Shown here piece by piece: positions 1 to 64,000 of a stretch of 64,000 nucleotides of DNA. Source of the DNA: Nocardioides glacieisoli. Its GTDB lineage: Bacteria > Actinomycetota > Actinomycetes > Propionibacteriales > Nocardioidaceae. A program made the translations under genes and the position numbers. The DNA is taken from the NCBI RefSeq assembly GCF_004137245.1, contig NZ_SDWS01000001.1, forward strand, positions 186,001 to 250,000, written 5' to 3'. The notes under the pieces were generated by a model, which saw nothing but the letters and a program-made list of their open reading frames with translations, was not told the DNA's origin and did not search any database. Position 1 is the first letter of the stretch; every line of letters begins with the position of its first letter.

Positions 1-343
1 CGACCTCCTCGGCGTCGGGCTGCGCGTGGGCGCGTGCCACCAGGTCGAGGTGCTCGACCACCGAGAGGTCCGGGAAGAAGTCGATGTCGTCCATCACCAT
101 CGCGAGGTCGCGCCGGATCTCGGGTCGCCTCTCGTCGAGCACCCTTCCAGCGAGCATCGCCTCACCGTCGTCGGCGTCGTCGGTGCCGACGATGCACCGC
201 AGCAGCGTCGACTTGCCGCTGCCATTGGGCCCGACCACGCCGACGGCCTCGCCGGCGGCGACGTCGAGGTCCACCCCGGACAGGATCGTGCGGTCGCCGA
301 AGCGGCGGGTGATCCCGCGGACCGTGAGCAGGACGTCGGCCAT
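1..343 (-). CDS. ABC transporter ATP-binding protein (partial, C-terminal part outside window)
   Basis: The reverse strand from the ATG at 343 encodes a nucleotide-binding domain beginning MADVLLTVRGITRRFGDRTI. The Walker A motif GPNGSGKST lies near residues 38-46, followed by the region leading to the Q-loop. The frame is open to the window edge, so the signature motif and Walker B are not visible. It would energise transport by an unseen permease. It is the last visible gene of a minus-strand group with the gamma-glutamyltransferase and O-methyltransferase upstream of it; the spacing to the transferase stop is about 33 bp. Family is certain, substrate unknown. Confidence 0.85.
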   Translation of the reverse strand, partial: MADVLLTVRGITRRFGDRTILSGVDLDVAAGEAVGVVGPNGSGKSTLLRCIVGTDDADDGEAMLAGRVLDERRPEIRRDLAMVMDDIDFFPDLSVVEHLDLVARAHAQPDAEEV

Positions 344-376
344 GGCGGTCAGTCAAGCAGGCGGTCGCCCACCACC

Positions 377-1849
377 TCAGTCCACCAGGCTGGCGACGCC
401 GTCGCGCCGCGGGTCGGCGACCGCCTCGAGCTCGCCGCCGGCCGTGGTGAGCGCGGCGCCGACGCCACCGAAGTACATCGACGGCTCGTGCTCCACCCGG
501 ACGTCCTCGTCCGCGAGGCCGGCGCGATGGACGTGCACGCGGGGCTGGGCGACGGCGTCCGCGAGACCGAGGCCGCCGCTCACGAAGCCGGCCAGCGTGC
601 AGACCAGCGCGGTCGTGATCCGGTCGGCGCCGGGCGAGCCGATCGCCAGGGTGGCGCCGTCGTCGTGGCGACCGACCGTCGGCGCCATGTTGGACAGCAG
701 CCGGCCACCGGTCGGCACCCGGCGACCGGGCGGGTTGAGCTCCTGCTCACCGAGGCAGTTGTTGAGCCAGATGCCGGTGCCGGCGGCGATCATGCCCGCG
801 CCGTAGCCCGACGACACGGTGATCGAGCACGCCTCACCCTCCGCGTCGGTGACCGAGACGTGGGCCGTCGAACCCGACTCGAGCACCGCCCGGTGGTCCG
901 CGTCGACGCGGTCGAGCCAGGCGCGCGACGAGGCGTCGAGGTCGTCCGCCACCTCCAGCACGTCGCGGCGGTGGCCCAGCACTGCGCGCTGCACGCGCAC
1001 CAGGTGCTCGACGTCGTCCGGGGTCCACGACCCGCGGGGGCGGTCGTCGAGCAGCCGCAGCATCGAGGCGACGACCACGCCGCCGACCGACGGAGGGGGA
1101 GTGGTGCCCAGGCTCCAGGCGCCGACCCGCGTGGTCAGCGGCGGACGCACGACGGGCTCGTACGCCGCCAGGTCGGCGGCACCGAGCAGGCCACCGCGTG
1201 CCTGCACGTCCCGCGCGATCACCTCCGCGAGGTCGCCCTCGTGGAGCGCGCGAGGGCCGACGGCTGCGATGTGCTCGAGGGTGGCGGCCAGGTCCGGCAC
1301 GACCACCCGCTCCTCGGTCAGCCGGCCCGCCGCGTCGTGGAGCGCGGCGCGGCTCCCGTCGTCCCAGCCGAAGACGCTCTCGTGGACGTAGCGCAGGTAG
1401 TACTGCGAGGCCGAGCCCAGCGCGAACCCGTCGCGGGCGACGTCGACCGCGGGCGTCACCAGCTCGCGCCACGGCAGCCTCCCGTTGCGGGCGTGCGCCT
1501 CGCCGAAGGCCGCGAGCGAGCCGTGCGTGGCGACCGAGCCGGGGCCGATCGTGATCGTCACGCCGCCGCCGTACTCTGTGTCGACGTCCCACGTGCTCGG
1601 CGCGGGGGCGTCGTCTCGACGTCCGAGGCCGGGCCGGTCCATCCAGCCGTCCACGGTGTACGCCGCCCCCTCCGCAGGCTGGACGGCGACGAAGCCGCCG
1701 GAGCTCAGGGAGACCAGGCCGACCTCGTTGACCATCGCCACGAGGGCGGCCGCGATCGCCGCGTCGACCGCGGATCCGCCAGCGCGCGCGACCTCTGCGG
1801 CGGCGTCCGCGGCTGCCCGGTTGGGCGCGGCGACGGCGAGCCTGGTCAT
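377..1849 (-). CDS. Gamma-glutamyltransferase family protein
   Basis: The 490-residue protein begins MTRLAVAAPNRAAADAAAEV and shows the Ntn-hydrolase layout of gamma-glutamyltranspeptidases: GGSAVDAAIAAALV near the N-terminus, and the processing/catalytic region ESGSTAHVSVTDAEG around residue 340, where the Thr after Ser is the expected nucleophile. A later GRLLSNMAPT segment resembles the conserved PLSSMSPT substrate-binding region. These enzymes self-cleave and move or hydrolyse gamma-glutamyl groups, for example from glutathione. At 490 residues it is shorter than typical 550-580-residue members, and no clear secretion signal is visible, so a cytoplasmic role is possible. It lies 14 bp downstream of the methyltransferase. 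Confidence 0.85.
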   Translation of the reverse strand: MTRLAVAAPNRAAADAAAEVARAGGSAVDAAIAAALVAMVNEVGLVSLSSGGFVAVQPAEGAAYTVDGWMDRPGLGRRDDAPAPSTWDVDTEYGGGVTITIGPGSVATHGSLAAFGEAHARNGRLPWRELVTPAVDVARDGFALGSASQYYLRYVHESVFGWDDGSRAALHDAAGRLTEERVVVPDLAATLEHIAAVGPRALHEGDLAEVIARDVQARGGLLGAADLAAYEPVVRPPLTTRVGAWSLGTTPPPSVGGVVVASMLRLLDDRPRGSWTPDDVEHLVRVQRAVLGHRRDVLEVADDLDASSRAWLDRVDADHRAVLESGSTAHVSVTDAEGEACSITVSSGYGAGMIAAGTGIWLNNCLGEQELNPPGRRVPTGGRLLSNMAPTVGRHDDGATLAIGSPGADRITTALVCTLAGFVSGGLGLADAVAQPRVHVHRAGLADEDVRVEHEPSMYFGGVGAALTTAGGELEAVADPRRDGVASLVD

Positions 1850-1863
1850 GCGGCGCGGAGGGC

Positions 1864-2430
1864 TCAGCGCCGGGTGGCGATGACGGCGGAGGCGTCGCCG
1901 GCCACCATCACCTCGACCGCGGTGAAGCGCTCGTCGGTCAGCCACTGCTCGCGGAGCGTGTCGACCCGGCCGTAGGTGATCGGCGGCCACGACTCGCACG
2001 GGGCGAAGTCGTCGAGCACGACGATGCCGCCCGGCTCGACGAGGTCGACGACCTGGTCGACGCCGACCTCCGAGGGTGTGCCGGAGTCGAGGAAGAGCAG
2101 GGAGAACGGGCCGCGGTCGTGCAGCACGCTCCAGTCGGCGGCCAGCACCTCGACCTTGTCGTCGTCGTCGAAGATCTTCGCGGCCGCGCCGGCCAGGGAC
2201 TCGTCGAGCTCGGCGGTCAGGATCCGCGCCCCGTTGCGTACGCCGCTGCGCAGCCACGCGGTGCCCACGCCGCACCCGGTGCCGAACTCGGCCATCGTCC
2301 CGCCCCGCGTCGCGGCGAGGGTCGCGAGCAGGCGGCCGGTCTCGTTGCGGCAGAAGGACACGTAGCCGGCGGAGCGGCACACGTCGAAGGCGCGCTGGAC
2401 GACGTCGGGAAGATCGGGGGGAGCAGACAT
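1864..2430 (-). CDS. Class I SAM-dependent O-methyltransferase
   Basis: A 188-residue protein starting MSAPPDLPDVVQRAFDVC. The SAM-binding motif I is MAEFGTGCGVGTAWL near residues 45-60. An acidic strand-2 end (TAELDES) and the LLFLDSG segment follow, as in the O-methyltransferase family (Methyltransf_24-like). The ATG at 2430 was chosen because the upstream extension reads low-complexity sequence. The substrate cannot be inferred. It is the first gene of the minus-strand group running into the gamma-glutamyltransferase and ABC ATPase, and is divergent from the leuB leader region. Confidence 0.8.
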   Translation of the reverse strand: MSAPPDLPDVVQRAFDVCRSAGYVSFCRNETGRLLATLAATRGGTMAEFGTGCGVGTAWLRSGVRNGARILTAELDESLAGAAAKIFDDDDKVEVLAADWSVLHDRGPFSLLFLDSGTPSEVGVDQVVDLVEPGGIVVLDDFAPCESWPPITYGRVDTLREQWLTDERFTAVEVMVAGDASAVIATRR

Positions 2431-2538
2431 GAGAGCGCCGAGTGTGCCACCTGTCGCGGCCCGTCCCAGGTCGCGGCTTGCGATCTCACGATCTGACACG
2501 TTCTCGGAAACCGGATGCGGATGTCCGCTGGGCGGTCG

Positions 2539-2544
2539 TACAGT
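2539..2544 (+). promoter_or_regulatory. Candidate -10 box of the leuB leader transcript
   Basis: TACAGT lies 10 nt before the leader-peptide ATG at 2555. This would place the transcription start at or just before the ATG, giving a leaderless or near-leaderless leader mRNA, common in actinobacteria. No convincing -35 box is visible. Confidence 0.4.
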
Positions 2545-2554
2545 CTGATCCATC

Positions 2555-2599
2555 ATGCGGAACGTGCTCGTACTTATCGTTCGCCGCGGCGAGGCCTGA
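2555..2599 (+). CDS. Branched-chain amino acid leader peptide (MRNVLVLIVRRGEA)
   Basis: The 14-codon ORF reads MRNVLVLIVRRGEA, with six consecutive Val/Leu/Ile codons (VLVLIV) followed by two Arg codons. Runs of the regulated amino acids are the hallmark of ribosome-mediated attenuation leaders. The downstream genes are leuB (leucine) and then ilvE (Val/Leu/Ile transaminase). The region after the stop contains complementary segments: GAAGGCC near 2600 with GGCCTTC near 2650, and CTCGTC with GACGAG. Stalling at these codons under branched-chain amino acid shortage would change the folding of the downstream RNA. Leader identity is a strong inference; the exact terminator or anti-terminator is not obvious because no U-tract follows. 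Confidence 0.75.
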   Translation: MRNVLVLIVRRGEA

Positions 2600-2850
2600 A
2601 GAAGGCCACCTCGTCGCGGTGTTCGGCGTTGACGAGGTTCCGCCGCCCGGCCTTCTGAACAGACTGGTTCCCAGTCGAGTTCGAAGCTGCCGCCTCTGCG
2701 GCGGGTCCGCGATCGCAGCGTGATCCGCCCAGTCGCCGGCCGGCAGCCGGGCCCGGGCGATCCCCGCACTCCCGCTCCGTCACCCGCCGCGGTGTCGGCA
2801 GCTTCGAGCTCTCACCCACCGATCGAAGCAAGCACCAGGAGTGAGATCCC
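2600..2850 (+). promoter_or_regulatory. Structured leader RNA between the leader peptide and the small ORF/leuB
   Basis: This non-coding stretch holds mutually exclusive pairings. TCGAAGCTGCCG (2681-2692) is perfectly complementary to CGGCAGCTTCGA (2796-2807), and the GCTTCGA half of the second segment can instead pair with TCGAAGC (2823-2829), just upstream of the AGGAG ribosome-binding site (2837-2841) of the small ORF at 2851. A switch between the two folds is a plausible readout of leader-peptide stalling. The complementarity is seen directly; the mechanism is inferred. Confidence 0.5.
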
Positions 2851-2991
2851 ATGTACGACTTCTACCCCGACTCATGGGGCCCCTCGGCCCACGACCCGGA
2901 GAACCCGCGCAGCGCGGAGAACACCGCGACGGCGCTGCAGACCGCGCTTGACCTGCGAGACAACGGCGCCCTGCGGCCGGACGACAACTAA
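2851..2991 (+). CDS. 46-residue small protein between leader and leuB, unknown function
   Basis: The ATG at 2851 is preceded by a good ribosome-binding site (CCAGGAGTGAG). The ORF begins [15 protein letters not shown] and ends NGALRPDDN; it is acidic, with no membrane segment and no Leu/Ile/Val run, so it is not a classical attenuator peptide. It ends 10 bp before the leuB ATG and is presumably co-transcribed and translationally linked with leuB. I do not recognise the family. Position and ribosome-binding site argue for a real expressed micro-protein or a translated regulatory ORF. It is short enough to be skipped by automatic annotation. Confidence 0.6.
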
Positions 2992-3001
2992 CGTCCTCCG
3001 C

Positions 3002-4084
3002 ATGCCCGACACCCAGCAGAATCCGCCCGCTTCCGGTACCCAGGCCCTCGCCGTCATCCCCGGCGACGGCATCGGTCCGGAGGTGACCGCCGAGGCCCTC
3101 AAGGTCCTCGAGGTCGCCTCGCCGGTGACGTTCGAGTCGACGCGCTACGACCTCGGCGCCGAGCGCTACCTCGCGACCGGCGAGGTGCTGCCCGACTCGG
3201 TGCTCGCGGAGATCCGCGGGCACGACGCGATCCTGCTGGGGGCGGTGGGCGGCAAGCCCAACGACCCGAACCTGCCTCCCGGCATCCTCGAGCGCGGCCT
3301 GCTCCTCAAGCTGCGCTTCGAGCTCGACCACTACGTCAACCTGCGTCCCTCGCGGCTGTTCCCCGGCTCCGTCTCACCCCTGGCGGAGCACGTGCTGGAG
3401 CGCGGCGACATCGACTTCGTGGTGGTCCGCGAGGGCACCGAAGGCCCCTACACGGGCAACGGCGGTGCCCTCCGGGTCGGCACCCCGGCCGAGATCGCCA
3501 CCGAGGTCTCGGTCAACACGGCCTACGGCGTCGAGCGGGTGATCCGCGACGCCTATGCCCGTGCTTCGAAGCGGGACCGCAAGAAGCTGACCCTGGTCCA
3601 CAAGACCAACGTGCTGACCAACGCGGGGGCGCTCTGGTGGCGGCTCTTCCAGTCGATCGGCGCCGAGCACCCGGACGTCACGACCGACTACATCCACGTC
3701 GACGCCGCCATGATCTTCATGGCGACCGACCCCGCCCGCTTCGACGTGATCGTCACCGACAACCTCTTCGGCGACATCATCACCGACCTGGCCGCCGCCA
3801 TCACCGGCGGCATCGGGCTGGCCGCCTCCGGCAACGTGAACCCGGACCTGACCGCGCCCTCCATGTTCGAGCCCGTCCACGGCTCCGCCCCCGACATCGC
3901 CGGCCAGCAGAAGGCCGACCCGACCGCCGCGATCCTCTCCGGAGCGCTCCTCCTCGACCACCTCGGCCACGCCGACGCGGCCGCCGCGATCGAGGCCGCC
4001 GTCCTGGCGGACCTCTCCGAGCGCGCGCCGGACACGAGTCGTCGTACGTCCGAGGTCGGGGACGCGATCGCCGCCCGCCTCTGA
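3002..4084 (+). CDS. leuB: 3-isopropylmalate dehydrogenase
   Basis: LeuB oxidises and decarboxylates 3-isopropylmalate to 2-oxoisocaproate in leucine synthesis, using NAD+. The 360-residue protein has the family landmarks in order: [10 protein letters not shown] at the N-terminus, LLGAVGG, the substrate-binding [28 protein letters not shown], the LVHKTNVL lysine segment, [20 protein letters not shown] with the metal-binding aspartates, and the nucleotide-binding [12 protein letters not shown]. Length and motifs are normal. The ATG at 3002 was chosen because it gives the conventional N-terminus. It is the structural gene behind the branched-chain leader peptide at 2555 and precedes ilvE. Confidence 0.96.
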
Positions 4085-4096
4085 GGTGCTCCCGAT

Positions 4097-4193
4097 GGTC
4101 GAGTAGCCCGCGAGCGCCAGCGAGCGGGCGTATCGAGACCCGGGCCATCCAGGTCTCGATACACCTCGCTCGTTCCTCGCTCGGCACTCGACC
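4097..4193. repeat. Paired inverted palindromic repeat (Nocardioides-type REP-like element)
   Basis: Two versions of one about 43-nt unit face each other, at 4097-4140 (begins GGTCGAGTAG, ends TATCGAGACC) and 4152-4193 (begins GGTCTCGATA, ends CACTCGACC), 11 nt apart. The first unit also folds on itself (CCCGC with GCGGG arms). A third partial end, GTATCGAGACC, lies at 4213-4223. The element fills the leuB-ilvE gap and could act as a transcription terminator or a REP-type mobile repeat. Confidence 0.75.
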
Positions 4194-4248
4194 ACCTGTG
4201 GCCGCGGTGGCCGTATCGAGACCCAGACCCTTGGAATAGGTTGACCCC

Positions 4249-5331
4249 ATGCAGATCAGCACCACCTCGAACCCCACGCCCGTCGACGACGCCCGGCTCG
4301 CCGAGATCCTCGCCAACCCGGGCTTCGGTCAGCACTTCACCGACCACATGGTCACGATCGAGTGGACGCCCGACAACGGGTGGCACGACGCGCGCGTCGA
4401 GCCCTACGGCCCGCTGACGCTCGACCCCGCGACCGCGGTGCTGCACTACGCGCAGGAGACCTTCGAGGGGATGAAGGCCTACCGCCACGAGGACGGCTCG
4501 GTCTGGACCTTCCGACCCGAGCAGAACGCCGCGCGGATGGTGCGCTCGTCGCAGCGGCTCGCCTTCCCCGAGCTGCCCGTCGACGACTTCGTGGCAGCGG
4601 TCGACGCGTTGGTGACCGCCGACCAGCGGTGGGTGCCGGACAACTCGGCGGGCGGCGGGGAGAAGTCGCTCTACCTGCGGCCCTTCATGTTCGCCTCGGA
4701 GACCTTCCTCGGCGTGCGCCCGGCCCAGCACGTCACCTTCATGGTCATCGCCTCGCCCGCCGGGGCGTACTTCAAGGGCGGCATCAAGCCGGTCAACCTC
4801 TGGCTCTCCGAGACCTTCACCCGCGCCGGCCGCGGCGGCATGGGTGCCGCCAAGACCGGCGGCAACTACGCCGCGTCGCTCGCCGCCCAGCGCGAGGCCA
4901 TCGAGCAGGGCTGCGACCAGGTCGTGTTCCTCGACGACCAGGAGTTCACCTACATCGAGGAGCTCGGTGGGATGAACCTCTTCTTCGTCCGCCGCGACGG
5001 CAGCATCGTGACCCCGGAGACCGGCACGATCCTCGAGGGCATCACCCGCGCCTCGATCATCGAGCTCGCCGGCAAGCTCGGACACGCGGTCGAGGAGCGG
5101 AAGTTCTCGATCGACGAGTGGCGCGACGGCGTCGCCTCGGGCGAGATCACCGAGATCTTCGCGTGCGGCACCGCGGCCGTCGTCACCCCGGTCGGTGAGC
5201 TGCGCTCACCCGGCTCGGTGACCCCCGCCCCGGCGAGCACCGACCTGACGATGCAGATCCGCGACGCCCTGGTCGGCATGCAGTTCGGTCGCTCCGAGGA
5301 CACCTTCGGCTGGATGCACCAGGTCTGCTGA
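4249..5331 (+). CDS. ilvE: Branched-chain amino acid aminotransferase
   Basis: IlvE is a PLP-dependent transaminase that makes Val, Leu and Ile from their 2-oxo acids with glutamate. The 360-residue protein is a fold-type IV enzyme: HYAQETFEGMKAYRHEDG early, LYLRPFMFASE in the middle, the PLP-lysine region RGGMGAAKTGGNYAAS around residue 200, then FLDDQEFTYIEELGGMNLFFV and a glycine/threonine-rich phosphate-binding segment ending FACGTAAVVTP. Length matches actinobacterial IlvE. It lies downstream of leuB across a repeat that may separate the transcripts. Confidence 0.96.
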   Translation: MQISTTSNPTPVDDARLAEILANPGFGQHFTDHMVTIEWTPDNGWHDARVEPYGPLTLDPATAVLHYAQETFEGMKAYRHEDGSVWTFRPEQNAARMVRSSQRLAFPELPVDDFVAAVDALVTADQRWVPDNSAGGGEKSLYLRPFMFASETFLGVRPAQHVTFMVIASPAGAYFKGGIKPVNLWLSETFTRAGRGGMGAAKTGGNYAASLAAQREAIEQGCDQVVFLDDQEFTYIEELGGMNLFFVRRDGSIVTPETGTILEGITRASIIELAGKLGHAVEERKFSIDEWRDGVASGEITEIFACGTAAVVTPVGELRSPGSVTPAPASTDLTMQIRDALVGMQFGRSEDTFGWMHQVC

Positions 5332-5406
5332 GGTCGGCCGATCGGCTGAGCACGGTCCGGCCCGCGGGCCGATGCGTGCGACCGGCGCTACGACGAGGCT
5401 CGTCGC

Positions 5407-6117
5407 ATGACGACCCTCGCCCCGCGCCCGACCGCGTCGACGCGCACCCGCCGGGACCGGTGGATCCCCACGTCGCTCATCGCGTTGACCGCCGTACCGA
5501 TCCTGGCCGGGGCGGCTCGGCTGGTCGACCTGTCCGGCGGACGCACTGCGGAGAACGCTCGCTTCTTCGACCTGCCGGTGCCGATCATCGTGCACATCAT
5601 CGCCGCCACGACCTACTGCGTGCTCGGTGCCTTCCAGCTCCAGCCGTCGCTGTGGCGTCGCCGGCCCGCCTGGCACCGGTGGAGCGGTCGGGTCCTCGTC
5701 CCGGCCGGCCTCGCCGCCGCGTTGAGCGGCATGTGGATGGCCGTGTTCTCCGACCTCCCCGCCCACGACAACGCCGCACTGGTGTGGCTGCGGCTCCTCT
5801 TCGGCTCGATCATGGTCGCCGGTCTGGTGCTCGGCCTGCTCGCGGTCCTGCGCCGCGACATCCGCACCCACCAGCGGTGGATGGCGAGGGCGTACGCCGT
5901 CGCCCAGGGCGCTGGAACGCAGGCGCTCGTCCTCGGCCCGGTGGCGATCTTCCTTGGCGAGCAGCCGTCCGGTGCGCTGAAGGCGGCGGGGATGGGCTTC
6001 GCCTGGATCCTCAACCTCGCCGTCGCGGAGTTGCTGGTGCGAAGGTCAGCTTCGCGTGGACTGCAGGTCGCGAAACTTGCGAAGTCTGATGAGAAGGTCG
6101 CTCCCCGCCTCCTGTGA
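5407..6117 (+). CDS. DUF2306-type integral membrane protein
   Basis: A 236-residue protein with about six hydrophobic segments, starting with LIALTAVPILAGAARL after a basic N-terminus. Histidines sit at membrane-segment ends (VHIIAATTYCVLGAFQL, RRPAWHRWSGRV, RRDIRTHQRWMARAYAVAQGAGTQ), a pattern typical of DUF2306 proteins and suggestive of heme or metal binding. Function is unknown. The last 72 bp overlap the 3' end of the opposing NERD gene, an unusually long convergent overlap; the C-terminal tail (ASRGLQVAKLAKSDEKVAPRLL) encoded there looks non-native, as if the original stop had been lost. Confidence 0.75.
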   Translation: MTTLAPRPTASTRTRRDRWIPTSLIALTAVPILAGAARLVDLSGGRTAENARFFDLPVPIIVHIIAATTYCVLGAFQLQPSLWRRRPAWHRWSGRVLVPAGLAAALSGMWMAVFSDLPAHDNAALVWLRLLFGSIMVAGLVLGLLAVLRRDIRTHQRWMARAYAVAQGAGTQALVLGPVAIFLGEQPSGALKAAGMGFAWILNLAVAELLVRRSASRGLQVAKLAKSDEKVAPRLL

Positions 6118-6813
6118 GACTGTCGAGGTCGGGAGCTTCTCGAGCCACTGGACGAGCTTGTTGCCGTCGACAAAGTGGACTCCGTCCACGACGTGTTCCT
6201 CGGGCATCCCGCGGCGAGCAGGTCCCCACAGCACGATGCACGGTGTCACCGCAACGGACGTGCCCGTGGCCCGGCGACGACCGGACCGTTCGCGAGGCAA
6301 CACCGTGCGGGCCAGGGCTTCCGTGCGCACACGAGCACGAGCAGCGGAAACGGTCATCTCGGCGACGCCCGCGCTCGTCAGGTCCGTCCGGAATTTGGAG
6401 TCCAACACCACGACGCCACCCGACCGGGTGACGACGACATGGTCAAGGTCGCTGGCTTGCAACGGGATGCTGTCCACCCAATCCCAGATGAGCTTGCGTT
6501 TCTTCGCGCGCTGGAGCTCGGAGCGGGTGTTGTCCTCGCCCCAGGCGCCGCGCAGCTGGAAGACGGCTCGAGGCTCGTGGGCGAGGACTGCGCTGTTGAG
6601 GAAGTGAAGGACCGTGGCCACGAGGCCGGCGTGCAGGACTCCAACCAGGTACCAAGTGGCTCGTGTGGAGTACGCGACGCCGAGCCAGGTCGCGATGAGA
6701 GCGGACGCCAGGAAGAACGCGCACGCGACAGACACCGCATTCTTGTTCTGCATCAGCCACCGAGTGCGCAAGCGCCGCAGCTCGCGACTCGGATACGACT
6801 TGACGGTGCTCAT
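6046..6813 (-). CDS. NERD-domain membrane-anchored protein
   Basis: A 255-residue protein beginning MSTVKSYPSRELRRLRTRWL. Two adjacent hydrophobic segments (VACAFFLASALIATWLGVAY and WYLVGVLHAGLVATVLHFL) precede a nuclease-related (NERD) domain: GAWGEDNTRSELQ, then DLDHVVVTRSGGVVVLDSKFRTD, where Glu, Asp and the Asp-x-Lys match the restriction-endonuclease-like core. A second conserved block is TPCIVLWGP. NERD proteins are implicated in DNA processing, but no role is proven here. Codon use is less GC-biased than in its neighbours, suggesting acquisition. It overlaps the DUF2306 gene tail to tail by 72 bp. Confidence 0.7.
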   Translation of the reverse strand: MSTVKSYPSRELRRLRTRWLMQNKNAVSVACAFFLASALIATWLGVAYSTRATWYLVGVLHAGLVATVLHFLNSAVLAHEPRAVFQLRGAWGEDNTRSELQRAKKRKLIWDWVDSIPLQASDLDHVVVTRSGGVVVLDSKFRTDLTSAGVAEMTVSAARARVRTEALARTVLPRERSGRRRATGTSVAVTPCIVLWGPARRGMPEEHVVDGVHFVDGNKLVQWLEKLPTSTVSQEAGSDLLIRLRKFRDLQSTRS

Positions 6814-6890
6814 GGATCCCCCGATCGGTGAGCTCCGATCCCACCACGCTCGAGAGCTGCGCGTGAGTGAAACCAAACGTGTGGGTCGGC

Positions 6891-8165
6891 CTACGTCCGC
6901 CGGTTGAACCGCACGTCGCCGTTGCCCATCCGTTCCGCTTCGTATGTCGGGTCGTGCGCTCGGTGGTGATGGTGCGAGCAGAGGAGCACGCCGTTGTCGA
7001 GGCCGGTGTCGCCTCCGGACTGCCACGTGACCCAGTGGTGGGCTTCGGACCAGGTCCCGGGGATGTCGCATCCCTCGGCCCGGCAGGTGCGGTCACGGAT
7101 CAGCAATGCTCGGCGCTGAGCAGCACTGAAAAGGCGCCGGGCGCGGCCCAGGTCGAGGACCTCGGAGTCTCCGCCGAGCACGGCGGGGATGATGTTCGCG
7201 TTGCACGCGAGCCGACGGGCCTGTGCCGCGGTGATCGACTCGCCGGCACGCGCGTCGGTGTGCGGGTCGCTCGGGACGGTGCCTGATCCGAGCAGGTCGC
7301 CCGCGCCGAGGTCAGCCATGAGCTTCTCGAAGGGGATAGTGACCACCACGGTCGTGGCGTCACCGCCGTGCACTGGCAGTCGCTTCGGGTCGAGGGCCCC
7401 AATCAGCTGGCAGAAGGCGTCGCCGAGGTGACGCGGGTAGGGCAGGCACGGGACAGGATCGATCGTCGGGTCCGCGTCGACCACGTCGCGACGCGGGTTG
7501 GCGTACGCCTCGAGGTAGGTCGCCAGGCGCGTGGCGGAGGCGTCGGGGATGAGGCCGGACACGCGGGTCGTCCCGTCTCCCAAACGGCGCAGCGTCAACC
7601 GTGTCCGCCGACGACCCTCCGCCTCGAGGGCGGCGAGCCGCCGGCCCTCGGCCTCGTCGACGAGGTCCGGAGCAATCACGGTGAGGATGTGTCGCCCGAT
7701 GCGGGCGAGCTGCTTCGGGGCGAAGCGGCCTGCGTGCTCAATCAGCACCCCCTCGGCGCGCTCCAATACCACGGTCGGGACCTCGTCGGGTAGCTCGTCG
7801 AGCGCATGGACGATCACCGACGCCTGGGCGGTGTTCACCCGGCCCTCGCGCAGCGCAGCACCGAGCGTCTGCCACCGACGGTCGAGGGCGACTGCGAGGC
7901 GCAGATCGGCGCGGGCGTCCTCGAGGCGCGTGCGGGTGGAGTCCGCAAGCCAGCCTGCGGCGTCGCGTGCACCGGACTCGGCAGCCAGGTCGTCGGCGTC
8001 GGCGAGGATCCGCATCCGGAGCTCGGCCAGCCTGGACTCGAGCGTCGCCAGCTCACGCAGCGCCGCGGCCTTGTCGGCCGTCGCCATGAACGCTGGGTTC
8101 GTGTCTGCGACGGTCTTGAGCGCCTCGTCGATGAGGTCGGTCGCGACCAGGATCGGGTGCGTCAC
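6891..8165 (-). CDS. DUF222 / 13E12-repeat HNH endonuclease
   Basis: A 424-residue protein with an N-terminal DUF222 region (about residues 20-310) and a C-terminal HNH nuclease domain: CRAEGCDIPGTWSEAHHWVTWQSGGDTGLDNGVLLCSHHHHRAHD, with the zinc cysteines and catalytic histidines intact. The start is set at the GTG at 8165 because an AGAGGAGG ribosome-binding site lies 8 nt upstream; an ATG 42 bp further upstream lacks one. This family occurs in many copies in actinobacterial genomes and resembles the mycobacterial REP13E12 proteins; biological role unknown, possibly selfish. Confidence 0.85.
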   Translation of the reverse strand: MTHPILVATDLIDEALKTVADTNPAFMATADKAAALRELATLESRLAELRMRILADADDLAAESGARDAAGWLADSTRTRLEDARADLRLAVALDRRWQTLGAALREGRVNTAQASVIVHALDELPDEVPTVVLERAEGVLIEHAGRFAPKQLARIGRHILTVIAPDLVDEAEGRRLAALEAEGRRRTRLTLRRLGDGTTRVSGLIPDASATRLATYLEAYANPRRDVVDADPTIDPVPCLPYPRHLGDAFCQLIGALDPKRLPVHGGDATTVVVTIPFEKLMADLGAGDLLGSGTVPSDPHTDARAGESITAAQARRLACNANIIPAVLGGDSEVLDLGRARRLFSAAQRRALLIRDRTCRAEGCDIPGTWSEAHHWVTWQSGGDTGLDNGVLLCSHHHHRAHDPTYEAERMGNGDVRFNRRT

Positions 8166-8453
8166 GTGCGGCCTCCTCTCGACGACGGCTTCAGCACACG
8201 CACGCATGGCTGAAGAACGGTCGTCGCTCCTGGAGGCCCGGATCCCGGGCTATTACCTACCCTCGCAACTCGTCCTGTCACAACCGGGAAGGCGCACCAG
8301 CTGAACTGGTGGCCCGGAGGCTCTCTGACGTGAAGCGAGAGTATCGCTCGAGCAGCAATTTACAAACAGGTGTTCGATCAAGAATGCATCAAGTGCTGCG
8401 AAAAGTTGAGGAGGTCAATCTCGGATCTGCCGCTGTGAGGTCATCCTTGTGAG
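8166..8453. other. Non-coding, AT-richer gap containing an outlying copy of the GGATCTGCCGC motif
   Basis: No gene is visible here. The stretch 8340-8410 is noticeably less GC-rich than the surroundings. CGGATCTGCCGC at 8422-8433 matches the core of the motif that separates cargo genes in the mobile element at 31.8-46.9 kb, and it lies 20 bp before the orphan gene at 8454. Confidence 0.55.
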
Positions 8454-8756
8454 GTGGACCTCGCGAAGTACTACCGGCGTCTCGTCCGTGACCTCGACGG
8501 GTGGTCATCGGCAGCAGAAGTGGCGCCTGGTCGCATTCGGGTGTCGGTCCGGCAAGCCGGTGGCGGATGCCGAACGGTGGTGATCGTGATGACGCCGGCT
8601 GAATGGGAGAACATGTTCACCGTCGCGCACGGGAGCTTCGACTCGGCCTTCGACCGGGTGAAGCAGACCCTGCTTGCGATGAAGCCGCACGAGCGCTTTG
8701 CTGTCTATGCCGACTACGGCTTGGAGCCGTCTACGACGGAGACTCTGCTCGGCTAG
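8454..8756 (+). CDS. Hypothetical protein, 100 aa
   Basis: The GTG at 8454 opens a 100-residue ORF beginning MDLAKYYRRLVRDLDGWSSA and containing GGGCRTVVIVMTPAEWENMFTV and a DYGLEPSTTETLLG end. No membrane segment or signal peptide is present and I do not recognise a family. Mixed codon usage and the absence of a strong ribosome-binding site leave the start uncertain. It overlaps the stop of the opposing DksA-like gene by 4 bp. The gene follows a GGATCTGCCGC motif copy, as several cargo genes of the downstream mobile element do. Confidence 0.55.
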   Translation: MDLAKYYRRLVRDLDGWSSAAEVAPGRIRVSVRQAGGGCRTVVIVMTPAEWENMFTVAHGSFDSAFDRVKQTLLAMKPHERFAVYADYGLEPSTTETLLG

Positions 8757-9094
8757 CCCGCAGCGGCGCAGGTGATGCAAAGCCGCGCGGCGGGCAACGC
8801 CTCCAGCCTCGCCTCGCCGGTGGCGGACCCGCAGCGCTCGCACACGCCGTACGTCCCGTCCGACACACGAGCGAGCGCGGCGTCCACCTCGGCCAGGTGG
8901 CCGGCCACCTGACGGACGAGAGCGCCGATCTGCGAGCGCTCGAAGGCGATCGTGGCGCCCTCGGGGTCGTGCTCGTCGTCGGCGTTGGTGTCGAGCGAGG
9001 CGGCCACGATGGCGTCGTGGTCGCCGGTGAGGCTCGCCAGCCGACCCAGCGTCACCTCACGCTCGTGCTCCAAACGCCGGCGCGGGTCGTCCAT
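8753..9094 (-). CDS. TraR/DksA family zinc-finger protein
   Basis: A 113-residue protein: an N-terminal helical part (RRRLEHEREVTLGRLASL) leading to the C4 zinc finger YGVCERCGSATGEARLEALPAARLCITC near the C-terminus. The acidic tip of classical DksA is not obvious. Proteins of this family bind in the RNA polymerase secondary channel or act as small zinc-ribbon regulators. The ATG abuts the stop codon of the upstream GyrI-like gene without a gap, so the two are co-transcribed and probably translationally coupled. Confidence 0.8.
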   Translation of the reverse strand: MDDPRRRLEHEREVTLGRLASLTGDHDAIVAASLDTNADDEHDPEGATIAFERSQIGALVRQVAGHLAEVDAALARVSDGTYGVCERCGSATGEARLEALPAARLCITCAAAG

Positions 9095-9586
9095 TCAGCC
9101 GGTGACGGGCATGAGCAGGTCGGTGCGCAGGTGGTCGGGCTCCTGGCTCGGGTCGCTGACGTAGACCTCGATCCACGACCCGGTCGGCTGTGCCCCTGCG
9201 GCGTCGGCCAGCCGGCCCCACGCCTCTCCGAGGTCGTCGTACGAGCCGAGGTGGGTCGCCGCGACTGCGGGACCGGAGGGCAGCGTCGACGGGACGACCG
9301 AACGCTCACCGGCAGTGAGGGGTGAGGACAAGGCGTTGGCCACCGGGAACCCGAGCTCGAGGTCGAAGGCCTGCTCCACGTCACCCTTGTAGATCGCGAG
9401 CGCCGGCCCGGTCGGTGTGATCGCTCCGGTCCCGATGAGCGCGGCGATCGCGCCGTAGCCGTCGTCGAAGAGGGTGCGGATGTCACCGAGCGTGACGCCG
9501 GCGTGCCGGATCACGGCGAGCGGCACGGAATCGAGCTCGACGCGGGCGGCGTGGTCGTAGGGCTGGGCGGGTGCGAGGTCGGTCAT
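9095..9586 (-). CDS. GyrI-like / AraC effector-binding-domain protein
   Basis: A 163-residue stand-alone ligand-binding domain. The pattern fits the SHS2-fold GyrI-like family: a short N-terminal strand (VELDSVPLAVIRHAGVTLGDI), PTGPALAIYKGD, a central VVPSTLPSGPAVAATHLGSYDDLGEAWGRL and a C-terminal GSWIEVYVSDPSQEPDHLRTDLLMPV. Members bind small molecules, sometimes as drug sponges or as parts of AraC/MerR regulators; here no DNA-binding domain is attached. It is the first gene of a two-gene unit with the DksA-like protein and is divergent from the protein kinase. Confidence 0.75.
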   Translation of the reverse strand: MTDLAPAQPYDHAARVELDSVPLAVIRHAGVTLGDIRTLFDDGYGAIAALIGTGAITPTGPALAIYKGDVEQAFDLELGFPVANALSSPLTAGERSVVPSTLPSGPAVAATHLGSYDDLGEAWGRLADAAGAQPTGSWIEVYVSDPSQEPDHLRTDLLMPVTG

Positions 9587-9676
9587 GCGGTCACGCTAGC
9601 CCCGCCGTCCGACGCTCGGCCCGACCCTGCGCGCCGGATGACAGGCAACACCGTCCACCGGCCGTATCCTCATGAC

Positions 9677-11359
9677 GTGACGACGTCCCCCCAGGCGCCG
9701 CCGCCCGGGTTGACCGTCGGCGGCTACTCGCTGCGCGCCCGCCTCGGCGAGGGCGGCATGGGCGTCGTCCACCTCGGTCAGAAGCCGGGGGAGCGCCCGG
9801 TCGCGATCAAGGTGCTGCGCCCGCACGTCGTCGGGGACGACGAGGCGCGCCGCCGGCTGGCGCGCGAGGTCAGCTCGCTGAGCCGGGTGCGCAGCCGCCG
9901 GATCGCCGAGATCGTCGACGCCGACCCGTGGGGCGAGATCCCCTACGTCGCCACGCGCTACGTCCCCGGCCTCTCACTGCACGACCACGTGCAGGAGGAG
10001 GGCCCGCTGGAGGGCGACGACCTGCTGTGGTTCGCCGACTGCCTCGCCGAGGCGCTCGAGGCCGTCCACGACGTCGGCGTGCTGCACCGCGACATCAAGC
10101 CGTCCAACGTGATCATGGAGGGCCGTACGCCGATCCTCATCGACTTCGGCCTGGCCCGGGTCGCCGACGACTCGCAGATCACGATGACCGGGTGGCTCCT
10201 CGGCACGCCGGGCTACCTCGCACCCGAGATCCTCTACGGCGACGACGCGACCGCCGCGTCCGACGTGCACGCCTGGGCCGCCACGGTGGCATACGCCGGC
10301 ACCGGCCGCGCGCCCTTCGGCCGCGGGCCGTCGGTGGCGATCATGGACCGCGTCCGTCGCGGCGAGCACGACCTGTCCGGCCTCGACCCGGTGGTCCTCG
10401 AGCTCGTCGAGGACGCGCTCGCGCCCGACGCGGAGGACCGCCCGTCCCTCGACGAGGTGCGTGACTGGCTGGAGGAGCTCGCCGGCGGCGAGCCCCGCGA
10501 ACCCTCCGCGTCGCACCCCGTGACGCTGCCCTACGTCGCATCCGTCCGCCAGGACCGCGAGGCGCCGACCGCGGTCGCCACTGGCGTCGTGCCGCCCGCG
10601 CTCTCCGAGCCGGTGCACTGGTCGGACGACTGGCGCTCGCCGGACGACGACCTCTACGACGGAGGCCGGACGCAGGGCTGGGGAGAGGCCGGCACGGTGC
10701 CGCACCGCCAGACCCGCGTGCTGCCCGACGGGTCGGTGGAGTACGTCGGCGCCTACGGCCCGCCCGCCCGCGAGGTCGTCCCCGCGGGGGAGCGGCTGCG
10801 TCGCGGACTCTCGCTGCTCGCCCTCGGCGGCGTGGTGACCGGTGGCATCGCCTATGCGCCGTACCTCGCCCTCGCCGTCCTCTTCCTCGCCGTCTGGCTG
10901 CTGCGCAGCGGCTCGCTCGCCGCCTCGTCGGCGGGCGGCAGGCGGGACCGGCGCGGCGCCAAGTGGTACGACGGCATCCAGCTGCTGCTGGCCGCCCCCT
11001 GGCACGTCGTGGCCGGGCTCGGTGGCACCCTGCTGCTGATCCTCTGGAGCGTCGGCATCGCCTCCGCCGTCGCCCTGCTCTGCTTCGCCGCGTCGCTCTC
11101 GGTGCTGACCTCGCTCGGGGTGATCGGAGCGTCCTTCGCGATCGGCACGTGGTGGGGACCGGGCTCCGAGCGCGTCCGCTCGCCGATCCATCGTGCCGTC
11201 GACCCGCTCGCCCGGCGCGGCGTGCCGTGGCTGCTGGTCACGCTTCTTGTCGCCGCGCTGGGCACCGGTCTCGGTGCCGCCGCGTCGTCGTCGGGCACGA
11301 ACTGGGCGCCGTACGACGACGCGCCCTTCGCGGACGTGCGCCTGCCCGCCTGGCTCTGA
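9677..11359 (+). CDS. Membrane-anchored serine/threonine protein kinase
   Basis: A 560-residue Hanks-type kinase (PknB-like). Residues about 15-270 hold the catalytic domain: glycine loop RLGEGGMGVVHLG, VAIKVLRPH with the ATP lysine, catalytic loop HRDIKPSN, DFGLAR and the APE equivalent APEILYG. A linker of about 110 residues leads to three to four C-terminal hydrophobic segments (ALGGVVTGGIAYAPYLALAVLFLAVWLL; VVAGLGGTLLLILWSV; ALLCFAASLSVLTSLGVIGASFAIG; WLLVTLLVAALGTGLGAAAS) and a short outside tail without PASTA repeats. The GTG at 9677 follows TATCCT at 9665-9670, which could serve a leaderless start; an ATG at 9638 is the alternative. Confidence 0.88.
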   Translation: MTTSPQAPPPGLTVGGYSLRARLGEGGMGVVHLGQKPGERPVAIKVLRPHVVGDDEARRRLAREVSSLSRVRSRRIAEIVDADPWGEIPYVATRYVPGLSLHDHVQEEGPLEGDDLLWFADCLAEALEAVHDVGVLHRDIKPSNVIMEGRTPILIDFGLARVADDSQITMTGWLLGTPGYLAPEILYGDDATAASDVHAWAATVAYAGTGRAPFGRGPSVAIMDRVRRGEHDLSGLDPVVLELVEDALAPDAEDRPSLDEVRDWLEELAGGEPREPSASHPVTLPYVASVRQDREAPTAVATGVVPPALSEPVHWSDDWRSPDDDLYDGGRTQGWGEAGTVPHRQTRVLPDGSVEYVGAYGPPAREVVPAGERLRRGLSLLALGGVVTGGIAYAPYLALAVLFLAVWLLRSGSLAASSAGGRRDRRGAKWYDGIQLLLAAPWHVVAGLGGTLLLILWSVGIASAVALLCFAASLSVLTSLGVIGASFAIGTWWGPGSERVRSPIHRAVDPLARRGVPWLLVTLLVAALGTGLGAAASSSGTNWAPYDDAPFADVRLPAWL

Positions 11360-11376
11360 CGGACGCCGGCGCGCCG

Positions 11377-11616
11377 TCAGTGGCCGTCGTCCCCGATGCC
11401 GGCCGCGCCGAGCTCGAGCGCACGGAACTGCCCCCGCAACCGGTCCTCGGCAGCGCGCCAGAGCGTGGCCGAGTGCGCGTACTGGTGGAACACCACGGTC
11501 CCCGGTCGGGCCAGGTCGCGGCGAGCTTCCTGGACCCGCGCACGCTCAGCGAAGTCGTCAGCCGCTGCCATGAGCTCGCTGAGCGCCCAGTGCTCACTCG
11601 CCCTCACCGCCGTCAT
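11377..11616 (-). CDS. Hypothetical protein, 79 aa
   Basis: The reverse-strand ORF from the ATG at 11616 reads MTAVRASEHWALSELMAAAD and continues with a helical, charged segment (DDFAERARVQEARRDLARPGTVVFHQYAHSATLWRAAEDRLRGQFRALEL). An in-frame ATG 18 bp upstream (MGKPFV) is possible. No family is recognised. The composition looks like a genuine folded small protein, but no strong ribosome-binding site is present, so this is a moderate-confidence call. It is convergent with the kinase gene. Confidence 0.5.
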   Translation of the reverse strand: MTAVRASEHWALSELMAAADDFAERARVQEARRDLARPGTVVFHQYAHSATLWRAAEDRLRGQFRALELGAAGIGDDGH

Positions 11617-11792
11617 GACGAAAGGCTTCCCCATCCGAGTCCCCGGTGGGGACGACGACGAGAACCTGCTCAATATTTGGGGCGCGCGTGGTGGCTCCCG
11701 ACGACCGGCAGGCGTGTTCCGCACGGCAGATCGGGGTACGTGCCGTGCTCATGCCCGCACGACGAGCCGTACCGGCTGGGAGCAGGAGAGCA

Positions 11793-12404
11793 ATGACCAC
11801 CGAACAGCCCGACATCGACACCGAGATCGGCACCGACCCCGCCGTCGACATCACCGGCGACAGCACCGACAACGAGAGCTACCACGGCTACAGCGTCGAC
11901 GACGAGACGCAGCCGCAGAGCACGGGCGACAGCCTGGTGGACGACCGCGACCTGCCCGAGCCGCTCGACGAGGGCTACTCGCCGCCGGAGAAGTGGTCGG
12001 TCGGCCAGGGCTTCGGCAACACACCGCTCGAGGAGAGCATGGGGGAGTCGCTCGACCAGCGCGTCGACCAGGAGCTGCCCGAGCCCGACCCCTACGAGGT
12101 CGCGGACGCGGAGGCGGAGCGCGGCGACCTGGCGCCGCTCGTCGCGGAGGACTCCACCGACGGCGAGGCGGTCCAGGCGGACGTCGAGGCCGCCGAGGGT
12201 GGCCGCGCGGGCCGTCTCGTGGCCGAGGACGAGGGGGCGCGCACCGACACCGAGAAGGACCTGGTCGCGCAGGACGTCGGCATCGACGGCGCCGCGGCCG
12301 GTGCGGAGGAGGCCGCGGTCCACCTCGTCGACGACCCGGACACCGTCGACCCCCTGCTGCTCGACGGCGAGGTCGTCGACGAGGAGCCCGACGGCACCTC
12401 CTGA
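11793..12404 (+). CDS. DUF5709 domain protein
   Basis: A 203-residue, highly acidic protein starting MTTEQPDIDTEIG. The conserved core TQPQSTGDSLVDDRDLPEPLDEGYSPPEKWSVGQGFGNTPLEESMGESLDQRVDQELPEPDPY matches the DUF5709 signature, followed by an Asp/Glu/Ala-rich tail (RAGRLVAEDEGARTDTEKDLVAQDVGIDGAAAGAEEAAVH). The ribosome-binding site AGGAGAG is 5-6 nt before the ATG. Function unknown; it is an actinobacterial soluble protein often linked to stress conditions. A strong hairpin follows directly after the stop. Confidence 0.85.
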   Translation: MTTEQPDIDTEIGTDPAVDITGDSTDNESYHGYSVDDETQPQSTGDSLVDDRDLPEPLDEGYSPPEKWSVGQGFGNTPLEESMGESLDQRVDQELPEPDPYEVADAEAERGDLAPLVAEDSTDGEAVQADVEAAEGGRAGRLVAEDEGARTDTEKDLVAQDVGIDGAAAGAEEAAVHLVDDPDTVDPLLLDGEVVDEEPDGTS

Positions 12405-12406
12405 CC

Positions 12407-12445
12407 GACGGGCCCGTCCCAGCCGCGTGGCCGGGACGGGCCGTC
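12407..12445 (+). terminator. Hairpin terminator after the DUF5709 gene
   Basis: The arms GACGGGCCCGTCCC (12407-12420) and GGGACGGGCCGTC (12433-12445) pair around a 12-nt loop, 3 bp after the stop codon. No U-tract follows, as is usual for actinobacterial hairpin terminators. Confidence 0.7.
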
Positions 12446-12566
12446 CCGCCCCCGATGGTCTCCGGGTCCCCGGCTCGGTCTTTTCCCGGCGTGGATCCCG
12501 ACCGAGGTTGGAACGGTTCCACTCGGGAGCGGACGGTCTTCCGAGTCATCACTCTCGGAGGTTCTC

Positions 12567-13676
12567 GTGAACAGACTCATCCGGTGGACGGCGGCCTTCG
12601 GTGCCGCGGTCCTCCTCCCGCTCGGCCCCGCCTCGGTCGCGTCCGCTGCGCCGGCTGTCGCCACCACGTCCGCCCGCACTGCCGACCGCCTCGTCGAGGT
12701 GCCCGCGGCCGAGGCGTTCGAGCAGGCCGTCGACCCGAGCGAGTGCGGTGGTCCCACGCTGCTCGACGGCTACTTCGACCAGCAGGTCCAGGCCCTGGCC
12801 GAGTCGGGCGACCTGGCGTTCGTGGCCGCGCACCAGGACGCGTTGTTCTCGGTGCCCACCTACGACGCGCTCTTCTTCGGCACGGCCGGTGACCCCGACT
12901 ACGCCCTCGACACCCACGCCGCGCAGATCACCAACACCTTCCGCGACCTCCGCCGGTTCTGGGACATCGAGTCCGGCGACATCCAGCTGATGGAGATGAA
13001 CGGCGAGTCGCTGCTCGACGCCGACCGCATCGCGAGGACGCTGACCCTGATGGTCGAGCTGGGCGAGATCGCCCCGCTGACCCCGGAGCAGATCCAGACG
13101 GAGGCGACGACCGTCGCCACCTACATGCAGAGCCACGGCGACCTCTACGACAACCCGCTGTGGACGCTCAACGCCTTCGCCTTCACCGCCGAGGGCGAGA
13201 CCGACCCGCTGATCAAGGACCTGCCCGACAAGCTGATCATGGGCAAGGGCATCATCGAGGCGTACGACGCCTTCGGGCTCGGCGACGTCGGCCCGCGCGC
13301 CATCATGGCGCACGAGTTCGCCCACCACGTGCAGTTCGAGCTGGGCGCCTTCGACGACGGCCCGACGGACCCCGCCGCGGCCACGCGTCGCACGGAGCTG
13401 ATGGCCGACGCGATGGCGACCTACTACGCCACGCACAAGAAGGGGCTCGCCCTCAACGCGAAGCGCGTGACGGACGCCCTGCTCAGCTTCTACACGGTCG
13501 GCGACTGCGTGTTCGACAGCCCCGGCCACCACGGGACGCCGGTGCAGCGCCAGCGCGCTGCTGACTGGGGTGCCGACCTCGCCGCTGCCGCGCGCCCGCG
13601 GAGCATGGTGCTCCCGGCCGCTGACGTGATCGCCCTCTTCGAGGACGCCCTCCCGGGCATCATCTCGGGCAGCTGA
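12567..13676 (+). CDS. Secreted zinc metallopeptidase (HEFAHH motif)
   Basis: A 369-residue protein with a Sec signal peptide (MNRLIRWTAAFGAAVLLPLG, cleavage after ASVASA) and the zinc-binding gluzincin motif MAHEFAHHVQFELGAF around residue 250. The third ligand is probably the Glu in RRTELMADAMATYYATHKKG, which resembles the E-x-x-A-D pattern of neutral zinc metallopeptidases. A DCVF cysteine and the PGHHGTPVQRQRAADWG segment near the C-terminus also fit that group. The GTG start has a GGAGG box 7 nt upstream. It probably degrades extracellular or envelope protein. It stands alone between two strong hairpins. Confidence 0.85.
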   Translation: MNRLIRWTAAFGAAVLLPLGPASVASAAPAVATTSARTADRLVEVPAAEAFEQAVDPSECGGPTLLDGYFDQQVQALAESGDLAFVAAHQDALFSVPTYDALFFGTAGDPDYALDTHAAQITNTFRDLRRFWDIESGDIQLMEMNGESLLDADRIARTLTLMVELGEIAPLTPEQIQTEATTVATYMQSHGDLYDNPLWTLNAFAFTAEGETDPLIKDLPDKLIMGKGIIEAYDAFGLGDVGPRAIMAHEFAHHVQFELGAFDDGPTDPAAATRRTELMADAMATYYATHKKGLALNAKRVTDALLSFYTVGDCVFDSPGHHGTPVQRQRAADWGADLAAAARPRSMVLPAADVIALFEDALPGIISGS

Positions 13677-13683
13677 TCGAGCC

Positions 13684-13720
13684 GACAGGCCCCGCCACCC
13701 GACGGGTGGCGGGGCCTGTC
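13684..13720. terminator. Perfect 17-bp hairpin, bidirectional terminator
   Basis: GACAGGCCCCGCCACCC (13684-13700) and its exact reverse complement (13704-13720) are separated by GAC. The hairpin lies between the convergent metallopeptidase and ABC permease genes and can stop transcription from both sides. Confidence 0.85.
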
Positions 13721-13743
13721 GTGTCTCGTCAGCCGGTCTGCTG

Positions 13744-14526
13744 CTACTTGGGCTCGGCGCGCAGCAGGCGCAGCAGGCCGAGGAGGAACGGGACCACGAG
13801 CCAGATGGTGCCGGAGACGAGCAGCTGGGCCAGGAGCTCGCCGCTGGGTGCGCCCTCGTCCTGGAACATCAGCCCCTGGGCGGTGTTGAACTCGATCCAC
13901 GGTGCGAGGTCGGCGAACCACTCCTGGAAGGACCCCAGGATGCCGACCGCGATCGGCAGCACCAGGGAGTAGATGAAGTAGGCGACGATCGCTGCCGGGC
14001 TGTTCATCAGCAGCATGCCGATGGCGAAGCCGGTCAGGATCCCGATCAGGTTGGCCACCAGGAAGCCCTTGACGAGCACGTCCGCGGTGATCGACCAGTC
14101 CCCGCCGCCGATGACGGTGCCGATCGCGGCGACCGCCATGGCGATGACGATCAGCCCGGCGCCCAGGAGCAGGCCACCACAGAGCTTCGCGCCCACCACC
14201 CGGCCGCGGTGGGGCTCGAGGGTGAAGGTCGTCAGGCCGGTGCGCTGGCTCCACTCGCTGGTGACCATGAGGATCAGGAGGATGGGCAGGAAGTAGCCCA
14301 GCACGCCACCGGCGACTGCGATGACATCGCCGAAGTCACGGCTGTCCTCGGGCGCCGCGAAGGCGTAGATCACGACGACGGCCAGGCTCAGGAGCACGAT
14401 GGAGCCGGAGAACCAGCGCCCGGCGCGGGTGTCGAGGGCCTTGCGGACCTCGACGCTGACCAGGCGGGTGAACGGTACGGCGGGCGTGCCGGACACGTCG
14501 AGCGTCTCGGACGAGGTGGCGGTCAT
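13744..14526 (-). CDS. ABC-2 type exporter permease
   Basis: A 260-residue integral membrane protein. After a cytoplasmic N-terminus (MTATSSETLDVSGTPAVPFTRLVSVEVRKALDTRAG) it has six hydrophobic segments, the first WFSGSIVLLSLAVVVIYAFA and the last TIWLVVPFLLGLLRLL. This layout fits ABC-2 permeases that work with a separate ATPase. Its ATG overlaps the stop of the ATPase gene by 4 bp, so both belong to one operon. The substrate is unknown; such pairs commonly export antibiotics or peptides. Confidence 0.88.
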   Translation of the reverse strand: MTATSSETLDVSGTPAVPFTRLVSVEVRKALDTRAGRWFSGSIVLLSLAVVVIYAFAAPEDSRDFGDVIAVAGGVLGYFLPILLILMVTSEWSQRTGLTTFTLEPHRGRVVGAKLCGGLLLGAGLIVIAMAVAAIGTVIGGGDWSITADVLVKGFLVANLIGILTGFAIGMLLMNSPAAIVAYFIYSLVLPIAVGILGSFQEWFADLAPWIEFNTAQGLMFQDEGAPSGELLAQLLVSGTIWLVVPFLLGLLRLLRAEPK

Positions 14527-15449
14527 GCGGTGCCTCCCTGGGCGGTCGCGGCGGCGGGATGTCCCTCGCGCTGGGTGTCCTCGGTGAGGGAGAGGAAGAG
14601 GTCCTCCAGGCCGGTTGCCCCGGACCGGAGCTCGGTGAGCACGACCTGAGCCTCCAGCGCCGCACGTCCGACCGTGGGGGAGTCGCAGTCGACCCGGAGC
14701 CCGCCGGCCTCGACGGTGACCGTGTGTCCTGCGGCCGTCAGCTGGCGGCCGAGTGCGTCGTTGTCCTCCGAGTGGACCAGCGTGCTGGTCGCCTCACCGG
14801 ACAGGAGGGACTCCTTGGTGCCCGAGGCGACGATCTTGCCCCCGCCGATGAGGATCATCTCGTCGGCGATGAGCTCGACCTCGTTGAGAAGGTGGCTGGA
14901 CAGCAGCACGGTCCCGCCCTGGTCGGCGTACGACTTGAGCAGGCGCCGCATCCAGCGGATGCCGGCCGGGTCGAGCCCGTTGGCCGGCTCGTCCAGGATC
15001 AGCACCGACGGATCGCCGAGGAGCGCGTGGGCGATGCCGAGGCGCTGGCGCATGCCGAGCGAGTAGTTGCGCACCCGACGCTTGGACTCGCTCGGGGTCA
15101 GCGACACCAGCTCCAGCATCTTGTCGACGCGTGAGTCCGGCAGCCCCATCGTCTTCGCGCCGATCATGAGGACCTCCCGCCCGGTGCGGCCCGCGTGCTG
15201 GGCGGAGGCGTCCAGCAGGACACCGACGTGCAGGCCGGGGTTCGGGATGTCGCGGTAGGCCCGGCCGCCGATGCTGACGCTGCCCGAGCTGGCAGGGGTC
15301 AGCCCGACCATGATCCGCATGGTCGTCGTCTTCCCTGCTCCGTTGGGGCCGAGGAAGCCGGTGACGCGGCCGCGCTGCGCGGTGAAGCTGACGTCGTCGA
15401 CGGCGGTGAACCCGCCGTAGGTCTTGGTGAGGTGATCGACCGTGATCAT
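14523..15449 (-). CDS. ABC exporter ATP-binding protein
   Basis: A 308-residue ATPase of the drug-export (DrrA/CcmA-like) subfamily. Walker A is GPNGAGKTT, the signature region reads YSLGMRQRLGIAHALLGDP and Walker B is VLILDEPANGLDP, followed by the H-loop LLSSHLLNEVE. The C-terminal 90 residues form the extra domain typical of this subfamily (ATSTLVHSEDNDALGRQL...ATGLEDLFLSLTED). The start at 15449 gives MITVDHLTKTYGG. It is the first gene of the operon with the ABC-2 permease. Confidence 0.93.
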   Translation of the reverse strand: MITVDHLTKTYGGFTAVDDVSFTAQRGRVTGFLGPNGAGKTTTMRIMVGLTPASSGSVSIGGRAYRDIPNPGLHVGVLLDASAQHAGRTGREVLMIGAKTMGLPDSRVDKMLELVSLTPSESKRRVRNYSLGMRQRLGIAHALLGDPSVLILDEPANGLDPAGIRWMRRLLKSYADQGGTVLLSSHLLNEVELIADEMILIGGGKIVASGTKESLLSGEATSTLVHSEDNDALGRQLTAAGHTVTVEAGGLRVDCDSPTVGRAALEAQVVLTELRSGATGLEDLFLSLTEDTQREGHPAAATAQGGTA

Positions 15450-15620
15450 GGGTCCACCCTTCCATGGACGACAGCTCCAGCCGGGGGTGGTCGACCGGGC
15501 GCGCCGCAGAGCGGGAACTGTACGAGAACTGTGCGGGTCACTGACCGTGGTCGCACGCGACCGATCGCGGTGGACTGCTGCGGAAGGACCCGACGGGGGT
15601 CCCACCAGGAGGGAACTGAC

Positions 15621-16037
15621 ATGAGCACCACCACCCTGCGACGCCTCGGCGTCGTGACCGCCGCAGCGGCTGCCGCGATCGCCGTCACCGCGACGAGCGC
15701 GAGCGCCCACCACTGCTTCGTGCCGATGTACTCGCTCGGCGGACCTGCTTCGTCGAACTGGTTCGTCCTGACGGCCGCGGACGGGGCAGGCTTCGAGGGC
15801 TACACGGCGGAGTGCGCCGGGGCGAACGAGGCGGGCTACGCCGCGCTCCGTGCCGCCGGCCTGCCGGTCGGCCTCAAGATCTTCGAGAAGATGACGATCG
15901 GCGACCCGAAGCACACGGGCCGGATGAACCCCAACGGCGCCAACGGCGTGGGCCTGGAGTACTTCGAGGCGTTCTCGCCGCTGCCGGGCCAGATGGTCGA
16001 GACGTACGTCGCCGGGGCGAGCGCCCACGACTGCTGA
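15621..16037 (+). CDS. Small secreted protein
   Basis: A 138-residue precursor: MSTTTLRRLGVVTAAAAAAI is a Sec signal peptide with cleavage after TSASA, leaving a mature protein of about 112 residues beginning HHCFVPMYSLGG. The mature part has three cysteines, including AECAG and the C-terminal HDC, an N-terminal HH pair, and aromatic residues typical of a compact extracellular fold. A CCAGGAGGGA ribosome-binding site precedes the ATG. I do not recognise the family. A strong hairpin follows the gene. Confidence 0.8.
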   Translation: MSTTTLRRLGVVTAAAAAAIAVTATSASAHHCFVPMYSLGGPASSNWFVLTAADGAGFEGYTAECAGANEAGYAALRAAGLPVGLKIFEKMTIGDPKHTGRMNPNGANGVGLEYFEAFSPLPGQMVETYVAGASAHDC

Positions 16038-16048
16038 CCGCGTGAAGC

Positions 16049-16084
16049 GCCCCGGGTGCCGCAGTGGGGAGCGGAACCCGGGGC
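16049..16084 (+). terminator. Hairpin terminator after the small secreted protein
   Basis: GCCCCGGGT (16049-16057) pairs with ACCCGGGGC (16076-16084) across an 18-nt loop, 11 bp after the stop codon. Confidence 0.7.
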
Positions 16085-16192
16085 CGCCTCGCGTCAGGGC
16101 ACGACGTGGCGGCCCGGTCGACGACCCGTTCGGCGCAACCAGATCGCGAGACACCCGTCTCACGATCGGAGGTTCGGTGGCACCATGAGCTC

Positions 16193-16222
16193 GTGACCAC
16201 CAGCACGATCATCATTGCCTAG
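16193..16222 (+). CDS. Isoleucine leader peptide upstream of cimA (MTTSTIIIA)
   Basis: GTG-initiated 9-codon ORF reading MTTSTIIIA, with three consecutive Ile codons (ATC ATC ATT), then TAG. It lies 25 bp before an intrinsic terminator and about 77 bp before cimA, the first committed gene of the citramalate route to isoleucine. This is the arrangement of a ribosome-mediated attenuator that senses charged tRNA-Ile. The GTG overlaps the stop of an even shorter ORF (ATG at 16185, M-S-S-stop) that is preceded by GGAGG at 16168-16172, so initiation may occur by coupled re-start. The codons are seen directly; regulation is inferred. Confidence 0.8.
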   Translation: MTTSTIIIA

Positions 16223-16247
16223 CGCGACGGGACTCCCCGCCGCGCCG

Positions 16248-16273
16248 ACCTCCTGCACCCCAGGAGGTTTTTT
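16248..16273 (+). terminator. Intrinsic attenuator terminator of cimA
   Basis: ACCTCCTG (16248-16255), loop CACCC, CAGGAGGT (16261-16268), then a run of six T: a textbook Rho-independent terminator, rare in this otherwise U-tract-poor sequence. It sits between the isoleucine leader peptide and cimA. The ribosome-binding region GGAGGTTCGG (16168-16177) is complementary to CCGACCTCC (16245-16253) apart from one bulged base, a possible competing anti-terminator. Confidence 0.85.
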
Positions 16274-16299
16274 CATGTCACCACTCCGAGGGAACTGCG

Positions 16300-17880
16300 A
16301 TGGACCTGCACGGCTCGTTCCACGTCTACGACACCACCCTGCGCGACGGCGCCCAGCAGGAGGGGCTCAACCTGTCGGTCGCCGACAAGCTGAGCATCGC
16401 CCGCCAGCTCGACGGGCTCGGGGTCGGCTACATCGAGGGCGGTTGGCCGGGCTCGAACCCCAAGGACACCGAGTTCTTCCGCCGCGCGAGCCAGGAGCTC
16501 GAGCTCACCCACGCGAAGCTCGCGGCGTTCGGCGCCACCCGCCGGGCCGGCGTACGAGCTGCTGACGACCCACTCGTCGCCGCCCTCCGCGACTCCGGGG
16601 CGGGCGTGGTCACCCTGGTCGCCAAGTCGCACGACCGCCACGTCGAGCTCGCGCTGCGCACCACCCTCGAGGAGAACCTCGCGATGGTGCGCGACACCGT
16701 CACCCACCTGCGCGAGGAGGGGCAGACGGTGTTCCTCGACGCCGAGCACTTCTTCGACGGCTACCGCGCCAACCGCGCGTACGCGCTGGAGGTGCTGCGC
16801 ACGGCTGCCGAGGCCGGCGCGGAGGTCGTCGCGCTCTGCGACACGAACGGCGGCATGCTGCCCGACTGGGTCTCCGACGTCGTCCTCGACGTGATCGAGT
16901 CGACCGGCGCGCGGGTCGGGATCCACGCCCACAACGACAGCGGGTGCGCCGTCGCCAACTCGCTCGCCGCGGTCGCCGCCGGCGCCAGCCACGTGCAGGG
17001 CTGCATCAACGGCTACGGCGAGCGCACCGGCAACGCCGACCTCGTCACCGTCGTCGCCAACCTCGAGCTCAAGCTGGACCGCAGCGTCCTGCCCCAGGGC
17101 CTGCTCAAGGAGGCGACCCGCATCGCCCACGCCGTCGCCGAGGTCACCAACGTTCCGCCGGCCTCGCGCCAGCCCTACGTCGGCACGTCGGCGTTCGCGC
17201 ACAAGGCCGGGCTGCACGCCAGCGCGATCAAGGTCGACCCCGACCTCTACCAGCACCTCGACCCGCTCGTCGTCGGCAACGACATGCGCCTGCTCGTCTC
17301 CGACATGGCCGGCCGCGCGTCGATCGAGCTCAAGGGCAAGGAGCTCGGCTACGACCTGTCGGAGGACCGCGAGCTGGTCACGCGCGTCACCGACCGGGTC
17401 AAGCAGATGGAGCAGGGTGGCTACACCTTCGAGGCCGCCGACGCCTCCTTCGAGCTGCTGCTCGCCGAGGAGGTCGAGGGTGCCCGGCCGTCGTACTTCG
17501 ACGTCGAGTCGTGGCGTGTCATCACCGAGACCCGCACCGACGGCGAGGCCGTCTCCGAGGCGACGGTGAAGCTGACGGCTGCGGGCGTGCGGTACGTCGT
17601 CACGGGCGAGGGCAACGGGCCGGTCAACGCCCTCGACGCCGCCCTGCGCGAGGCGATCGGGCAGGCGTTCCCGGAGGTCGCGAAGTTCGAGCTGATCGAC
17701 TACAAGGTGCGCATCCTCGACCAGGGCCACGGCACCGACGCGATCACCCGCGTGCTCATCGAGACCAGCGACGGCGAGTCGTCGTGGGTCACCGTCGGCG
17801 TCGGCGCCAACGTCATCGAGGCATCCTGGGGCGCCCTCGTCGACGGGCTCACCTTCGGCCTGCGGCGCCAGCACCGGTAG
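16300..17880 (+). CDS. cimA: (R)-citramalate synthase
   Basis: CimA condenses pyruvate and acetyl-CoA to citramalate, giving 2-oxobutyrate for isoleucine without threonine deaminase. The 526-residue protein has the LeuA/CimA layout: catalytic barrel opening YDTTLRDGAQQEGLNLS, GGWPGSNPKD, LCDTNGGMLPDWV, metal-binding HAHNDSG, GCINGYGERTGNADL, then FAHKAGLHASAI and a C-terminal LeuA regulatory domain (from about residue 395) used for feedback inhibition. Distinction from 2-isopropylmalate synthase rests on length, overall sequence pattern and the Ile-rich leader upstream. Controlled by the attenuator at 16193-16273. Confidence 0.93.
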   Translation: MDLHGSFHVYDTTLRDGAQQEGLNLSVADKLSIARQLDGLGVGYIEGGWPGSNPKDTEFFRRASQELELTHAKLAAFGATRRAGVRAADDPLVAALRDSGAGVVTLVAKSHDRHVELALRTTLEENLAMVRDTVTHLREEGQTVFLDAEHFFDGYRANRAYALEVLRTAAEAGAEVVALCDTNGGMLPDWVSDVVLDVIESTGARVGIHAHNDSGCAVANSLAAVAAGASHVQGCINGYGERTGNADLVTVVANLELKLDRSVLPQGLLKEATRIAHAVAEVTNVPPASRQPYVGTSAFAHKAGLHASAIKVDPDLYQHLDPLVVGNDMRLLVSDMAGRASIELKGKELGYDLSEDRELVTRVTDRVKQMEQGGYTFEAADASFELLLAEEVEGARPSYFDVESWRVITETRTDGEAVSEATVKLTAAGVRYVVTGEGNGPVNALDAALREAIGQAFPEVAKFELIDYKVRILDQGHGTDAITRVLIETSDGESSWVTVGVGANVIEASWGALVDGLTFGLRRQHR

Positions 17881-17900
17881 GTTCGTCTAGGTTGCTGCCG

Positions 17901-18641
17901 GTGACCTCGACGCGCGCGACCAGCTTCGGTGCCTGGGCGGAGCAGTACGACGACCACCGCCCGACCTATCCCGACGACGCCGTCGGCTGGCTGCTCCCGC
18001 CGCACGCGGTGCGGGTCGCGGAGGTCGGAGCCGGCACCGGGAAGCTCACCGACCGGCTGGTCGGGCGCGGCCTCGACCTCGACGTCGTCGAGCCCGACGG
18101 CCGGATGCTCGCGCTCGTCGCCGACCGGCACCCGGGGCTGCGGGTCCACGAGGCGGGCGCCGACGCGCTCCCGCTGGACGACGGATCGGTCGACGCCGTG
18201 CTCGTGGCCGATGCCTGGCACTGGTTCCCCAAGGCCGAGGCGTCGGCGGAGGTGGCGCGCGTCCTCCGCCCGGGCGGCTGGCTCGGGTGCGTCTGGAACG
18301 TGCCGGTGCTCGAGCACGACTGGCAGTGGCGGGCGATGCGCCTCGACCCGGCGCTCGCGCACCCCGAGGACACCGACCCGATGGAGCGCCTCGACCTGGC
18401 CTCCGGATCGGCGGAGCAGCGGTCGTTCCGCTGGACCTGGACCCTCACGCCCGCGCAGTGGCGCGGCTTCGTCTCCACGGTCTCCCACGTCGCGCTGCTC
18501 CCCGAGGCCGAGCGTGAGGCTGCGCTCGACGAGACCGAGCGGCTGGTGACCGAGGCGTGCGAGGCCGCCGGCGCGAGCGGCGTACCCCTCGACCACGACG
18601 CGGTCTGCATCCGCTGGTCACCAGACGGTGGAGCGGCGTGA
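17901..18641 (+). CDS. Class I SAM-dependent methyltransferase
   Basis: A 246-residue protein starting at GTG (MTSTRATSFGAWAEQYDDHRPTYP). The SAM motif VAEVGAGTGKLTDRL is near residue 40, the acidic DVVEPDGRML follows, and the later DAVLVADAWHWFP and VLRPGGWLGCVWN segments place it among UbiE/Methyltransf_11-like enzymes. The substrate is unknown. The gene follows cimA by 20 bp and overlaps the next membrane-protein gene by 4 bp (GTGA), so the three may be co-transcribed. Confidence 0.85.
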   Translation: MTSTRATSFGAWAEQYDDHRPTYPDDAVGWLLPPHAVRVAEVGAGTGKLTDRLVGRGLDLDVVEPDGRMLALVADRHPGLRVHEAGADALPLDDGSVDAVLVADAWHWFPKAEASAEVARVLRPGGWLGCVWNVPVLEHDWQWRAMRLDPALAHPEDTDPMERLDLASGSAEQRSFRWTWTLTPAQWRGFVSTVSHVALLPEAEREAALDETERLVTEACEAAGASGVPLDHDAVCIRWSPDGGAA

Positions 18642-18994
18642 CCACCTCCTACGACGACCTGCCGCGCCAGACCTCGACCGTCGAGCGCGTCGTCACCGTA
18701 CTGCTGATGGTCGGGCTGGCCGTGCTGGTGCCGCTCGCCTCGTTCTTCGGCCTCTTCTTCGGCATGGCCTCCGACGGGTGCGTCGGCGACACGCGCTGCA
18801 GCAGCGGGCAGATCTCCGCCGGGATCGTCATCTCGTCCGGATCGCCGTGGATCGTCTACCTCGTGGCGCTGGCGGTGGTCATCGTGCGGTGGGTACGCCG
18901 TCGACGCACGTGGTGGGTGCCGGTCGCCGCACTCGTGGTGGGTGCCGTGCTCTGGGCGCTCGGCGGCTTCGTCGCCGTGTCGGGCGTCGGCTGA
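18638..18994 (+). CDS. Small membrane protein, three predicted TM segments
   Basis: A 118-residue protein (GTG start) with three hydrophobic segments: VTVLLMVGLAVLVPLASFFGLFFGM, SGSPWIVYLVALAVVIVRWV and WWVPVAALVVGAVLWALGGFVAV. A loop between the first two holds a Cys pair (DGCVGDTRCSSGQ), likely an extracytoplasmic disulfide. I do not recognise the family. The start overlaps the stop of the methyltransferase by 4 bp, indicating translational coupling. Confidence 0.75.
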   Translation: MTTSYDDLPRQTSTVERVVTVLLMVGLAVLVPLASFFGLFFGMASDGCVGDTRCSSGQISAGIVISSGSPWIVYLVALAVVIVRWVRRRRTWWVPVAALVVGAVLWALGGFVAVSGVG

Positions 18995-18995
18995 A

Positions 18996-19586
18996 TCAGC
19001 CGCCGACCACCCGGCGCACCAGGTCGTCCCAGCCCGCCTCGATCCGGTCGAGGGAGATGTGGTCGCGCTGCTGCTGCTCGATGACCATGATGTCGAGCGG
19101 CGCCAGGATCGCGATCGACAGCAGGACGAGGTCGCCCGAGACGCGGAGCTCGTGCAGCAGGTGGCGCACGTGCATGACGGCGAACGACGCGGCTGCCCGC
19201 GAGCGCGCGGAGCTGTCGCCGGTGGCGGCCTTGATGAGCGCGCCGGACGTGACGTTGGTGCGCATCCGCGAGTGGCCGAAGGCGAGCAGCCGCTCCATCG
19301 GCGGCGCACCGGGCCCCAGCGGCGGGGGACCGGAGATCACGCTGGCCTGCCAGGCCGCCTCGGACTCGTTGAGCACCGCGGCCATCAGGCCCTCGCGGCT
19401 GCCGAACCGCCGGAACAGCGTCCCCTTGCCGACGCCGGCGGCCGACGCGACCGTCTCCATCGTCACGCAGTCGACGCCTCGGGTCCGGATGAGCTCCAGT
19501 GCCGCGACGAGGATCGCCTGCCGGTTGCGCGCGGCATCCGCCCGCTCCGGGGCGGGCTCGTCCGCCATCGGCAGCAGGTTCGTCAC
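18996..19586 (-). CDS. TetR family transcriptional regulator
   Basis: A 196-residue repressor with an N-terminal HTH: ARNRQAILVAALELIRTRGVDCVTMETVASAAGVGKGTLFRRFGSREGLMAAVL. The C-terminal 130 residues form the ligand-binding domain. The start is GTG at 19586; an internal ATG at 19568 (MADEPAPERAD) is equally possible. It is divergent from the FMN-reductase gene, with a perfect 20-bp palindrome between them, so it most likely represses itself and the reductase in response to a quinone or other electrophile. Confidence 0.9.
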   Translation of the reverse strand: MTNLLPMADEPAPERADAARNRQAILVAALELIRTRGVDCVTMETVASAAGVGKGTLFRRFGSREGLMAAVLNESEAAWQASVISGPPPLGPGAPPMERLLAFGHSRMRTNVTSGALIKAATGDSSARSRAAASFAVMHVRHLLHELRVSGDLVLLSIAILAPLDIMVIEQQQRDHISLDRIEAGWDDLVRRVVGG

Positions 19587-19631
19587 GCGCTCAGGTTAGG
19601 GCGCAGGAAAAGAACGGGCATCCGGGAATGA

Positions 19632-19651
19632 AAACGGACCGCGGTCCGTTT
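19632..19651. promoter_or_regulatory. Palindromic TetR operator
   Basis: AAACGGACCGCGGTCCGTTT is a perfect 20-bp palindrome centred between the divergent TetR regulator and the FMN-reductase gene, 8 bp before the reductase ATG, where a bound repressor would block transcription or initiation. Confidence 0.8.
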
Positions 19652-19659
19652 CGCCTGTC

Positions 19660-20214
19660 ATGACCACAGACAAGCAGACCCGCGTCGCAGTCCTCCTCGG
19701 CTCCACCCGCACCGGGAGCCTCAACCGCCGCATCGCCGAGCATCTCCGCGAGCACGCGCCCGCCGGAGTGACCGTCGACGTGGTCGAGGGCCTCGACACC
19801 GTGCCCTTCTACAACGAGGAGATCGACGGCGACACCGCCCCGGCCTCCGCCACCGCGCTGCGCGCGTCCGTCGCCGCCGCCGACCGTGTCCTCGCCGTCA
19901 CGCCCGAGTACAACGGCACCATGCCCGCCGTGCTCAACAACGCCATCGACTGGCTCTCTCGCCCCTACGGCCAGGGCGCCATCGTGGGCAAGCCCTTCGC
20001 GGCCATCGGCGCCACCCCGACGCCGTACGGCGGGAAGTGGTCGCACGAGCACGCCCGCCACTCCGCCACCATCGCCGGCGCCCTCGTGGTCGAGGGGATC
20101 GTCGTCGACGAGTCCGCGGTCGAGGGTGACCCGCTGGCCAACGAGGCCGCCGTCCAGCGCCTCCTCGGTGCGCTCGACGCCCTCGTCGCGCACGAGGCCG
20201 TCGTCGCCGCCTGA
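19660..20214 (+). CDS. NAD(P)H-dependent FMN reductase
   Basis: A 184-residue flavodoxin-fold protein. The phosphate-binding loop is VLLGSTRTGSLNRRIAEHL at residues 12-30, and the family signature AVTPEYNGTMPAVLNNAIDWLSRP lies around residue 85-108, followed by GKPFAAIGATPTPYGG. Such enzymes reduce FMN, quinones or azo compounds with NAD(P)H. It is likely repressed by the divergent TetR protein through the palindrome immediately upstream. Confidence 0.92.
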   Translation: MTTDKQTRVAVLLGSTRTGSLNRRIAEHLREHAPAGVTVDVVEGLDTVPFYNEEIDGDTAPASATALRASVAAADRVLAVTPEYNGTMPAVLNNAIDWLSRPYGQGAIVGKPFAAIGATPTPYGGKWSHEHARHSATIAGALVVEGIVVDESAVEGDPLANEAAVQRLLGALDALVAHEAVVAA

Positions 20215-20221
20215 GCACCCG

Positions 20222-20288
20222 AGTCCCACGCTTGTCGGCCGAGATCTGGGCTGACAAGCGTGGGAGTCACCGGACATCCGGTGACTCC
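20222..20288. terminator. Two consecutive hairpins after the FMN-reductase gene
   Basis: CCCACGCTTGTC (20225-20236) pairs with GACAAGCGTGGG (20253-20264) around a short spacer. A second hairpin overlaps it: GGAGTCACCGG (20263-20273), loop ACAT, CCGGTGACTCC (20278-20288). Because they share bases 20263-20264 the two compete slightly. They most likely end the reductase transcript before the amidase. Confidence 0.65.
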
Positions 20289-20310
20289 AGAGGCAGGTAG
20301 GTTCGCGAAC

Positions 20311-21708
20311 ATGGCCCAGCTGCACGACCTGACCGCGCTCGAGCAGTGCGACGCCGTACGCCGCGGCGAGGTGTCGCCGCTCGAGCTGGTCGAGCACTAC
20401 GCCGGGCGTGCCGACGATGTCGGCGCGTTCGTCACCACCACGCACGAGCTCGCGCGCGAGCACGCGCAGAGACTGACCGAGGCGGGACGCCCCGCGGACG
20501 CAGGTCCGCTCTGGGGCGTCCCGACCGGCATCAAGGACCTGCACCCGACGGCCGGGGTGCGCACCACCTTCGGCTCCGCGGCCTACGACGACTTCGTCCC
20601 CGACGAGTCCGACGACCTCGTCCTCACCGTCGAGGCCGCCGGGATGCCGAGCCTGGGCAAGACCAGCACGCCCGAGTTCGGGTCGCCCTGCTACACCGAG
20701 CCCGACGTCGCGCCGCCCTCCGTGACGCCGTGGGACACCGCCCGGAGCGCGGGCGGCTCGTCGGGCGGAGCGGCCGCGGCGGTCGCGGCCGGCCTGCTCC
20801 CGGTGGCGCCCGGCTCCGACGGCGGCGGGTCGATCCGGATCCCCGCCTCCTGCTGCGGCCTGGTCGGGCTCAAGCCGTCGCGCGGCCGGGTCAGCGGGGC
20901 TCCGCGCTACGGCGACCCGGTCGGGTTGGCGACGCCCGGCACCCTCGCCCGCACGGTCCGCGACGCCGCCGCCCTCCTCGACGTGCTGGAGGGTCGCCGG
21001 GTCGGCGATCCCTTCTGGGCTCCGCCGCCGACCTCGTCGTTCCTCGACGCCTGCGACCGCGACCCCGGCCGGCTCCGCGTCGCCCGCTTCATCGCGCCGG
21101 TGATCGCGGAGGTCGACGTCGACCCGTCCAGCGTGATGGCGTGGGAGGACGCGTCACACCTCCTCGAGTCCCTCGGCCACGACGTCGAGGACGTCCCGGT
21201 GCCGATCCCGTCCGACGCCGTCGCCGACTTCGAGACCTGCTGGGCCGTGCTCACCGCGCTGTCCCCGGCGCCGCCCGGTCGCGAGGACCGGTTGCGGCCG
21301 CTGACCCGCTGGCTCAGCGAGCGCGGCCACGCCGTCAGCGGACCGGAGTTCGGCCTCGCCATCGGCCGGCTGCGCCAGCACGCGGCAGCGGCGCTCGCCG
21401 CGCTGGCTGCGTACGACATCGTCCTCACGCCGACCCTCGCCCGGCCGCCGGCGCTGGTCGGCGAGCTCCGCGACGACGCCGACCCGGCCCGCGACTTCGC
21501 GAACCAGAAGGCCTTCACGCCATGGACCAGCGCCTGGAACGTCACCGGCATGCCGGCGATCTCCTTGCCCCTGCACTGGACCGACGACGGCCTCCCCGTC
21601 GGCGTGATGCTGGCTGCGCGCCCCGCCGAGGAGGAGCTGCTCGTCTCGGTCGCCGCCCAGGTGGAGAGCGCTGCGCCTTGGATGGACAGGCGTCCGCCGG
21701 ACTGGTGA
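20311..21708 (+). CDS. Amidase signature-family hydrolase
   Basis: A 465-residue amidase. The Ser-cisSer-Lys triad is visible: Lys in [10 protein letters not shown] (residue about 74) and the two serines in [19 protein letters not shown], followed by [30 protein letters not shown], the signature block. Length fits stand-alone amidases rather than GatA. It hydrolyses an unknown amide. A VOC-fold protein follows 10 bp later and may be in the same transcript. Confidence 0.92.
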
Positions 21709-21718
21709 AGTGGCGGGC

Positions 21719-22102
21719 ATGGGTGAGCTGACGCCGTACATCTGCGTGGCGGACGCCCGCGCCGCCATCGAGTGGTACGTCGACGTCCTCGGCGCCGAGG
21801 TCGTCGTCGAGCCGATCGTGATGGACGACGGGGCCGTCGGCCACGTCGAGCTCGCGGTCGGTGGTGGGCGCTGGATGATGTCGGACGTGTTCGAGGGGGT
21901 TGGCATCGACGCTCCGGACCCCTCCCGCGGCGCCGCCGTCTCCTTGCACCTCGAGGTCGACGACGTCGATGCCGTCTGCGATCGCGTGACGGCCGACGGC
22001 ACGACCCTCGACCGCGGTCCCGAGGACAACCCGCCCGTCGGCCGGGTGGCGGTCTTCCGCGACCCGTTCGGGCATCGCTGGTTCCTCAACCAGCCCCTCT
22101 GA
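21719..22102 (+). CDS. VOC (glyoxalase/PhnB-like) family protein
   Basis: A 127-residue protein starting MGELTPYICVADARAAIEWY. It has the paired beta-alpha-beta-beta-beta units of the vicinal-oxygen-chelate fold: AAIEWYVDVLGAEVV, VGHVELAVGGGRWMMSD, SLHLEVDDVDAVCDRV and GRVAVFRDPFGHRWFLNQP. Enzymatic or antibiotic-binding role is undetermined. A GTG 9 bp upstream is an alternative start. It follows the amidase closely and is convergent with the biotin transporter genes. Confidence 0.85.
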   Translation: MGELTPYICVADARAAIEWYVDVLGAEVVVEPIVMDDGAVGHVELAVGGGRWMMSDVFEGVGIDAPDPSRGAAVSLHLEVDDVDAVCDRVTADGTTLDRGPEDNPPVGRVAVFRDPFGHRWFLNQPL

Positions 22103-22108
22103 CGCCGC

Positions 22109-22717
22109 TCAGTCGCCGACCCCGCGCGCGTGGAGCGCGTCGCCGGTGTCGCGGGCACGCGCCACGACGCGGATCACGAAGGGGATCAGCCGCGCCCGTG
22201 GGGACCGCTCGAGGCCACGCGCGAGCGCCGCGTCGCGGGACTCCTCGGCGAGCAGGATCGTGGACGGTATCGCCCGGAGCATCAGGGAGAACGCCAGCGC
22301 CACGGCGTCAGGATCCACGCCGACCCTGCGCAGCGGGCGGAGCCCCCGGGCCACGGCATCCATCACCTCGTCGACGGGCGTCGTGACCGTCAGCGTCGTC
22401 GCGAGCAGGATCAGGGCGAGCAGGTCGCCGACGACCTCGACCGCGCGCGGCCAGCCGTTCTGCCACACCGTCCAGGTGCCGAGGATCGCCGCACTGAGCA
22501 GCAGCCACCGCATCGAACGCAGGGTGAGGCCCAGCCGCGCACCCGACCGGACCAGCAGCAGGCCGGCGACCACGACGAAGACGAGCGCCGACGCCGGACC
22601 TCGTACGCCGACCACGACGATGCTGGCCAGCATGAGGCCGACCAGCTTGGCGCCGGCCGGCAGTCGGTGCAGCCAGGTCGTCCCCGGCTGGTGCAGTCCG
22701 AGGAGTTGGGCGCTCAC
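22109..22717 (-). CDS. bioN: Energy-coupling factor transporter T component (biotin)
   Basis: A 202-residue EcfT-type membrane protein with hydrophobic segments KLVGLMLASIVVVGVRG, ALVFVVVAGLLLV, WLLLSAAILGTWTV and LLALILLATTLTVTT. A cytoplasmic coupling region with two Ala-Arg-Gly-type motifs follows ([18 protein letters not shown] and ALHARGVGD), which contact the ATPase. It is the last gene of the bioY-bioM-bioN operon and overlaps bioM by 4 bp. Confidence 0.9.
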   Translation of the reverse strand: MSAQLLGLHQPGTTWLHRLPAGAKLVGLMLASIVVVGVRGPASALVFVVVAGLLLVRSGARLGLTLRSMRWLLLSAAILGTWTVWQNGWPRAVEVVGDLLALILLATTLTVTTPVDEVMDAVARGLRPLRRVGVDPDAVALAFSLMLRAIPSTILLAEESRDAALARGLERSPRARLIPFVIRVVARARDTGDALHARGVGD

Positions 22718-23403
22718 GGGGCGGCCCGGTAGTGCTCGACGACCTCGGCGGGATCGCCGTCCCGCTCGATGCGACCGGACCGCACCAGGAGTGCGCGATC
22801 GCAGCGTGCGGCGAGGTCCAGGTCGTGCGTCACCAGCACCAGCTGTTGCGGCAGGCCCAGCAGGAGGTCACCGATCCGTCGGCTGTTGCCCAGGTCGAGC
22901 AGCGTGGTCGGCTCGTCCGCGACGAGGACGGCCGGATCGGTCGCCAGCACCCCCGCCAGGGCGAGCAGCTGGCCCTCGCCGCCGGACAACCCGTGCACGC
23001 TGCGGTCGCCGAAGCCCTCGAGCCCGAAGTCCGCGAGCACCCGGTCTGCGGCGACCAGGCGGGCGGCCTTGTCCGGGTGCGTCCGCCGGAGCGAGAGGGC
23101 CACGTCCTCGCGGGCCGTCGGCATCACCAGCTGTGCGGCGGGGTCGGTGAACATGAAGCCGACCCGACGGCGTACGTCCCGACCCTCGCGCGCGACGTCG
23201 AGGCCGTCGACGAGCACGCGGCCGGTCGTGGCCGTCACCAGCCCGTTGAGCAGCCGGGCAAGGGTGGACTTGCCCGATCCGTTGGGCCCGATGAGGGCGA
23301 TCCGGTGCTCGCTCAGGTCGAGCGTGGTCTCCCCGAGGATCTGCCGGGTGCCGTCGTGGGTCGGGACCGAGACGGTGACCTGCTCGAGGAGGATCCGGCT
23401 CAC
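22714..23403 (-). CDS. bioM: Energy-coupling factor transporter ATPase (biotin)
   Basis: A 229-residue ATPase: Walker A GPNGSGKST, Q-loop FTDPAAQLVMPT with the typical ECF glutamine, signature LSGGEGQLLALAGVL (one variant residue from the LSGGQ consensus), Walker B AVLVADEPTTLLD and H-loop VTHDLD. With BioN and the substrate-binding BioY it drives biotin uptake. GTG start; 4-bp overlaps with bioY upstream and bioN downstream show tight coupling. Confidence 0.93.
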   Translation of the reverse strand: MSRILLEQVTVSVPTHDGTRQILGETTLDLSEHRIALIGPNGSGKSTLARLLNGLVTATTGRVLVDGLDVAREGRDVRRRVGFMFTDPAAQLVMPTAREDVALSLRRTHPDKAARLVAADRVLADFGLEGFGDRSVHGLSGGEGQLLALAGVLATDPAVLVADEPTTLLDLGNSRRIGDLLLGLPQQLVLVTHDLDLAARCDRALLVRSGRIERDGDPAEVVEHYRAAP

Positions 23404-24008
23404 GCGGCGGGCGTGCCCTCACGCTGCACGTCGGCGGGGACGACCGCGCGGCCCAGCATGTCGGGGAACGCCCGATGGACGGCGGTGGCGACCAGCGCCA
23501 TGGCGACGTTCTTGAGGGCGTCGCCGAACCAGAAGATCTTGTCGATGTCCCAGGCCTGGGCCCAGGTCAGGTCGGCGCGGAGGACGAGCCCCGCCATCCC
23601 GCACGTGTGGATGAAGAGGGCCGAGCTGACCAGGCCGGCGCCGAAGATCGCGACTGCGCTGACCAGCGAGCGGCGGGGGAGGCGCTCGACGATCGCACCA
23701 CAGAGCCCGGCGGCGAGAGGGAAGCCGATGAGGTAGCCCGCCGTGGGACCGGTGAGGACCGCGAGGCCCGCGGCGCCGCCCGAGAAGATCGGGAGCCCGG
23801 CGGCGCCCGCGACGACGTAGAGCAGGACCGCGAGGAAGCCGCGTCGCATCCCGAGCACCGCGCCCGAGAGCAGCACGGCGAAGGTCTGCAGGGTGATCGG
23901 CACCGGGCCGGCGACCTTGATCGCGGGCAGCAGCGCGCAGACGGCGATCAGGGCCGCGAAGGCCGCGATGAGGGCGATGTCGGTGCCGGGGTTGCGACGG
24001 GTGCTCAT
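23400..24008 (-). CDS. bioY: Biotin transporter substrate-binding component
   Basis: A 202-residue membrane protein of the BioY family, with six hydrophobic segments and the family blocks VPITLQTFAVLLSGAVLGMRRGFLAVLLYVVAGAAGLPIFSGGAAGLAVLTGPTAGYLIGFPLAA. It binds biotin and acts with BioM and BioN. First gene of the operon; its upstream region, shared with bioQ, contains two TGAAC-N3-G(T/A)TCA sites. Confidence 0.95.
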   Translation of the reverse strand: MSTRRNPGTDIALIAAFAALIAVCALLPAIKVAGPVPITLQTFAVLLSGAVLGMRRGFLAVLLYVVAGAAGLPIFSGGAAGLAVLTGPTAGYLIGFPLAAGLCGAIVERLPRRSLVSAVAIFGAGLVSSALFIHTCGMAGLVLRADLTWAQAWDIDKIFWFGDALKNVAMALVATAVHRAFPDMLGRAVVPADVQREGTPAA

Positions 24009-24026
24009 GGGGTGGTGTCCTCTACC

Positions 24027-24054
24027 TGAACGGTGATCAGTTGAACGGTGTTCA
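24027..24054. promoter_or_regulatory. Tandem BioQ-type operators
   Basis: TGAACGGTGTTCA at 24042-24054 is a palindrome with a 3-nt spacer, and TGAACGGTGATCA at 24027-24039 is a near-copy 15 bp away. This agrees with the TGAAC-N3-GTTxx pattern known for corynebacterial and mycobacterial BioQ. They lie in the divergent bioY/bioQ control region. Confidence 0.8.
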
Positions 24055-24113
24055 GGTTAGGGACGGCCGACCGGCACGTCAACGGCCGAGGACCAGTGAC
24101 CAGGGGGTGAGGC

Positions 24114-24665
24114 GTGCCACATCACCGCAGCGACGTGCTCGCGCACGCGGTCGCCCTCCTCGACACCCATGGCCTGGCGGCCCTGACGATGCGCCGGCTC
24201 GGGGCGGAGCTCGACGTGCAGCCGAGTGCGATCTACCACCACTTCGCCAGCAAGCAGGCGCTGCTCGCGGCCGTCGCCGACGAGATCCTCGCTCGCGGCG
24301 CGCGACCGCGCGAGGCGGATGAGTGGCCCGATCGGCTGCGCGAGGTCTGCTCCGAGCTGCGGCTCGCGATGCTCGCCGTGACCGACGGTGCCGACGTCGT
24401 GGCGACGGTCTGGGCCTTCGGGCTCGGCGCGGCCGCACCGGTGGCGGAGCTGGAGAAGGTCCTCGCCGACGCCGAGGTCCCCGCCGAGCTCGTGCCGGTC
24501 GCCTCGCGGGCACTCGTGCACTACGTCTTCGGCCACGCCTTCGAGGAGCAGACCGCACGTCAGGCCGTCAGGCTCGGCGCCGTCGAGCGGTCGCTGGAGT
24601 CGCTGCCCGACTTCGACCTCGGGCTCGATCTGGTGATCGACGGCCTGCGGGCGCGCGTCGGCTAG
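24114..24665 (+). CDS. bioQ: TetR-type biotin regulator
   Basis: A 183-residue TetR protein with HTH residues ALLDTHGLAALTMRRLGAELDVQPSAIYHHFASKQALLAAVADEIL and a C-terminal TetR_C-like domain. Identity as BioQ follows from the divergent arrangement with bioYMN, the TGAAC-N3-GTTCA palindromes between them and the absence of a BirA-type HTH in this window. It starts at GTG 24114 after GGGGGTGAGG. It would repress bioYMN and itself when biotin is sufficient. Its stop overlaps the pentapeptide gene by 4 bp. Confidence 0.85.
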   Translation: MPHHRSDVLAHAVALLDTHGLAALTMRRLGAELDVQPSAIYHHFASKQALLAAVADEILARGARPREADEWPDRLREVCSELRLAMLAVTDGADVVATVWAFGLGAAAPVAELEKVLADAEVPAELVPVASRALVHYVFGHAFEEQTARQAVRLGAVERSLESLPDFDLGLDLVIDGLRARVG

Positions 24666-25285
24666 CTGGCCGTGTCGACGTCCGCGCCGTGGAGCTCCGC
24701 GAGCAGGACGGCACCGGCGAGATCGAGCTTCGTCCTCCTCAGCGTGGCCGCAGACAGGTCCACCCCGTCGAGGCTCGCCCCGCGCAGGTCGGCCCGGTCG
24801 AGCACGGTGTCGCGCAGCACGGCCCGGTCCAGGCGCGCGCCGGCGAGCACGGCGAGGGTCAGGTCCGACATGGAGAGGTCCGCCTCGCGCAGGTCGACGC
24901 CGGTGAGGTCGAGCCGCGAGAGGTTGGCCCCGCGGATCGTCACGCCGAGCCAGGATCCACCCGTCACCGTGAGCGGCCGCATCGTGCACTCGCTGAAGAC
25001 GGTGCCGACCAGCTTGCAGCCGTCGAGCGTCGCGTCGAAGAACGACGTGCGCCGGAAGTCGCACGCCACGAACGCCGTCGCCCGGTGCACCGACGCGTTG
25101 AACCGCCCGCCGTGGAACGTGCACCGCTCGAAGATCGCTCCCGAGGTGGACACCTCGCTGAGGTCGACGTCGGTGAAGGTGCAGTCGGTGAAGCGGGCCG
25201 CGCCGAGGTCGTCGCCGTACCAGTCGTCGCCCCGGAAGTGCTGGTCGAGATGGTGGTGTCCGTCGGCTGTCTGGGGGTCGGTCAC
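24662..25285 (-). CDS. Pentapeptide-repeat protein
   Basis: A 207-residue protein (GTG start, MTDPQTADGHHHLDQHFRG) with A(D/N)LxX-type repeats from about residue 30 to the end, for example FTDCTFTDVDLSEVSTSGAIFERCTF, LSRLDLTGVDLREADLSMSDL and RADLRGASLDGVDLSAATL. These form a right-handed square beta-helix. Some family members mimic DNA and protect gyrase (MfpA/Qnr-like), and this length fits that group, but function cannot be assigned from sequence alone. Divergent from the sulfotransferase gene. Confidence 0.88.
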   Translation of the reverse strand: MTDPQTADGHHHLDQHFRGDDWYGDDLGAARFTDCTFTDVDLSEVSTSGAIFERCTFHGGRFNASVHRATAFVACDFRRTSFFDATLDGCKLVGTVFSECTMRPLTVTGGSWLGVTIRGANLSRLDLTGVDLREADLSMSDLTLAVLAGARLDRAVLRDTVLDRADLRGASLDGVDLSAATLRRTKLDLAGAVLLAELHGADVDTAS

Positions 25286-25321
25286 GCGTGCCACCGTATC
25301 CGTGGCGCGACGGATAGGGTC

Positions 25322-25969
25322 ATGCCCGTGATCGCGTCCCACCAGCACCGCTTCATCTTCCTCAAGACCCGCAAGACCGCGGGCACGAGCGTCGAGATCG
25401 CGCTGTCGAAGGCGTGCGGACCGGACGACATCATCACCGAGATCAGCCCCGAGGACGAGAAGCTCCGCCAGGCCGCCGGCGGCCGTCCGCCGCAGAACTT
25501 CGAGTCGCCACCGCTGGAGCGCAAGGCGTACAACCACATGGGCGCCAAGGCCGTGCGCGACCTGGTCGGCGAGCAGACCTTCGCCGACTACTTCACCTTC
25601 GCGATCGAGCGGAACCCGTGGGACGCGGTCGTCTCGCTCTACTTCTGGAAGTACAAGGACCGCGACGAGCTGCCCGACTTCGAGGCCTACGTCCAGGAGA
25701 TCTGGATCGAGCAGCTCGCCAACAACCGCCGGCTCTACCGGATCCGCGGCCAGATGGTGCTCGACCGGGTCCTGCGCTACGAGTCGCTCGACGCAGAGCT
25801 CGGCGAGGTGTGGGACCAGCTCGGCCTGCCCGGCGCACCCGACCTGCCGCGCGCCAAGGGCAACGCACGACCGGCCGGCCACTACCGCGAGCTCTACACG
25901 CCGACGTCGAAGCAGCGCGTGGCCGACGTCTTCGCCGACACGATCGAGGCCTTCGGCTACGAGTTCTGA
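25322..25969 (+). CDS. Sulfotransferase family protein
   Basis: A 215-residue protein with the PAPS-binding 5'-phosphosulfate loop FIFLKTRKTAGTSVEIAL near the N-terminus and the 3'-phosphate motif FTFAIERNPWDAVVSLYFWKYKD around residue 95, typical of Sulfotransfer_2-type cytosolic enzymes. It would transfer sulfate from PAPS to a carbohydrate or lipid. The final 13 bp overlap the opposing gene. Confidence 0.85.
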   Translation: MPVIASHQHRFIFLKTRKTAGTSVEIALSKACGPDDIITEISPEDEKLRQAAGGRPPQNFESPPLERKAYNHMGAKAVRDLVGEQTFADYFTFAIERNPWDAVVSLYFWKYKDRDELPDFEAYVQEIWIEQLANNRRLYRIRGQMVLDRVLRYESLDAELGEVWDQLGLPGAPDLPRAKGNARPAGHYRELYTPTSKQRVADVFADTIEAFGYEF

Positions 25970-26808
25970 CCGGCCAGCAGCCGCTCGCACTCCGCGATCA
26001 TCTGCGCCCGCAGCGGTGCACCGCTCTCGGCGAACCCGCGCTGTGCCTCGACGTACTCCGCCTTGCCCTCCGCCGTCTCGATCCTGACCGGCTCGAAGCC
26101 GAGGTCCGCGAGGTCGTACGGCGCTGCGCGCATGTCGAGCACCCGGATGTCGCGGGCCAGCTCGAAGCAGTCGGCGACCAGGTCGCTCGGGATCATCGGC
26201 GACAGCCGGAAGGCGTGCTTGTAGAGGTCCATCCCGGCGTGGAGACAGCCCGGCTGCTCGAAGGCGGGCCGGTCGTCGCGGCCGGGCTGGAGGGTGTTGA
26301 GCGGGCGCGCGGACGGGGTGAAGAAGCGGAACGCGTCGAAGTGGGAGCAGCCGATCCGGTGCGACTCGACCACCGCGTCGGTGCCCGCCGCACCCAGCCG
26401 CAGCGGCCAGTCGTGGCGTACGTCGTCCGTGCGGTGCACCATCGCCCACTCGTGCAGGCCGAAGCAGCCGAACTGCGGGGCGCGCCCGGCGGTGGCGCTG
26501 AGAAGCGTGCGGAGCTGGGTGAGCAGCGGACGCTGCGACTCGACGTACGCCGTCGTGACCGCGACCGGGTCGCCGCCGTAGCCCTTCAGCGAGGCGTACT
26601 CCCCGGCCTCCTCCAGCGCGACCCCGAACCCCGGGTGCCACCGCCGCAGCTGGGCAGGGCGGTGGGAGTAGTAGGTGAAGAGGAAGTCGTGGACCGGGTG
26701 GTTGACCTTCTCGGCCCGGCGGGCGAGGTGCGGCTCGACGAACGTGTCGACCCGTGCCGCGTGGGCGTCGGCCCGCGCACGCCACTCGGCCGCCACCAGA
26801 ACCTTCAC
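25957..26808 (-). CDS. Conserved actinobacterial protein, often labelled 3-methyladenine DNA glycosylase
   Basis: A 283-residue protein (GTG start, MKVLVAAEWRARADAHAARV). It has many conserved His/Trp/Tyr residues: NHPVHDFLFTYYSHRPAQLRRWHPGFG, CFGLHEWAMVHR, IGCSHFDAFRFFTPSARPLN, EQPGCLHAGMDLYKHAFRLSP and FELARDIRVLDMRAAPYDL. These motifs suggest a metal- or heme-binding enzyme; no helix-hairpin-helix of a DNA glycosylase is visible, so the database label is doubtful. Divergent from the decarboxylase gene by 46 bp. Confidence 0.7.
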   Translation of the reverse strand: MKVLVAAEWRARADAHAARVDTFVEPHLARRAEKVNHPVHDFLFTYYSHRPAQLRRWHPGFGVALEEAGEYASLKGYGGDPVAVTTAYVESQRPLLTQLRTLLSATAGRAPQFGCFGLHEWAMVHRTDDVRHDWPLRLGAAGTDAVVESHRIGCSHFDAFRFFTPSARPLNTLQPGRDDRPAFEQPGCLHAGMDLYKHAFRLSPMIPSDLVADCFELARDIRVLDMRAAPYDLADLGFEPVRIETAEGKAEYVEAQRGFAESGAPLRAQMIAECERLLAGQNS

Positions 26809-26854
26809 TGGAATGAGGCTAGTGCGTGGGCGGACCGGGGCGGACACTGACGAG

Positions 26855-28219
26855 ATGATCGACCGCAGCGCCGGCCTCGACCGCGCCCACGCCCTCACCC
26901 TCGAGTGGCTCGACTCGCTCGCCGACCGTCCGGTGCCGCCGCGACTGACCAGCGAGGAGATGGTGGAGCGCCTCGAGCGGGTGCTGCCGGACGGCCCGAC
27001 CGACCCGGCAGCCGTCGTCGACGAGCTCGCGGCCGCCTGCGACCCCGGCCTGACCGCGATGCCGGGCGGTCGGTTCTTCGGCTTCGTCATCGGCGGCACC
27101 CATCCCGCCGCCCTCGCCGTCGACTGGCTGGTCAGCGCCTGGGACCAGAACACCGGCCTGCGCATGCTCACGCCCGCCCACTCGGCGATCGAGGAGGTCG
27201 CCGAGTCGTGGCTGCTCGACCTGCTGGGGCTCCCGGACGAGAGCGCGGTCGGCTTCGTCACCGGCGGCACGATGGCGAACTTCACCTGCCTCGCCGCCGC
27301 CCGCGACGAGGTGCTGCGCCGCGCGGGCTGGGACGTCGCGGCGGACGGCCTGCTCGGCTCGCCCGGCGTACGCGTCCTCGTCGGCGCCGAGCGGCACGAC
27401 ACCATCGACCTCGCGCTGCGCTACCTCGGGCTCGGGGCGCCCGAGGCGGTGGCGGCCGACGACCAGGGTCGGATCGAGGCCGCCGCGCTGACGGCTGCCC
27501 TCGAGGCAGGCGACGGACGGCCGACGATCGTGTGCCTCCAGGCCGGCAACGTGCACTCCGGTGCCTTCGACCCGTTCGTGGAGACGATCGCTGCGGCCCA
27601 CGACGCGGGAGCCTGGGTGCACGTGGACGGTGCCTTCGGGCTCTTCGCCGCAGCCTCGGCCGCCCGCCGCCACCTCACCGCGGGCTTCGAGGCCGCCGAC
27701 TCGTGGGCGACGGACGCCCACAAGACGCTCAACGTGCCCTACGACTGCGGGCTCGCGATCGTCCGCGACCGGGCGGCGCTGCGGGCGGCGATGGGCATGC
27801 ACGGCGACTACCTGATCTTCGACGTCGCGGGCGAGCCGATGGACAAGGTCCCGGAGATCAGCCGGCGCGGGCGGGCGTTCCCGGTCTGGGCGGTGCTGCG
27901 GTCGCTGGGGCGTGACGGCGTGGCCGCGCTGGTCGACGGCTACTGCACGCATGCGCGCGCCTTCGCCGACGGGATCGCGGCCATCGAGGGGGCCGAGGTG
28001 CTCAACGACGTGGAGTTCACCCAGGTGTGCGCGGCCTTCGGCGACGACGACGCCACCCGTGCCGTCGTCGAGGCGATGCTCGCCGACGGCACCGCCTGGA
28101 CCACCGGCTCGCGGTGGCGCGGCCGCGCGGTGCTGCGCGTCAGCGTGAGCAACTGGTCGACGACCACCGCTGACGTCGAGGCCGCTCTCGATGCGCTGGG
28201 GCGTGCGGCCCCTCGATAG
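26855..28219 (+). CDS. PLP-dependent group II decarboxylase-like protein
   Basis: A 454-residue fold-type I enzyme of the aromatic-amino-acid/glutamate decarboxylase group. Visible are [42 protein letters not shown] (phosphate binding), [25 protein letters not shown] with the PLP aspartate, and the PLP lysine in [17 protein letters not shown]. Substrate is uncertain; many actinobacterial members act on aromatic amino acids or are uncharacterised. An FAH-family gene follows 9 bp later. Confidence 0.88.
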
Positions 28220-28228
28220 GGTCGGTGC

Positions 28229-29056
28229 ATGCGCATCTGCAGGTTCAGCACGGGCGAGGAGCCGCGCTTCGGCGTCGTCACCGGGGAGGTCGACGAGTTC
28301 GGCCAGCCCGCCGAGGACTCGGTCGTCGTTCCCCTCGCCGGCGACCCGCTCTACGTCGGCATCAAGCTCATCGACGAGGAGCACAAGCTCAGCGACCTAC
28401 GACTCCTCGCGCCGGTGATCCCGCGCAGCAAGGTGGTCGGAATCGGCCGCAACTACGCCGCGCACGCCGCCGAGATGGGCAACGACGTGCCCGACGAGCC
28501 GCTGATGTTCCTCAAGCCCAACACGACCGTCGTCGGTCCGGGCGACCCGATCTTCTACCCGCCGCAGACGAGCAACCTGCACTACGAGGGAGAGCTCGCC
28601 GTCGTCATCGGCCGCATCTGCCGCGACGTCCCGGTCGAGCAGGCCACCGACGTCATCTTCGGCTACACGATCGCCAACGACGTGACCGCGCGCGACCTCC
28701 AGCGCTCCGACGTGCAGTTCACCCGCGCGAAGGGCTTCGACTCGTTCTGCCCGGTCGGGCCGTGGATCGAGACCGACCTCGACCCGCACGCCTTCAACGA
28801 GGGCCGCCAGGTGCAGACCTACCTCAACGGCGACCTCGTCCAGGACGGCTCGACCGCCGACATGATCTTCGATGTGCCGACCCTCGTCGCGCACGTGTCC
28901 TCGGTGATGACGCTGCTCCCCGGCGACCTCATCCTCACCGGCACCCCGGAGGGTGTCGGCCCCATGCAGGTCGGCGACGAGGTCGAGATCTCGATCGCCG
29001 GCATCGGCGCCCTGACCAACCCCGTCGCCCTCCGTTCCCCGAACCCCGGAAGCTGA
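28229..29056 (+). CDS. Fumarylacetoacetate hydrolase-family protein
   Basis: A 275-residue protein with an N-terminal cap ([20 protein letters not shown]) and the catalytic FAH fold: [36 protein letters not shown], metal ligands in [11 protein letters not shown] and [13 protein letters not shown], and [15 protein letters not shown]. Such proteins hydrolyse or decarboxylate 2-oxo acids (2-hydroxyhepta-2,4-diene-1,7-dioate isomerase-like or oxaloacetate decarboxylase). In actinobacteria this gene commonly sits directly before gltX, as here with an 8-bp gap. Confidence 0.92.
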
Positions 29057-29064
29057 GCACCGCC

Positions 29065-30516
29065 ATGTCGTCGCCCGTCCGCGTCCGTTTCTGCCCCTCG
29101 CCCACCGGCTCGCCGCACGTCGGCCTGGTCCGCACCGCCCTCTTCAACTGGGCCTTCGCACGCCACCACGGCGGCCAGATCGTCTTCCGGATGGAGGACA
29201 CCGACCGCGAGCGCAGCACCCAGGAGTCCTACGACGCCATCGTCGACCTCTGGCGCTGGCTCGGCCTCGACTGGGACGAGGGCATCGAGGTCGGCGGCCC
29301 GCACGGCCCCTACAAGCAGAGCGAGCGCGGCGACATCTACCGCGACGTCCTCGCCCGGCTGCGCGACTCGTCCTACTCCTACGACTGCTTCTGCACCAAC
29401 GACGAGGTCACCGCCCGGCGGCAGGCGTCCGGCTCCAAGATGCAGGGGTACGACGGCTTCTGCCGCGAGCTGTCCGACGAGCAGCGCGCCGCCTTCGAGG
29501 CCGACGGCCGCTCGCCGATCGTGCGGTTCCGGATGCCCGACGGCTCGATCACCTGGAACGACGCGGTCCGCGGAGACATCACGTTCGAGACCGAGAACGT
29601 CCCCGACTTCGCGCTGTCGCGCGCCAACGGCGACCCGCTCTACACGCTGGTCAACCCGGTCGACGACGCGCTGATGGGGATCACCCACGTCCTGCGGGGC
29701 GAGGACCTGCTCTCCAGCACCCCGCGCCAGCTCGCACTGTTCGAGGCACTCGTCGCCCTCGGCATCGCCCGGGAGGTGCCGATCTACGGGCACCTGCCCT
29801 ACGTGATGGGCCAGGGCAACAAGAAGCTCTCCAAGCGCGACCCCGAGGCACACGCGTTGGCCTACCGCGAGCAGGGCTTCCTGCCCGAGGGCCTGCTCAA
29901 CTACCTCGCGCTGCTCGGCTGGGCGATCGCTGCCGACCGCGACATCTTCTCGATGCAGGAGATGCTCGAGGCGTTCGACATCCAGGACGTCAACCCCAAC
30001 CCGGCGCGCTTCGACCTCAAGAAGGCCGAGGCGATCAACGCCTCGCAGATGCGGCTGCTCTCGGTGGAGGACATCACCCACCGTGCGCTGCCGTTCCTCA
30101 AGGAGGCGGGCGTGGTCTCCGACCCCGTGTCGGATGCCGACGCGCAGCTGCTCGAGCTGGCGATGCCGCTCGTGGCCGAGCGGATCAACAAGCTCACCGA
30201 GGCCGCGCCGATGCTCGACTTCCTCTTCGTCGACGAGGCCGACTTTGTGCGCACCGACGAGCTCGACGACACGGCCAAGGGCGTCGTGAAGGCGGCCCAC
30301 GACGCCGTCGTCGGGCTCGACACCTGGAGCACCGCGGCCATCGACGAGGCGCTGCGGGGCAAGCTCATCGACGAGCTCGGCCTCAAGCCGCGCCTCGCCT
30401 TCGCCCCGGTCCGGATCGCGGTGAGCGGCAAGAAGGTGAGCCCGCCGCTCTTCGAGTCGATGGAGCTGCTGGGCCGGGACCGGTCGATCGCGCGGCTCCG
30501 GTCGGCGTTGGGCTGA
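29065..30516 (+). CDS. gltX: Glutamyl-tRNA synthetase (non-discriminating type expected)
   Basis: A 483-residue class I synthetase. The HIGH equivalent is [17 protein letters not shown] and the KMSKS equivalent is [12 protein letters not shown]; a Rossmann fold, stem-contact fold and anticodon-binding helices follow in the usual order. It charges tRNA-Glu, and probably also tRNA-Gln for the GatCAB route, as in most actinobacteria. tRNA-Gln and tRNA-Glu genes follow within 1.4 kb. The synthetase is separated from the CPBP gene by 4 bp. Confidence 0.97.
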
Positions 30517-30520
30517 CGCG

Positions 30521-31522
30521 ATGCCAGCTCAGCTGACGCCGGACTTCCGGCCGCAGTACCACCAGTTGCACCGCGTCGGACGGCCCGGAGTGTGGCGCTC
30601 GTTGGTCGGCGCCGTACTGCTCCTGGTCCTGGTGTTCGCGATCGTGCCGGCGTTGGTCGGAGTGGTGGCCCTGGTGGTGCTGGTGGCCAGCGGGCGGTCC
30701 ACGAGTGAGGCGTCGGCAGTGCTCGACGTCACCGCAGAGGTCACCCCGGCTGGGCTCGCGGTGCTCAACATCGTGCTGGCCTCGGCCATCCCGTCCACCT
30801 TCGCTGTCGCATGGGTGCTGCACCGGCTCAAGCCCCGCTGGATCTCCTCCGTGGCTCCTCGGCTGCGGTGGCGCTACCTCCTGCTCTGCGTCCCGGTCGC
30901 GGTCCTGGCGCTCCTCGCCTCCCTCGCCGTCGGTCTCCTGCTTCCCCTGGCACCCGGAGAGGCCCCGACCGGAGGGCTCAACGAGTTCACCGCGCGGACG
31001 CGCGACTTCGTGCTCGTGATCCTGCTCCTCACTCCGCTCCAGGCGGCGGCGGAGGAGTACGTCTTCCGCGGCTACCTGGCGCAGGCCTTCGGCGCGCTGG
31101 TGTGGGCGCGCCGTGGCTCGCAGGCCCTCGCCGTGCTGGGGCCGGCTCTCGTCTTCGCGTCCTTCCACGGCTTGTCGCAGGACCTTCCAGTCTTCTTCGA
31201 CCGCTTCGCCTTCGGTGTCGTCGCCGGCATCCTCGTGATCCGCACCGGGGGCCTGGAGGCGGCCATCGCGATGCACGTGCTCAACAACTTCTTCGCCTTC
31301 GGCCTGGCGCTGGCGTTCGGTGACATGACGACGGCGCTGAACGCCTCCGGTGAGAGCAGCTGGTGGACGATCCTGTCCACGCTGACCCAGTCGCTGGTCT
31401 TCCTCGTGTTGGCCAGCTGGGTCGCCGGCAGGATGGGCCTGGTCAACGTGGGGCCGCCGGTCGGGGTGACCGCGGCGCCTCCGTCGGACCCCATTTTGGC
31501 TGCCCCACCTCCGCGCGTGTAA
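30521..31522 (+). CDS. CPBP (CAAX/Abi) family intramembrane metalloprotease
   Basis: A 333-residue protein with about eight hydrophobic segments and the Abi/CPBP motifs in order: EEYVFRGYLAQAF (EExxxR), FASFHGLSQDL (FxxxH) and AAIAMHVLNNFFAFGLAL (HxxxN). A cytoplasmic N-terminus PQYHQLHRVGRPGVWRSLVGA and a Pro-rich C-tail flank the membrane domain. Likely an intramembrane protease or bacteriocin-immunity-like protein. It follows gltX and precedes the tRNA genes. Confidence 0.9.
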   Translation: MPAQLTPDFRPQYHQLHRVGRPGVWRSLVGAVLLLVLVFAIVPALVGVVALVVLVASGRSTSEASAVLDVTAEVTPAGLAVLNIVLASAIPSTFAVAWVLHRLKPRWISSVAPRLRWRYLLLCVPVAVLALLASLAVGLLLPLAPGEAPTGGLNEFTARTRDFVLVILLLTPLQAAAEEYVFRGYLAQAFGALVWARRGSQALAVLGPALVFASFHGLSQDLPVFFDRFAFGVVAGILVIRTGGLEAAIAMHVLNNFFAFGLALAFGDMTTALNASGESSWWTILSTLTQSLVFLVLASWVAGRMGLVNVGPPVGVTAAPPSDPILAAPPPRV

Positions 31523-31595
31523 CGTTCGGGATCGGTTCCGCGAGGAATCATGTGGTGGTCAGGACGATTGCAACGCCGTCGGACTGATACCCCCA

Positions 31596-31667
31596 TGGGG
31601 TATGGTGTAATTGGCAACACGGCTGGTTCTGGTCCAGTTGTTCTAGGTTCGAGTCCTAGTACCCCAG
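31596..31667 (+). tRNA. tRNA-Gln (CUG)
   Basis: The acceptor stem TGGGGTA pairs with TACCCCA, discriminator G. The anticodon arm is GCTGG-TTCTGGT-CCAGT with anticodon CTG at loop positions 34-36, and the T-arm is CTAGG-TTCGAGT-CCTAG. The 3' CCA is not encoded. Confidence 0.95.
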
Positions 31668-31769
31668 CGAATCCGGTCCCCCGGGACAGGATTTGGTGCG
31701 GATCTCCATCCTTGGATAGAGTTTCGCCCGCTGCTTCCGAGCAGTCAGCATCATGAGCACGACATGCAA

Positions 31770-31842
31770 GCCCCCGTCGTCTAGCGGCCTAGGACGTCGC
31801 CCTCTCACGGCGGTAACGCCGGTTCAAATCCGGTCGGGGGTA
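31770..31842 (+). tRNA. tRNA-Glu (CUC), integration target
   Basis: The acceptor GCCCCCG pairs with CGGGGGT (terminal G-U), discriminator A. The anticodon loop CTCTCAC gives anticodon CTC, and the T-arm is GCCGG-TTCAAAT-CCGGT. The 3' 47 bases of the gene are part of the 48-bp repeat that is duplicated at 46893-46940, so the mobile element uses this tRNA as its attachment site and restores it at the left end. The integrase gene ends inside it on the opposite strand. Confidence 0.96.
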
Positions 31843-33102
31843 CGGCACCGAATTGGGGTCCTGACCAGCGGAAACGCTGGACAGGGCCCCTTCGGCATTT
31901 TGACCCACATCGGGCTGGGGCAACACTGGGGCAACAGCAGGATCGGCCTGGTCAACGATATGAAGCCGGGTACGACGCTCGCGCGCTGCGTCGCGGGCCC
32001 GGCCCAGCGCATCGCCGACCTCGTCGAACCGGTCCTCGAAGAGGTGACCGTAGGTGTCGAGGGTCATCGACGCCGAGCCGTGTCCCAGCATCTGCTGCAC
32101 GACCTTGACGTCGGCACCGCTGGCGATGGCTAGGCTCGCGGCCGTGTGCCTGAGCTCGTGCGGGTGGAGGTCGGGCACGCCGATGGCTCGGGCCGCTGTA
32201 CTGAATGCGGTGTGAAAGGTGCCCACCCGCAACGGCTGACCGTTGCGGATGCCAGCGAACACCAGGTCGTCCAGCTGCTTGCCCTCGATGTGGCGCCCGA
32301 GATCGCTGGCGAGGAACTGGGGGATCGGGACCTCGCGTCGCTGATGGGTCTTGGGAGTGCCCCAGACAAGCCCCAGCCCCTGAACGGGCGTCACCGACTC
32401 GGCGATGATGGCGCGGTTGCGGCGAAGGTCGAGCCTGCTGACCCGCAGCGCGGCCATCTCGCCGAAACGGACGCCGGTGTAGCCCAGGAACAGCACGACA
32501 AGCCGGTAAGTCTCGTTCGCTCGAGTGTCGAGGCTGCTGTGCTTGCTCGGATCATGGGGGTAGCCGGCCGCAGTTGCGAGGTCTTCGACCTGCTCATGTG
32601 TCAGGTAGCGGTGCTCGGGCTTGCGCACGCGCGGCAGGTTCACGCCACCAGCGACGTTGCGCGCCAACCGGGCGTCCTTGACGGCCATGTCGAGGATGAG
32701 GCTGAGCACGCGGTGGATCTTCTGGACGGTGGCGGGGGAGCGATGCAGCGCGAGTTCGCTGACCCACGCCTGTACGTCGCCGTGTGAGACGTTCGCGAGC
32801 CTGACGCGGTCCCACCTCGGGTGGACGTGCGTGCGCAGGATGCCCGCGTATCGCGACCGCGTGGTCGGCTTGAGGTGTGCTTGCCCCTCCAGCCAGAGTT
32901 CCGCCCACTCTCCGACGGTCACCTTCGCGAGCGCCGGGTCGACATAGGTGCCGGTGACCTTCGCGTTCTCGATACTGGCGAGAAATCGCTCGGCGTCGAC
33001 CTTGCGCGCGAAGGTCCTGTTGCGCTGGGCGCCCGCCGGGGTCCGATAGTGCGCGCGCCACGACGTTTGTCCGCTGCGCATGCGTTTCTCGATGCTAGCC
33101 AT
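31789..33102 (-). CDS. int: Tyrosine site-specific integrase of the mobile element
   Basis: A 437-residue phage-type integrase: an N-terminal arm-binding region (MASIEKRMRSGQTSWRAHYR), a SAM-like core-binding domain (KVTVGEWAELWLEGQAHLKPTTRSRYAGIL) and a catalytic domain with Arg in YTGVRFGEMAALR, HPHELRHTAASLAIASG (HxxR), MLGHGSASMT and the nucleophile Tyr in TLDTYGHL. The ATG at 33102 has a GGAGGAAGGAG site 7 nt upstream. The last codons (ending RRYRRERATS) are read antisense through tRNA-Glu and attL, so the C-terminus depends on whether the element is integrated. It lies downstream of the excisionase gene. Confidence 0.95.
   Translation of the reverse strand: MASIEKRMRSGQTSWRAHYRTPAGAQRNRTFARKVDAERFLASIENAKVTGTYVDPALAKVTVGEWAELWLEGQAHLKPTTRSRYAGILRTHVHPRWDRVRLANVSHGDVQAWVSELALHRSPATVQKIHRVLSLILDMAVKDARLARNVAGGVNLPRVRKPEHRYLTHEQVEDLATAAGYPHDPSKHSSLDTRANETYRLVVLFLGYTGVRFGEMAALRVSRLDLRRNRAIIAESVTPVQGLGLVWGTPKTHQRREVPIPQFLASDLGRHIEGKQLDDLVFAGIRNGQPLRVGTFHTAFSTAARAIGVPDLHPHELRHTAASLAIASGADVKVVQQMLGHGSASMTLDTYGHLFEDRFDEVGDALGRARDAARERRTRLHIVDQADPAVAPVLPQPDVGQNAEGALSSVSAGQDPNSVPYPRPDLNRRYRRERATS
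31796..31843. other. attL: left 48-bp attachment repeat
   Basis: This 48-bp sequence, starting GTCGCCCTCTCACGGCGG, is repeated exactly at 46893-46940. It covers the anticodon arm to the 3' end of tRNA-Glu plus one base. The left copy completes a functional tRNA gene. Confidence 0.95.
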
Positions 33103-33159
33103 GGTGGTGCTCCTTCCTCCGGGCTTCATCGTCGCTCGGGGATGTGACAGTGGCTCGTC

Positions 33160-33390
33160 TCATCGGCGGTCCTGTGGACGGTTGGTCTGTTCGGTGAGCC
33201 AGAGGACCAGGTCGGCTCTCCAGTAGCGGACGTGGCGGCCGACCTTGAAGGACCGGGGTCCGCAGCCGAGGTGGCGCCAGTAGCGCAGGGTGCCTTCGGG
33301 GACGCGGAGGAAGCGGCAGGCTTCCTGGAGGGTGAGCAGGTCGTCGCGGGAGTTCTGGCGGGGGCCTGGGACGTTGGGTTGTGCGGACAT
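33160..33390 (-). CDS. xis: Excisionase-like helix-turn-helix protein
   Basis: A 76-residue protein with a MerR/excisionase-type winged helix: LLTLQEACRFLRVPEGTLRYWRHLGCGPRSFKVGRHVRYWRADLVLWLTEQ. The ATG follows GAGGAGGACCCC. It lies 57 bp upstream of the integrase ATG in the same direction. It should bend DNA at the attachment site and direct excision, and might regulate the int promoter. Confidence 0.88.
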   Translation of the reverse strand: MSAQPNVPGPRQNSRDDLLTLQEACRFLRVPEGTLRYWRHLGCGPRSFKVGRHVRYWRADLVLWLTEQTNRPQDRR

Positions 33391-33765
33391 GGGGTCCTCC
33401 TCGTGGATGGTTCCGACGACGTTCGATGCCGGTCGTGGTGGGTGGTTGTCTGCGATCGATGGGTACGTGTCAGTTCCCACGGTGAGCGCCGGGGGCACCA
33501 ATTCACGCCCGGCCTGGCCCGCCCGTCCCCGGGACGGGCGTCCCTGTCTGGCGGCGTCTTCGCAGTTCAGGCGCCGCCCGTCCGAGAGTTTCAAGAATTC
33601 ATTCGCATGCTCCTCGCTGGGTGTCGTCGTGAACGACCCGTATGCGTTTAACAGCATCGGCTCTCAGGTACGCCGGAATCAGGGGGGAACCTGAGGTGGG
33701 AACCTCCCCGGGACGGCGTTTGCGCAGGTCAACAGGTTCCCCCACTCGTTGGCTGGACCGGCTTG
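33391..33765. promoter_or_regulatory. Control region between relaxase and excisionase with several inverted repeats
   Basis: No gene is seen. GCCCGTCCCCGGGACGGGC (33521-33539) is a perfect palindrome. GGGGGAACCTG (33683-33693) is the exact reverse complement of CAGGTTCCCCC (33733-33743), with a further GGGAACCT at 33699-33706 between them. The sequence AACCTGAGGT at 33688-33697 recurs in a palindrome upstream of the relaxase at 36637-36649. These are candidate binding sites for excisionase, integrase arms or a regulator. Confidence 0.6.
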
Positions 33766-36390
33766 TCAGAAGCCGATTCCCGAGGGTTGTGAGCTGGGCG
33801 GCCGGTACTGCGGGGCTGGGAGTCGTGGCGCTGGACGCGATCGGGCGGCCGCGCCGTAGCGGTCGATGGCGTCGACGACGGCCCGGCGCGCGTGCGCTGG
33901 TCCGAGGTCGGCACGGTCCCGGCCGAACACCTCGATCCACTGCCGGCGGGCATCGTCGAGGGACTCCGCGACGAGGTGGGAGGTGTTGCTGTGACGCCCT
34001 CGAGTCATGGCCACGTACGCCGCTGCGGCACCGGTGTGTTCACCGATCAAGACGTGGGCGCGGTCAACGGTGTCGCCCTGCGCGCCATGCACGGTGGTGG
34101 CGTAGGCGAGCTCGACGAACCGTGCCGCGTACTCGGCCGGGATCTCTCGATCACGACCACGGCCATGAAGGACGAGGCTGCCGTCGTCACCGACAACGGC
34201 CACGGTCCAGCTCTGTCGGTTCGCGACCTGCAGAGCGTGGTTGTTGCGGCGGGTCGCGACCCGGTCCCCAACCCCGATCGTCTCCCCAGCGCTGGTCGAG
34301 AGGAACCGGCCCTCGGTGCGATCGAGGCCCGGTCGCCGGTCGCGGATAGCGGCGTTGAGATCGGCCACCTGCTCCCGGGTGTCGGCCACGACGAGCTCGC
34401 CGATGGCTCCGGCGTCGGCGAGAGCGAAGGTACCTTCGACGTCGCTGGGGTGGATCACGATCTGACCTCGTCGCTGTAGGGCGTCGAACAGCGCGCCCGG
34501 ATCGTCACCGGTGCGCATCCGGAGACTGAGCGCGGCGTAGTCGGGGTCGGTGAACCGGTGCACCTTCTCCAATGTCACGACGGCACTCGGGTGCGCCCAC
34601 GCGAGTGCGTGATCGAGCACGCCGCCCCGGCCAACGGCGGGGAGTTGGTGGCGGTCCCCGACGAGCGCGATGCGGGCACCGGTCTCGTCCGCGATCGTGA
34701 ACAGCGCCCTGGCGGTGTCCTGGTCGAGCATCCCGGCCTCATCGACCAGCAGCAGGTCACCGACCTGCAGCCGTGCGGCCTCGGCGGGGGCGGGGTGTGG
34801 TTCACGGGTCCAGTGCCCGTCGACATCCCAGCACCAGCCGTGCTGTCGGATGAGCCAAGCCGCAGAGTGCCCGTCGGCGCCCGTCTCTGTAGTGGCAACC
34901 TCCGCGGCCTTCAACGTCGGCGTGACTACGACCAGCCGGTGCCCTTGGAGGGTGAGCATCTGTTGGGTGGTCCGCAGCGCGGTGGTCTTTCCGGCACCCG
35001 CAGCGCCTTCGACCACCACCAGCTGGCCGTCGCCGGCCAGGGCGCCCACCACCGCTGCTTGGGTGGCGTCGATCCTGACCAGTGCCCGCCCGCCCATGTG
35101 GGCCCGTCGGGCCGGCCGCGCGGCCCGGGTGGCGAACCGCGCGATGAGGTCGGCTTCAACGTCCAGAACCTGCGGCGAGGACAGCGACCGGACGTGCTCG
35201 GGCACATCGGGTCGCGACAGCAGCCCGACGCACCTTGCTGCCGCCCGAGCGGTGATGTCTTCGGCGAGCTCGACCCGCGCAGCCGTGCCGGCGAGCAGGC
35301 CGGTTTGCGCGAGGAGGACCTCGGTCCTCCCGCGAATGTCGGCCGTGTTCCACGCAGACCGCTTGCCGCCGAGGATGGAGACGACCAGCTCGGCCGCGGT
35401 GTCCCGGTCGATCCACCCCGGCCGCGTGCCGGGCAGCCGCAACGGGCCGGTGGGGTCTCGGTAGCCGAGGTCACGCAGCTCGGCGTTCCAGCGCTCCACG
35501 AGGTCGCGCCCGTTCGTGGGTACGACCTTGTCGGGACGCGCTTGAGCCCACGCCCGCCGATCCCACGCCTCCCGCAGCCGCAACCCCGGTTCCTCGCCCG
35601 GATGCTCGGACCGCCATTCGGCCTCGTACCGGTCGACATTGCGACGGATCTGCGCGGTCCGGGCACTGAAGGCGCCCGCGTACGGCGCCAGCTGCTGGAT
35701 CTCCCCGGACTCCGGGTCAAGCGATAAGCCGTACGCGGCGAGGGCCGTCCGGAACTGCGGGTCCGTCGCGACCGCTGCGTGCCCGATGCCATTGATCGCC
35801 TTGATGCTGTCCCTGATCCCGACCGAGTGCAGACCCCGCCACGTCCCGGCTGCCCAGACGCGGGCATTGATCTGCAAGTGAAGGTGACGATGCGGGTCAC
35901 CCGCCCGCGAGGTGTAGTGCCGGATCACTGCGGCCTCGATCCGCTCGACCGGCACCTGGACCTGGCGGTCGCGGGGCCCGACCCGGGTGGTCGCGTGCTG
36001 TGCGATCCAGCCGACGATCTCGGCGGCGGCTCTGTCCTGCGCGGCATCCAGTGCCGCGGAGACCTCAGGGTGCAGAGCCGCGGCCAGCGACCAGGTCTTG
36101 GGTCCGTTCACGGTGACCTCCACGAACCGCAGCGCGTTCGGGTCCTTGCGGAGTCGGCCCTTCGGTGTCCTCGATTCGATGTCGATCCCGGCCACCCACT
36201 CCTCATACGCATCGCCGGTCATCTCACCGGCGTGCTCGACGCCGTCCGGGGTCGCGGCCAGTCGGACGGCGACACCGGTGCCCTCATCGAGGTAGTAGTC
36301 ATCCGCACGGGATCGATCGCGCTCGACGTAGGCACGCGCCGCGTTCGCTGCGCCGCGGTAGAACTTCACGCCGCCATGCACCCGCACCAC
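33766..36390 (-). CDS. MobF-family conjugative relaxase-helicase (TrwC/TraI-like)
   Basis: An 874-residue protein. Residues 1-300 form the TrwC relaxase domain: a catalytic tyrosine pair in DRSRADDYYLDEGTGVAVRLA near residue 33 and the three-histidine metal site HRHLHLQINARVWA around residue 170. From about residue 430 follows an SF1 RecD2-like helicase: Walker A GAAGAGKTTALRTTQQML, Walker B LLLVDEAGMLD, GDRHQLPAVGRGG, and a C-terminal YATTVHGAQGDTVDRAHVLI plus YVAMTRGRHSNT. It nicks oriT and unwinds the transferred strand. It is the only transfer gene in the element and somewhat shorter than many actinobacterial TraA proteins. Confidence 0.93.
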   Translation of the reverse strand: MVRVHGGVKFYRGAANAARAYVERDRSRADDYYLDEGTGVAVRLAATPDGVEHAGEMTGDAYEEWVAGIDIESRTPKGRLRKDPNALRFVEVTVNGPKTWSLAAALHPEVSAALDAAQDRAAAEIVGWIAQHATTRVGPRDRQVQVPVERIEAAVIRHYTSRAGDPHRHLHLQINARVWAAGTWRGLHSVGIRDSIKAINGIGHAAVATDPQFRTALAAYGLSLDPESGEIQQLAPYAGAFSARTAQIRRNVDRYEAEWRSEHPGEEPGLRLREAWDRRAWAQARPDKVVPTNGRDLVERWNAELRDLGYRDPTGPLRLPGTRPGWIDRDTAAELVVSILGGKRSAWNTADIRGRTEVLLAQTGLLAGTAARVELAEDITARAAARCVGLLSRPDVPEHVRSLSSPQVLDVEADLIARFATRAARPARRAHMGGRALVRIDATQAAVVGALAGDGQLVVVEGAAGAGKTTALRTTQQMLTLQGHRLVVVTPTLKAAEVATTETGADGHSAAWLIRQHGWCWDVDGHWTREPHPAPAEAARLQVGDLLLVDEAGMLDQDTARALFTIADETGARIALVGDRHQLPAVGRGGVLDHALAWAHPSAVVTLEKVHRFTDPDYAALSLRMRTGDDPGALFDALQRRGQIVIHPSDVEGTFALADAGAIGELVVADTREQVADLNAAIRDRRPGLDRTEGRFLSTSAGETIGVGDRVATRRNNHALQVANRQSWTVAVVGDDGSLVLHGRGRDREIPAEYAARFVELAYATTVHGAQGDTVDRAHVLIGEHTGAAAAYVAMTRGRHSNTSHLVAESLDDARRQWIEVFGRDRADLGPAHARRAVVDAIDRYGAAARSRPAPRLPAPQYRPPSSQPSGIGF

Positions 36391-36918
36391 CCGCCTCCAC
36401 GGCGTCCGTCGACAACCAACGGACCCCTAGAAATGCCGCGTGGGCCGCCCGACCACGGGCGACCCATCTACGAACATTCGTAGCATGTGTGCCGCTCGAA
36501 AAGGAGGGGTTGGACGAGTAGGACGCCAGACATCTGGAGGCGATCTTGGGGACCGTCGATGGTCAACGAGCGTCAATCATTCGAGGGAACGGGCGGGCGG
36601 CGACGTCGGCGAACGGTGGCATCAGTAGGTGTCCGCGAACCTGAGGTTCCGTAGAGGGCGCGCCCGTCCTGGGTGGGAGACCGGGCGGACCATAAGGGAC
36701 GAGCGTGTTGTCACACACCGTCGCCGGTCTCGTAGTTCCAGAAGTGGTTCGGCTTGCGGGACGGGCGCTGATCCCGACCTCGACTGGCTAGTGGCAACTG
36801 CCTCGCAGCCGAGTCGAGCCACGGCGAGCCGGCCACCATTTGTTTACCGGATCTGCCGAGTTGAGGATGCGTTCGATCAGTTGCCGCAATCAGCCCGATC
36901 GAGTGGCGTCGAAAAGAC
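36391..36918. other. Non-coding region upstream of the relaxase; candidate oriT and promoter region
   Basis: About 530 bp without a convincing gene. CTACGAACATTCGTAG (36468-36483) is a 16-bp palindrome 78 bp before the relaxase ATG. GAACCTGAGGTTC (36637-36649) is another palindrome whose AACCTGAGGT core recurs at 33688, downstream of the relaxase. CCGGATCTGCCGAG at 36848-36861 is a copy of the cargo-separating motif. MobF origins of transfer usually lie beside the relaxase gene, so oriT is expected here or in 33391-33765; the nic site cannot be identified by eye. Confidence 0.45.
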
Positions 36919-37626
36919 TCACCTCACCAGACGGCCGTCGGCGATGGGGACGATTCGGTCGCAGCGGGCCGCGACGGTCTCGTCGTGAGTGGCGAGCACG
37001 ACGGTGACGCCGCGGGTCTCGCGGATTCCGAACAGCAGGTCGAGGATCTCGGCGCCCGTGGTGGAGTCGAGGTTGCCGGTGGGCTCGTCAGCCACCAGCA
37101 GGCGAGGGTCGTTCATCAGGGCGCGGGCGATGGCGACGCGTTGGCGCTGCCCGCCGGAGATCTGGGACGGCAGCGCGTCCTCGCGGCCTGCGAGCCCGAC
37201 GTCGTCGAGCAAGGAGCGGGCGCGGTCCTTGGCGTCGTACGTCGTCTTGTAGGGCAGCACGGGGAGCATCACGTTGTCGCGGGCGGTCAGTGCGGGAAGC
37301 AGGGCGAAGTGCTGGAAGACGAACCCGACGGTGCGGCGGAACGCGACCAGCTCTGCTCGGGGCAGGGCGGTGACGTCGCGCCCGTCGCAGACGATCGAGC
37401 CGGCATCGGGTTCGTCCATGCCGCCGAGCAGGTGCAGCAGCGTCGACTTGCCCGAACCAGAGGGGCCGACCAGAGCGATCACCTCGGCGGCGTCGATATG
37501 GAGATCGACCCCGTCAAGTGCGCGGACGGTGACTCCGCCGGGGGTGATGTAGGACTTCTCCAGCCCGGTGGCGTCGATCTGGTAACCGGTCGTGATCGGC
37601 TCGGGCAATGCCGTCGCTGAGGTCAT
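36919..37626 (-). CDS. MacB/LolD-type ABC transporter ATP-binding protein (mobile-element cargo)
   Basis: A 235-residue ATPase: Walker [20 protein letters not shown]-loop [18 protein letters not shown], signature [19 protein letters not shown], Walker [14 protein letters not shown] and H-loop LATHDETV. This sequence type pairs with FtsX-like permeases. The partner permease is transcribed divergently from an 80-bp shared region rather than in the same operon. Likely exports a peptide, antibiotic or lipoprotein, or transmits a mechanical signal. Confidence 0.93.
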
Positions 37627-37705
37627 AGTTCAGGTTACCCTCGAACTGCAGCACGCTGAGGCGAGCAGATCGCGGCGATGCAGCAGCGGTCGCCAAAGGG
37701 GTCTC

Positions 37706-40486
37706 ATGTTCCGGGTTGCACTGGCACAGGCGATGCGGCGGCGTGCGCGCGGGCTGGCGGTGGTGTTGGCGATCGTGATGGCGTCCGTGTCGTTCGCGTT
37801 GTTGACCTCTGCGGTGGCGACTTCACGACTGGACGTCCAGGGCACGGTGGAGGAGAACTACCGCACGGCGTACGACATCCTGGTGCGCCCGGCCGGCACG
37901 GCCTCGGACCTGGAGAAGTCCGAGGGTCTGGTGCAGCAGAACTATCTGTCGGGGATCTATGGCGGGATCACGATGGACCAGCTGCGGCAGATCCGGGCGT
38001 TGCCAGAGGTCGAGGTGGCGGCGCCGGTCGCGATGATCGGCTACATCTTCGCCACGGTGGACGTGCCAGTGGGGATCAACGAGGTGCTGACCGACGACCT
38101 GGATCAGTTGTACCGGTTCACCCCCATCTGGACGACTGACCGCGGGCTGAGCCAGTTGCCGGACCAGACTTCGTACGAGTACTTCACCCGCCGCCCGCTG
38201 AACTGGGACACGCCGAACGACACGGTCCCTCCGCAGCTGCGCAGGCCAAGTACGGGTGGGCGCGTGCAGGTGTGCGAGGAGTGGAGACAGCAGGACGAAC
38301 GGCTGCCTCAGCGCAACGCCTTCGACTACTCCCGGATGTCCCAGCTCGGGTGCGACGGATCCAACCCACCCCGACCCGGCAGAGGCGCCGACCAGTTGGA
38401 GTTGGGGCAGATCGGGTTCAACTTCCCCTACCAGTTTCCGATGCTGATGGCCGCTATCGATCCGGTGCAAGAGGCCAGGCTGGTTGGGTTGGACGACGCA
38501 GTCGTGTCCGGTCGGTACCTCACCGCACGGGACCAAACCGTTACCCCGGAGCTGATAGGTAAAAGGTTCACCAAGTCCGAGGTGCCGATCCTGATGGTGA
38601 ACAGGCCCTTGACCGATGACCGGGTCGAGTTGCGGGTGGAGCGGCTGGATGTTCCACCAGCCGCGGAACTTGTGGACAGGTTGAGTGGACCGAGCCCGGC
38701 CGACTGGGCCGCTCGGCTTCCAAGTCAGCCGGTCAAGACGGTGCGCGTCAACGCTCGGCAGGCCTACGACCGGTTGCTTCGCGAGTACGCCGCGGGCGCC
38801 GCGCAGTACTCGCCGGACTACTGGACGCTCGGTTCAGCTGCATACGAGCGCGCGGGCTCGGGGGCGCTGCGGGTTGTCGAACAGCCGCCCTCTCGCCGGG
38901 CCGTCTTCCGGAACTTCTATCAAGGTGGCTACCGGGCCCCTGCACCATCAGGTGATGTCAACTTCCGGCGCCTGGCGAAGCCGTTGCAGACGAGCAGCCA
39001 GATCGTGAACGGCGTGCTGGGGTCCCCCTACCTAAAGCAGGTGGGAGTGTTCGACCCGGACCTGATCGAAGGATTCAGTGAGCTGTCCGAGGTGCCGTTG
39101 ACGACCTACTACCCGCCCGACACGGCGCCCGCGGATGCCCGGTCCAGGGAGTTGCTGAAGGGGCGGTCGTTGCTGCCGAACGCGAACCTGGGCGGCTACC
39201 TGCAACAGCCGCCGATGATCTTGACCACGATCAAGTCCCTGGAAACGTTCAAGGACCCCACCTACTACCCCTTCGTCAAACCCGAGGACACCGAGGCACC
39301 GGTGAGCGTGATCCGGATCCGCGTGGCCGGAGTCACCGGTGCCGACGATGAGAGTCAGACCCGCGTCCGCCTGGTGGCGGAGCGGATCGCGCGGGAGACC
39401 GGGCTGACCGTGGACATCACCATCGGCTCCTCCCCCACCCCGCAGACCATCGTGCTCCCGGCCGGTCACTTCGGGCGCCCCGAACTCACCTTGACCGAAG
39501 GCTGGGTCGTCAAGGGCGTCAGTGTCAGACTGCTGTCCAGCATCGACAAGAAGTCCTTGACCCTGTTCGGGCTCGTCCTGATCGTGTGCGTGTTGTTCAT
39601 GGGCAACGCCACCCTCGCCGCGGTCCGCACCCGCCGCGCCGAGCTCGGCGTACTGGCTTGCCTGGGTTGGTCGGCCCGTCGGATCTTCGTCATGCTCCAA
39701 GCCGAACTCCTCCTGACCGGGCTGATCGCCGGTACCCTCGGCACCGCCCTAGCGTCGGCGGTCGTCGGTCTCTCCGGGTTGGACGTCACTTGGTGGCACC
39801 TCGCCCTGATCACCCCCGTCGCGACCCTTCTTGCGGCATTGTCTGGGGTGATTCCCGCTTGGCGCGCCTCCCACGCCACCCCCATCCAGGCCATCCGCCC
39901 CGACGTACGCGGACCCAAGCGCGCCGCCACCGGTGTCCGCGGCATCACCACCCTCGCCCTCGTCGGCCTGCGCCGCCTCCCCGGCCGCACCCTGCTGGGT
40001 GCAACCTCGCTGTTCATCGGCGTCTGCGCTCTCTCGGTCCTGCTCGCCGTCCAACAAGCCTTCCAAGGCGGCGTCACCGGCACCGCCCTCGGCGACGTGA
40101 TCGCCGTCCAGGTCCGCGGCGTGGACTACCTCGCCGCCGCCGTGACCATCGCACTCGGGGCGTTCGCGATCGCCGACATCACTTACCTCAACATCTCCGA
40201 ACGCACCGCCGAGATCGGCACCCTGCGCTCAACCGGCTGGACCGAGAACCACGTCCGCCGCCTCTTCGCCGTCGAATCCCTCGCCACCGCCACCCTCGGC
40301 GCCGTCGCCGGCGCCGTCGTCGGCGTCACCGCCGCCGCACTGCTCCTCCCCATCCCCCTGACCACCAGCCTCACCGCCGCCGCCATCGCCACGGCAGGCG
40401 GAATCGTTGCCGCCATGGTCGCCGCCACCGCACCCCTGTCCCGCCTCACCCAGCTCGCCCCCGCGACCGCCATCGTCACCGAATAG
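37706..40486 (+). CDS. Large FtsX-like ABC permease (mobile-element cargo)
   Basis: A 926-residue protein starting MFRVALAQAMRRRARGLAVV. The first TM segment (LAVVLAIVMASVSFALLTSAV) leads into an external domain of about 570 residues, rich in Pro/Tyr and containing two cysteines (RVQVCEEW and QLGCDGS). Six or more C-terminal TM segments in two FtsX units follow (LTLFGLVLIVCVLFMGNATLAAVRTRRAELGVLACLGWS and ITYLNISERTAEIGTLRSTGWTENHVRRLFAVES). Such permeases act with the MacB-type ATPase encoded divergently. Base composition shifts from lower GC in the external domain to very high GC in the C-terminal half, hinting at a mosaic gene. Confidence 0.9.
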   Translation: MFRVALAQAMRRRARGLAVVLAIVMASVSFALLTSAVATSRLDVQGTVEENYRTAYDILVRPAGTASDLEKSEGLVQQNYLSGIYGGITMDQLRQIRALPEVEVAAPVAMIGYIFATVDVPVGINEVLTDDLDQLYRFTPIWTTDRGLSQLPDQTSYEYFTRRPLNWDTPNDTVPPQLRRPSTGGRVQVCEEWRQQDERLPQRNAFDYSRMSQLGCDGSNPPRPGRGADQLELGQIGFNFPYQFPMLMAAIDPVQEARLVGLDDAVVSGRYLTARDQTVTPELIGKRFTKSEVPILMVNRPLTDDRVELRVERLDVPPAAELVDRLSGPSPADWAARLPSQPVKTVRVNARQAYDRLLREYAAGAAQYSPDYWTLGSAAYERAGSGALRVVEQPPSRRAVFRNFYQGGYRAPAPSGDVNFRRLAKPLQTSSQIVNGVLGSPYLKQVGVFDPDLIEGFSELSEVPLTTYYPPDTAPADARSRELLKGRSLLPNANLGGYLQQPPMILTTIKSLETFKDPTYYPFVKPEDTEAPVSVIRIRVAGVTGADDESQTRVRLVAERIARETGLTVDITIGSSPTPQTIVLPAGHFGRPELTLTEGWVVKGVSVRLLSSIDKKSLTLFGLVLIVCVLFMGNATLAAVRTRRAELGVLACLGWSARRIFVMLQAELLLTGLIAGTLGTALASAVVGLSGLDVTWWHLALITPVATLLAALSGVIPAWRASHATPIQAIRPDVRGPKRAATGVRGITTLALVGLRRLPGRTLLGATSLFIGVCALSVLLAVQQAFQGGVTGTALGDVIAVQVRGVDYLAAAVTIALGAFAIADITYLNISERTAEIGTLRSTGWTENHVRRLFAVESLATATLGAVAGAVVGVTAAALLLPIPLTTSLTAAAIATAGGIVAAMVAATAPLSRLTQLAPATAIVTE

Positions 40487-40841
40487 GTATCGACGCGGAG
40501 GGGTGTTCATGTGCGGGCTTCTGCCTGTGGGACCACCGGAAAGGCCCCTTCAGGCCTGACCTTTCTGGCGCTGCCCGCCAACGTCACGGAACGCAGAACG
40601 ACGTCGATCACCAACATCTGGGTGTGCCGCGATGAGCACGTGAGGCGGTCGGGGCGAGGACCGTCGGCTCAGACGGGCTCGCGATGATTACTACTGGATC
40701 CACTACTGAACCCGCTAACTACACCGAAGCACGGTGGTCAAGCCCCAGCTGCACGAAGGCGCGGGAGCGCCCGGATCTGCCGCGTTGACGGCGGCCACGC
40801 TCGCGCGGATCTGCTGATGACAGCACTCCTCAGAACAGTTG
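40487..40841. repeat. Intergenic segment with two copies of the cargo-separating motif
   Basis: No gene is supported here apart from the out-of-frame tail of the disrupted HAD gene. A degenerate motif copy, AACATCTGGGTGTGCCGCG, lies at 40613-40631, and a good copy, CCCGGATCTGCCGCGTTG, at 40771-40788. Confidence 0.5.
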
Positions 40842-41533
40842 TCAGGGGGTGACCCCTTGGGTTGGTTTGGAGTCCGAGAAGTCCAGTTCGTGTAGCGACT
40901 GAACTCGCGCACACCCGGCCGTGACATAGGCATCGTCGCGATCAAGCAGCACGGCGGAAAGGCCGATGGCGAGCGCGCCAAGGACGTCCTGGTCGAGGGA
41001 TTTCCTACCATCAGGGCCTCCTCGGCGTCGACACCAAGATGCGCTACGGCGTGGATGAAGGCGCGCCGGTCGGGCTTGCCAGCCGGAAGGACGGACGAAG
41101 CGAGTAACACGTCGATCTCGTCGCTCAGCCGCAGTCGGTCCATCTTCAACCGCTGCTGGTCCTCGTCGCCGTTTGTCAGTACGGCAACCTTGAGCCCCGC
41201 CTCCCGAGCCCGACGAAGCGTTGGCACGGCGTCATCGAACACCACCCAACCAGCCTCGTACCGCTGTTGGAAGGCGGCAATGGCATCGTCGGCACGACGG
41301 TCATCCAGGGCGACGGCGAGGAACTCGCGCACCCGCTCTCGGCGCATCTGGACAAAGGTCACCTCACGCCGGGCGTACCGCGCGTACTGAGTCTCCGACA
41401 CCTGCGTCCACCGCGTAGCCACATCGGGATCGGTGATGCCATGTTCTTCGGCCCAGCCAACGACAGCGCCAGCGGTTGCCGATGCCTGGTCGACCAGCGT
41501 GTCATCGAGGTCAAAGAGGACGGCGCGGAGCAT
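40842..41533 (-). pseudogene. HAD-superfamily phosphatase, frameshifted before motif IV
   Basis: From the ATG at 41533 the frame encodes a HAD hydrolase: motif I LFDLDDTLVDQ, motif II VAVLTNGDEDQQ and motif III lysine in LPAGKPDRRAF. At ALMVG (about 40997-41005) the frame changes: the expected GDSLDQDVLG continuation is found only in the next frame (SLDQDVLGALAIGLSAVLLDRDDAY), running to a stop at 40842-40844. A one-base loss removes the motif IV aspartate, and the unshifted frame instead runs on to 40715 as unrelated sequence. Either a decayed cargo gene or a sequencing error. Confidence 0.8.
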
Positions 41534-41570
41534 TGCCCGATCCTTTCACCCGCGCGGACGCCCCGGATAA

Positions 41571-41590
41571 CGTCCAGATCTGCCGCGTTG
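41571..41590 (+). repeat. Cargo-separating motif copy
   Basis: AACGTCCAGATCTGCCGCGT is at 41569-41588, between the HAD pseudogene and the first anti-sigma/sigma module. One base (A for G) differs from the fullest copies at 42858 and 44979. Confidence 0.7.
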
Positions 41591-41725
41591 CGCGTGAGCT
41601 CATCTGCCGATACGCGGATGTGCGGACGTGCGGACGGCGTTTTTCCCAACCTCGGGCGTCCTGCTGCACAGGGGTAGGGGTAGGTGAGGTAAGACAACCG
41701 TTCGGTCCGTTCACCCGTGTTTCTA

Positions 41726-41749
41726 AGTGTCCCCGTTTCGAGGGACACT
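41726..41749 (+). promoter_or_regulatory. Inverted repeat upstream of the first anti-sigma gene
   Basis: AGTGTCCC (41726-41733) and GGGACACT (41742-41749) form an 8-bp stem with an 8-nt loop, 19 bp before the ATG of the membrane anti-sigma-like gene. It may be a 5'-UTR hairpin or an operator. Confidence 0.55.
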
Positions 41750-41767
41750 GGTGAGTGGAGGAACGTC

Positions 41768-42352
41768 ATGAAGACCGAAATCGACTGGGGGCACGAACTC
41801 GATCGCTCGTTTGCCATTGAGGAGCCCATTGCCGTCGAGCGCTACGTGGCGCGAGGTCACCGGGCGCTACGCCACCGTAGGACGTTCACAACGATTGCTG
41901 CGGCAGCCACGTTGGTTGCTGCCACAATGACATGGGCGGCGCTGCCAGCGCTCTACTCGTCGGGCGACTCCGTGGTCGCGGGCGAGGGGCCGGGAGCGTC
42001 GCCGCCAGCCTCGTCGGATGTAGCGAGACCTTCTCGCTTCCGCACCGCGTCGCCGCAGGAACTGGAGAGGATGCCGGACGGAGTGCCAGTGACGTTGCCC
42101 GAGAGTGGCGACGCGTTCATTGTTCGACCCGGATGGCGAGTAGACCGCAGCATCGAGTCAATCGGCGAAGCGGGATGGACCGCGCGGTGGGCGATACAGG
42201 TCGTCCAGGAACGCTCAGACACAGAGCGATGGGTGACGATTGACTGGCTCGCGCAGGAGACTGTCGCACTCAATGTCGAGGCACCAGGGCAGCGGTATGC
42301 AGACTTCGAGGAGTTTGCCGCCGATGTGATCACCGATTTCGGAGCCCCGTGA
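41768..42352 (+). CDS. Single-pass membrane protein, probable anti-sigma partner
   Basis: A 194-residue protein: cytoplasmic N-terminus of about 35 residues (MKTEIDWGHELDRSFAIEEPIAVERYVARGHRALRHRR), one TM segment (TFTTIAAAATLVAATMTWAALPALY) and a C-terminal extracytoplasmic domain of about 130 residues. A GGAGG site precedes the ATG. Its stop overlaps the start of the following ECF sigma gene (GTGA), so the pair is translationally coupled. Identification as anti-sigma rests on topology and position; no zinc-binding HxxxCxxC motif is visible. Confidence 0.65.
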   Translation: MKTEIDWGHELDRSFAIEEPIAVERYVARGHRALRHRRTFTTIAAAATLVAATMTWAALPALYSSGDSVVAGEGPGASPPASSDVARPSRFRTASPQELERMPDGVPVTLPESGDAFIVRPGWRVDRSIESIGEAGWTARWAIQVVQERSDTERWVTIDWLAQETVALNVEAPGQRYADFEEFAADVITDFGAP

Positions 42353-42846
42353 ATCGCGACGAGCGCGACGCCCAGTTCACCGATTTCGTAGTTGGTCGGT
42401 TGCCCCACCTGCGCCGGATCGCGTACGCCCTTACTGGCGACCGGCACCATGCAGAAGACCTGCTGCAAACAGCCCTCGCCAAGTTGTACGTCGCTTGGCC
42501 TCGCATCCACCACGAAGGCGGCGAGGAGGCATACTGCCGACAGATCTTGGTCCGCACGAACATCGACGACTTGCGAAGAAGTTGGCGGCGCGAGTGGCCG
42601 ACCGAAGTCCTGCCCGAGCACGCCGCCGATGCCGCGCCTTCCATCGAGGAGCGTTCTGCCCTCTTCGATGCGCTACAAGCCCTCCCAGAGCAGCAGCGCA
42701 AAGTGGTCGTGCTCCGACACTGGCTCGGCCTATCGGTGCGAGAAACGGCATCCGAACTGGGCATCAGCGACGGCACGGTCAAGAGCCACAGCAGCCGAGG
42801 ACTGTCGGCGCTTGAGGCGTTGCTCGTGCAGGAGCGGCACGACTGA
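42349..42846 (+). CDS. SigE-family ECF RNA polymerase sigma factor
   Basis: A 165-residue sigma factor. Region 2 is FVVGRLPHLRRIAYALTGDRHHAEDLLQTALAKLYVAWPRI (residues 13-53), and region 4 is LPEQQRKVVVLRHWLGLSVRETASELGISDGTVKSHSSRGLSAL. The SigE/ECF41-like actinobacterial subgroup is suggested by the short linker and the DDLRRSWRREWPTE segment. It is coupled to the upstream membrane protein and followed 12 bp later by the separating motif at 42858. GTG start within the GTGA overlap. Confidence 0.88.
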   Translation: MNRDERDAQFTDFVVGRLPHLRRIAYALTGDRHHAEDLLQTALAKLYVAWPRIHHEGGEEAYCRQILVRTNIDDLRRSWRREWPTEVLPEHAADAAPSIEERSALFDALQALPEQQRKVVVLRHWLGLSVRETASELGISDGTVKSHSSRGLSALEALLVQERHD

Positions 42847-42857
42847 GGCCACCCCGC

Positions 42858-42879
42858 AACGTCCGGATCTGCCGCGATG
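42858..42879 (+). repeat. Cargo-separating motif copy (full)
   Basis: AACGTCCGGATCTGCCGCG occupies 42858-42876, immediately after the first sigma module and 35 bp before the stop of the opposing anti-sigma gene. This is the reference form of the motif. Confidence 0.75.
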
Positions 42880-42913
42880 TGGGAGGCCGTGGGGGCCTTG
42901 GGACTAGCACTGA

Positions 42914-43591
42914 CTACTCGTTGACCGTGGACGGACCAGGGGTCGCGGACTCGGTCGCGGCCGGGGCCTGCGGCCAGTAACTAGGCACGGTGATGGTGTC
43001 GAAGATGTCCGCACCGTCGGACCGCCAGCGCACTTCGGTGGCGAGGACGTACAGGGTGCGGTTGTCGTAGGACCAAGCCGTCATAACGGGGCTATTGGCT
43101 GTGCATCGACCCGAATACGTGCTGGTGCCCGGCGTGTCGTGCGCAACCTCGACGAACTGCGGATCGTCGGGCTGGCAGGTACTCATTAGGTCGGCTACGA
43201 CGTCCAGTCCGTTCTCCAGCGCCGTCTGCGGGTCATTCGCGACGGCCATGAGGACGGGGCAACTGGTGTCGGGTTCGGTGGCATCGCCGACGCATACCTG
43301 GCTCACAGATGGCCGGTTGAGAACCTCCCAGCCGGGCGGAAGGTCGAACTCTGCTCCGTTGAGGTTCTCTGCGTTGAACGGGACGTCGGCGGCTACCTGA
43401 TCGGGATTGCGATTGTTCATAGGTCCAACCACGGCATAGACGATGGCGATGGACACCAAGGCGGCGGCAGCGCCCGAGACACGGCGGAGCTTCGTGCGCC
43501 GGTTGCCCCGTGCGCGGACATCGTGCGGTGTGGGCAGGTCGTGCTCCCAACGCGTGTCGCGGGCACTCTCTAGCAGGTCAAGGTCGTTCAT
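42914..43591 (-). CDS. Single-pass membrane protein, probable anti-sigma partner (second module)
   Basis: A 225-residue protein with a short cytoplasmic part (MNDLDLLESARDTRWEHDLPTPHDVRARGNRRTKLRR), one TM segment (VSGAAAALVSIAIVYAVVGPM) and an outside domain of about 165 residues with four cysteines (SQVCVG, TSCPVL, STCQPD, SGRCTA) likely forming disulfides. It overlaps the upstream sigma gene by 4 bp. The layout mirrors the neighbouring module at 41768-42846 but in the opposite direction and with sigma first; the outer domains are not obviously related. Confidence 0.65.
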   Translation of the reverse strand: MNDLDLLESARDTRWEHDLPTPHDVRARGNRRTKLRRVSGAAAALVSIAIVYAVVGPMNNRNPDQVAADVPFNAENLNGAEFDLPPGWEVLNRPSVSQVCVGDATEPDTSCPVLMAVANDPQTALENGLDVVADLMSTCQPDDPQFVEVAHDTPGTSTYSGRCTANSPVMTAWSYDNRTLYVLATEVRWRSDGADIFDTITVPSYWPQAPAATESATPGPSTVNE

Positions 43592-44076
43592 GTAGTTGCT
43601 CCTCCTAGAGCAAGCGCTTCACGCAGCGCATCGCGGCCCCGAGAGAGGTGGGACTTGACCGTCCCTTCGGGCATACCAAGCAGCTTCGAGACGTCCCGCA
43701 CAGGCATGTCCTCGAAGTAGTGAAGGACCAGGACATCGCGTTGCGCTGGGGTCAACTTGGCCAACGCCTGGTGCAGGTGCAGCAACTCATCCGGGGGGCG
43801 GATGTGCTCGCGTGACCTCGCCTCTAGTCCCAGCCGCGCTGCGGCTTCTCGCAGGGTGCGCCGCCAATCCCGAATGGCTAGCCTCCACGCCACCGTGGTC
43901 ACCCACCCCACCGGATCGTCGTTCTCCAACCGATCCCACCTGCGCCAGGCCCGTACGAATGCTTCCTGCACGGAGTCCTCCGCACGTGTGGCGTCGCCTG
44001 TGCGCAGGTAGATGTTGCGCACCAGTCTCGGGGCCCGCGCGGCGTAGAACGCATCGAAACTCTCTGAGTTGCTCAT
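43588..44076 (-). CDS. ECF RNA polymerase sigma factor (second module)
   Basis: A 162-residue sigma factor. Region 2: FYAARAPRLVRNIYLRTGDATRAEDSVQEAFVRAWRRWDRLE; region 4: LTPAQRDVLVLHYFEDMPVRDVSKLLGMPEGTVKSHLSRGRDALREAL. The ATG at 44076 has GGCAGGAGGCGC directly upstream. It is a different ECF type from the one at 42349, with a longer linker. The anti-sigma-like gene follows with a 4-bp overlap. Confidence 0.9.
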   Translation of the reverse strand: MSNSESFDAFYAARAPRLVRNIYLRTGDATRAEDSVQEAFVRAWRRWDRLENDDPVGWVTTVAWRLAIRDWRRTLREAAARLGLEARSREHIRPPDELLHLHQALAKLTPAQRDVLVLHYFEDMPVRDVSKLLGMPEGTVKSHLSRGRDALREALALGGATT

Positions 44077-44192
44077 GCGCCTCCTGCCGTTGGTAGACCC
44101 TCTAGCCACCTATAGCCCCACGGGGGCCATCCAGGTTGCAACCAGCATCAACAATCCAAACCATCATCAGCGCCAGGTTCCGTATGGCGCGA

Positions 44193-44212
44193 GACGTCTG
44201 GATCTGCCGCGA
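44193..44212 (+). repeat. Cargo-separating motif copy
   Basis: GACGTCTGGATCTGCCGCGA at 44193-44212 differs in two positions from the reference. It abuts the stop codon of the UPF0158 gene and lies between that gene and the second sigma module. Confidence 0.7.
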
Positions 44213-44899
44213 TCAGGTCGACTTTTGAGCACCCACGGCGGCCGGCAACGCGGGGGTGAAGCCTTCAGTGGCGAGCCAGGCTCGGGCGCGTCCTCGCCGC
44301 CGTTCCGCGGAGTACAGATACCAGCGATCTTGAAGGTCGAGCCAGCGTGTCAGCTCGTCTCTGAAACGGCGGAACGCGCCCCGACCCTCCAACGTCCGCG
44401 CCATCCGGTCGGCAAGGTCTGGTTCGGCGACCCCGGCGACGAACCGCTCCATGTCGCGGTACCCGGCGCGTGAGCCTTCGCTCACGACCCACAGCCAGCG
44501 CTCGCCGTCGTCGAGATCTTCCTCATCCTCGCTCTCGATCCCGTACTCAAAAGATCGCTCGGGCCACACCTCGCCGGTGTGGAGATCGATGCGGCCACCG
44601 CCCGCGACCGGGTCTCCCTCGAGCACATCGACGAGTTCGTCGAGATCGACCGGCAAGCTCCTTAGCAACGGGGACGGCCCAGCACCGAGTCGCGCCGTCA
44701 ATGCACCAACCAAATCCTCGTCGCCCTCCCAGTCCCTCTCGCGCAATTCGGTCACGCACCGCTGAGCCAGTTCGCGCGCTCCACCGATGTTCTGAACCAG
44801 AGCCGCCTGCAGCCCATCACCGATCAGCTGGAGCGCGTGACCTGGCCAGGGACCAGCGCGGAGGAGCGACACCAGCGCCTGTTCATCCGCTGCGAACAC
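44213..44899 (-). CDS. UPF0158-family protein
   Basis: A 228-residue protein. The C-terminal half shows the UPF0158 pattern: DDGERWLWVVSEGSRAGYRDMERFVAGVAEPDLADRMARTLEGRGAFRRFRDELTRW followed by WYLYSAERRRGRARAWLATEGF. The N-terminal half (FAADEQALVSLLRAGPWPGHALQLIGDGLQAALVQ) looks like an added helical domain. Function unknown. The GTG at 44899 is used because the frame is closed upstream: the natural-looking start ATG at 44938 is followed two codons later by TAG, after which RERLREFRAAV continues the likely original N-terminus. Confidence 0.7.
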   Translation of the reverse strand: MFAADEQALVSLLRAGPWPGHALQLIGDGLQAALVQNIGGARELAQRCVTELRERDWEGDEDLVGALTARLGAGPSPLLRSLPVDLDELVDVLEGDPVAGGGRIDLHTGEVWPERSFEYGIESEDEEDLDDGERWLWVVSEGSRAGYRDMERFVAGVAEPDLADRMARTLEGRGAFRRFRDELTRWLDLQDRWYLYSAERRRGRARAWLATEGFTPALPAAVGAQKST

Positions 44900-44978
44900 G
44901 GCGGCGCGAAACTCTCGTAGCCGCTCTCGCTAGGACATGTCGGCATTCTTCCCATCGCTGCCGTTTCGCGCACTACTC

Positions 44979-44997
44979 GCGGCAGATCCGGACGTTC
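44979..44997 (-). repeat. Cargo-separating motif copy (reverse orientation, full)
   Basis: On the minus strand the sequence reads AACGTCCGGATCTGCCGCG, identical to the copy at 42858. Its first bases overlap the TGA stop codon of the gene at 44996. Confidence 0.75.
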
Positions 44998-45454
44998 AGC
45001 CCACGTGCACGGTCTCCACCACGCGATCGTCGCCATAGCTGAGATTCAACCGACCCGGGTTGAAGTCGGCAGTCGCCATAGCCTCCGGCTCATGCGCTCG
45101 CACGAACCATCCGGCTGAACTCGCCTGGGTGGCTGCCTCGTCTACGTCGAGTCCCACGAGTCGCTCAAACTGGAACTGATCGTCGCGTCCGGCGACGCCC
45201 TGTGGGGGCTGGGTAGTCCAGGACTCACCTCGTCGAGGCTCCACGAAAACCGTGACCGGCGTGCCGTCAGATAGTGCCACTGGATGTTGGGCGAAGTAGT
45301 CGGCCGCCGCCGCCATGTCCCGCGGGGCAACTTCGAACTTGATAGCGCGGTCCTCTGGCCCCATCACGTACCAGGTGAACGGAAGATCCCGGCCGCCAAG
45401 ATACGCAGCGACCTCGCTGACGTCACGAAACGACGGCATGTTCCAGACTCGCAC
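44996..45454 (-). CDS. Protein with I78/potato-inhibitor-like C-terminus, unknown N-terminal domain
   Basis: A 152-residue protein. The C-terminal 60 residues (FERLVGLDVDEAATQASSAGWFVRAHEPEAMATADFNPGRLNLSYGDDRVVETVHVG) follow the pattern of small peptidase-inhibitor I78/potato inhibitor I domains: G-x-x-x-D-x-A, a GW-x-VR strand, R-x-NL and a final RV-x-x-V-x-VG. The first 90 residues (PSFRDVSEVAAYLGGRDLPFTWYVMGPEDRAIKFEVA) are unrecognised. Start GTG 45454 or ATG 45439. The separating motif lies directly on both sides, making this a single-gene unit. Confidence 0.65.
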   Translation of the reverse strand: MRVWNMPSFRDVSEVAAYLGGRDLPFTWYVMGPEDRAIKFEVAPRDMAAAADYFAQHPVALSDGTPVTVFVEPRRGESWTTQPPQGVAGRDDQFQFERLVGLDVDEAATQASSAGWFVRAHEPEAMATADFNPGRLNLSYGDDRVVETVHVG

Positions 45455-45455
45455 A

Positions 45456-45469
45456 TCGGCAGATCCGGT
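45456..45469 (-). repeat. Cargo-separating motif copy (reverse orientation, core only)
   Basis: Minus-strand CCGGATCTGCCGAT just upstream of the start of the I78-like gene; the AACGT part is degenerate (TTACC). Confidence 0.55.
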
Positions 45470-45618
45470 AAGTCAGACGCACGCCGACAGGCGGCGACAA
45501 GGCGCACCTTCGACGGCCCTGTCGGCGATCCCGCTACGGACCACCGGCCCTGGGAAGTCAGTCAGCGCGGTGCACTTGGTTGTCGGTACGAGGACACCCC
45601 GCGATTGCCGACGTTAGT

Positions 45619-46197
45619 TCAGCAGCCTGAAGCGTTCCGTGACGCTCTGAGCCAGGTGAGCGCGGCCTCTCGTGCGGCGACGTGTTCACTTGGAATCGTC
45701 CGCAGGCGCGATGCGATGAGGTCGGCGTCGACGAGATTTGCCTTGAGCAACGCGATGACGAAGTTGCGGTCCTTCTCGCGTAGAGCAACCAGCTTTGCGA
45801 CACAGAGGTCCTCCTTGTCGAGGCACCAGCCGGTGAAGCGTGGCTCGCCGCCTGCCGCCGCGGTGTTGGTGTTCTGCACCTTGACCAGTCGGTTGCGCCA
45901 GCCGTCGGGGAGGACTGCCGTTTCCAGGTCGACGCCATCGATGCTGAAGCCGTGCAGTTCCTCGAATGGCGAGAGTTCGCCGGCCACACCTTCGATCAGG
46001 TCGGCCAGTCGCGCGGTCTCATCGTTGGTCTCGGCCATAGGCAGGATGTCGACCTCGATAGACATCGTTGCGGCCGCGGGCAGTTGTGACTCGTCGTACG
46101 TGCCGAGGATGGCCTGCGAGCCGACAACGATGACCTCGGACTGGTGGATGATCTGGCAGGCCGTGCGGATGGCGTGCTCCAGTTGGTCTCGTCGCAT
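45619..46197 (-). CDS. Nucleotidyltransferase-like protein, probable toxin
   Basis: A 192-residue protein with a minimal nucleotidyltransferase fold: VIVVGSQAILGTYDES near residue 23 and the acidic strand MSIEVDILPM at about residue 46, then a helical C-terminal part containing CLDKEDLCVAKLVALREKDRNFVIALLKANLV. The pattern resembles DUF6036/AbiEii-type proteins, which transfer nucleotides to RNA or protein in type IV or VIII toxin systems. The ATG lies 1 nt after the stop of the XRE-type gene, the usual antitoxin-first order. Confidence 0.75.
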   Translation of the reverse strand: MRRDQLEHAIRTACQIIHQSEVIVVGSQAILGTYDESQLPAAATMSIEVDILPMAETNDETARLADLIEGVAGELSPFEELHGFSIDGVDLETAVLPDGWRNRLVKVQNTNTAAAGGEPRFTGWCLDKEDLCVAKLVALREKDRNFVIALLKANLVDADLIASRLRTIPSEHVAAREAALTWLRASRNASGC

Positions 46198-46198
46198 C

Positions 46199-46717
46199 TC
46201 AGCCGACCAGTTGCAGGACTTCGCGGCGCTGCTCGTCGGGGAGCAGCCCGGACATAGGGGAGACCTCGCGCATCTCGATCGAGTCTCGGTCGAGACCCGT
46301 GAGGACGCGGTGCAGTCCGGGGAGGTCGCTGCGCTCGACGAGCTGGCGCCAATGGTCGAGATTTCGTTCGTGCGGCTGGCCGGTCACGTTGTCGCCGAGG
46401 CGGTCGAGGTTGCGCTCGATCGTCGGCCGCCACTCCTCGAGGCTCAGGTGATTCAGGAGCGTGGAGAGTCGCCGGTGCAGTTGCCAGGAGCGGCGTTCGG
46501 ACCGGGTCACTTGGGGGACGACGGGGCGTCGTACGACCTCAAGGCGAAAACCCATGCAGGACAGAAGACGGTCGAGCTGGTCGTCGCTGAGGTCGACCTT
46601 GCCGGAGAGGAAGCCGCTGATGCTCGGTTGCCGCACACCGCTGAGCCGGGACAGGCCGGACTGTGTGGTGCTCGTCTCGAGCATCACCTCGCGCAGCACG
46701 TCACTCCTACTCGTCAT
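46199..46717 (-). CDS. XRE-family DNA-binding protein, probable antitoxin
   Basis: A 172-residue protein. The N-terminal HTH is SDVLREVMLETSTTQSGLSRLSGVRQPSISGFLSGKVDLSDDQLDRLLSCMGFRLEVV; the remaining 110 residues are helical and probably contact the toxin. The ATG at 46717 is chosen because an AT-rich palindrome that includes a -10 box lies directly upstream. Expected to autorepress the pair and neutralise the nucleotidyltransferase. Confidence 0.8.
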   Translation of the reverse strand: MTSRSDVLREVMLETSTTQSGLSRLSGVRQPSISGFLSGKVDLSDDQLDRLLSCMGFRLEVVRRPVVPQVTRSERRSWQLHRRLSTLLNHLSLEEWRPTIERNLDRLGDNVTGQPHERNLDHWRQLVERSDLPGLHRVLTGLDRDSIEMREVSPMSGLLPDEQRREVLQLVG

Positions 46718-46723
46718 GAACGC

Positions 46724-46744
46724 AGTATAGCAAAGAATGCTATA
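46724..46744 (-). promoter_or_regulatory. Antitoxin operator overlapping the -10 box
   Basis: TATAGCA (46726-46732), spacer AAGAA, TGCTATA (46738-46744) is a perfect 7+7 inverted repeat. Read on the minus strand it contains TATACT (46729-46724), a good -10 hexamer 7 bp before the antitoxin ATG. Confidence 0.75.
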
Positions 46745-46892
46745 GGCGAGCGGGTCGCGGTTGGGGTTCTCGGGCAACACTGGGGCAACACGAGGTCCAG
46801 AAACAGCCGGAGATGACCAACGACGCCCAATCGTCCATTGTCGCTCTGACCTGCACTTTCACTGATCTCCAACGTCGTCCGGTGACCCTTCG

Positions 46893-46940
46893 GTCGCCCT
46901 CTCACGGCGGTAACGCCGGTTCAAATCCGGTCGGGGGTAC
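46893..46940. other. attR: right 48-bp attachment repeat (tRNA-Glu fragment)
   Basis: Exact copy of 31796-31843. Only the 3' part of tRNA-Glu is present, so this is a non-functional tRNA remnant marking the right end of the element. The original tRNA terminator follows at 46951. Confidence 0.95.
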
Positions 46941-46950
46941 CAACGCACGA

Positions 46951-46984
46951 CGAAGGGCCCGGTCCATCTGGACCGGGCCCTTCG
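46951..46984 (+). terminator. Perfect 16-bp hairpin, original tRNA-Glu terminator
   Basis: CGAAGGGCCCGGTCCA and its exact reverse complement are separated by TC (46951-46984). It lies 10 bp after the attR tRNA fragment, so before integration it terminated tRNA-Glu. Now it mainly serves the convergent universal-stress-protein gene. Confidence 0.8.
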
Positions 46985-47007
46985 ACGTTCTCTGCACCAG
47001 GGGCGCG

Positions 47008-47403
47008 TCAGCCCGCCGGCTTCACCGCCAGCACCGCGCACTCCGCTCCGAGCAGGACGCGCTGTGCCACGCTGCCCATCAGCAGCTTGCCGACGGGCGT
47101 ACGCCGTCGCAGGCCGATGACGACCAGGTCGGCCGACACGTCGGCGGCCACCGCGAGCACCTGGTCGCCGACGTCGGCGCCCATCGAGCGGCGTACGTCG
47201 ACCTCGACGCCGGCACCGCCGAGCTCGGTCGCCAGCGCGGCGATCTGCTCGTCGTCGGCGTACCTCTGGTCCACGAGCGCGTCGCCGCGGGTGGCGTTGA
47301 CCACCACGACCCGGCCCGCACGGAGCTTCGCCTCCTCGAGCCCACGCGCCAGCGCGGCCTCGCCGAACTCGTCGGGCGTCCAGCCCACCACGATGGTCGT
47401 CAT
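47008..47403 (-). CDS. Universal stress protein (UspA family)
   Basis: A 131-residue single-domain Usp: [28 protein letters not shown] at the start and the ATP-binding G-2x-G-9x-G(S/T) motif visible as [37 protein letters not shown] at the end. Its ATG overlaps the tctA stop by 4 bp, so it is co-transcribed with the tricarboxylate transporter. Confidence 0.92.
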
Positions 47404-48953
47404 CGCACCTTCTCCTCTTCGTCGGACCTGTCGACCGCGATGCCTTCGTCCACGGCCACTGCTGCGGGGGCGGGGCGGACCGTACGCAGGACGAGCGGCG
47501 CGATGATCGCCAGGGCGACGATCACGTAGATCACCACGGCCAGCGGCTCGCTCCAGAGCGCGGACACCTCACCTCCCGAGATCGCCATCGCCTCGCGCAG
47601 CTTGAGCTCCATCAGCGGACCGAGGATCACGCCGAGGATCAGCGGCAGCACCGGGATCGCGAAGCGTCGCATCATCAGCCCGAGCAGGCCGAGCACCAGC
47701 AGCAGGAACAGGTCGAAGGCCTGCAGGTTGGTGGCGTAGGCGCCGAGCGTGGCGAAGAACAGGATCCCGGCGTAGAGCTGCGGCCGGGGGATGCGCAGCA
47801 GCTTGGCCCACACCGGCGCGAGCGGCAGGTTGAGCACCAGGAGCAGCAGGTTGCCGAGCAGCAGGCTGGCGAGCAGCGCCCACACGAGGTCGGGCTGGTC
47901 GGTCATCAGGCTCGGGCCGGGCTCGATGCCGTAGCCCTGCAGGGCCGCGAGCATCACGGCCGAGGTCGCGGTGACCGGCAGGCCGAGGGCGAGCAGCGGC
48001 ACGAACGTCCCGGCCGCCGAGGCGTTGTTGGCCGCCTCCGGTCCGGCGACTCCCTCGATGGCGCCGCGGCCGAACTCGTCGTTGCCACGTCGGACGGCCA
48101 GCTTCTTCTCGGTGACGTAGGAGAGGAACGTCGGGATCTCCGCGCCGCCGGCCGGGAGGGCGCCGAACGGGAAGCCGAACGCCGTACCGCGGAGCCACGG
48201 GCCCCACGACCGCTTCAGGTCCGTGCCGCTCAGCCAGGGCTGGCCGACCGGGATGACCCGCACCGGGCTGCGCCGTAGGTGGGCAGCCACCCAGAACGCC
48301 TCGCCGAGGGCGAAGATCGCGACCGCCACGACGACGATGTCGATGCGTCCCGCCAGGAGCGGCTGGTCGAAGCTGAGCCGCGTCTGGCCGGTGTTGAGGT
48401 CCAGGCCGACCAGGCCGATGGTGAGGCCCAGGAACAGCGCGATGAAGCCGCGCAGCGGTGAACCGCCCAGCACGCTCGTCACGCTGACCATCGCGAGCAC
48501 CATGAGGGCGAAGTAGGACGGGGCGCCGAGCTCGACCGCCACCGATGCGAGCGCCGGGGCGAAGAAGACGACCAGCATCGTGCCGATCGTGCCGGCGATG
48601 AAGGACCCGATGGCTGCGGTGGCCAGCGCCTGTGATGCCCGTCCGACCTTGGCCATCAGGTTGCCCTCGAGCGCCGTCATCACCGACGCCGACTCGCCCG
48701 GTGTGTTGAGCAGGATCGCGGTGGTCGAGCCGCCGTACATCCCGCCGTAGTAGATGCCGGCGAACATGATGAACGCCGGGATCGGGTCCAGGCCGTAGGT
48801 GACGGGCAGCAGCAGCGCGACCGCCATGGCCGGGCCGATGCCGGGCAGGACGCCGACGAAGGTGCCGAGGAGCACGCCGATCGCGGCGAAGAGCAGGTTC
48901 TGCGGCGTGAGGATCGAGCCGAAGCCGTCCATCAACAGGTTGAGGCTGTCCAT
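47400..48953 (-). CDS. tctA: Tripartite tricarboxylate transporter, large membrane subunit
   Basis: A 517-residue membrane protein with about 11-12 hydrophobic segments. Conserved TctA blocks are [77 protein letters not shown] and [25 protein letters not shown] with [23 protein letters not shown]. Imports tri- or dicarboxylates with TctB and the binding protein TctC using the cation gradient. It overlaps tctB by 1 nt and the stress-protein gene by 4 nt. Confidence 0.96.
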
Positions 48954-49486
48954 CAGAGCACCCCGTCCAGGATCCCGGCGGGGAGGATGACGCCCAGCAC
49001 CTCGTGGAAGAAGTACCAGCTGCTCACCGACAGCACGAGGCCGACGATGACGTCACGCACGAGCGTGCGGCTGCCGAGGGCCCAGGCCGAGCCGACGAAG
49101 AGGACGGCGCCGCTGAGTGCCCAGCCGACGAACGAGATGGTCAGCACGGTGAAGAGCAGGACGCCGACCAGCTTGAGGACGGTGACCCAGTCGGCCGGCT
49201 GGCGCAGGTCGATGTCCTCGCCGCCCTCGGCCTGGGGGACGTCGCCCCGGAAGGTCGCCAGCACGAGCAGCAGCCCGAGCAGCACGGTGATCGCGCCGAT
49301 GACGTAGGGGAACACGCGCGGGCCGACCGGGTCGCCGAAGCCGATCCGGAGGGTCGTGGCCTCGTAGAAGGTGTAGGCGCCGATCACCACCAGCAGGGCG
49401 GCGAGGCCGAGCTGGGCAAGGTCGCGGTCCGGGGGCGTGTGCTCCGCGGACGCGGGCGCGTCAGGGGTTTCCAGTGATGTGCTCAC
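48953..49486 (-). CDS. tctB: Tripartite tricarboxylate transporter, small membrane subunit
   Basis: A 177-residue protein (GTG start) with four hydrophobic segments: [81 protein letters not shown] and [24 protein letters not shown]. The [15 protein letters not shown] motif after the first segment is characteristic of TctB. The start overlaps the tctC stop by 4 bp. Confidence 0.92.
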
Positions 49487-50502
49487 AGCAGGTCCAGCTC
49501 CTCGAGGGTGGTGGCGACGCGCTCGTCCTGCTCCTGCAGGAACGTCGTGAAGTCGTCGCCGGTCTTGAACTCGTCGATCCAGCCGTTGTCCTCGAGTGCT
49601 TGTTGCCACTCGGGGGTCTCGTGCATCTCCTCGAGCATCGCGATGAGCTCGTCGCGGCGCTCGTCGCTGATGCCGGGGGGCGCGAAGACGCCGCGCCAGT
49701 TGGTGAAGACCAGGTCGATGCCCGACTCGGTGAGGGTCGGGGCGTCGCTGATGCCCTCGCCCTTGAGCCGCTCCTCGCCGGACACCGCGAGCAGGCGCAG
49801 CTCCCCGGACTCCAGCTGACCGGTGAACTCGCCGACGCCGGAGAAGCCGACGTCGATCTTGCTGCCGAGCAGGGCGCTGGTCAGCGGGCCGCCGCCGTCG
49901 TACACGACGTAGCGCACGTCGCGGGCGTCGATGCCGACCGCGGTGGCGAGCTGCATCGGGAAGAGGTGGTCGGGACCACCGGGCGAGGATCCGCCGCCGA
50001 CGACGATGGACGACGGGTCGTCCTGCCAAGCCGTCACCAGGTCCTCGATGGACTGGTACGGCGAGTCGGCCGGGACCAGCACGCCCTCCTGGTCCTCGAT
50101 GAGCTGCGCGAGCGGCGTGGCGTCGTCGAGCTTGTAGGGGGCGCCGAAGGAGTAGAGCGAGCCGACGACGCCGAGGCCGGCGGTCATCATCGTGCGCTCG
50201 TCGCCCTCGGCGTTCATCAGCCGGGTCATGGCGACCGAGCCGCCGGCGCCGATCACGTTGGTGACCTCGAAGCTGCCGCCGGTGATGTCGTCGTTCTCCA
50301 TCACGGCGATCGCGGCGCGGCCGGTCTGGTCGTAGCCGCCGCCGGGGCTGTTGGGGATCAGCATCGTCATGTCGTTGCTCTGGGCACCGCGGGTCACGCC
50401 GCAGCCGGTGGCGAGGAGCAGAGCGCTGCTCAGCGCCGCGAGGGTCGCGACTGCCCGCATGCCCGTGCGCCTCGTCCCGTGTCGGGTGAGGGGACGCATC
50501 AT
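49483..50502 (-). CDS. tctC: Tripartite tricarboxylate transporter substrate-binding lipoprotein
   Basis: A 339-residue protein with a lipoprotein signal peptide (ALSSALLLATGCGVTRG, lipobox cysteine near residue 34) and the TctC/Bug fold: LIPNSPGGGYDQTGRAAI, VIGAGGSVAMTRL, PSSIVVGGGSSPGGPDHLF, YDGGGPLTSALLGSKIDVGFSG and FTNWRGVFAPPGISDERRDEL. Captures the carboxylate outside the membrane. First gene of the operon, divergent from the sensor-kinase gene. Confidence 0.95.
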   Translation of the reverse strand: MMRPLTRHGTRRTGMRAVATLAALSSALLLATGCGVTRGAQSNDMTMLIPNSPGGGYDQTGRAAIAVMENDDITGGSFEVTNVIGAGGSVAMTRLMNAEGDERTMMTAGLGVVGSLYSFGAPYKLDDATPLAQLIEDQEGVLVPADSPYQSIEDLVTAWQDDPSSIVVGGGSSPGGPDHLFPMQLATAVGIDARDVRYVVYDGGGPLTSALLGSKIDVGFSGVGEFTGQLESGELRLLAVSGEERLKGEGISDAPTLTESGIDLVFTNWRGVFAPPGISDERRDELIAMLEEMHETPEWQQALEDNGWIDEFKTGDDFTTFLQEQDERVATTLEELDLL

Positions 50503-50527
50503 GGGTCTCCGTTTCTGTTCGCCGGTC

Positions 50528-50596
50528 GGAGCGGTCGGGGGACCGCTCCCGACGATGGTGGAGACTGCGTGTGGTGCTCGTCACGCTTGCGCAAGC
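50528..50596. promoter_or_regulatory. Divergent tct / two-component control region with two palindromes
   Basis: GGAGCGGTC (50528-50536), loop GGGG, GACCGCTCC (50541-50549) is a perfect inverted repeat. GCTTGCGCAAGC (50585-50596) is a perfect 12-bp palindrome 18 bp before the sensor start. Both are candidate response-regulator sites. Confidence 0.65.
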
Positions 50597-50613
50597 AATG
50601 GAGGTTCTGGAAC

Positions 50614-52248
50614 TTGTGGTCACGCCTGCGGCTGCGACCGGCGACGCTCGCCGGCCAGTTCCTCGTGCTGCAGGTCGTCGTCCTGCTCGTCGTGGTGGCG
50701 GTCGCCAGCGTGGTGTCGGTCCAGCAGAGCGACGCCGACTTCCGTGACACCCGGGGCGCCCGGCTGCGTGCGGCCGCGGAGACCCTCGCCAACACCAAGA
50801 TCGTGCGCCTCTCGTTCCGCACCGACGAGGTCGAGACGAACCGGGCGACCCTCACCTCCGTCACCCAGCGGGTGCGCTTCGAGGTGCAGGCCAGCGGGGT
50901 CTACCTCACCGACCCGGACGGGGTGGTGATGGTGAGCAGCGACTTCGGCGGGCGCGACCGCCGCATCGACCTCGGCGGCAGCACCGTCCAACGGCTTCGC
51001 CCCTGGACCGGTGACGTCGACGACTTCGGTACGCCGTCGATCGCTGCGCAGGTGCCGATCATCAACCGGCAGCTCGAGCTGGTCGGGATCGCGATGGTCG
51101 CCGAGGAGTACCCCACGTGGGGCGAGCGCGCCCGCAGCGTGCTGCCCGACCTGCTCACCTTCGCCGGCCTCGGGCTCGGCCTCGGGATGGCCGGCTCGTT
51201 CCTGCTCTCGCGCCTGATCCGGCGACGTACGCGCGGCTTGGAGCCCGCAGCCATCGCGGCGCTCGCCGACCAGCGCGAGGCGCTGCTGCACTCGATCCGC
51301 GAAGGCGTCTTCGCCGTCGCGGACGACGGCACCGTCACGATGATGAGCGACAGCGCGCAGGAGCTCATCGGGCTCGACGGCGACATCGAGGGCCGCCGGG
51401 TCGACGACCTCGACCTCGATCCCGCGGTCCGCGACCTGCTCGCCGACGACGCCGAGATCCGCGACCACGTCGTCGTGCTGGGCGACCGGGTGCTGGTCGT
51501 GAACCGCAACCCGGTGATCGAGCGCGGCCGCCGCGTCGCGAGCGTGACCACCCTGCGCGACCGCACCGAGCTGCTCGCGCTCCAGAGCGAGCTCAGCGCT
51601 CGCGAGTCGATCACCAACACGCTGCGCGCGCAGACGCACGAGTTCCACAACCAGCTCCACACGATCTCCGGCCTGGTGCAGCTGGAGGAGTACGACGAGG
51701 TGTCCCGCCTCGTCGGGACGCTGAGCCGGCGCCGCGCGGAGATCTCCGACGCCGTGCTCGCCCACGTCGAGGACCCGGCCGTCGCGGCACTCCTCATCGC
51801 CAAGACCAGCCTCGCTGCCGAGCGAGGCGTCGACCTCACGGTCGGCGACGGCAGCGACCTGCCCCGGCTCGACCCGGAGCTGTCGACCGACGTCAGCACC
51901 GTGCTCGGCAACCTCGTCGACAACGCCGTGGACGCGTCGGTGTCGGTCGGCGGCCGCTCGGTCGAGATCGGACTCCACCTCGACGACGCGGTCGTGCGCG
52001 TGGCCGTCGCCGACACCGGTCCGGGCGTGCCGCCCGACCTCGTGGGGGAGATCTTCCGCCGCGGCTGGAGCTCGAAGGAGTCGACGGTCGGCGGCAGGGG
52101 TGTCGGGCTCGCGCTCGTCCAGGTCGTCTGCGAACGTCGGGGCGGCGCGGTCCGGGTCCGGGCCGGCGACGACGGTGCCGGTGCGGTCTTCGAGGCCGAT
52201 CTGCCCGGAGCGGTGCCGCGACAGGCGTCGGGAGCGGAGGTCGGGTGA
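50614..52248 (+). CDS. CitA/DcuS-type sensor histidine kinase
   Basis: A 544-residue kinase. TM1 is FLVLQVVVLLVVVAVASVVSV, followed by a periplasmic PAS-type sensor (to about residue 170), TM2 (LLTFAGLGLGLGMAGSFLLSRLI), a cytoplasmic PAS domain (LLHSIREGVFAVADDGTVTMMSDSAQELIG), the phospho-acceptor histidine in HEFHNQLHTISGLVQL, the N box NLVDNAVDAS and G boxes DTGPGVPPDL and GGRGVGLALV. A TTG start at 50614 is chosen because GGAGG stands 9 nt upstream; a GTG at 50569 is the alternative. It senses the carboxylate imported by TctCBA. Confidence 0.92.
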   Translation: MWSRLRLRPATLAGQFLVLQVVVLLVVVAVASVVSVQQSDADFRDTRGARLRAAAETLANTKIVRLSFRTDEVETNRATLTSVTQRVRFEVQASGVYLTDPDGVVMVSSDFGGRDRRIDLGGSTVQRLRPWTGDVDDFGTPSIAAQVPIINRQLELVGIAMVAEEYPTWGERARSVLPDLLTFAGLGLGLGMAGSFLLSRLIRRRTRGLEPAAIAALADQREALLHSIREGVFAVADDGTVTMMSDSAQELIGLDGDIEGRRVDDLDLDPAVRDLLADDAEIRDHVVVLGDRVLVVNRNPVIERGRRVASVTTLRDRTELLALQSELSARESITNTLRAQTHEFHNQLHTISGLVQLEEYDEVSRLVGTLSRRRAEISDAVLAHVEDPAVAALLIAKTSLAAERGVDLTVGDGSDLPRLDPELSTDVSTVLGNLVDNAVDASVSVGGRSVEIGLHLDDAVVRVAVADTGPGVPPDLVGEIFRRGWSSKESTVGGRGVGLALVQVVCERRGGAVRVRAGDDGAGAVFEADLPGAVPRQASGAEVG

Positions 52249-52925
52249 ACGGCGGAGCAGAGGTCTCGGTCCTGGTCGTCGACGACGACTTCATGGTCGC
52301 GCGCATCCACACGCAGTTCGTCGAGCGCACGCCCGGCTTCCGCGTCGTCGGGGTGGCCAGCAGCGGACAGGCCGCCCTCGAAAACGTCGCCCGGCTGCGG
52401 CCCGACCTGGTGCTGCTGGACGTGCACCTGCCCGACATGACGGGCATCGACGTGCTGCGCCGCCTGCGGGCCGGCGGCGACGACGTCGGCGTGCTGGTGG
52501 TGACGGCAGCCCGCGAGGCCGACACGGTGCGAGCGGCTGCATCCGGGGGAGCGGTGCACTACCTCGTGAAGCCCTTCGACTACGACGACCTGCGCGTGCG
52601 GCTCGAGTCGTTCCGCACCGCGCACCTCGCGCTGTCGGGTTCCGCCGCGCCGGGCCAGGACGACATCGACGCCGTCTTCGGTGCCGCCGCCCCAGCAGCG
52701 GCGGCCGCCCTGCCCAAGGGCCTGAGCCCGGAGACCGCCGAGGCAGTCGAGGCCGCACTGGCCGGGTCGGGCGAGCTCTCCGCGGCCGAGTGCGCCGAGG
52801 CGGTCGGCATCTCGCGGGTCTCCGCACGGCGCTACCTCGAGCACTTCGTCGCTCGCGGGTCGGCGGTCGTGCGCCTGCAGTACGGCGGCGCGGGCCGTCC
52901 GGAGCGGCGCTACCGGTCCAGCTAG
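52245..52925 (+). CDS. CitB/DcuR-type response regulator
   Basis: A 226-residue regulator. The receiver domain has acidic pocket VVDDDFMVARIH, phospho-acceptor Asp in LVLLDVHLPDMTGIDVL and Lys in VHYLVKPFDYDDLRVR. An Ala-rich linker leads to a C-terminal HTH (ELSAAECAEAVGISRVSARRYLEHFVARGSAVVRLQYGGAGRPERRYR) of the CitB type. GTG start overlapping the kinase stop by 4 bp. It should activate the divergent tctCBA operon. Confidence 0.93.
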   Translation: MNGGAEVSVLVVDDDFMVARIHTQFVERTPGFRVVGVASSGQAALENVARLRPDLVLLDVHLPDMTGIDVLRRLRAGGDDVGVLVVTAAREADTVRAAASGGAVHYLVKPFDYDDLRVRLESFRTAHLALSGSAAPGQDDIDAVFGAAAPAAAAALPKGLSPETAEAVEAALAGSGELSAAECAEAVGISRVSARRYLEHFVARGSAVVRLQYGGAGRPERRYRSS

Positions 52926-52949
52926 CCCTGTCGGCGGTCAGTCGGCGGG

Positions 52950-54365
52950 TCAGGTCGTCCGCAGGTTGGCCGGGTCCACGGCGCGCTCGAGCCACGGACG
53001 CACCAGCCGGGTGGAGGCGAGGAGGGCGAGCCAGATCAGCCCCAGCGTGGCGGCCCGCAGGGCGAGGTCCAGGAGGAGGGCCACCGGATCCCCGAGCATC
53101 GTCACAGCTCCGACGGCACCTGCGCCGACCAGCGCGAGCACGGAGGTCGGCACCGCGGCCAGTGCGACCTCCCATCGCACGGCGCGCTCCAGCACCGCCA
53201 GGGGCACCCCTTCCGCCGCGAGCGAGGCGAGCGACCTGCGCCGGTCGGTCAGGGACTCCACGCCGTGGACGACGAGCGCGAACGTCGCCACCACGAGGGC
53301 CACGAGCAGGACGGCGTAGGTGAGCGCCATCGGCACCGAGTACATCGCCTCGACGCCGCGGCCGTTGCTGCGCGCGTTCGCCAGCAGGTCGGCCATCAGG
53401 CTGGAGGCGCCGCCCGAGACCAGGGCGATCACGCCGATCGCCGCCGCGGCACGACCCGCGGCGCGGGCGTCCATCACCAGCCAGCGCGACGCCAGCAGCA
53501 GCGCGGGCGAGGACGTACGACCGGCGAGCGAGCGACCGGCTCGGTAGGCGACCCAGGGCGCTGAGGTCAGCACGCCCAGCACCAGCAGGGTGATGCCGAT
53601 CATCAGCCCGAACTGGGCCCACCACGTCTCGAAGAAGGGCAGGTAGACCGGACCGGCCAGGAAGAGCCCACCTGCCAGGAGCAGGCCCGGGAGCCACCCG
53701 CGCGGCGGCGTACGTCGTGTCCCGCGCGACACACCGAGCGGCGAGACGACCACCTTGCGCGAGGCCAGGGCGCCGGTCAGGACGCCGAGCAGGCCGACCG
53801 CGAGAACGACGAGCAGCACCTGCCACCACGCCGGTGAGGCGGCCGGGACCATGCGGAGCTCCCGCGCCACGTCCCGGTCCCCGACCCACGACAGTGTTGC
53901 GTCGGCGCCGAAGAACGCGCGCAGGAACAGGTGGACGGGCAGGCCGAGGAGGCCTCCGGCCAGTGCCGGGAGACCGACCTCCCACGCGCCGATCGCGCGG
54001 ACCTGCCGGGGCGTGGCACCGGCAAGGCGCAGGGCCGCGAGCCGGCGCTCGCGGGCCGCGGTCCCGAGCCGCACGACCTGCTGGAGCAGGGTGAGCGGGA
54101 CCAGGCAGACGAGGAGCAGGGCGAAGAAGTAGCCGGGCCGCACGCCCCGGTCCCAGAGCAGGTTGGCGACGTCGCCGCCGTAGCCGATGAAGACGGTGCT
54201 CCCGTCCGCCATGGTCTCCTCGACGCCGTCGAGCGCGGTGTAGCCGACGACCGACAGGGCGACGAGGAGCAGCCCCGTCACGACGGCCGTGCAGGCCGCG
54301 ATGGCGAGCGCCCGGGCCCGGCCTCCGCTGCGGTAGGAGCCGAGCGCCAGTGCGAGGGCGGTCAC
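52950..54365 (-). CDS. FtsX-like ABC permease
   Basis: A 471-residue membrane protein with about eight hydrophobic segments in two FtsX units (GYFFALLLVCLVPLTLLQQVVRLGTAARERRLAALRLAGATPRQVRAIGAWEVGLPALAGG and YAVLLVALVVATFALVVHGVESLTDRRRSLASLAAEGVPLAVLERAVRWEVAL). It works with the MacB-type ATPase encoded directly upstream; start GTG within a GTGA overlap. Last gene of the PadR-ATPase-permease operon. Confidence 0.9.
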   Translation of the reverse strand: MTALALALGSYRSGGRARALAIAACTAVVTGLLLVALSVVGYTALDGVEETMADGSTVFIGYGGDVANLLWDRGVRPGYFFALLLVCLVPLTLLQQVVRLGTAARERRLAALRLAGATPRQVRAIGAWEVGLPALAGGLLGLPVHLFLRAFFGADATLSWVGDRDVARELRMVPAASPAWWQVLLVVLAVGLLGVLTGALASRKVVVSPLGVSRGTRRTPPRGWLPGLLLAGGLFLAGPVYLPFFETWWAQFGLMIGITLLVLGVLTSAPWVAYRAGRSLAGRTSSPALLLASRWLVMDARAAGRAAAAIGVIALVSGGASSLMADLLANARSNGRGVEAMYSVPMALTYAVLLVALVVATFALVVHGVESLTDRRRSLASLAAEGVPLAVLERAVRWEVALAAVPTSVLALVGAGAVGAVTMLGDPVALLLDLALRAATLGLIWLALLASTRLVRPWLERAVDPANLRTT

Positions 54366-55045
54366 GACGCCGTCACCGGCTGCCCGGCCGCGAGCGATCC
54401 GTCCCTCAGCACGACCTCGCGGTCGGCGCGGGCCGCCACCCGGTTGTCGTGGGTCACCACGAGCAACGACGCGTCGGCGTCGCGGACCGCGGCGAGCAGC
54501 TCGGTGAGGACGACCTCCCCGGCGACGGTGTCGAGCGCGCCGGTCGGCTCGTCGGCGCACACGAGGCGAGGACCCGTGACCAGCGCCCGGGCGACGGCGA
54601 CGCGCTGCGACTCGCCGCCGGAGAGCTCGGCCGGCACCTGGTCGGCGACCTCCGCCACCCCGAGGCGCTCCAGCCACGCCAGCGCGGCCGTCCGCGCCGT
54701 ACGCCGGTCGGTGCCGTCGAGCAGCAGCGGAAGGGCGACGTTCTGGACGGCCGTCAGGTCGGGCACGAGCTGTCCGAACTGGAGCACCAGCCCGATCTCG
54801 CGGCGTCGCAGCCGCGTGCGGGTGGCCTCGTCGAGCTCGTCGAGCCGCTGCCCGGCGAACGTCACCGACCCCGCCTCCGGCACCAGCACGCCGGCGGCGC
54901 AGTGGAGCAGGGTCGACTTCCCGCTGCCCGACGGGCCGGTGACGGCCACGACCTCGCCCGGCTGCACGTCGAGGGAGACGCCCCGGAGTGCCTCGGTGCG
55001 AGCGAACGACTTGTGCAGGCCGCGCAGCTCGAGCAGGTGGTTCAT
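54362..55045 (-). CDS. MacB/LolD-type ABC transporter ATP-binding protein
   Basis: A 227-residue ATPase: Walker [20 protein letters not shown]-loop LVLQFGQLVPDLTAVQNV, signature LSGGESQRVAVARALVTGP, Walker B LVCADEPTGALDT and H-loop VTHDNRV. Second gene of the operon, with 4-bp overlaps on both sides. The exported substrate is unknown, but control by PadR suggests a toxic compound. Confidence 0.94.
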   Translation of the reverse strand: MNHLLELRGLHKSFARTEALRGVSLDVQPGEVVAVTGPSGSGKSTLLHCAAGVLVPEAGSVTFAGQRLDELDEATRTRLRRREIGLVLQFGQLVPDLTAVQNVALPLLLDGTDRRTARTAALAWLERLGVAEVADQVPAELSGGESQRVAVARALVTGPRLVCADEPTGALDTVAGEVVLTELLAAVRDADASLLVVTHDNRVAARADREVVLRDGSLAAGQPVTAS

Positions 55046-55566
55046 GCGGGTGCCTTTCCGGCTTCGGCGACGCGGGCGGCGGCGGATTCCAGCCACCCCA
55101 GCTCTGCGTCGAGGTGGGAGACCGTGTGGTCGATGACGATCCGCGCGGCCGTGTCGGTGGTGGAGTCCTGCAGCTGGAGCTGGTGCTTCATCGCGGCGAG
55201 GTGGACCGCCCGCTGGCGCGCCAGGAAGCCGGCCGTGTCGCCGCCGAGTCGCAGCGCGGTGACGGTCTTGCGCACGAGCTCGCCGGCCGGGTAAGGGCCC
55301 GCGTGCTCGGCCGTGGCGAGCCAGGCGTCCAGCTCGTCACGGCCGAGCGGGGTGATGGCGTACGTCGTGCGCTCCGGACCCCCGTCCTGGAGCGTCTCGG
55401 CGACCTCCACCAGTCCGTCCCTCTCCAGCTTGGCCAGGGCCGCGTAGACCTGGCCGTAGGCCAGTGGCTTGGCGCCCGGGAACCGCTCGTCGTGGATGCG
55501 CTTGAGGTCGTAGCCGTGGGCCGGACCTTCGGCGAGAACCCCGAGGAGGGCGTGGGAGACGGACAT
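55042..55566 (-). CDS. PadR-family transcriptional regulator
   Basis: A 174-residue repressor. The winged-helix is SVSHALLGVLAEGPAHGYDLKRIHDERFPGAKPLAYGQVYAALAKLERDGLVEVAETLQDGGPERTTYAITPLGRDELDAWL; the C-terminal helices (VIDHTVSHLDAELGWLESAAARV) dimerise. First gene of the operon, so it autoregulates together with the exporter. Upstream lies an AT-rich promoter region with repeated TACACA elements. Confidence 0.93.
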   Translation of the reverse strand: MSVSHALLGVLAEGPAHGYDLKRIHDERFPGAKPLAYGQVYAALAKLERDGLVEVAETLQDGGPERTTYAITPLGRDELDAWLATAEHAGPYPAGELVRKTVTALRLGGDTAGFLARQRAVHLAAMKHQLQLQDSTTDTAARIVIDHTVSHLDAELGWLESAAARVAEAGKAPA

Positions 55567-55573
55567 GGCGGCG

Positions 55574-55604
55574 ACTATACACACAATGAATACACAGGGT
55601 GAAT
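55574..55604 (-). promoter_or_regulatory. PadR operon promoter/operator
   Basis: On the minus strand TATAGT (55579-55574) is a good -10 box. The AT-rich stretch upstream contains TGTGTA twice (in TGTGTATTCA and TGTGTATAGT), which fits a PadR-type operator covering the promoter. Confidence 0.6.
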
Positions 55605-55690
55605 AGTGAGTGCACCGTCGACGAGGTGATGGGCCTCGCGGTGTCCGTTTTCCGCTGGTACGACGTCGGCCGAGGCGGCAGACTCGGGGC

Positions 55691-57226
55691 ATGACACCGA
55701 CCGGGCACCTCGACACGGAGGCCTGCTACCGCGCCGTGAAGAGCCGGGACCGCCGGTTCGACGGCGTGTTCTACACCGCGGTCCGCACGACCGGGATCTA
55801 CTGCCGACCGTCCTGCCCGGCCCGCACGCCCGCCTCGGCCAACGTCAGCTTCCATCCGACCGCGGCGAGTGCCCAGTCTGCCGGCTACCGGGCCTGCAAG
55901 CGGTGCCTGCCCGACGCCACCCCCGGCAGCCCGGAGTGGGACGTCGCCGCGGACGTCGCCGGCCGCGCGATGCGACTGATCGCCGACGGACTGGTCGACC
56001 GCGAAGGTGTCGGCGGCCTGGCCGAGCGCGTCGGCTACACCCCACGCCACCTCGGTCGGCTGCTCAGCCAGGAGCTCGGCGCGGCACCGCTCGCGCTGGC
56101 CCGCGCGCGTCGCGCGCAGACCGCGCGGGTGCTCATCGAGACCACCGACCTGCCGCTCACCGACGTCGCGTTCGCGGCCGGGTTCGCCAGCGTCCGTCAG
56201 TTCAACGAGACCGTCCGGGAGGTCTACGACGCCTCGCCCTCGCAGCTGCGCGGGCGGGGGCGGTCGCGGGCCGTCGCGACCGCCAGGCCGTCCGGTGCGG
56301 TCACGATGCGGCTCGCCGTGCGCACGCCGTTCGCCGGCCGACGCCTCCTCGACTTCCTCGCCTTCCACGTGGTCCCCGGTGTCGAGGTGGCCGAGCCCGG
56401 CACGTACGCCCGGACGCTCGACCTGCCTCACGGTCCCGGCACCGTCCGGCTCCACCTCGCCGACCTGCCCGCCGGCGGCGGCACCGGCTTCGTCGTGGCC
56501 GAGTTCTGGCTGCACGACCTGCGCGACACGGCGGCCGCGAGCGAGCGCGTACGCCGCCTCCTCGACGCCGACTGCGACCCGACCGCCGTCGACGCGCAGC
56601 TCGGCGCCGATCCGCTGATCGGTGACCTGGTGCGGGCCACTCCCGGTCTGCGCGTGCCGGGGCAGGTCGACGGCGCGGAGACGGCCGTGCGCACGGTGAT
56701 CGGGCAGCAGGTCAGCGTCGCCGGGGCCCGCACGGTCGCCGGGCGGATCGTCGCCTCGCACGGCCGCGCGGTCGACTCGCCGGTGGCGGGGCTGACCCAC
56801 CTGTTCCCCGACGCGGCCGCCCTCGCCGGCGTCGATCCCGCGTCGCTGCCGATGCCGCGCGCTCGTGGCCGGGCGCTGGTCGCGCTGGCGACGGCCCTCG
56901 CCGACGGGAGCGTGGTGCTCGACCGCGGACCCGACCGTGGCGACGTACGCCGTGCGCTCCTGGCACTTCCCGGCATCGGGCCGTGGACCGCCGACTACGT
57001 CGCGATGCGTGCGCTCGGCCACCCCGACGTCTTCCTGCCGACCGACCTCGCGATCAAGCGGGTGCTCGCCGATCTCGGCGGGTCGGTGGACTCCGACCCG
57101 GAGCGCTGGCGGCCGTGGCGGTCCTACGCCCTGATGCATCTGTGGAACACCCTGATGCCCGACACCCCTGCCCTCGCGCGCCCGGTGAACCCCGGTGAAC
57201 AAGGAGAACTGACATGTGGACCGTGA
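55691..57226 (+). CDS. alkA: Ada-AlkA fusion: methyl-phosphotriester sensor plus DNA-3-methyladenine glycosylase
   Basis: A 511-residue fusion. Residues 1-80: Ada metal-binding domain with four Zn cysteines in GIYCRPSCPARTP and YRACKRCLPD. Residues about 90-190: AraC-type HTH (GLAERVGYTPRHLGRLLSQELGAAPLALARARRAQTARVLIETTDLPLTDVAFAAGFASVRQFN). Residues 205-505: AlkA N-domain and HhH-GPD glycosylase, with LPGIGPWTADYVAMRALGHPDVFLPTDLAIKRV carrying the catalytic Asp. It senses alkylated DNA, activates its own operon and removes alkylated bases. Overlaps ogt by 13 bp. Confidence 0.95.
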   Translation: MTPTGHLDTEACYRAVKSRDRRFDGVFYTAVRTTGIYCRPSCPARTPASANVSFHPTAASAQSAGYRACKRCLPDATPGSPEWDVAADVAGRAMRLIADGLVDREGVGGLAERVGYTPRHLGRLLSQELGAAPLALARARRAQTARVLIETTDLPLTDVAFAAGFASVRQFNETVREVYDASPSQLRGRGRSRAVATARPSGAVTMRLAVRTPFAGRRLLDFLAFHVVPGVEVAEPGTYARTLDLPHGPGTVRLHLADLPAGGGTGFVVAEFWLHDLRDTAAASERVRRLLDADCDPTAVDAQLGADPLIGDLVRATPGLRVPGQVDGAETAVRTVIGQQVSVAGARTVAGRIVASHGRAVDSPVAGLTHLFPDAAALAGVDPASLPMPRARGRALVALATALADGSVVLDRGPDRGDVRRALLALPGIGPWTADYVAMRALGHPDVFLPTDLAIKRVLADLGGSVDSDPERWRPWRSYALMHLWNTLMPDTPALARPVNPGEQGELTCGP

Positions 57227-57696
57227 TGCCCTCGCCCATCGGCGACCTGCGCATCGTCGAGCGGGACGGCTCGATCGTGGCGATCGAGTTCTCGCCGTTC
57301 AAGCAGTCGGCCGACGGACGGCCGCTCGGCGCCCGCTCCGACGACGAGCCGGTGCTCGCCGAGACGGTGCGCCAGCTGACGGCGTACTTTGGTCGCGAGC
57401 TCACCGACTTCGACCTGCCCCTCGCGCCCGTCGGCACGGAGTTCCAGAAGCGCGTGTGGGAGCAGCTGGAGAAGATCGCATACGGCGAGACCGCGTCCTA
57501 CGGCGAGGTCGCCGGCCGCCTCGGGATGACGAACGCGGCCTCGCGAGCCGTCGGCCTGGCCAACGGCCGCAACCCGATCCCGATTGTCGTGCCGTGCCAC
57601 CGGGTCATCGGGGCCAACGGAACCCTCACCGGGTACGCCGGTGGGCTGGAGCGCAAGCAGCAGCTGCTCGAGCTGGAGCAGGACGCGCTGTTCTGA
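57214..57696 (+). CDS. ogt: Methylated-DNA-protein cysteine methyltransferase
   Basis: A 160-residue protein with the acceptor-cysteine motif IPIVVPCHRVIGANGTLTGYAGGLERKQQLL and the HTH segment FQKRVWEQLEKIAYGETASYGEVAGRLGMTNAASRAVGLANGRNP. It repairs O6-methylguanine by a suicide transfer. It starts inside the 3' end of the Ada-AlkA gene (13-bp overlap), forming an alkylation-response operon. Confidence 0.96.
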   Translation: MWTVMPSPIGDLRIVERDGSIVAIEFSPFKQSADGRPLGARSDDEPVLAETVRQLTAYFGRELTDFDLPLAPVGTEFQKRVWEQLEKIAYGETASYGEVAGRLGMTNAASRAVGLANGRNPIPIVVPCHRVIGANGTLTGYAGGLERKQQLLELEQDALF

Positions 57697-57708
57697 GCGG
57701 ACGTCGGA

Positions 57709-58128
57709 TCAGCCGACGGGTCGGTGCGCGGTGCCGCCGAGAGCGGCTCCCACCCCGGCCGGCAGGAAGACCAACCCGGCCGTGAAGACGACCATCGGGG
57801 AGTCGAGCAGGAGGCGTTCGCCCAGGCCGAGGCTGTCGTCGGCCTCGACGAGGGCCAGGCCGAGGAGCCACAGCAGCCCGAAGGCCGCGGCCACGAACGC
57901 CCACGTCACGACGGTCGGCGACGCACCCCGTCGGCGCCCGTCGACGTAGGCCCATCCGAAGCTGATCACGACGACGACGCCGAAGGCGATGAGGCCGGCC
58001 CCGATGTTGGCGTCGCCGTCATCGGGGAAGAGGAAGGGAAGAGCGGCGTAGTAGGCGGCGAGTGCGGCGCCCATCACGACGAGCCGGACGACGAGCTGGA
58101 CGAGGATGGCGATGACCTGGTGTCCCAT
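57709..58128 (-). CDS. Small integral membrane protein, four TM segments
   Basis: A 139-residue protein: VIAILVQLVVRLVVMGAALAAYYAALPFLF, GAGLIAFGVVVVISFGWAYV, VVTWAFVAAAFGLLWLLGLALV and SPMVVFTAGLVFLPAGVGAALGG. I do not recognise the family. Convergent with ogt, and downstream of the IclR-type gene by 65 bp on the same strand. Confidence 0.75.
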   Translation of the reverse strand: MGHQVIAILVQLVVRLVVMGAALAAYYAALPFLFPDDGDANIGAGLIAFGVVVVISFGWAYVDGRRRGASPTVVTWAFVAAAFGLLWLLGLALVEADDSLGLGERLLLDSPMVVFTAGLVFLPAGVGAALGGTAHRPVG

Positions 58129-58193
58129 GCCCCCACTCTGCCGACTCCGACCGTGTCGGCACAGCGTCGGCGTACTCACGTCCGACGGCGGGG

Positions 58194-58916
58194 CTACTCC
58201 GCCGCAGCCCGCCGCAGGGACTCGGACAGCCGGTCGGCGGCCGCGAGCACGGCGGGCGCGTGCATCCGGCCGGGCTGGCGGGAGAGCCGCTCGAGGGGGC
58301 CGGAGACCGACACGGCGGCGATGACCTTGCCGCCGGGGGACCGGACGGGGGCGGACACCGAGGCGACACCCTGCTCGCGCTCGCCGACCGACTGCGACCA
58401 GCCGCGGCGGCGGATGCCGGAGAGGGCGGTGGCGGAGAAGGCGGCGTTCTGGAGGCCGCGGTGCATCCGCTCCGGGTCCTCCCAGGCGAGCAGGATCTGC
58501 GCGGCGGAGCCGGCGTTCATCGTCAGCTGGGACCCGACGGGGATGGTGTCGCGCAGGCCGGACGGACGCTCGGCGGCGGCGACGCAGACGCGGTGCTCGC
58601 CCTGGCGGCGCCACAGCTGGGCGGACTCGCCGGTGATGTCGCGCAGCCGCGCCAGCACCGGACCGGCCGAGGCCAGCAGGCGGTCCTCCCCGGCCGCCGC
58701 GGACAGCTCGGAGAGCCGGGGGCCGAGGACGAAGCGTCCCTGCATGTCGCGGGCCACCAGCCGGTGGTGCTCGAGCGCCACCGCGAGGCGGTGGGCGGTC
58801 GGTCGGGCCAGCCCCGTGCCGGCGACGAGGCCGGCCAGGGTGGCCGGTCCGGCCTCGAGAGCGGCGAGCACGAGGGCGGCCTTGTCGAGCACGCCGACGC
58901 CAGATCCGTTGTCCAT
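58194..58916 (-). CDS. ndgR: IclR-family regulator of leuCD (NdgR/LtbR type)
   Basis: A 240-residue regulator with an N-terminal winged helix ([57 protein letters not shown]) and an IclR effector domain ([31 protein letters not shown] ... [40 protein letters not shown]). The divergent arrangement with leuC is the conserved NdgR/LtbR context of actinobacteria. It controls leuCD and often other branched-chain genes in response to amino acid supply. Confidence 0.92.
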
Positions 58917-58996
58917 ATGCCGATATTGTCATCTCAGAGAGTGGGATGCAAGATGTAGCGTCGGCGCACCGCATCGCAGCAGAAGGAGAAGCAGAG
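58917..58996. promoter_or_regulatory. ndgR-leuC divergent control region
   Basis: An 80-bp region containing CATATGCCGATATTGTCATC near the ndgR start and an imperfect inverted repeat, CATCTC...GGGATG, at 58930-58948, both candidate IclR sites. The leuC ribosome-binding site AGAAGGAGAAG ends 7 nt before the ATG. Confidence 0.6.
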
Positions 58997-60403
58997 ATGG
59001 GCAAGACCCTGTCCGAGAAGGTCTGGGACGAGCACGTCGTCCGGAGCGCACCGGGAGAGCCCGACCTTCTCTTCATCGACCTCCACCTCCTCCACGAGGT
59101 GACCTCGCCGCAGGCCTTCGACGGCCTCCGCCTCGCCAACCGCACGGTCCGTCGTTCGGACCTGACCCTCGCCACCGAGGACCACAACGTCCCGACGATC
59201 GACTGGGACAAGCCGATCGCCGATCCCGTCTCGCGCACGCAGGTCGAGACGCTGCGCAAGAACTGCGCGGACTTCGGTGTCCGCCTGCACCCGCTGGGCG
59301 ACGTCGAGCAGGGCATCGTCCACGTCGTCGGCCCGCAGCTCGGCCTGACGCAGCCCGGCATGACGATCGTGTGCGGCGACTCGCACACCTCCACCCACGG
59401 TGCGTTCGGAGCGATCGCCTTCGGCATCGGCACCTCCGAGGTCGAGCACGTGCTCGCCACCCAGACCCTGATGCAGTCCCGGCCGAAGACGATGGCGGTC
59501 ACCGTCAACGGCACCCTCCCCGACGGCGTCACCGCCAAGGACCTGGTCCTCACCCTGATCACACACACCGGCACCGGCGGCGGTCAGGGCTACATCGTGG
59601 AGTACCGCGGACAGGCCATCGAGGAGCTCTCGATGGAGGCCCGGATGACGGTCTGCAACATGTCGATCGAGTGGGGAGCCAAGGCCGGCCTGATCGCGCC
59701 CGACCAGACGACCTTCGACTACCTCGCCGACAAGCCCGAGGCCCCGAAGGGCGCCGACTGGGACGCGGCCGTCGCCCACTGGAAGACCCTGCGCACCGAC
59801 GACGACGCGACCTTCGACCAGGAGATCGTGCTCGACGCCTCGACGATGACGCCGTTCGTCACGTGGGGCACCAACCCCGGCCAGGGCGCGCCGCTCGGTG
59901 CTAACATCCCCGGCCCCGACGACTTCGACGAGCCCAACGACAAGGTCGCGACCGAGAAGGCCCTGCACTACATGGGCCTGACGGCCGGCACTCCGCTGCG
60001 CGAGGTCAAGGTCGACACCGTCTTCGTCGGCTCCTGCACCAACGGCCGCATCGAGGACCTGCGCCTTGCCGCCTCGATCCTCGAGGGCCGCACCGTCGCT
60101 GCCGACACCCGCCTGCTCGTCGTGCCCGGATCGGTGCGCGTACGACTCCAGGCGGAGGCCGAGGGCCTCGACCAGATCTTCCTCGCCGCAGGCGCCGAGT
60201 GGCGCGGCGCCGGCTGCTCGATGTGCCTCGGCATGAACCCCGACCAGCTCGCACCGGGGGAGCGCAGCGCGTCGACGTCCAACCGCAACTTCGAGGGTCG
60301 GCAGGGCAAGGGCGGTCGTACGCACCTCGTGTCCGTCCCCGTCGCCGCCGCGACAGCGGTGCGCGGCACCCTCTCCAGCCCCGCTGACCTGCAGGAGGTC
60401 TGA
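58997..60403 (+). CDS. leuC: 3-isopropylmalate dehydratase large subunit
   Basis: A 468-residue aconitase-fold protein. Conserved: [61 protein letters not shown], and the 4Fe-4S cysteines in [13 protein letters not shown] and [32 protein letters not shown]. With LeuD it isomerises 2- to 3-isopropylmalate in leucine synthesis. Start at 58997 is supported by AGAAGGAG. Probably NdgR-controlled. Confidence 0.97.
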
Positions 60404-60406
60404 GAC

Positions 60407-61006
60407 ATGGATGCGTTCACCACCCACACCGGTGTCGGCGTGCCGCTGAAGCGCAGCAACGTCGACACCGACCAGATCATCCCGGCCGTCTACCTCAAGC
60501 GCGTGACCCGCACCGGCTTCGAGGACGGCCTCTTCGCGGCCTGGCGCGGCGATCCCGACTTCGTCCTCAACGACCCGACGTACGCCGACGGCTCGGTGTT
60601 GGTCGCGGGGCCGGACTTCGGCACGGGCAGCTCGCGTGAGCACGCGGTGTGGGCACTGCAGAACTACGGCTTCAAGGTCGTCATCTCCTCGCGCTTCGCC
60701 GACATCTTCCGTGGCAACTCCGGCAAGGCCGGGCTGCTCGCGGCCCAGGTCGACGAGAAGGTCGTGCAGAGCCTGTGGGACTGGCTCGAGGACCACCCGG
60801 GTGGAGTGATCACCGTCGACCTGGAGAGCCGGACGATCCGCGCAGGCGCCGGTGAGGACGCCGTCGAGGACTCCTTCGACATCGACGACTACACACGCTG
60901 GCGGCTCCTCGAGGGGCTCGACGACATCGGCATCACCCTCGGCCACGACGACCGGATCACGGCCTTCGAAGCATCCCGACCGGCCTGGAAGCCAGTCACC
61001 GCTTGA
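60407..61006 (+). CDS. leuD: 3-isopropylmalate dehydratase small subunit
   Basis: A 199-residue swivel-domain protein: [37 protein letters not shown] at the start, [44 protein letters not shown] as the substrate-binding core and ALHx-type end [14 protein letters not shown]. Co-transcribed with leuC, 3 bp after its stop, with AGGAGG in the leuC 3' end as ribosome-binding site. Confidence 0.97.
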
Positions 61007-61028
61007 AAAAAGGCCCACGAATAGGGCC
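61006..61028 (-). terminator. Intrinsic terminator on the minus strand after leuD
   Basis: On the minus strand GGCCC, loop TATTCGT, GGGCC is followed by TTTTTT (61011-61006). It would stop leftward transcription before it enters leuD antisense, although the nearest leftward gene, cofC, ends about 800 bp upstream of it. Confidence 0.5.
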
Positions 61029-61036
61029 GATGGTGA

Positions 61037-61065
61037 TTGTCCTCACCCCTCCATGTGCCTAGCGT
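61037..61065 (+). promoter_or_regulatory. hupB promoter
   Basis: -35 TTGTCC (61037-61042) and -10 TAGCGT (61060-61065) are 17 bp apart, about 55 bp before the GTG start of the HU gene. Confidence 0.55.
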
Positions 61066-61120
61066 GCGAGCAGTAGGTCGAGCACGAGCTCGGCATCCGG
61101 GTTCATTGGAAGGGAAGCTA

Positions 61121-61810
61121 GTGAACAAGACAGAACTCATCGACGCGCTCGCCGCGCGTTACGAGGGCAACCGCAAGCAGGCACAGCACGCACTCGAGTC
61201 GGTGCTCGACACCATCACGCGTGAGGTCGCCAAGGGCGAGAAGGTCGCGATCACCGGCTTCGGCTCGTTCGAGAAGGCCGTGCGCAACGCACGGTGGGTC
61301 CGCAACCCTCAGACGGGCGAGCGGATCAAGTCCAAGAAGAAGTCCGTGCCGAAGTTCTCCGCCGGCAAGGAGCTCAAGGACGTCATCTCGGGCGCGAAGA
61401 AGCTGCCGAAGCTGACCGCCGCCACGATGCCGAGGCCCCCGGCCAGTGTCCGTGCGGCTGCTGCCGCCGTGACCGGCACCGCCACCAAGAAGGCGGCTCC
61501 GGCCAAGAAGACGGCAACGAAGGCGTCGGCTCCGGCCAAGAAGGCAGCACCTGCCAAGAAGGCCCCGGCGAAGAAGGCGGCTCCGGCCAAGAAGGCCCCC
61601 GCGAAGAAGGCTCCGGCCAAGACCGCCGCCAAGAAGTCGGCTCCGGCCAAGAAGACCGCGACGACGTCGACGGCCGCTGCGAAGAAGTCGGCCCCCGCGA
61701 AGAAGACCGCGGCCAAGACGACGGCCACGAAGGCACCGGCCAAGAAGGCCCCTGCCAAGAAGGCTCCGGCCAAGAAGGCGACGGCGAAGAAGACCGCCAA
61801 GAAGTCCTGA
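61121..61810 (+). CDS. hupB: HU-family DNA-binding protein with lysine-rich tail
   Basis: A 229-residue nucleoid protein. Residues 1-90 form the HU domain ([68 protein letters not shown]). The remaining 130 residues are a histone H1-like tail with many [12 protein letters not shown] repeats, as in mycobacterial HupB/Hlp. It compacts DNA. GTG start after GGAAGGGA. A hairpin terminator follows. Confidence 0.96.
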
Positions 61811-61824
61811 CGCACCAAGCAATG

Positions 61825-61857
61825 AAGGCGGGTCACCCCTCTGGGGTGGCCCGCCTT
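61825..61857. terminator. Hairpin between hupB and cofC, bidirectional
   Basis: AAGGCGGGTCACCCC (61825-61839) pairs with GGGGTGGCCCGCCTT (61843-61857), one G-U pair in between, loop TCT. The cofC stop codon lies inside the left arm. Confidence 0.75.
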
Positions 61858-62519
61858 CCGCTTGCCCTGGTGGTGTGCGGACCGACGCCGGCCGCGAGGG
61901 CCGCGCCGAGGTCGGCGAGGTCGTCGACGTCCGCACGCACGCTCGCGGCCGTCGACCCGATCTCGGTGGCACCGCCGCGAACGTGTGCGGCAGCGGAGTC
62001 GAACCCGAACGACGGCGCGAACGTGCCGGCAGGAGCGGCGTACAACGTCGTGCCGATCCCGGCGCGGTCGCGCACGAAGGCGGCACGTCCCGCCGCCACC
62101 TCGGAGGCGGCCTCGGCCAGGACGGCAGCGAGCTCGTCGGGCAGGAGACCCGGCAGGTCTGCGCACAGTGCGACGGGGACGGCGCCCGGCCACCGGCGTA
62201 CGACCTCGGCGGCGGCCTGCACGAGCGTCTCGTTGAGGTCCTCGCTGACCCCGTCGGGCATCACCTCGACGTCCTCGCCCCGAAGTGCGCCGGCAAGCCG
62301 GAAGTCGTCGGTGACCACCAGGACGGCCTCGACGCCGGCGGCCGCCCGGGCTGCCGCGACGGTGTCGAGCGCGAACGCCTCGGCGAGCTCGCGGCGCTGC
62401 TCGTCGGTGAGGCGGACGAGCCGCGACTTGCCGAGCGCAGGCGGTTTCACGGGTACGACGACCACGCAGGTCAGTCGGGTCGTGACGGGGGTCTCGGGTC
62501 GGTCGGGAGGTGCTGGCAT
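61833..62519 (-). CDS. cofC: 2-phospho-L-lactate (phosphoenolpyruvate) guanylyltransferase
   Basis: A 228-residue nucleotidyltransferase of coenzyme F420 synthesis (CofC/FbiD), activating 2-phospholactate or phosphoenolpyruvate with GTP. Seen: [39 protein letters not shown] (nucleotide-binding N-terminus), [28 protein letters not shown] and [18 protein letters not shown] ... [14 protein letters not shown]. The start ATG at 62519 is followed by an in-frame GTG that could also serve. Its presence implies F420-dependent metabolism. Confidence 0.92.
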
Positions 62520-62624
62520 CACCGCCGATCCTCCCACCCCGAACCAGCGCGCCGCTGGCAGTCCATGACCCACCCGACCGAGTAGCCTGCACACGCAACC
62601 GGCAGGGCGAGGGAGAGGTGACGG

Positions 62625-63416
62625 GTGCGCGTCAGGAAGCTCGAGCAGGACCGCGGCTGGGCGATCACCGTCGCCGCGTCGATCCTCAAGCCGACCCTGC
62701 TCGCCGCGACCTCGCGCACCTGGATCGACGGCGAGAAGATCCCCGCCACCGGCGGCTGCATCGTTGCGATCAACCACATCTCACACGTCGATCCACTGCT
62801 GTCCGCACACTTCGTGTACGACCACGGTCGGGTGCCTCGCTACCTCGCGAAGTCCGGCCTCTTCGCCAACAAGGCCCTCGGCGGCCTGCTCACGTCGGCC
62901 GGCCAGATCCCTGTCGAGCGGCTCAGCCGCAACGCCGTCGGTGCCTACGACGCGGCCGTCCGCGCGATCGGTGAAGGGGAGTGCATCGTGATCTATCCCG
63001 AGGGCACGCTGACCCGCGACCCCGATCTCTGGCCGATGAAGGGCAAGACCGGCGCCGCCCGGATCGCCCTCGCCACCGGCTGTCCGGTGATCCCGGTCGG
63101 GCAGTGGGGGGCGCAGGAGGTCCTGCCGCCCTACACGAAGAGGCCGCACCTCCTGCCCCGCAAGAACATCGTCATGAAGGCCGGCGACCCGGTGCGACTC
63201 GACGACCTGGCCGCGCTGCCGACGAGCCCGGAGTCGACCGCCGAGGCGACGGACCGCATCATGGCCGCCATCACCGCGATCGTCGCCGACCTGCGAGGCT
63301 CGACCGCGCCCGCCGTGAGGTACGACCCGCGCGCCACCGGCGTACGAGAGATCGGGAATCCCGTCGAGGACCCCCGCAGGAGCTCCAGGATCACGAGGAA
63401 GAGGCCAGGTCGATGA
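62625..63416 (+). CDS. plsC: 1-acyl-sn-glycerol-3-phosphate acyltransferase (PlsC family)
   Basis: A 263-residue acyltransferase with the HX4D motif [12 protein letters not shown], the second block [25 protein letters not shown], and the third block [39 protein letters not shown]. It adds the second acyl chain in phospholipid synthesis. GTG start with GAGGGAGAGGTGACGG upstream. It overlaps gpsA by 4 bp, linking two steps of glycerolipid formation. Confidence 0.92.
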
Positions 63417-64000
63417 GCGAGACGAAGAAGAAGGTCGCCGTGTTCAGCGCGGGGTCGTGGGGCACCGCCTTCTCCCTGGTGCTGGCCGACGCCGGCAACG
63501 ACGTGACCCTGTGGGCGCGACGCGACGACGTGGTCGAGGCGATCAACGAGCGCCGGGAGAACACCGACTACCTGCCCGGCATCGAGCTGCCGCCGTCGAT
63601 CAGCGCCTCCACCGACCCCGAGCAGGTCGCGGCCGACGCCGACGTCGTCGTGCTCACGGTGCCGTCGCAGAGCCTGCGCGAGAACCTCACCGCGTGGGCG
63701 CCGATCATCCCCGAGAAGGCCACGATGGTCTCGCTGATGAAGGGCGTCGAGCTCGGCACCCTGATGCGGATGAGCGAGGTGATCCAGGAGGTCACCGACG
63801 CCTCGGCGCAACGCATCGCCGTGATCAGCGGACCCAACCTCGCCCGCGAGATCGCCCGCCGCGAGCCGGCCGCGTCGGTCGTCGCGTGCCTCGACGAGGA
63901 CCGCGCCAAGGAGCTCCAGGCCATCACGCACGGCCCGTCGTTCCGGCCCTACACCTCGGTCGACGTGCTCGGCTGCGAGATCGGCGGGGCCTACAAGAAC
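63413..64000 (+). CDS. gpsA: Glycerol-3-phosphate dehydrogenase [NAD(P)+] (partial, C-terminus outside window)
   Basis: The first 196 codons are visible: [39 protein letters not shown] (NAD-binding, with the family GxWGTA motif), [50 protein letters not shown] and [12 protein letters not shown], the last containing the catalytic Lys region. It reduces dihydroxyacetone phosphate to glycerol-3-phosphate for phospholipids. ATGA overlap with plsC. Confidence 0.96.

Follow-up and report, generated by a model that had tools for sequence, protein, structure and literature searches.

Integrons are the textbook platform for the capture of gene cassettes. The pdif or xrs modules of Acinetobacter plasmids, served by XerC and XerD, offer a further point of comparison. 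Excision of xrs modules has been tested and was not seen (PMC11705084). A survey with IntegronFinder 2.0 reported no complete integron in Actinobacteria (PMC9024848), and Smyshlyaev et al. 2021 (PMC8138268) distinguish, among the simple tyrosine recombinases, an integron-like subgroup whose catalytic domain has an insertion. Here, we analysed a 64,000-nt stretch of Nocardioides glacieisoli DNA (GCF_004137245.1, NZ_SDWS01000001.1, 186,001-250,000 of the forward strand; the window hereafter) from a genome of 4.58 Mb in 36 contigs. Our results indicate that this DNA holds part of a system that works like an integron or a pdif-module system, with a recombinase and a site of its own. In the coordinates below, C denotes a contig of N. 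glacieisoli, G a Nocardioides genome and L a locus that was read; L009 is the N. glacieisoli array at C11:508-528k, L021/L061 the N. currus array, and G117 is N. lacusdianchii.

The array of the window lies in an integrative element (31796-46940) that is bounded on either side by a directly repeated 48-bp copy of the 3' end of tRNA-Glu. The two copies of this repeat (31796-31843 and 46893-46940) are 100% identical, the tRNA-Glu gene occupies 31770-31843, and an Rfam search of the window returned tRNAs only. The element encodes a 446-aa tyrosine integrase (31789-33129, minus strand; PF00589, PF14659), which is likely the enzyme for integration at the tRNA and not the cassette recombinase, and a MobF relaxase (33766-36390, minus strand; NF041492, 118 bits vs. 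a cut-off of 100). The first site of the array, of a type that we call backbone, was identified by PWM at 36842-36869 on the plus strand (GTTTACCGGATC-TGCCGA-GTTGAGGATG) and corresponds to TTACCGGATCTGCCGATGAGCG sites at L009:9283 and L059:335. L009 and L011, too, have relaxase homologues near their first site (BLAST synteny). In N. glacieisoli, the array starts near the MobF relaxase gene in three related elements (window, L009, and L011), and in two of the three the start is a backbone-type site (window 36842, L009:9277). This site is possibly the entry (attI-like) point, in which case conjugation would let the arrays spread.

Downstream of the first site, cassettes and sites alternate. An ABC cassette (36870-40612), delimited by its ORFs and the bounding sites, holds an ATPase gene (36919-37626, minus strand) and a permease gene (~37592-40486, plus strand) and is followed by plus-strand sites at 40613-40640 (AACATCTGGGTG-TGCCGC-GATGAGCACG) and 40766-40793 (AGCGCCCGGATC-TGCCGC-GTTGACGGCG, which has a further unit at 40806). 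An earlier note on this DNA had recorded a degenerate copy at 40613; a copy is present there, but it is a good full-length site with a PWM score of 21.3 under a matrix trained on other genomes. Next comes a HAD hydrolase cassette (40794-41568; gene 40868-41533, minus strand; PF00702, E 7e-23). Motif and PWM both mark the plus-strand sites at 41569-41596 (AACGTCCAGATC-TGCCGC-GTTGCGCGTG), 42858-42885 (AACGTCCGGATC-TGCCGC-GATGTGGGAG), and 44193-44220 (GACGTCTGGATC-TGCCGC-GATCAGGTCG). The first two of these enclose an ECF sigma factor cassette on the plus strand (41597-42857; sigma gene 42349-42846; PF08281, PF04542) with a membrane-protein-like ORF (~41768-42352) upstream of the sigma gene, and the last two enclose another ECF sigma factor cassette with a partner ORF (42886-44192, minus strand; PF08281). 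The UPF0158 cassette (44221-44968, minus strand; PF03682) has inward-pointing sites on either side, the second being AACGTCCGGATC-TGCCGC-GAGTAGTGCG at 44969-44996 on the minus strand (motif, PWM). In the window, the third codon of the UPF0158 gene is a stop (upstream of 44899) where L009 and L059 read through, and therefore the gene is either interrupted or starts from an internal GTG. The last cassette (44997-45445, minus strand) holds a small ORF (44996-45454) whose TGA stop overlaps the closing site, a backbone-type site at 45446-45473 on the minus strand (ACTTACCGGATC-TGCCGA-TGTGCGAGTC; core motif, PWM). The ORF has no Pfam match, which leaves the I78-like label proposed earlier for this gene unsupported. 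We note that the UPF0158 cassette, flanked by inward-pointing sites, marks a switch of site orientation from plus to minus in four arrays (window 44221-44968; L009:9874-10683; L059:6770-7579; L089:9364-10154).

Allowing up to three mismatches, the 19-base motif has 7 copies in the window vs. 0.11 expected, and none of 100 shuffles reached 7. The copies are at 40766-40784, 41569-41587, 42858-42876, and 44193-44211 on the plus strand and at 44978-44996 and 37983-38001 on the minus strand, with a weak one at 28607 (plus); core-only copies were found at 36848 (plus) and 45457 (minus). The five main and two core-only positions of the earlier note were thus recovered, with offsets of a few bases. 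Its statement that all copies lie between genes holds for nearly all of them, the exception being 37983-38001 within the ABC permease ORF, which is probably a chance coding sequence. Across the genome of N. glacieisoli, the motif clusters in five places, namely the window element, C11:513-521k, C11:739-741k, C33:12.5-14.5k, and C11:1-1.5k, and it is likewise arrayed in other species of Nocardioides. The exact 19-mer was found in 36 stretches among 84,980 species genomes, the majority from Nocardioides and others from Micropruina, Kribbella, Dactylosporangium, Phytohabitans, Micromonospora, Cellulomonas, and Streptosporangiaceae; a handful of matches in non-actinobacterial genomes may be chance. 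PWM scans for the site covered the retrieved loci only. Within 26 array loci, 17% of the sites were inside coding-like ORFs by a rough ORF criterion, vs. 64% of the array sequence, and the median spacing from site to site was 782 bp. We looked for a motif that is equally common in coding sequence and for module borders that lie off the motif, and found neither.

The repeat is real but longer than the ~19 bp first proposed. An alignment of 211 sites showed conservation over ~28 bases starting at AAC (AACGTCCGGATCTGCCGCGATGAGNGCG), of which the 19 bases are a part. The unit reads AACGTCCGGATC-TGCCGC-GATGAGNGCG, that is, two 11-bp imperfectly inverted arms flanking 6 bp. When the same 211 sites were searched for dyads across centres and spacers, the 11-6-11 arrangement scored best (5.63; mean 3.09, sd 0.52), with arms ACGTCCGGATC and GATGAGNGCGC around TGCCGC and a consensus symmetry of just 7/11. 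A spacer of 4 scored nearly as high (5.60), in agreement with a second form of the site, CGGATC-TGCC-GATGAGCGG. Full sites are frequently two tandem units 22 bp apart (AACGTCCGGATCTGCCGCGATGAGTGCGCGGATCTGCCGATGAGCGG). Single hybrid units, with the left arm from the first unit and the right arm from the second, are common and are what recombination at the core would leave behind. The geometry of the site is Xer/dif-like, and the AAC...GTT ends, which the earlier note had likened to attC, are accounted for by a dif-like 11-6-11 site. A dif identity was itself considered and rejected, the sequence being unlike the candidate dif of the genome (C31:82841, CCGATAACTGACATTATG), its best match to a dif query. 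Folding of 111 sites with DNA parameters gave no general hairpin signal (mean z of -0.63 vs. -0.32 for random windows); strong folding was seen in only two perfect palindromes (L060:9265-9318 and L043:1120-1173).

The modules are gained and lost as units. Using BLAST with window positions 40700-45600 as the query against 216 Nocardioides genomes, we found that homology of the window modules stops at the motifs and that modules recur singly in other species. The second ECF sigma cassette stands alone in N. lacusdianchii (C49:160434-161783; 95% identical, query 2161-3513), where the homology ends at motifs on both sides. The UPF0158 module recurs in G186, G117, and elsewhere in N. glacieisoli, and the small-ORF module occurs as a single unit in G007 (query 4280-4762, 83%) and, with less exact borders, in G030 and G128. 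The earlier note had asked whether strains differ by clean gain or loss of a module between motif copies, and such differences were found between the syntenic arrays of N. glacieisoli L009 and N. lacusdianchii. Their flanks are 83-98% identical and enclose three insertions or deletions, two in N. lacusdianchii, which measure ~2.1 and ~3.6 kb and comprise several cassettes, and a third of ~665 bp in N. glacieisoli, and all ends of the three fall at motif copies. Considering 31 segments shared between arrays, many of which overlap and repeatedly compare a small set of cassettes, UPF0158 in particular, 89 of 122 ends were within 40 bp of a site, vs. a mean of 1.2 and a maximum of 7 ends in 500 runs of shifted-site controls under the identical filter. 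Genes for the recombinase, the relaxase, and IS elements, being conserved, dominated the unfiltered test and left it weak (21% vs. 7%); with them masked, it became strong against the shifted sites. Lone modules, homology that ends at the motif, and syntenic indels support the proposal that the motif is a module-adding recombination site outside classical integrons.

A candidate enzyme is encoded outside the window, inside the L009 array. It is a simple tyrosine recombinase of 303 aa (C11:521109-522017), and a 308-aa tyrosine recombinase, 80% identical at the DNA level, is encoded in the middle of the N. currus array (L021/L061:2165-3091). The array recombinases have core-binding and catalytic domains only (PF13495 and PF00589, both over the cut-off). 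In this they resemble the simple tyrosine recombinases, no arm-binding domain being found, but they differ from the integron-like subgroup (PMC8138268) in that no counterpart of its insertion was seen. In alignment A1, R155, K181, H245, R248, and H271 are invariant and Y280 is nearly so, in line with the catalytic residues of the family. The best relatives are XerC and XerD, all scoring far below their cut-offs. Relatives of at least 71% identity were detected in 16 of 147 Nocardioides genomes, and a ~46% subfamily in some of the others. A matrix built from other loci gave 3-20 sites for most 20-kb neighbourhoods of the former group (the exceptions, L065, L067, L068, L071, and L074, have 0 or 1) and 2 site matches in 260 kb for those of the ~46% subfamily; most copies of 72% identity or more have sites around them. 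At least 5 sites (5-22) were present in 6/6 genomes with the 85-100% form vs. 9/131 genomes without the recombinase, an association drawn from related species that are not independent. For the many arrays in which the 20 kb read contained no recombinase, we have to suppose that the enzyme acts in trans or that a different one is responsible. Beyond Nocardioides, the gene in Micropruina (70%) runs off the end of its contig and is 1.3 kb away from a site, and a search of PLSDB plasmids gave a single 42% match. Close upstream of the recombinase gene there is a backbone-type site in L009 (13012) and L059 (9214). The sites that adjoin the gene point away from it (L009, L059, L061, and L063), on both sides where both have sites. 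In L089 (6007-7067), the recombinase gene beside the array, a possible pseudogene, is broken over two reading frames.

Taken together, we consider it likely that a tyrosine recombinase acts on a ~28-bp double-stranded site of which the motif is the core, that the modules are cassettes with one site each, and that the 303-aa enzyme is the most likely cognate recombinase. The Xer-like recombinase beside the arrays would then probably be what moves the cassettes. A cassette of one or two genes would carry one site, presumably as a circular intermediate, and would integrate by recombination with a site already in the array; strand exchange would take place in the TGCCGC centre, with the 303-aa enzyme as the putative catalyst. 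Arrays would grow as genes separated by sites mostly in the same orientation, and a cassette could be lost by recombination between neighbouring sites. Arrays without a recombinase, such as that of the window, might be served in trans by the enzyme at C11:521109-522017. Two single-base differences, at junctions J1 and J3, point to the ATCTGCCG stretch as the place of exchange and away from the AAC end. This location is only suggestive, considering that subsequent mutation could give an equal pattern. The attC-like alternative, with the crossover at AA^C, was also considered and is disfavoured by the same differences.

Other explanations need to be weighed against this one. The arrays share with pdif/xrs modules the ~28-bp 11-6-11 sites at module borders and an Xer-like enzyme. 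It is conceivable, but in our view unlikely, that the sites are pdif-like, that host XerC and XerD move the cassettes, and that the adjacent recombinase is a passenger. The dif-like geometry would fit, as would the XerC- and XerD-like genes on the chromosome, the Xer proteins as best structure and NCBIfam matches of the recombinase, and the many arrays without a recombinase nearby. However, the site does not resemble the only good dif-like candidate that the genome offers, and XerCD is expected in all these genomes, whereas arrays occur in only some and the number of sites tracks the special recombinase. The arrays also differ from pdif/xrs modules in that they encode a distinct recombinase inside, are long, have sites mostly as direct repeats, and are located on chromosomal integrative elements. 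We regard as quite improbable that homologous or illegitimate recombination swaps the modules, with the motif a dispersed intergenic repeat that marks borders merely as shared sequence. That different boundaries have the motif in common, that inverted copies flank the UPF0158 unit, and that the motif occurs in 34-bp tandem repeats agree with such exchange, but ~28 bp is short for RecA, the conservation has dyad geometry, and the copies are strongly clustered, co-localise with a dedicated recombinase, and are near-absent around the ~46% subfamily. A REP-type repeat, an alternative raised in the earlier note, resembles the site as a short dispersed intergenic sequence. REP/RAYT repeats would be palindromic hairpins spread genome-wide between core genes; the present sites lack a general hairpin-forming tendency, are clustered, are confined to accessory arrays, and bound modules.

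The similarities to integrons are more extensive: small gene cassettes are arrayed with a short recombination site between them, are gained and lost as site-bounded units, and have a tyrosine recombinase gene in or beside the array, and many arrays have no recombinase, as in CALINs. A classical integron with unusual attC sites would also find some support in the AAC...GTT ends and in the strongly folding L060 and L043 palindromes. We nonetheless hold this to be very improbable. In a search with the IntI model (TIGR02249), the array recombinase scored 63.7 bits vs. a cut-off of 265, and no protein of N. glacieisoli exceeded the cut-off. The IntI matches at C11:521184-521963 form two stretches that leave model positions 181-236 uncovered, with only ~39 bases of the gene there, and alignment A1 has no extra insertion that would be a counterpart of the IntI-specific catalytic one. 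The site differs from attC as a ~28-bp dyad with no general hairpin, J1 and J3 put the crossover centrally and not at G^TT, and the arrays hold genes in both orientations and run in two polarities. Integron identity was rejected on the IntI score and on the absence of attC-like folding of the sites. Lastly, the motif could represent the terminal repeats of small, MITE-like non-autonomous transposons, one per module, an idea that suits the inward-pointing inverted copies of the UPF0158 unit. It is scarcely credible given that the other modules of the window share their bounding copies, which are direct repeats, that target-site duplications are absent from the junctions read, and that between species the homology stops at the site on both sides.

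Returning to the putative dedicated recombinase and its double-stranded site, we are inclined on balance to view the system as an actinobacterial equivalent of the integron, with an Xer-derived dedicated recombinase, a double-stranded 28-bp site, and cassette arrays, that evolved independently of IntI and attC. We place it as a variant within the tyrosine-recombinase cassette systems, with a fair chance that it should be ranked as a separate class. A search of the open literature, with most subscription journals and preprints outside its scope, gave no description of it. Actinobacteria, reported to be without complete integrons, would thus appear to possess their own means of swapping genes. 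If true, this would be a second such platform, built on another enzyme and on a site of the ordinary double-stranded kind, implying that cassette capture evolved more than once; it would also bring to light a reservoir of accessory genes for which the software that finds integrons was not designed, and could provide a simple gene-addition tool for actinomycetes. With the site matrix and the recombinase sequence, the system is directly testable.

In several arrays, an IS110-type element (PF01548, PF02371) interrupts the site at its centre, with CGGATCTG on one side and CCGATGAG or CCGCG on the other. The element was delimited at CGGATCTG^CCGATGAG in L098:10689-12134, L099:8188-9632, and L105:2417-3871, and its left ends were also found in L059, L033, L088, and L107. 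IS1111 elements target the attC sites of integrons (PMC11187229), and an IS110-type element entering an array site is a further likeness to integrons; the insertions lend independent support to the site. Some minor observations concern the arrangement of site copies. The palindromes at L060:9265-9318 and L043:1120-1173 are near-perfect over 54 bp and are built from two inverted sites; the one in L060 is near a recombinase, with no further strong site in the 20 kb read, and is possibly an empty platform. Tandem repeats of 34 bp (CCGGATCTGCCGCGTTGAGGGCGGCTACGCTCG) with a site core in each were found at L102:9995-10140, and further ones in L104, L105, and G159. In the window itself, outside the element (8416-8751), a weaker site adjoins 315 bp with 91% identity to the L010 array region.
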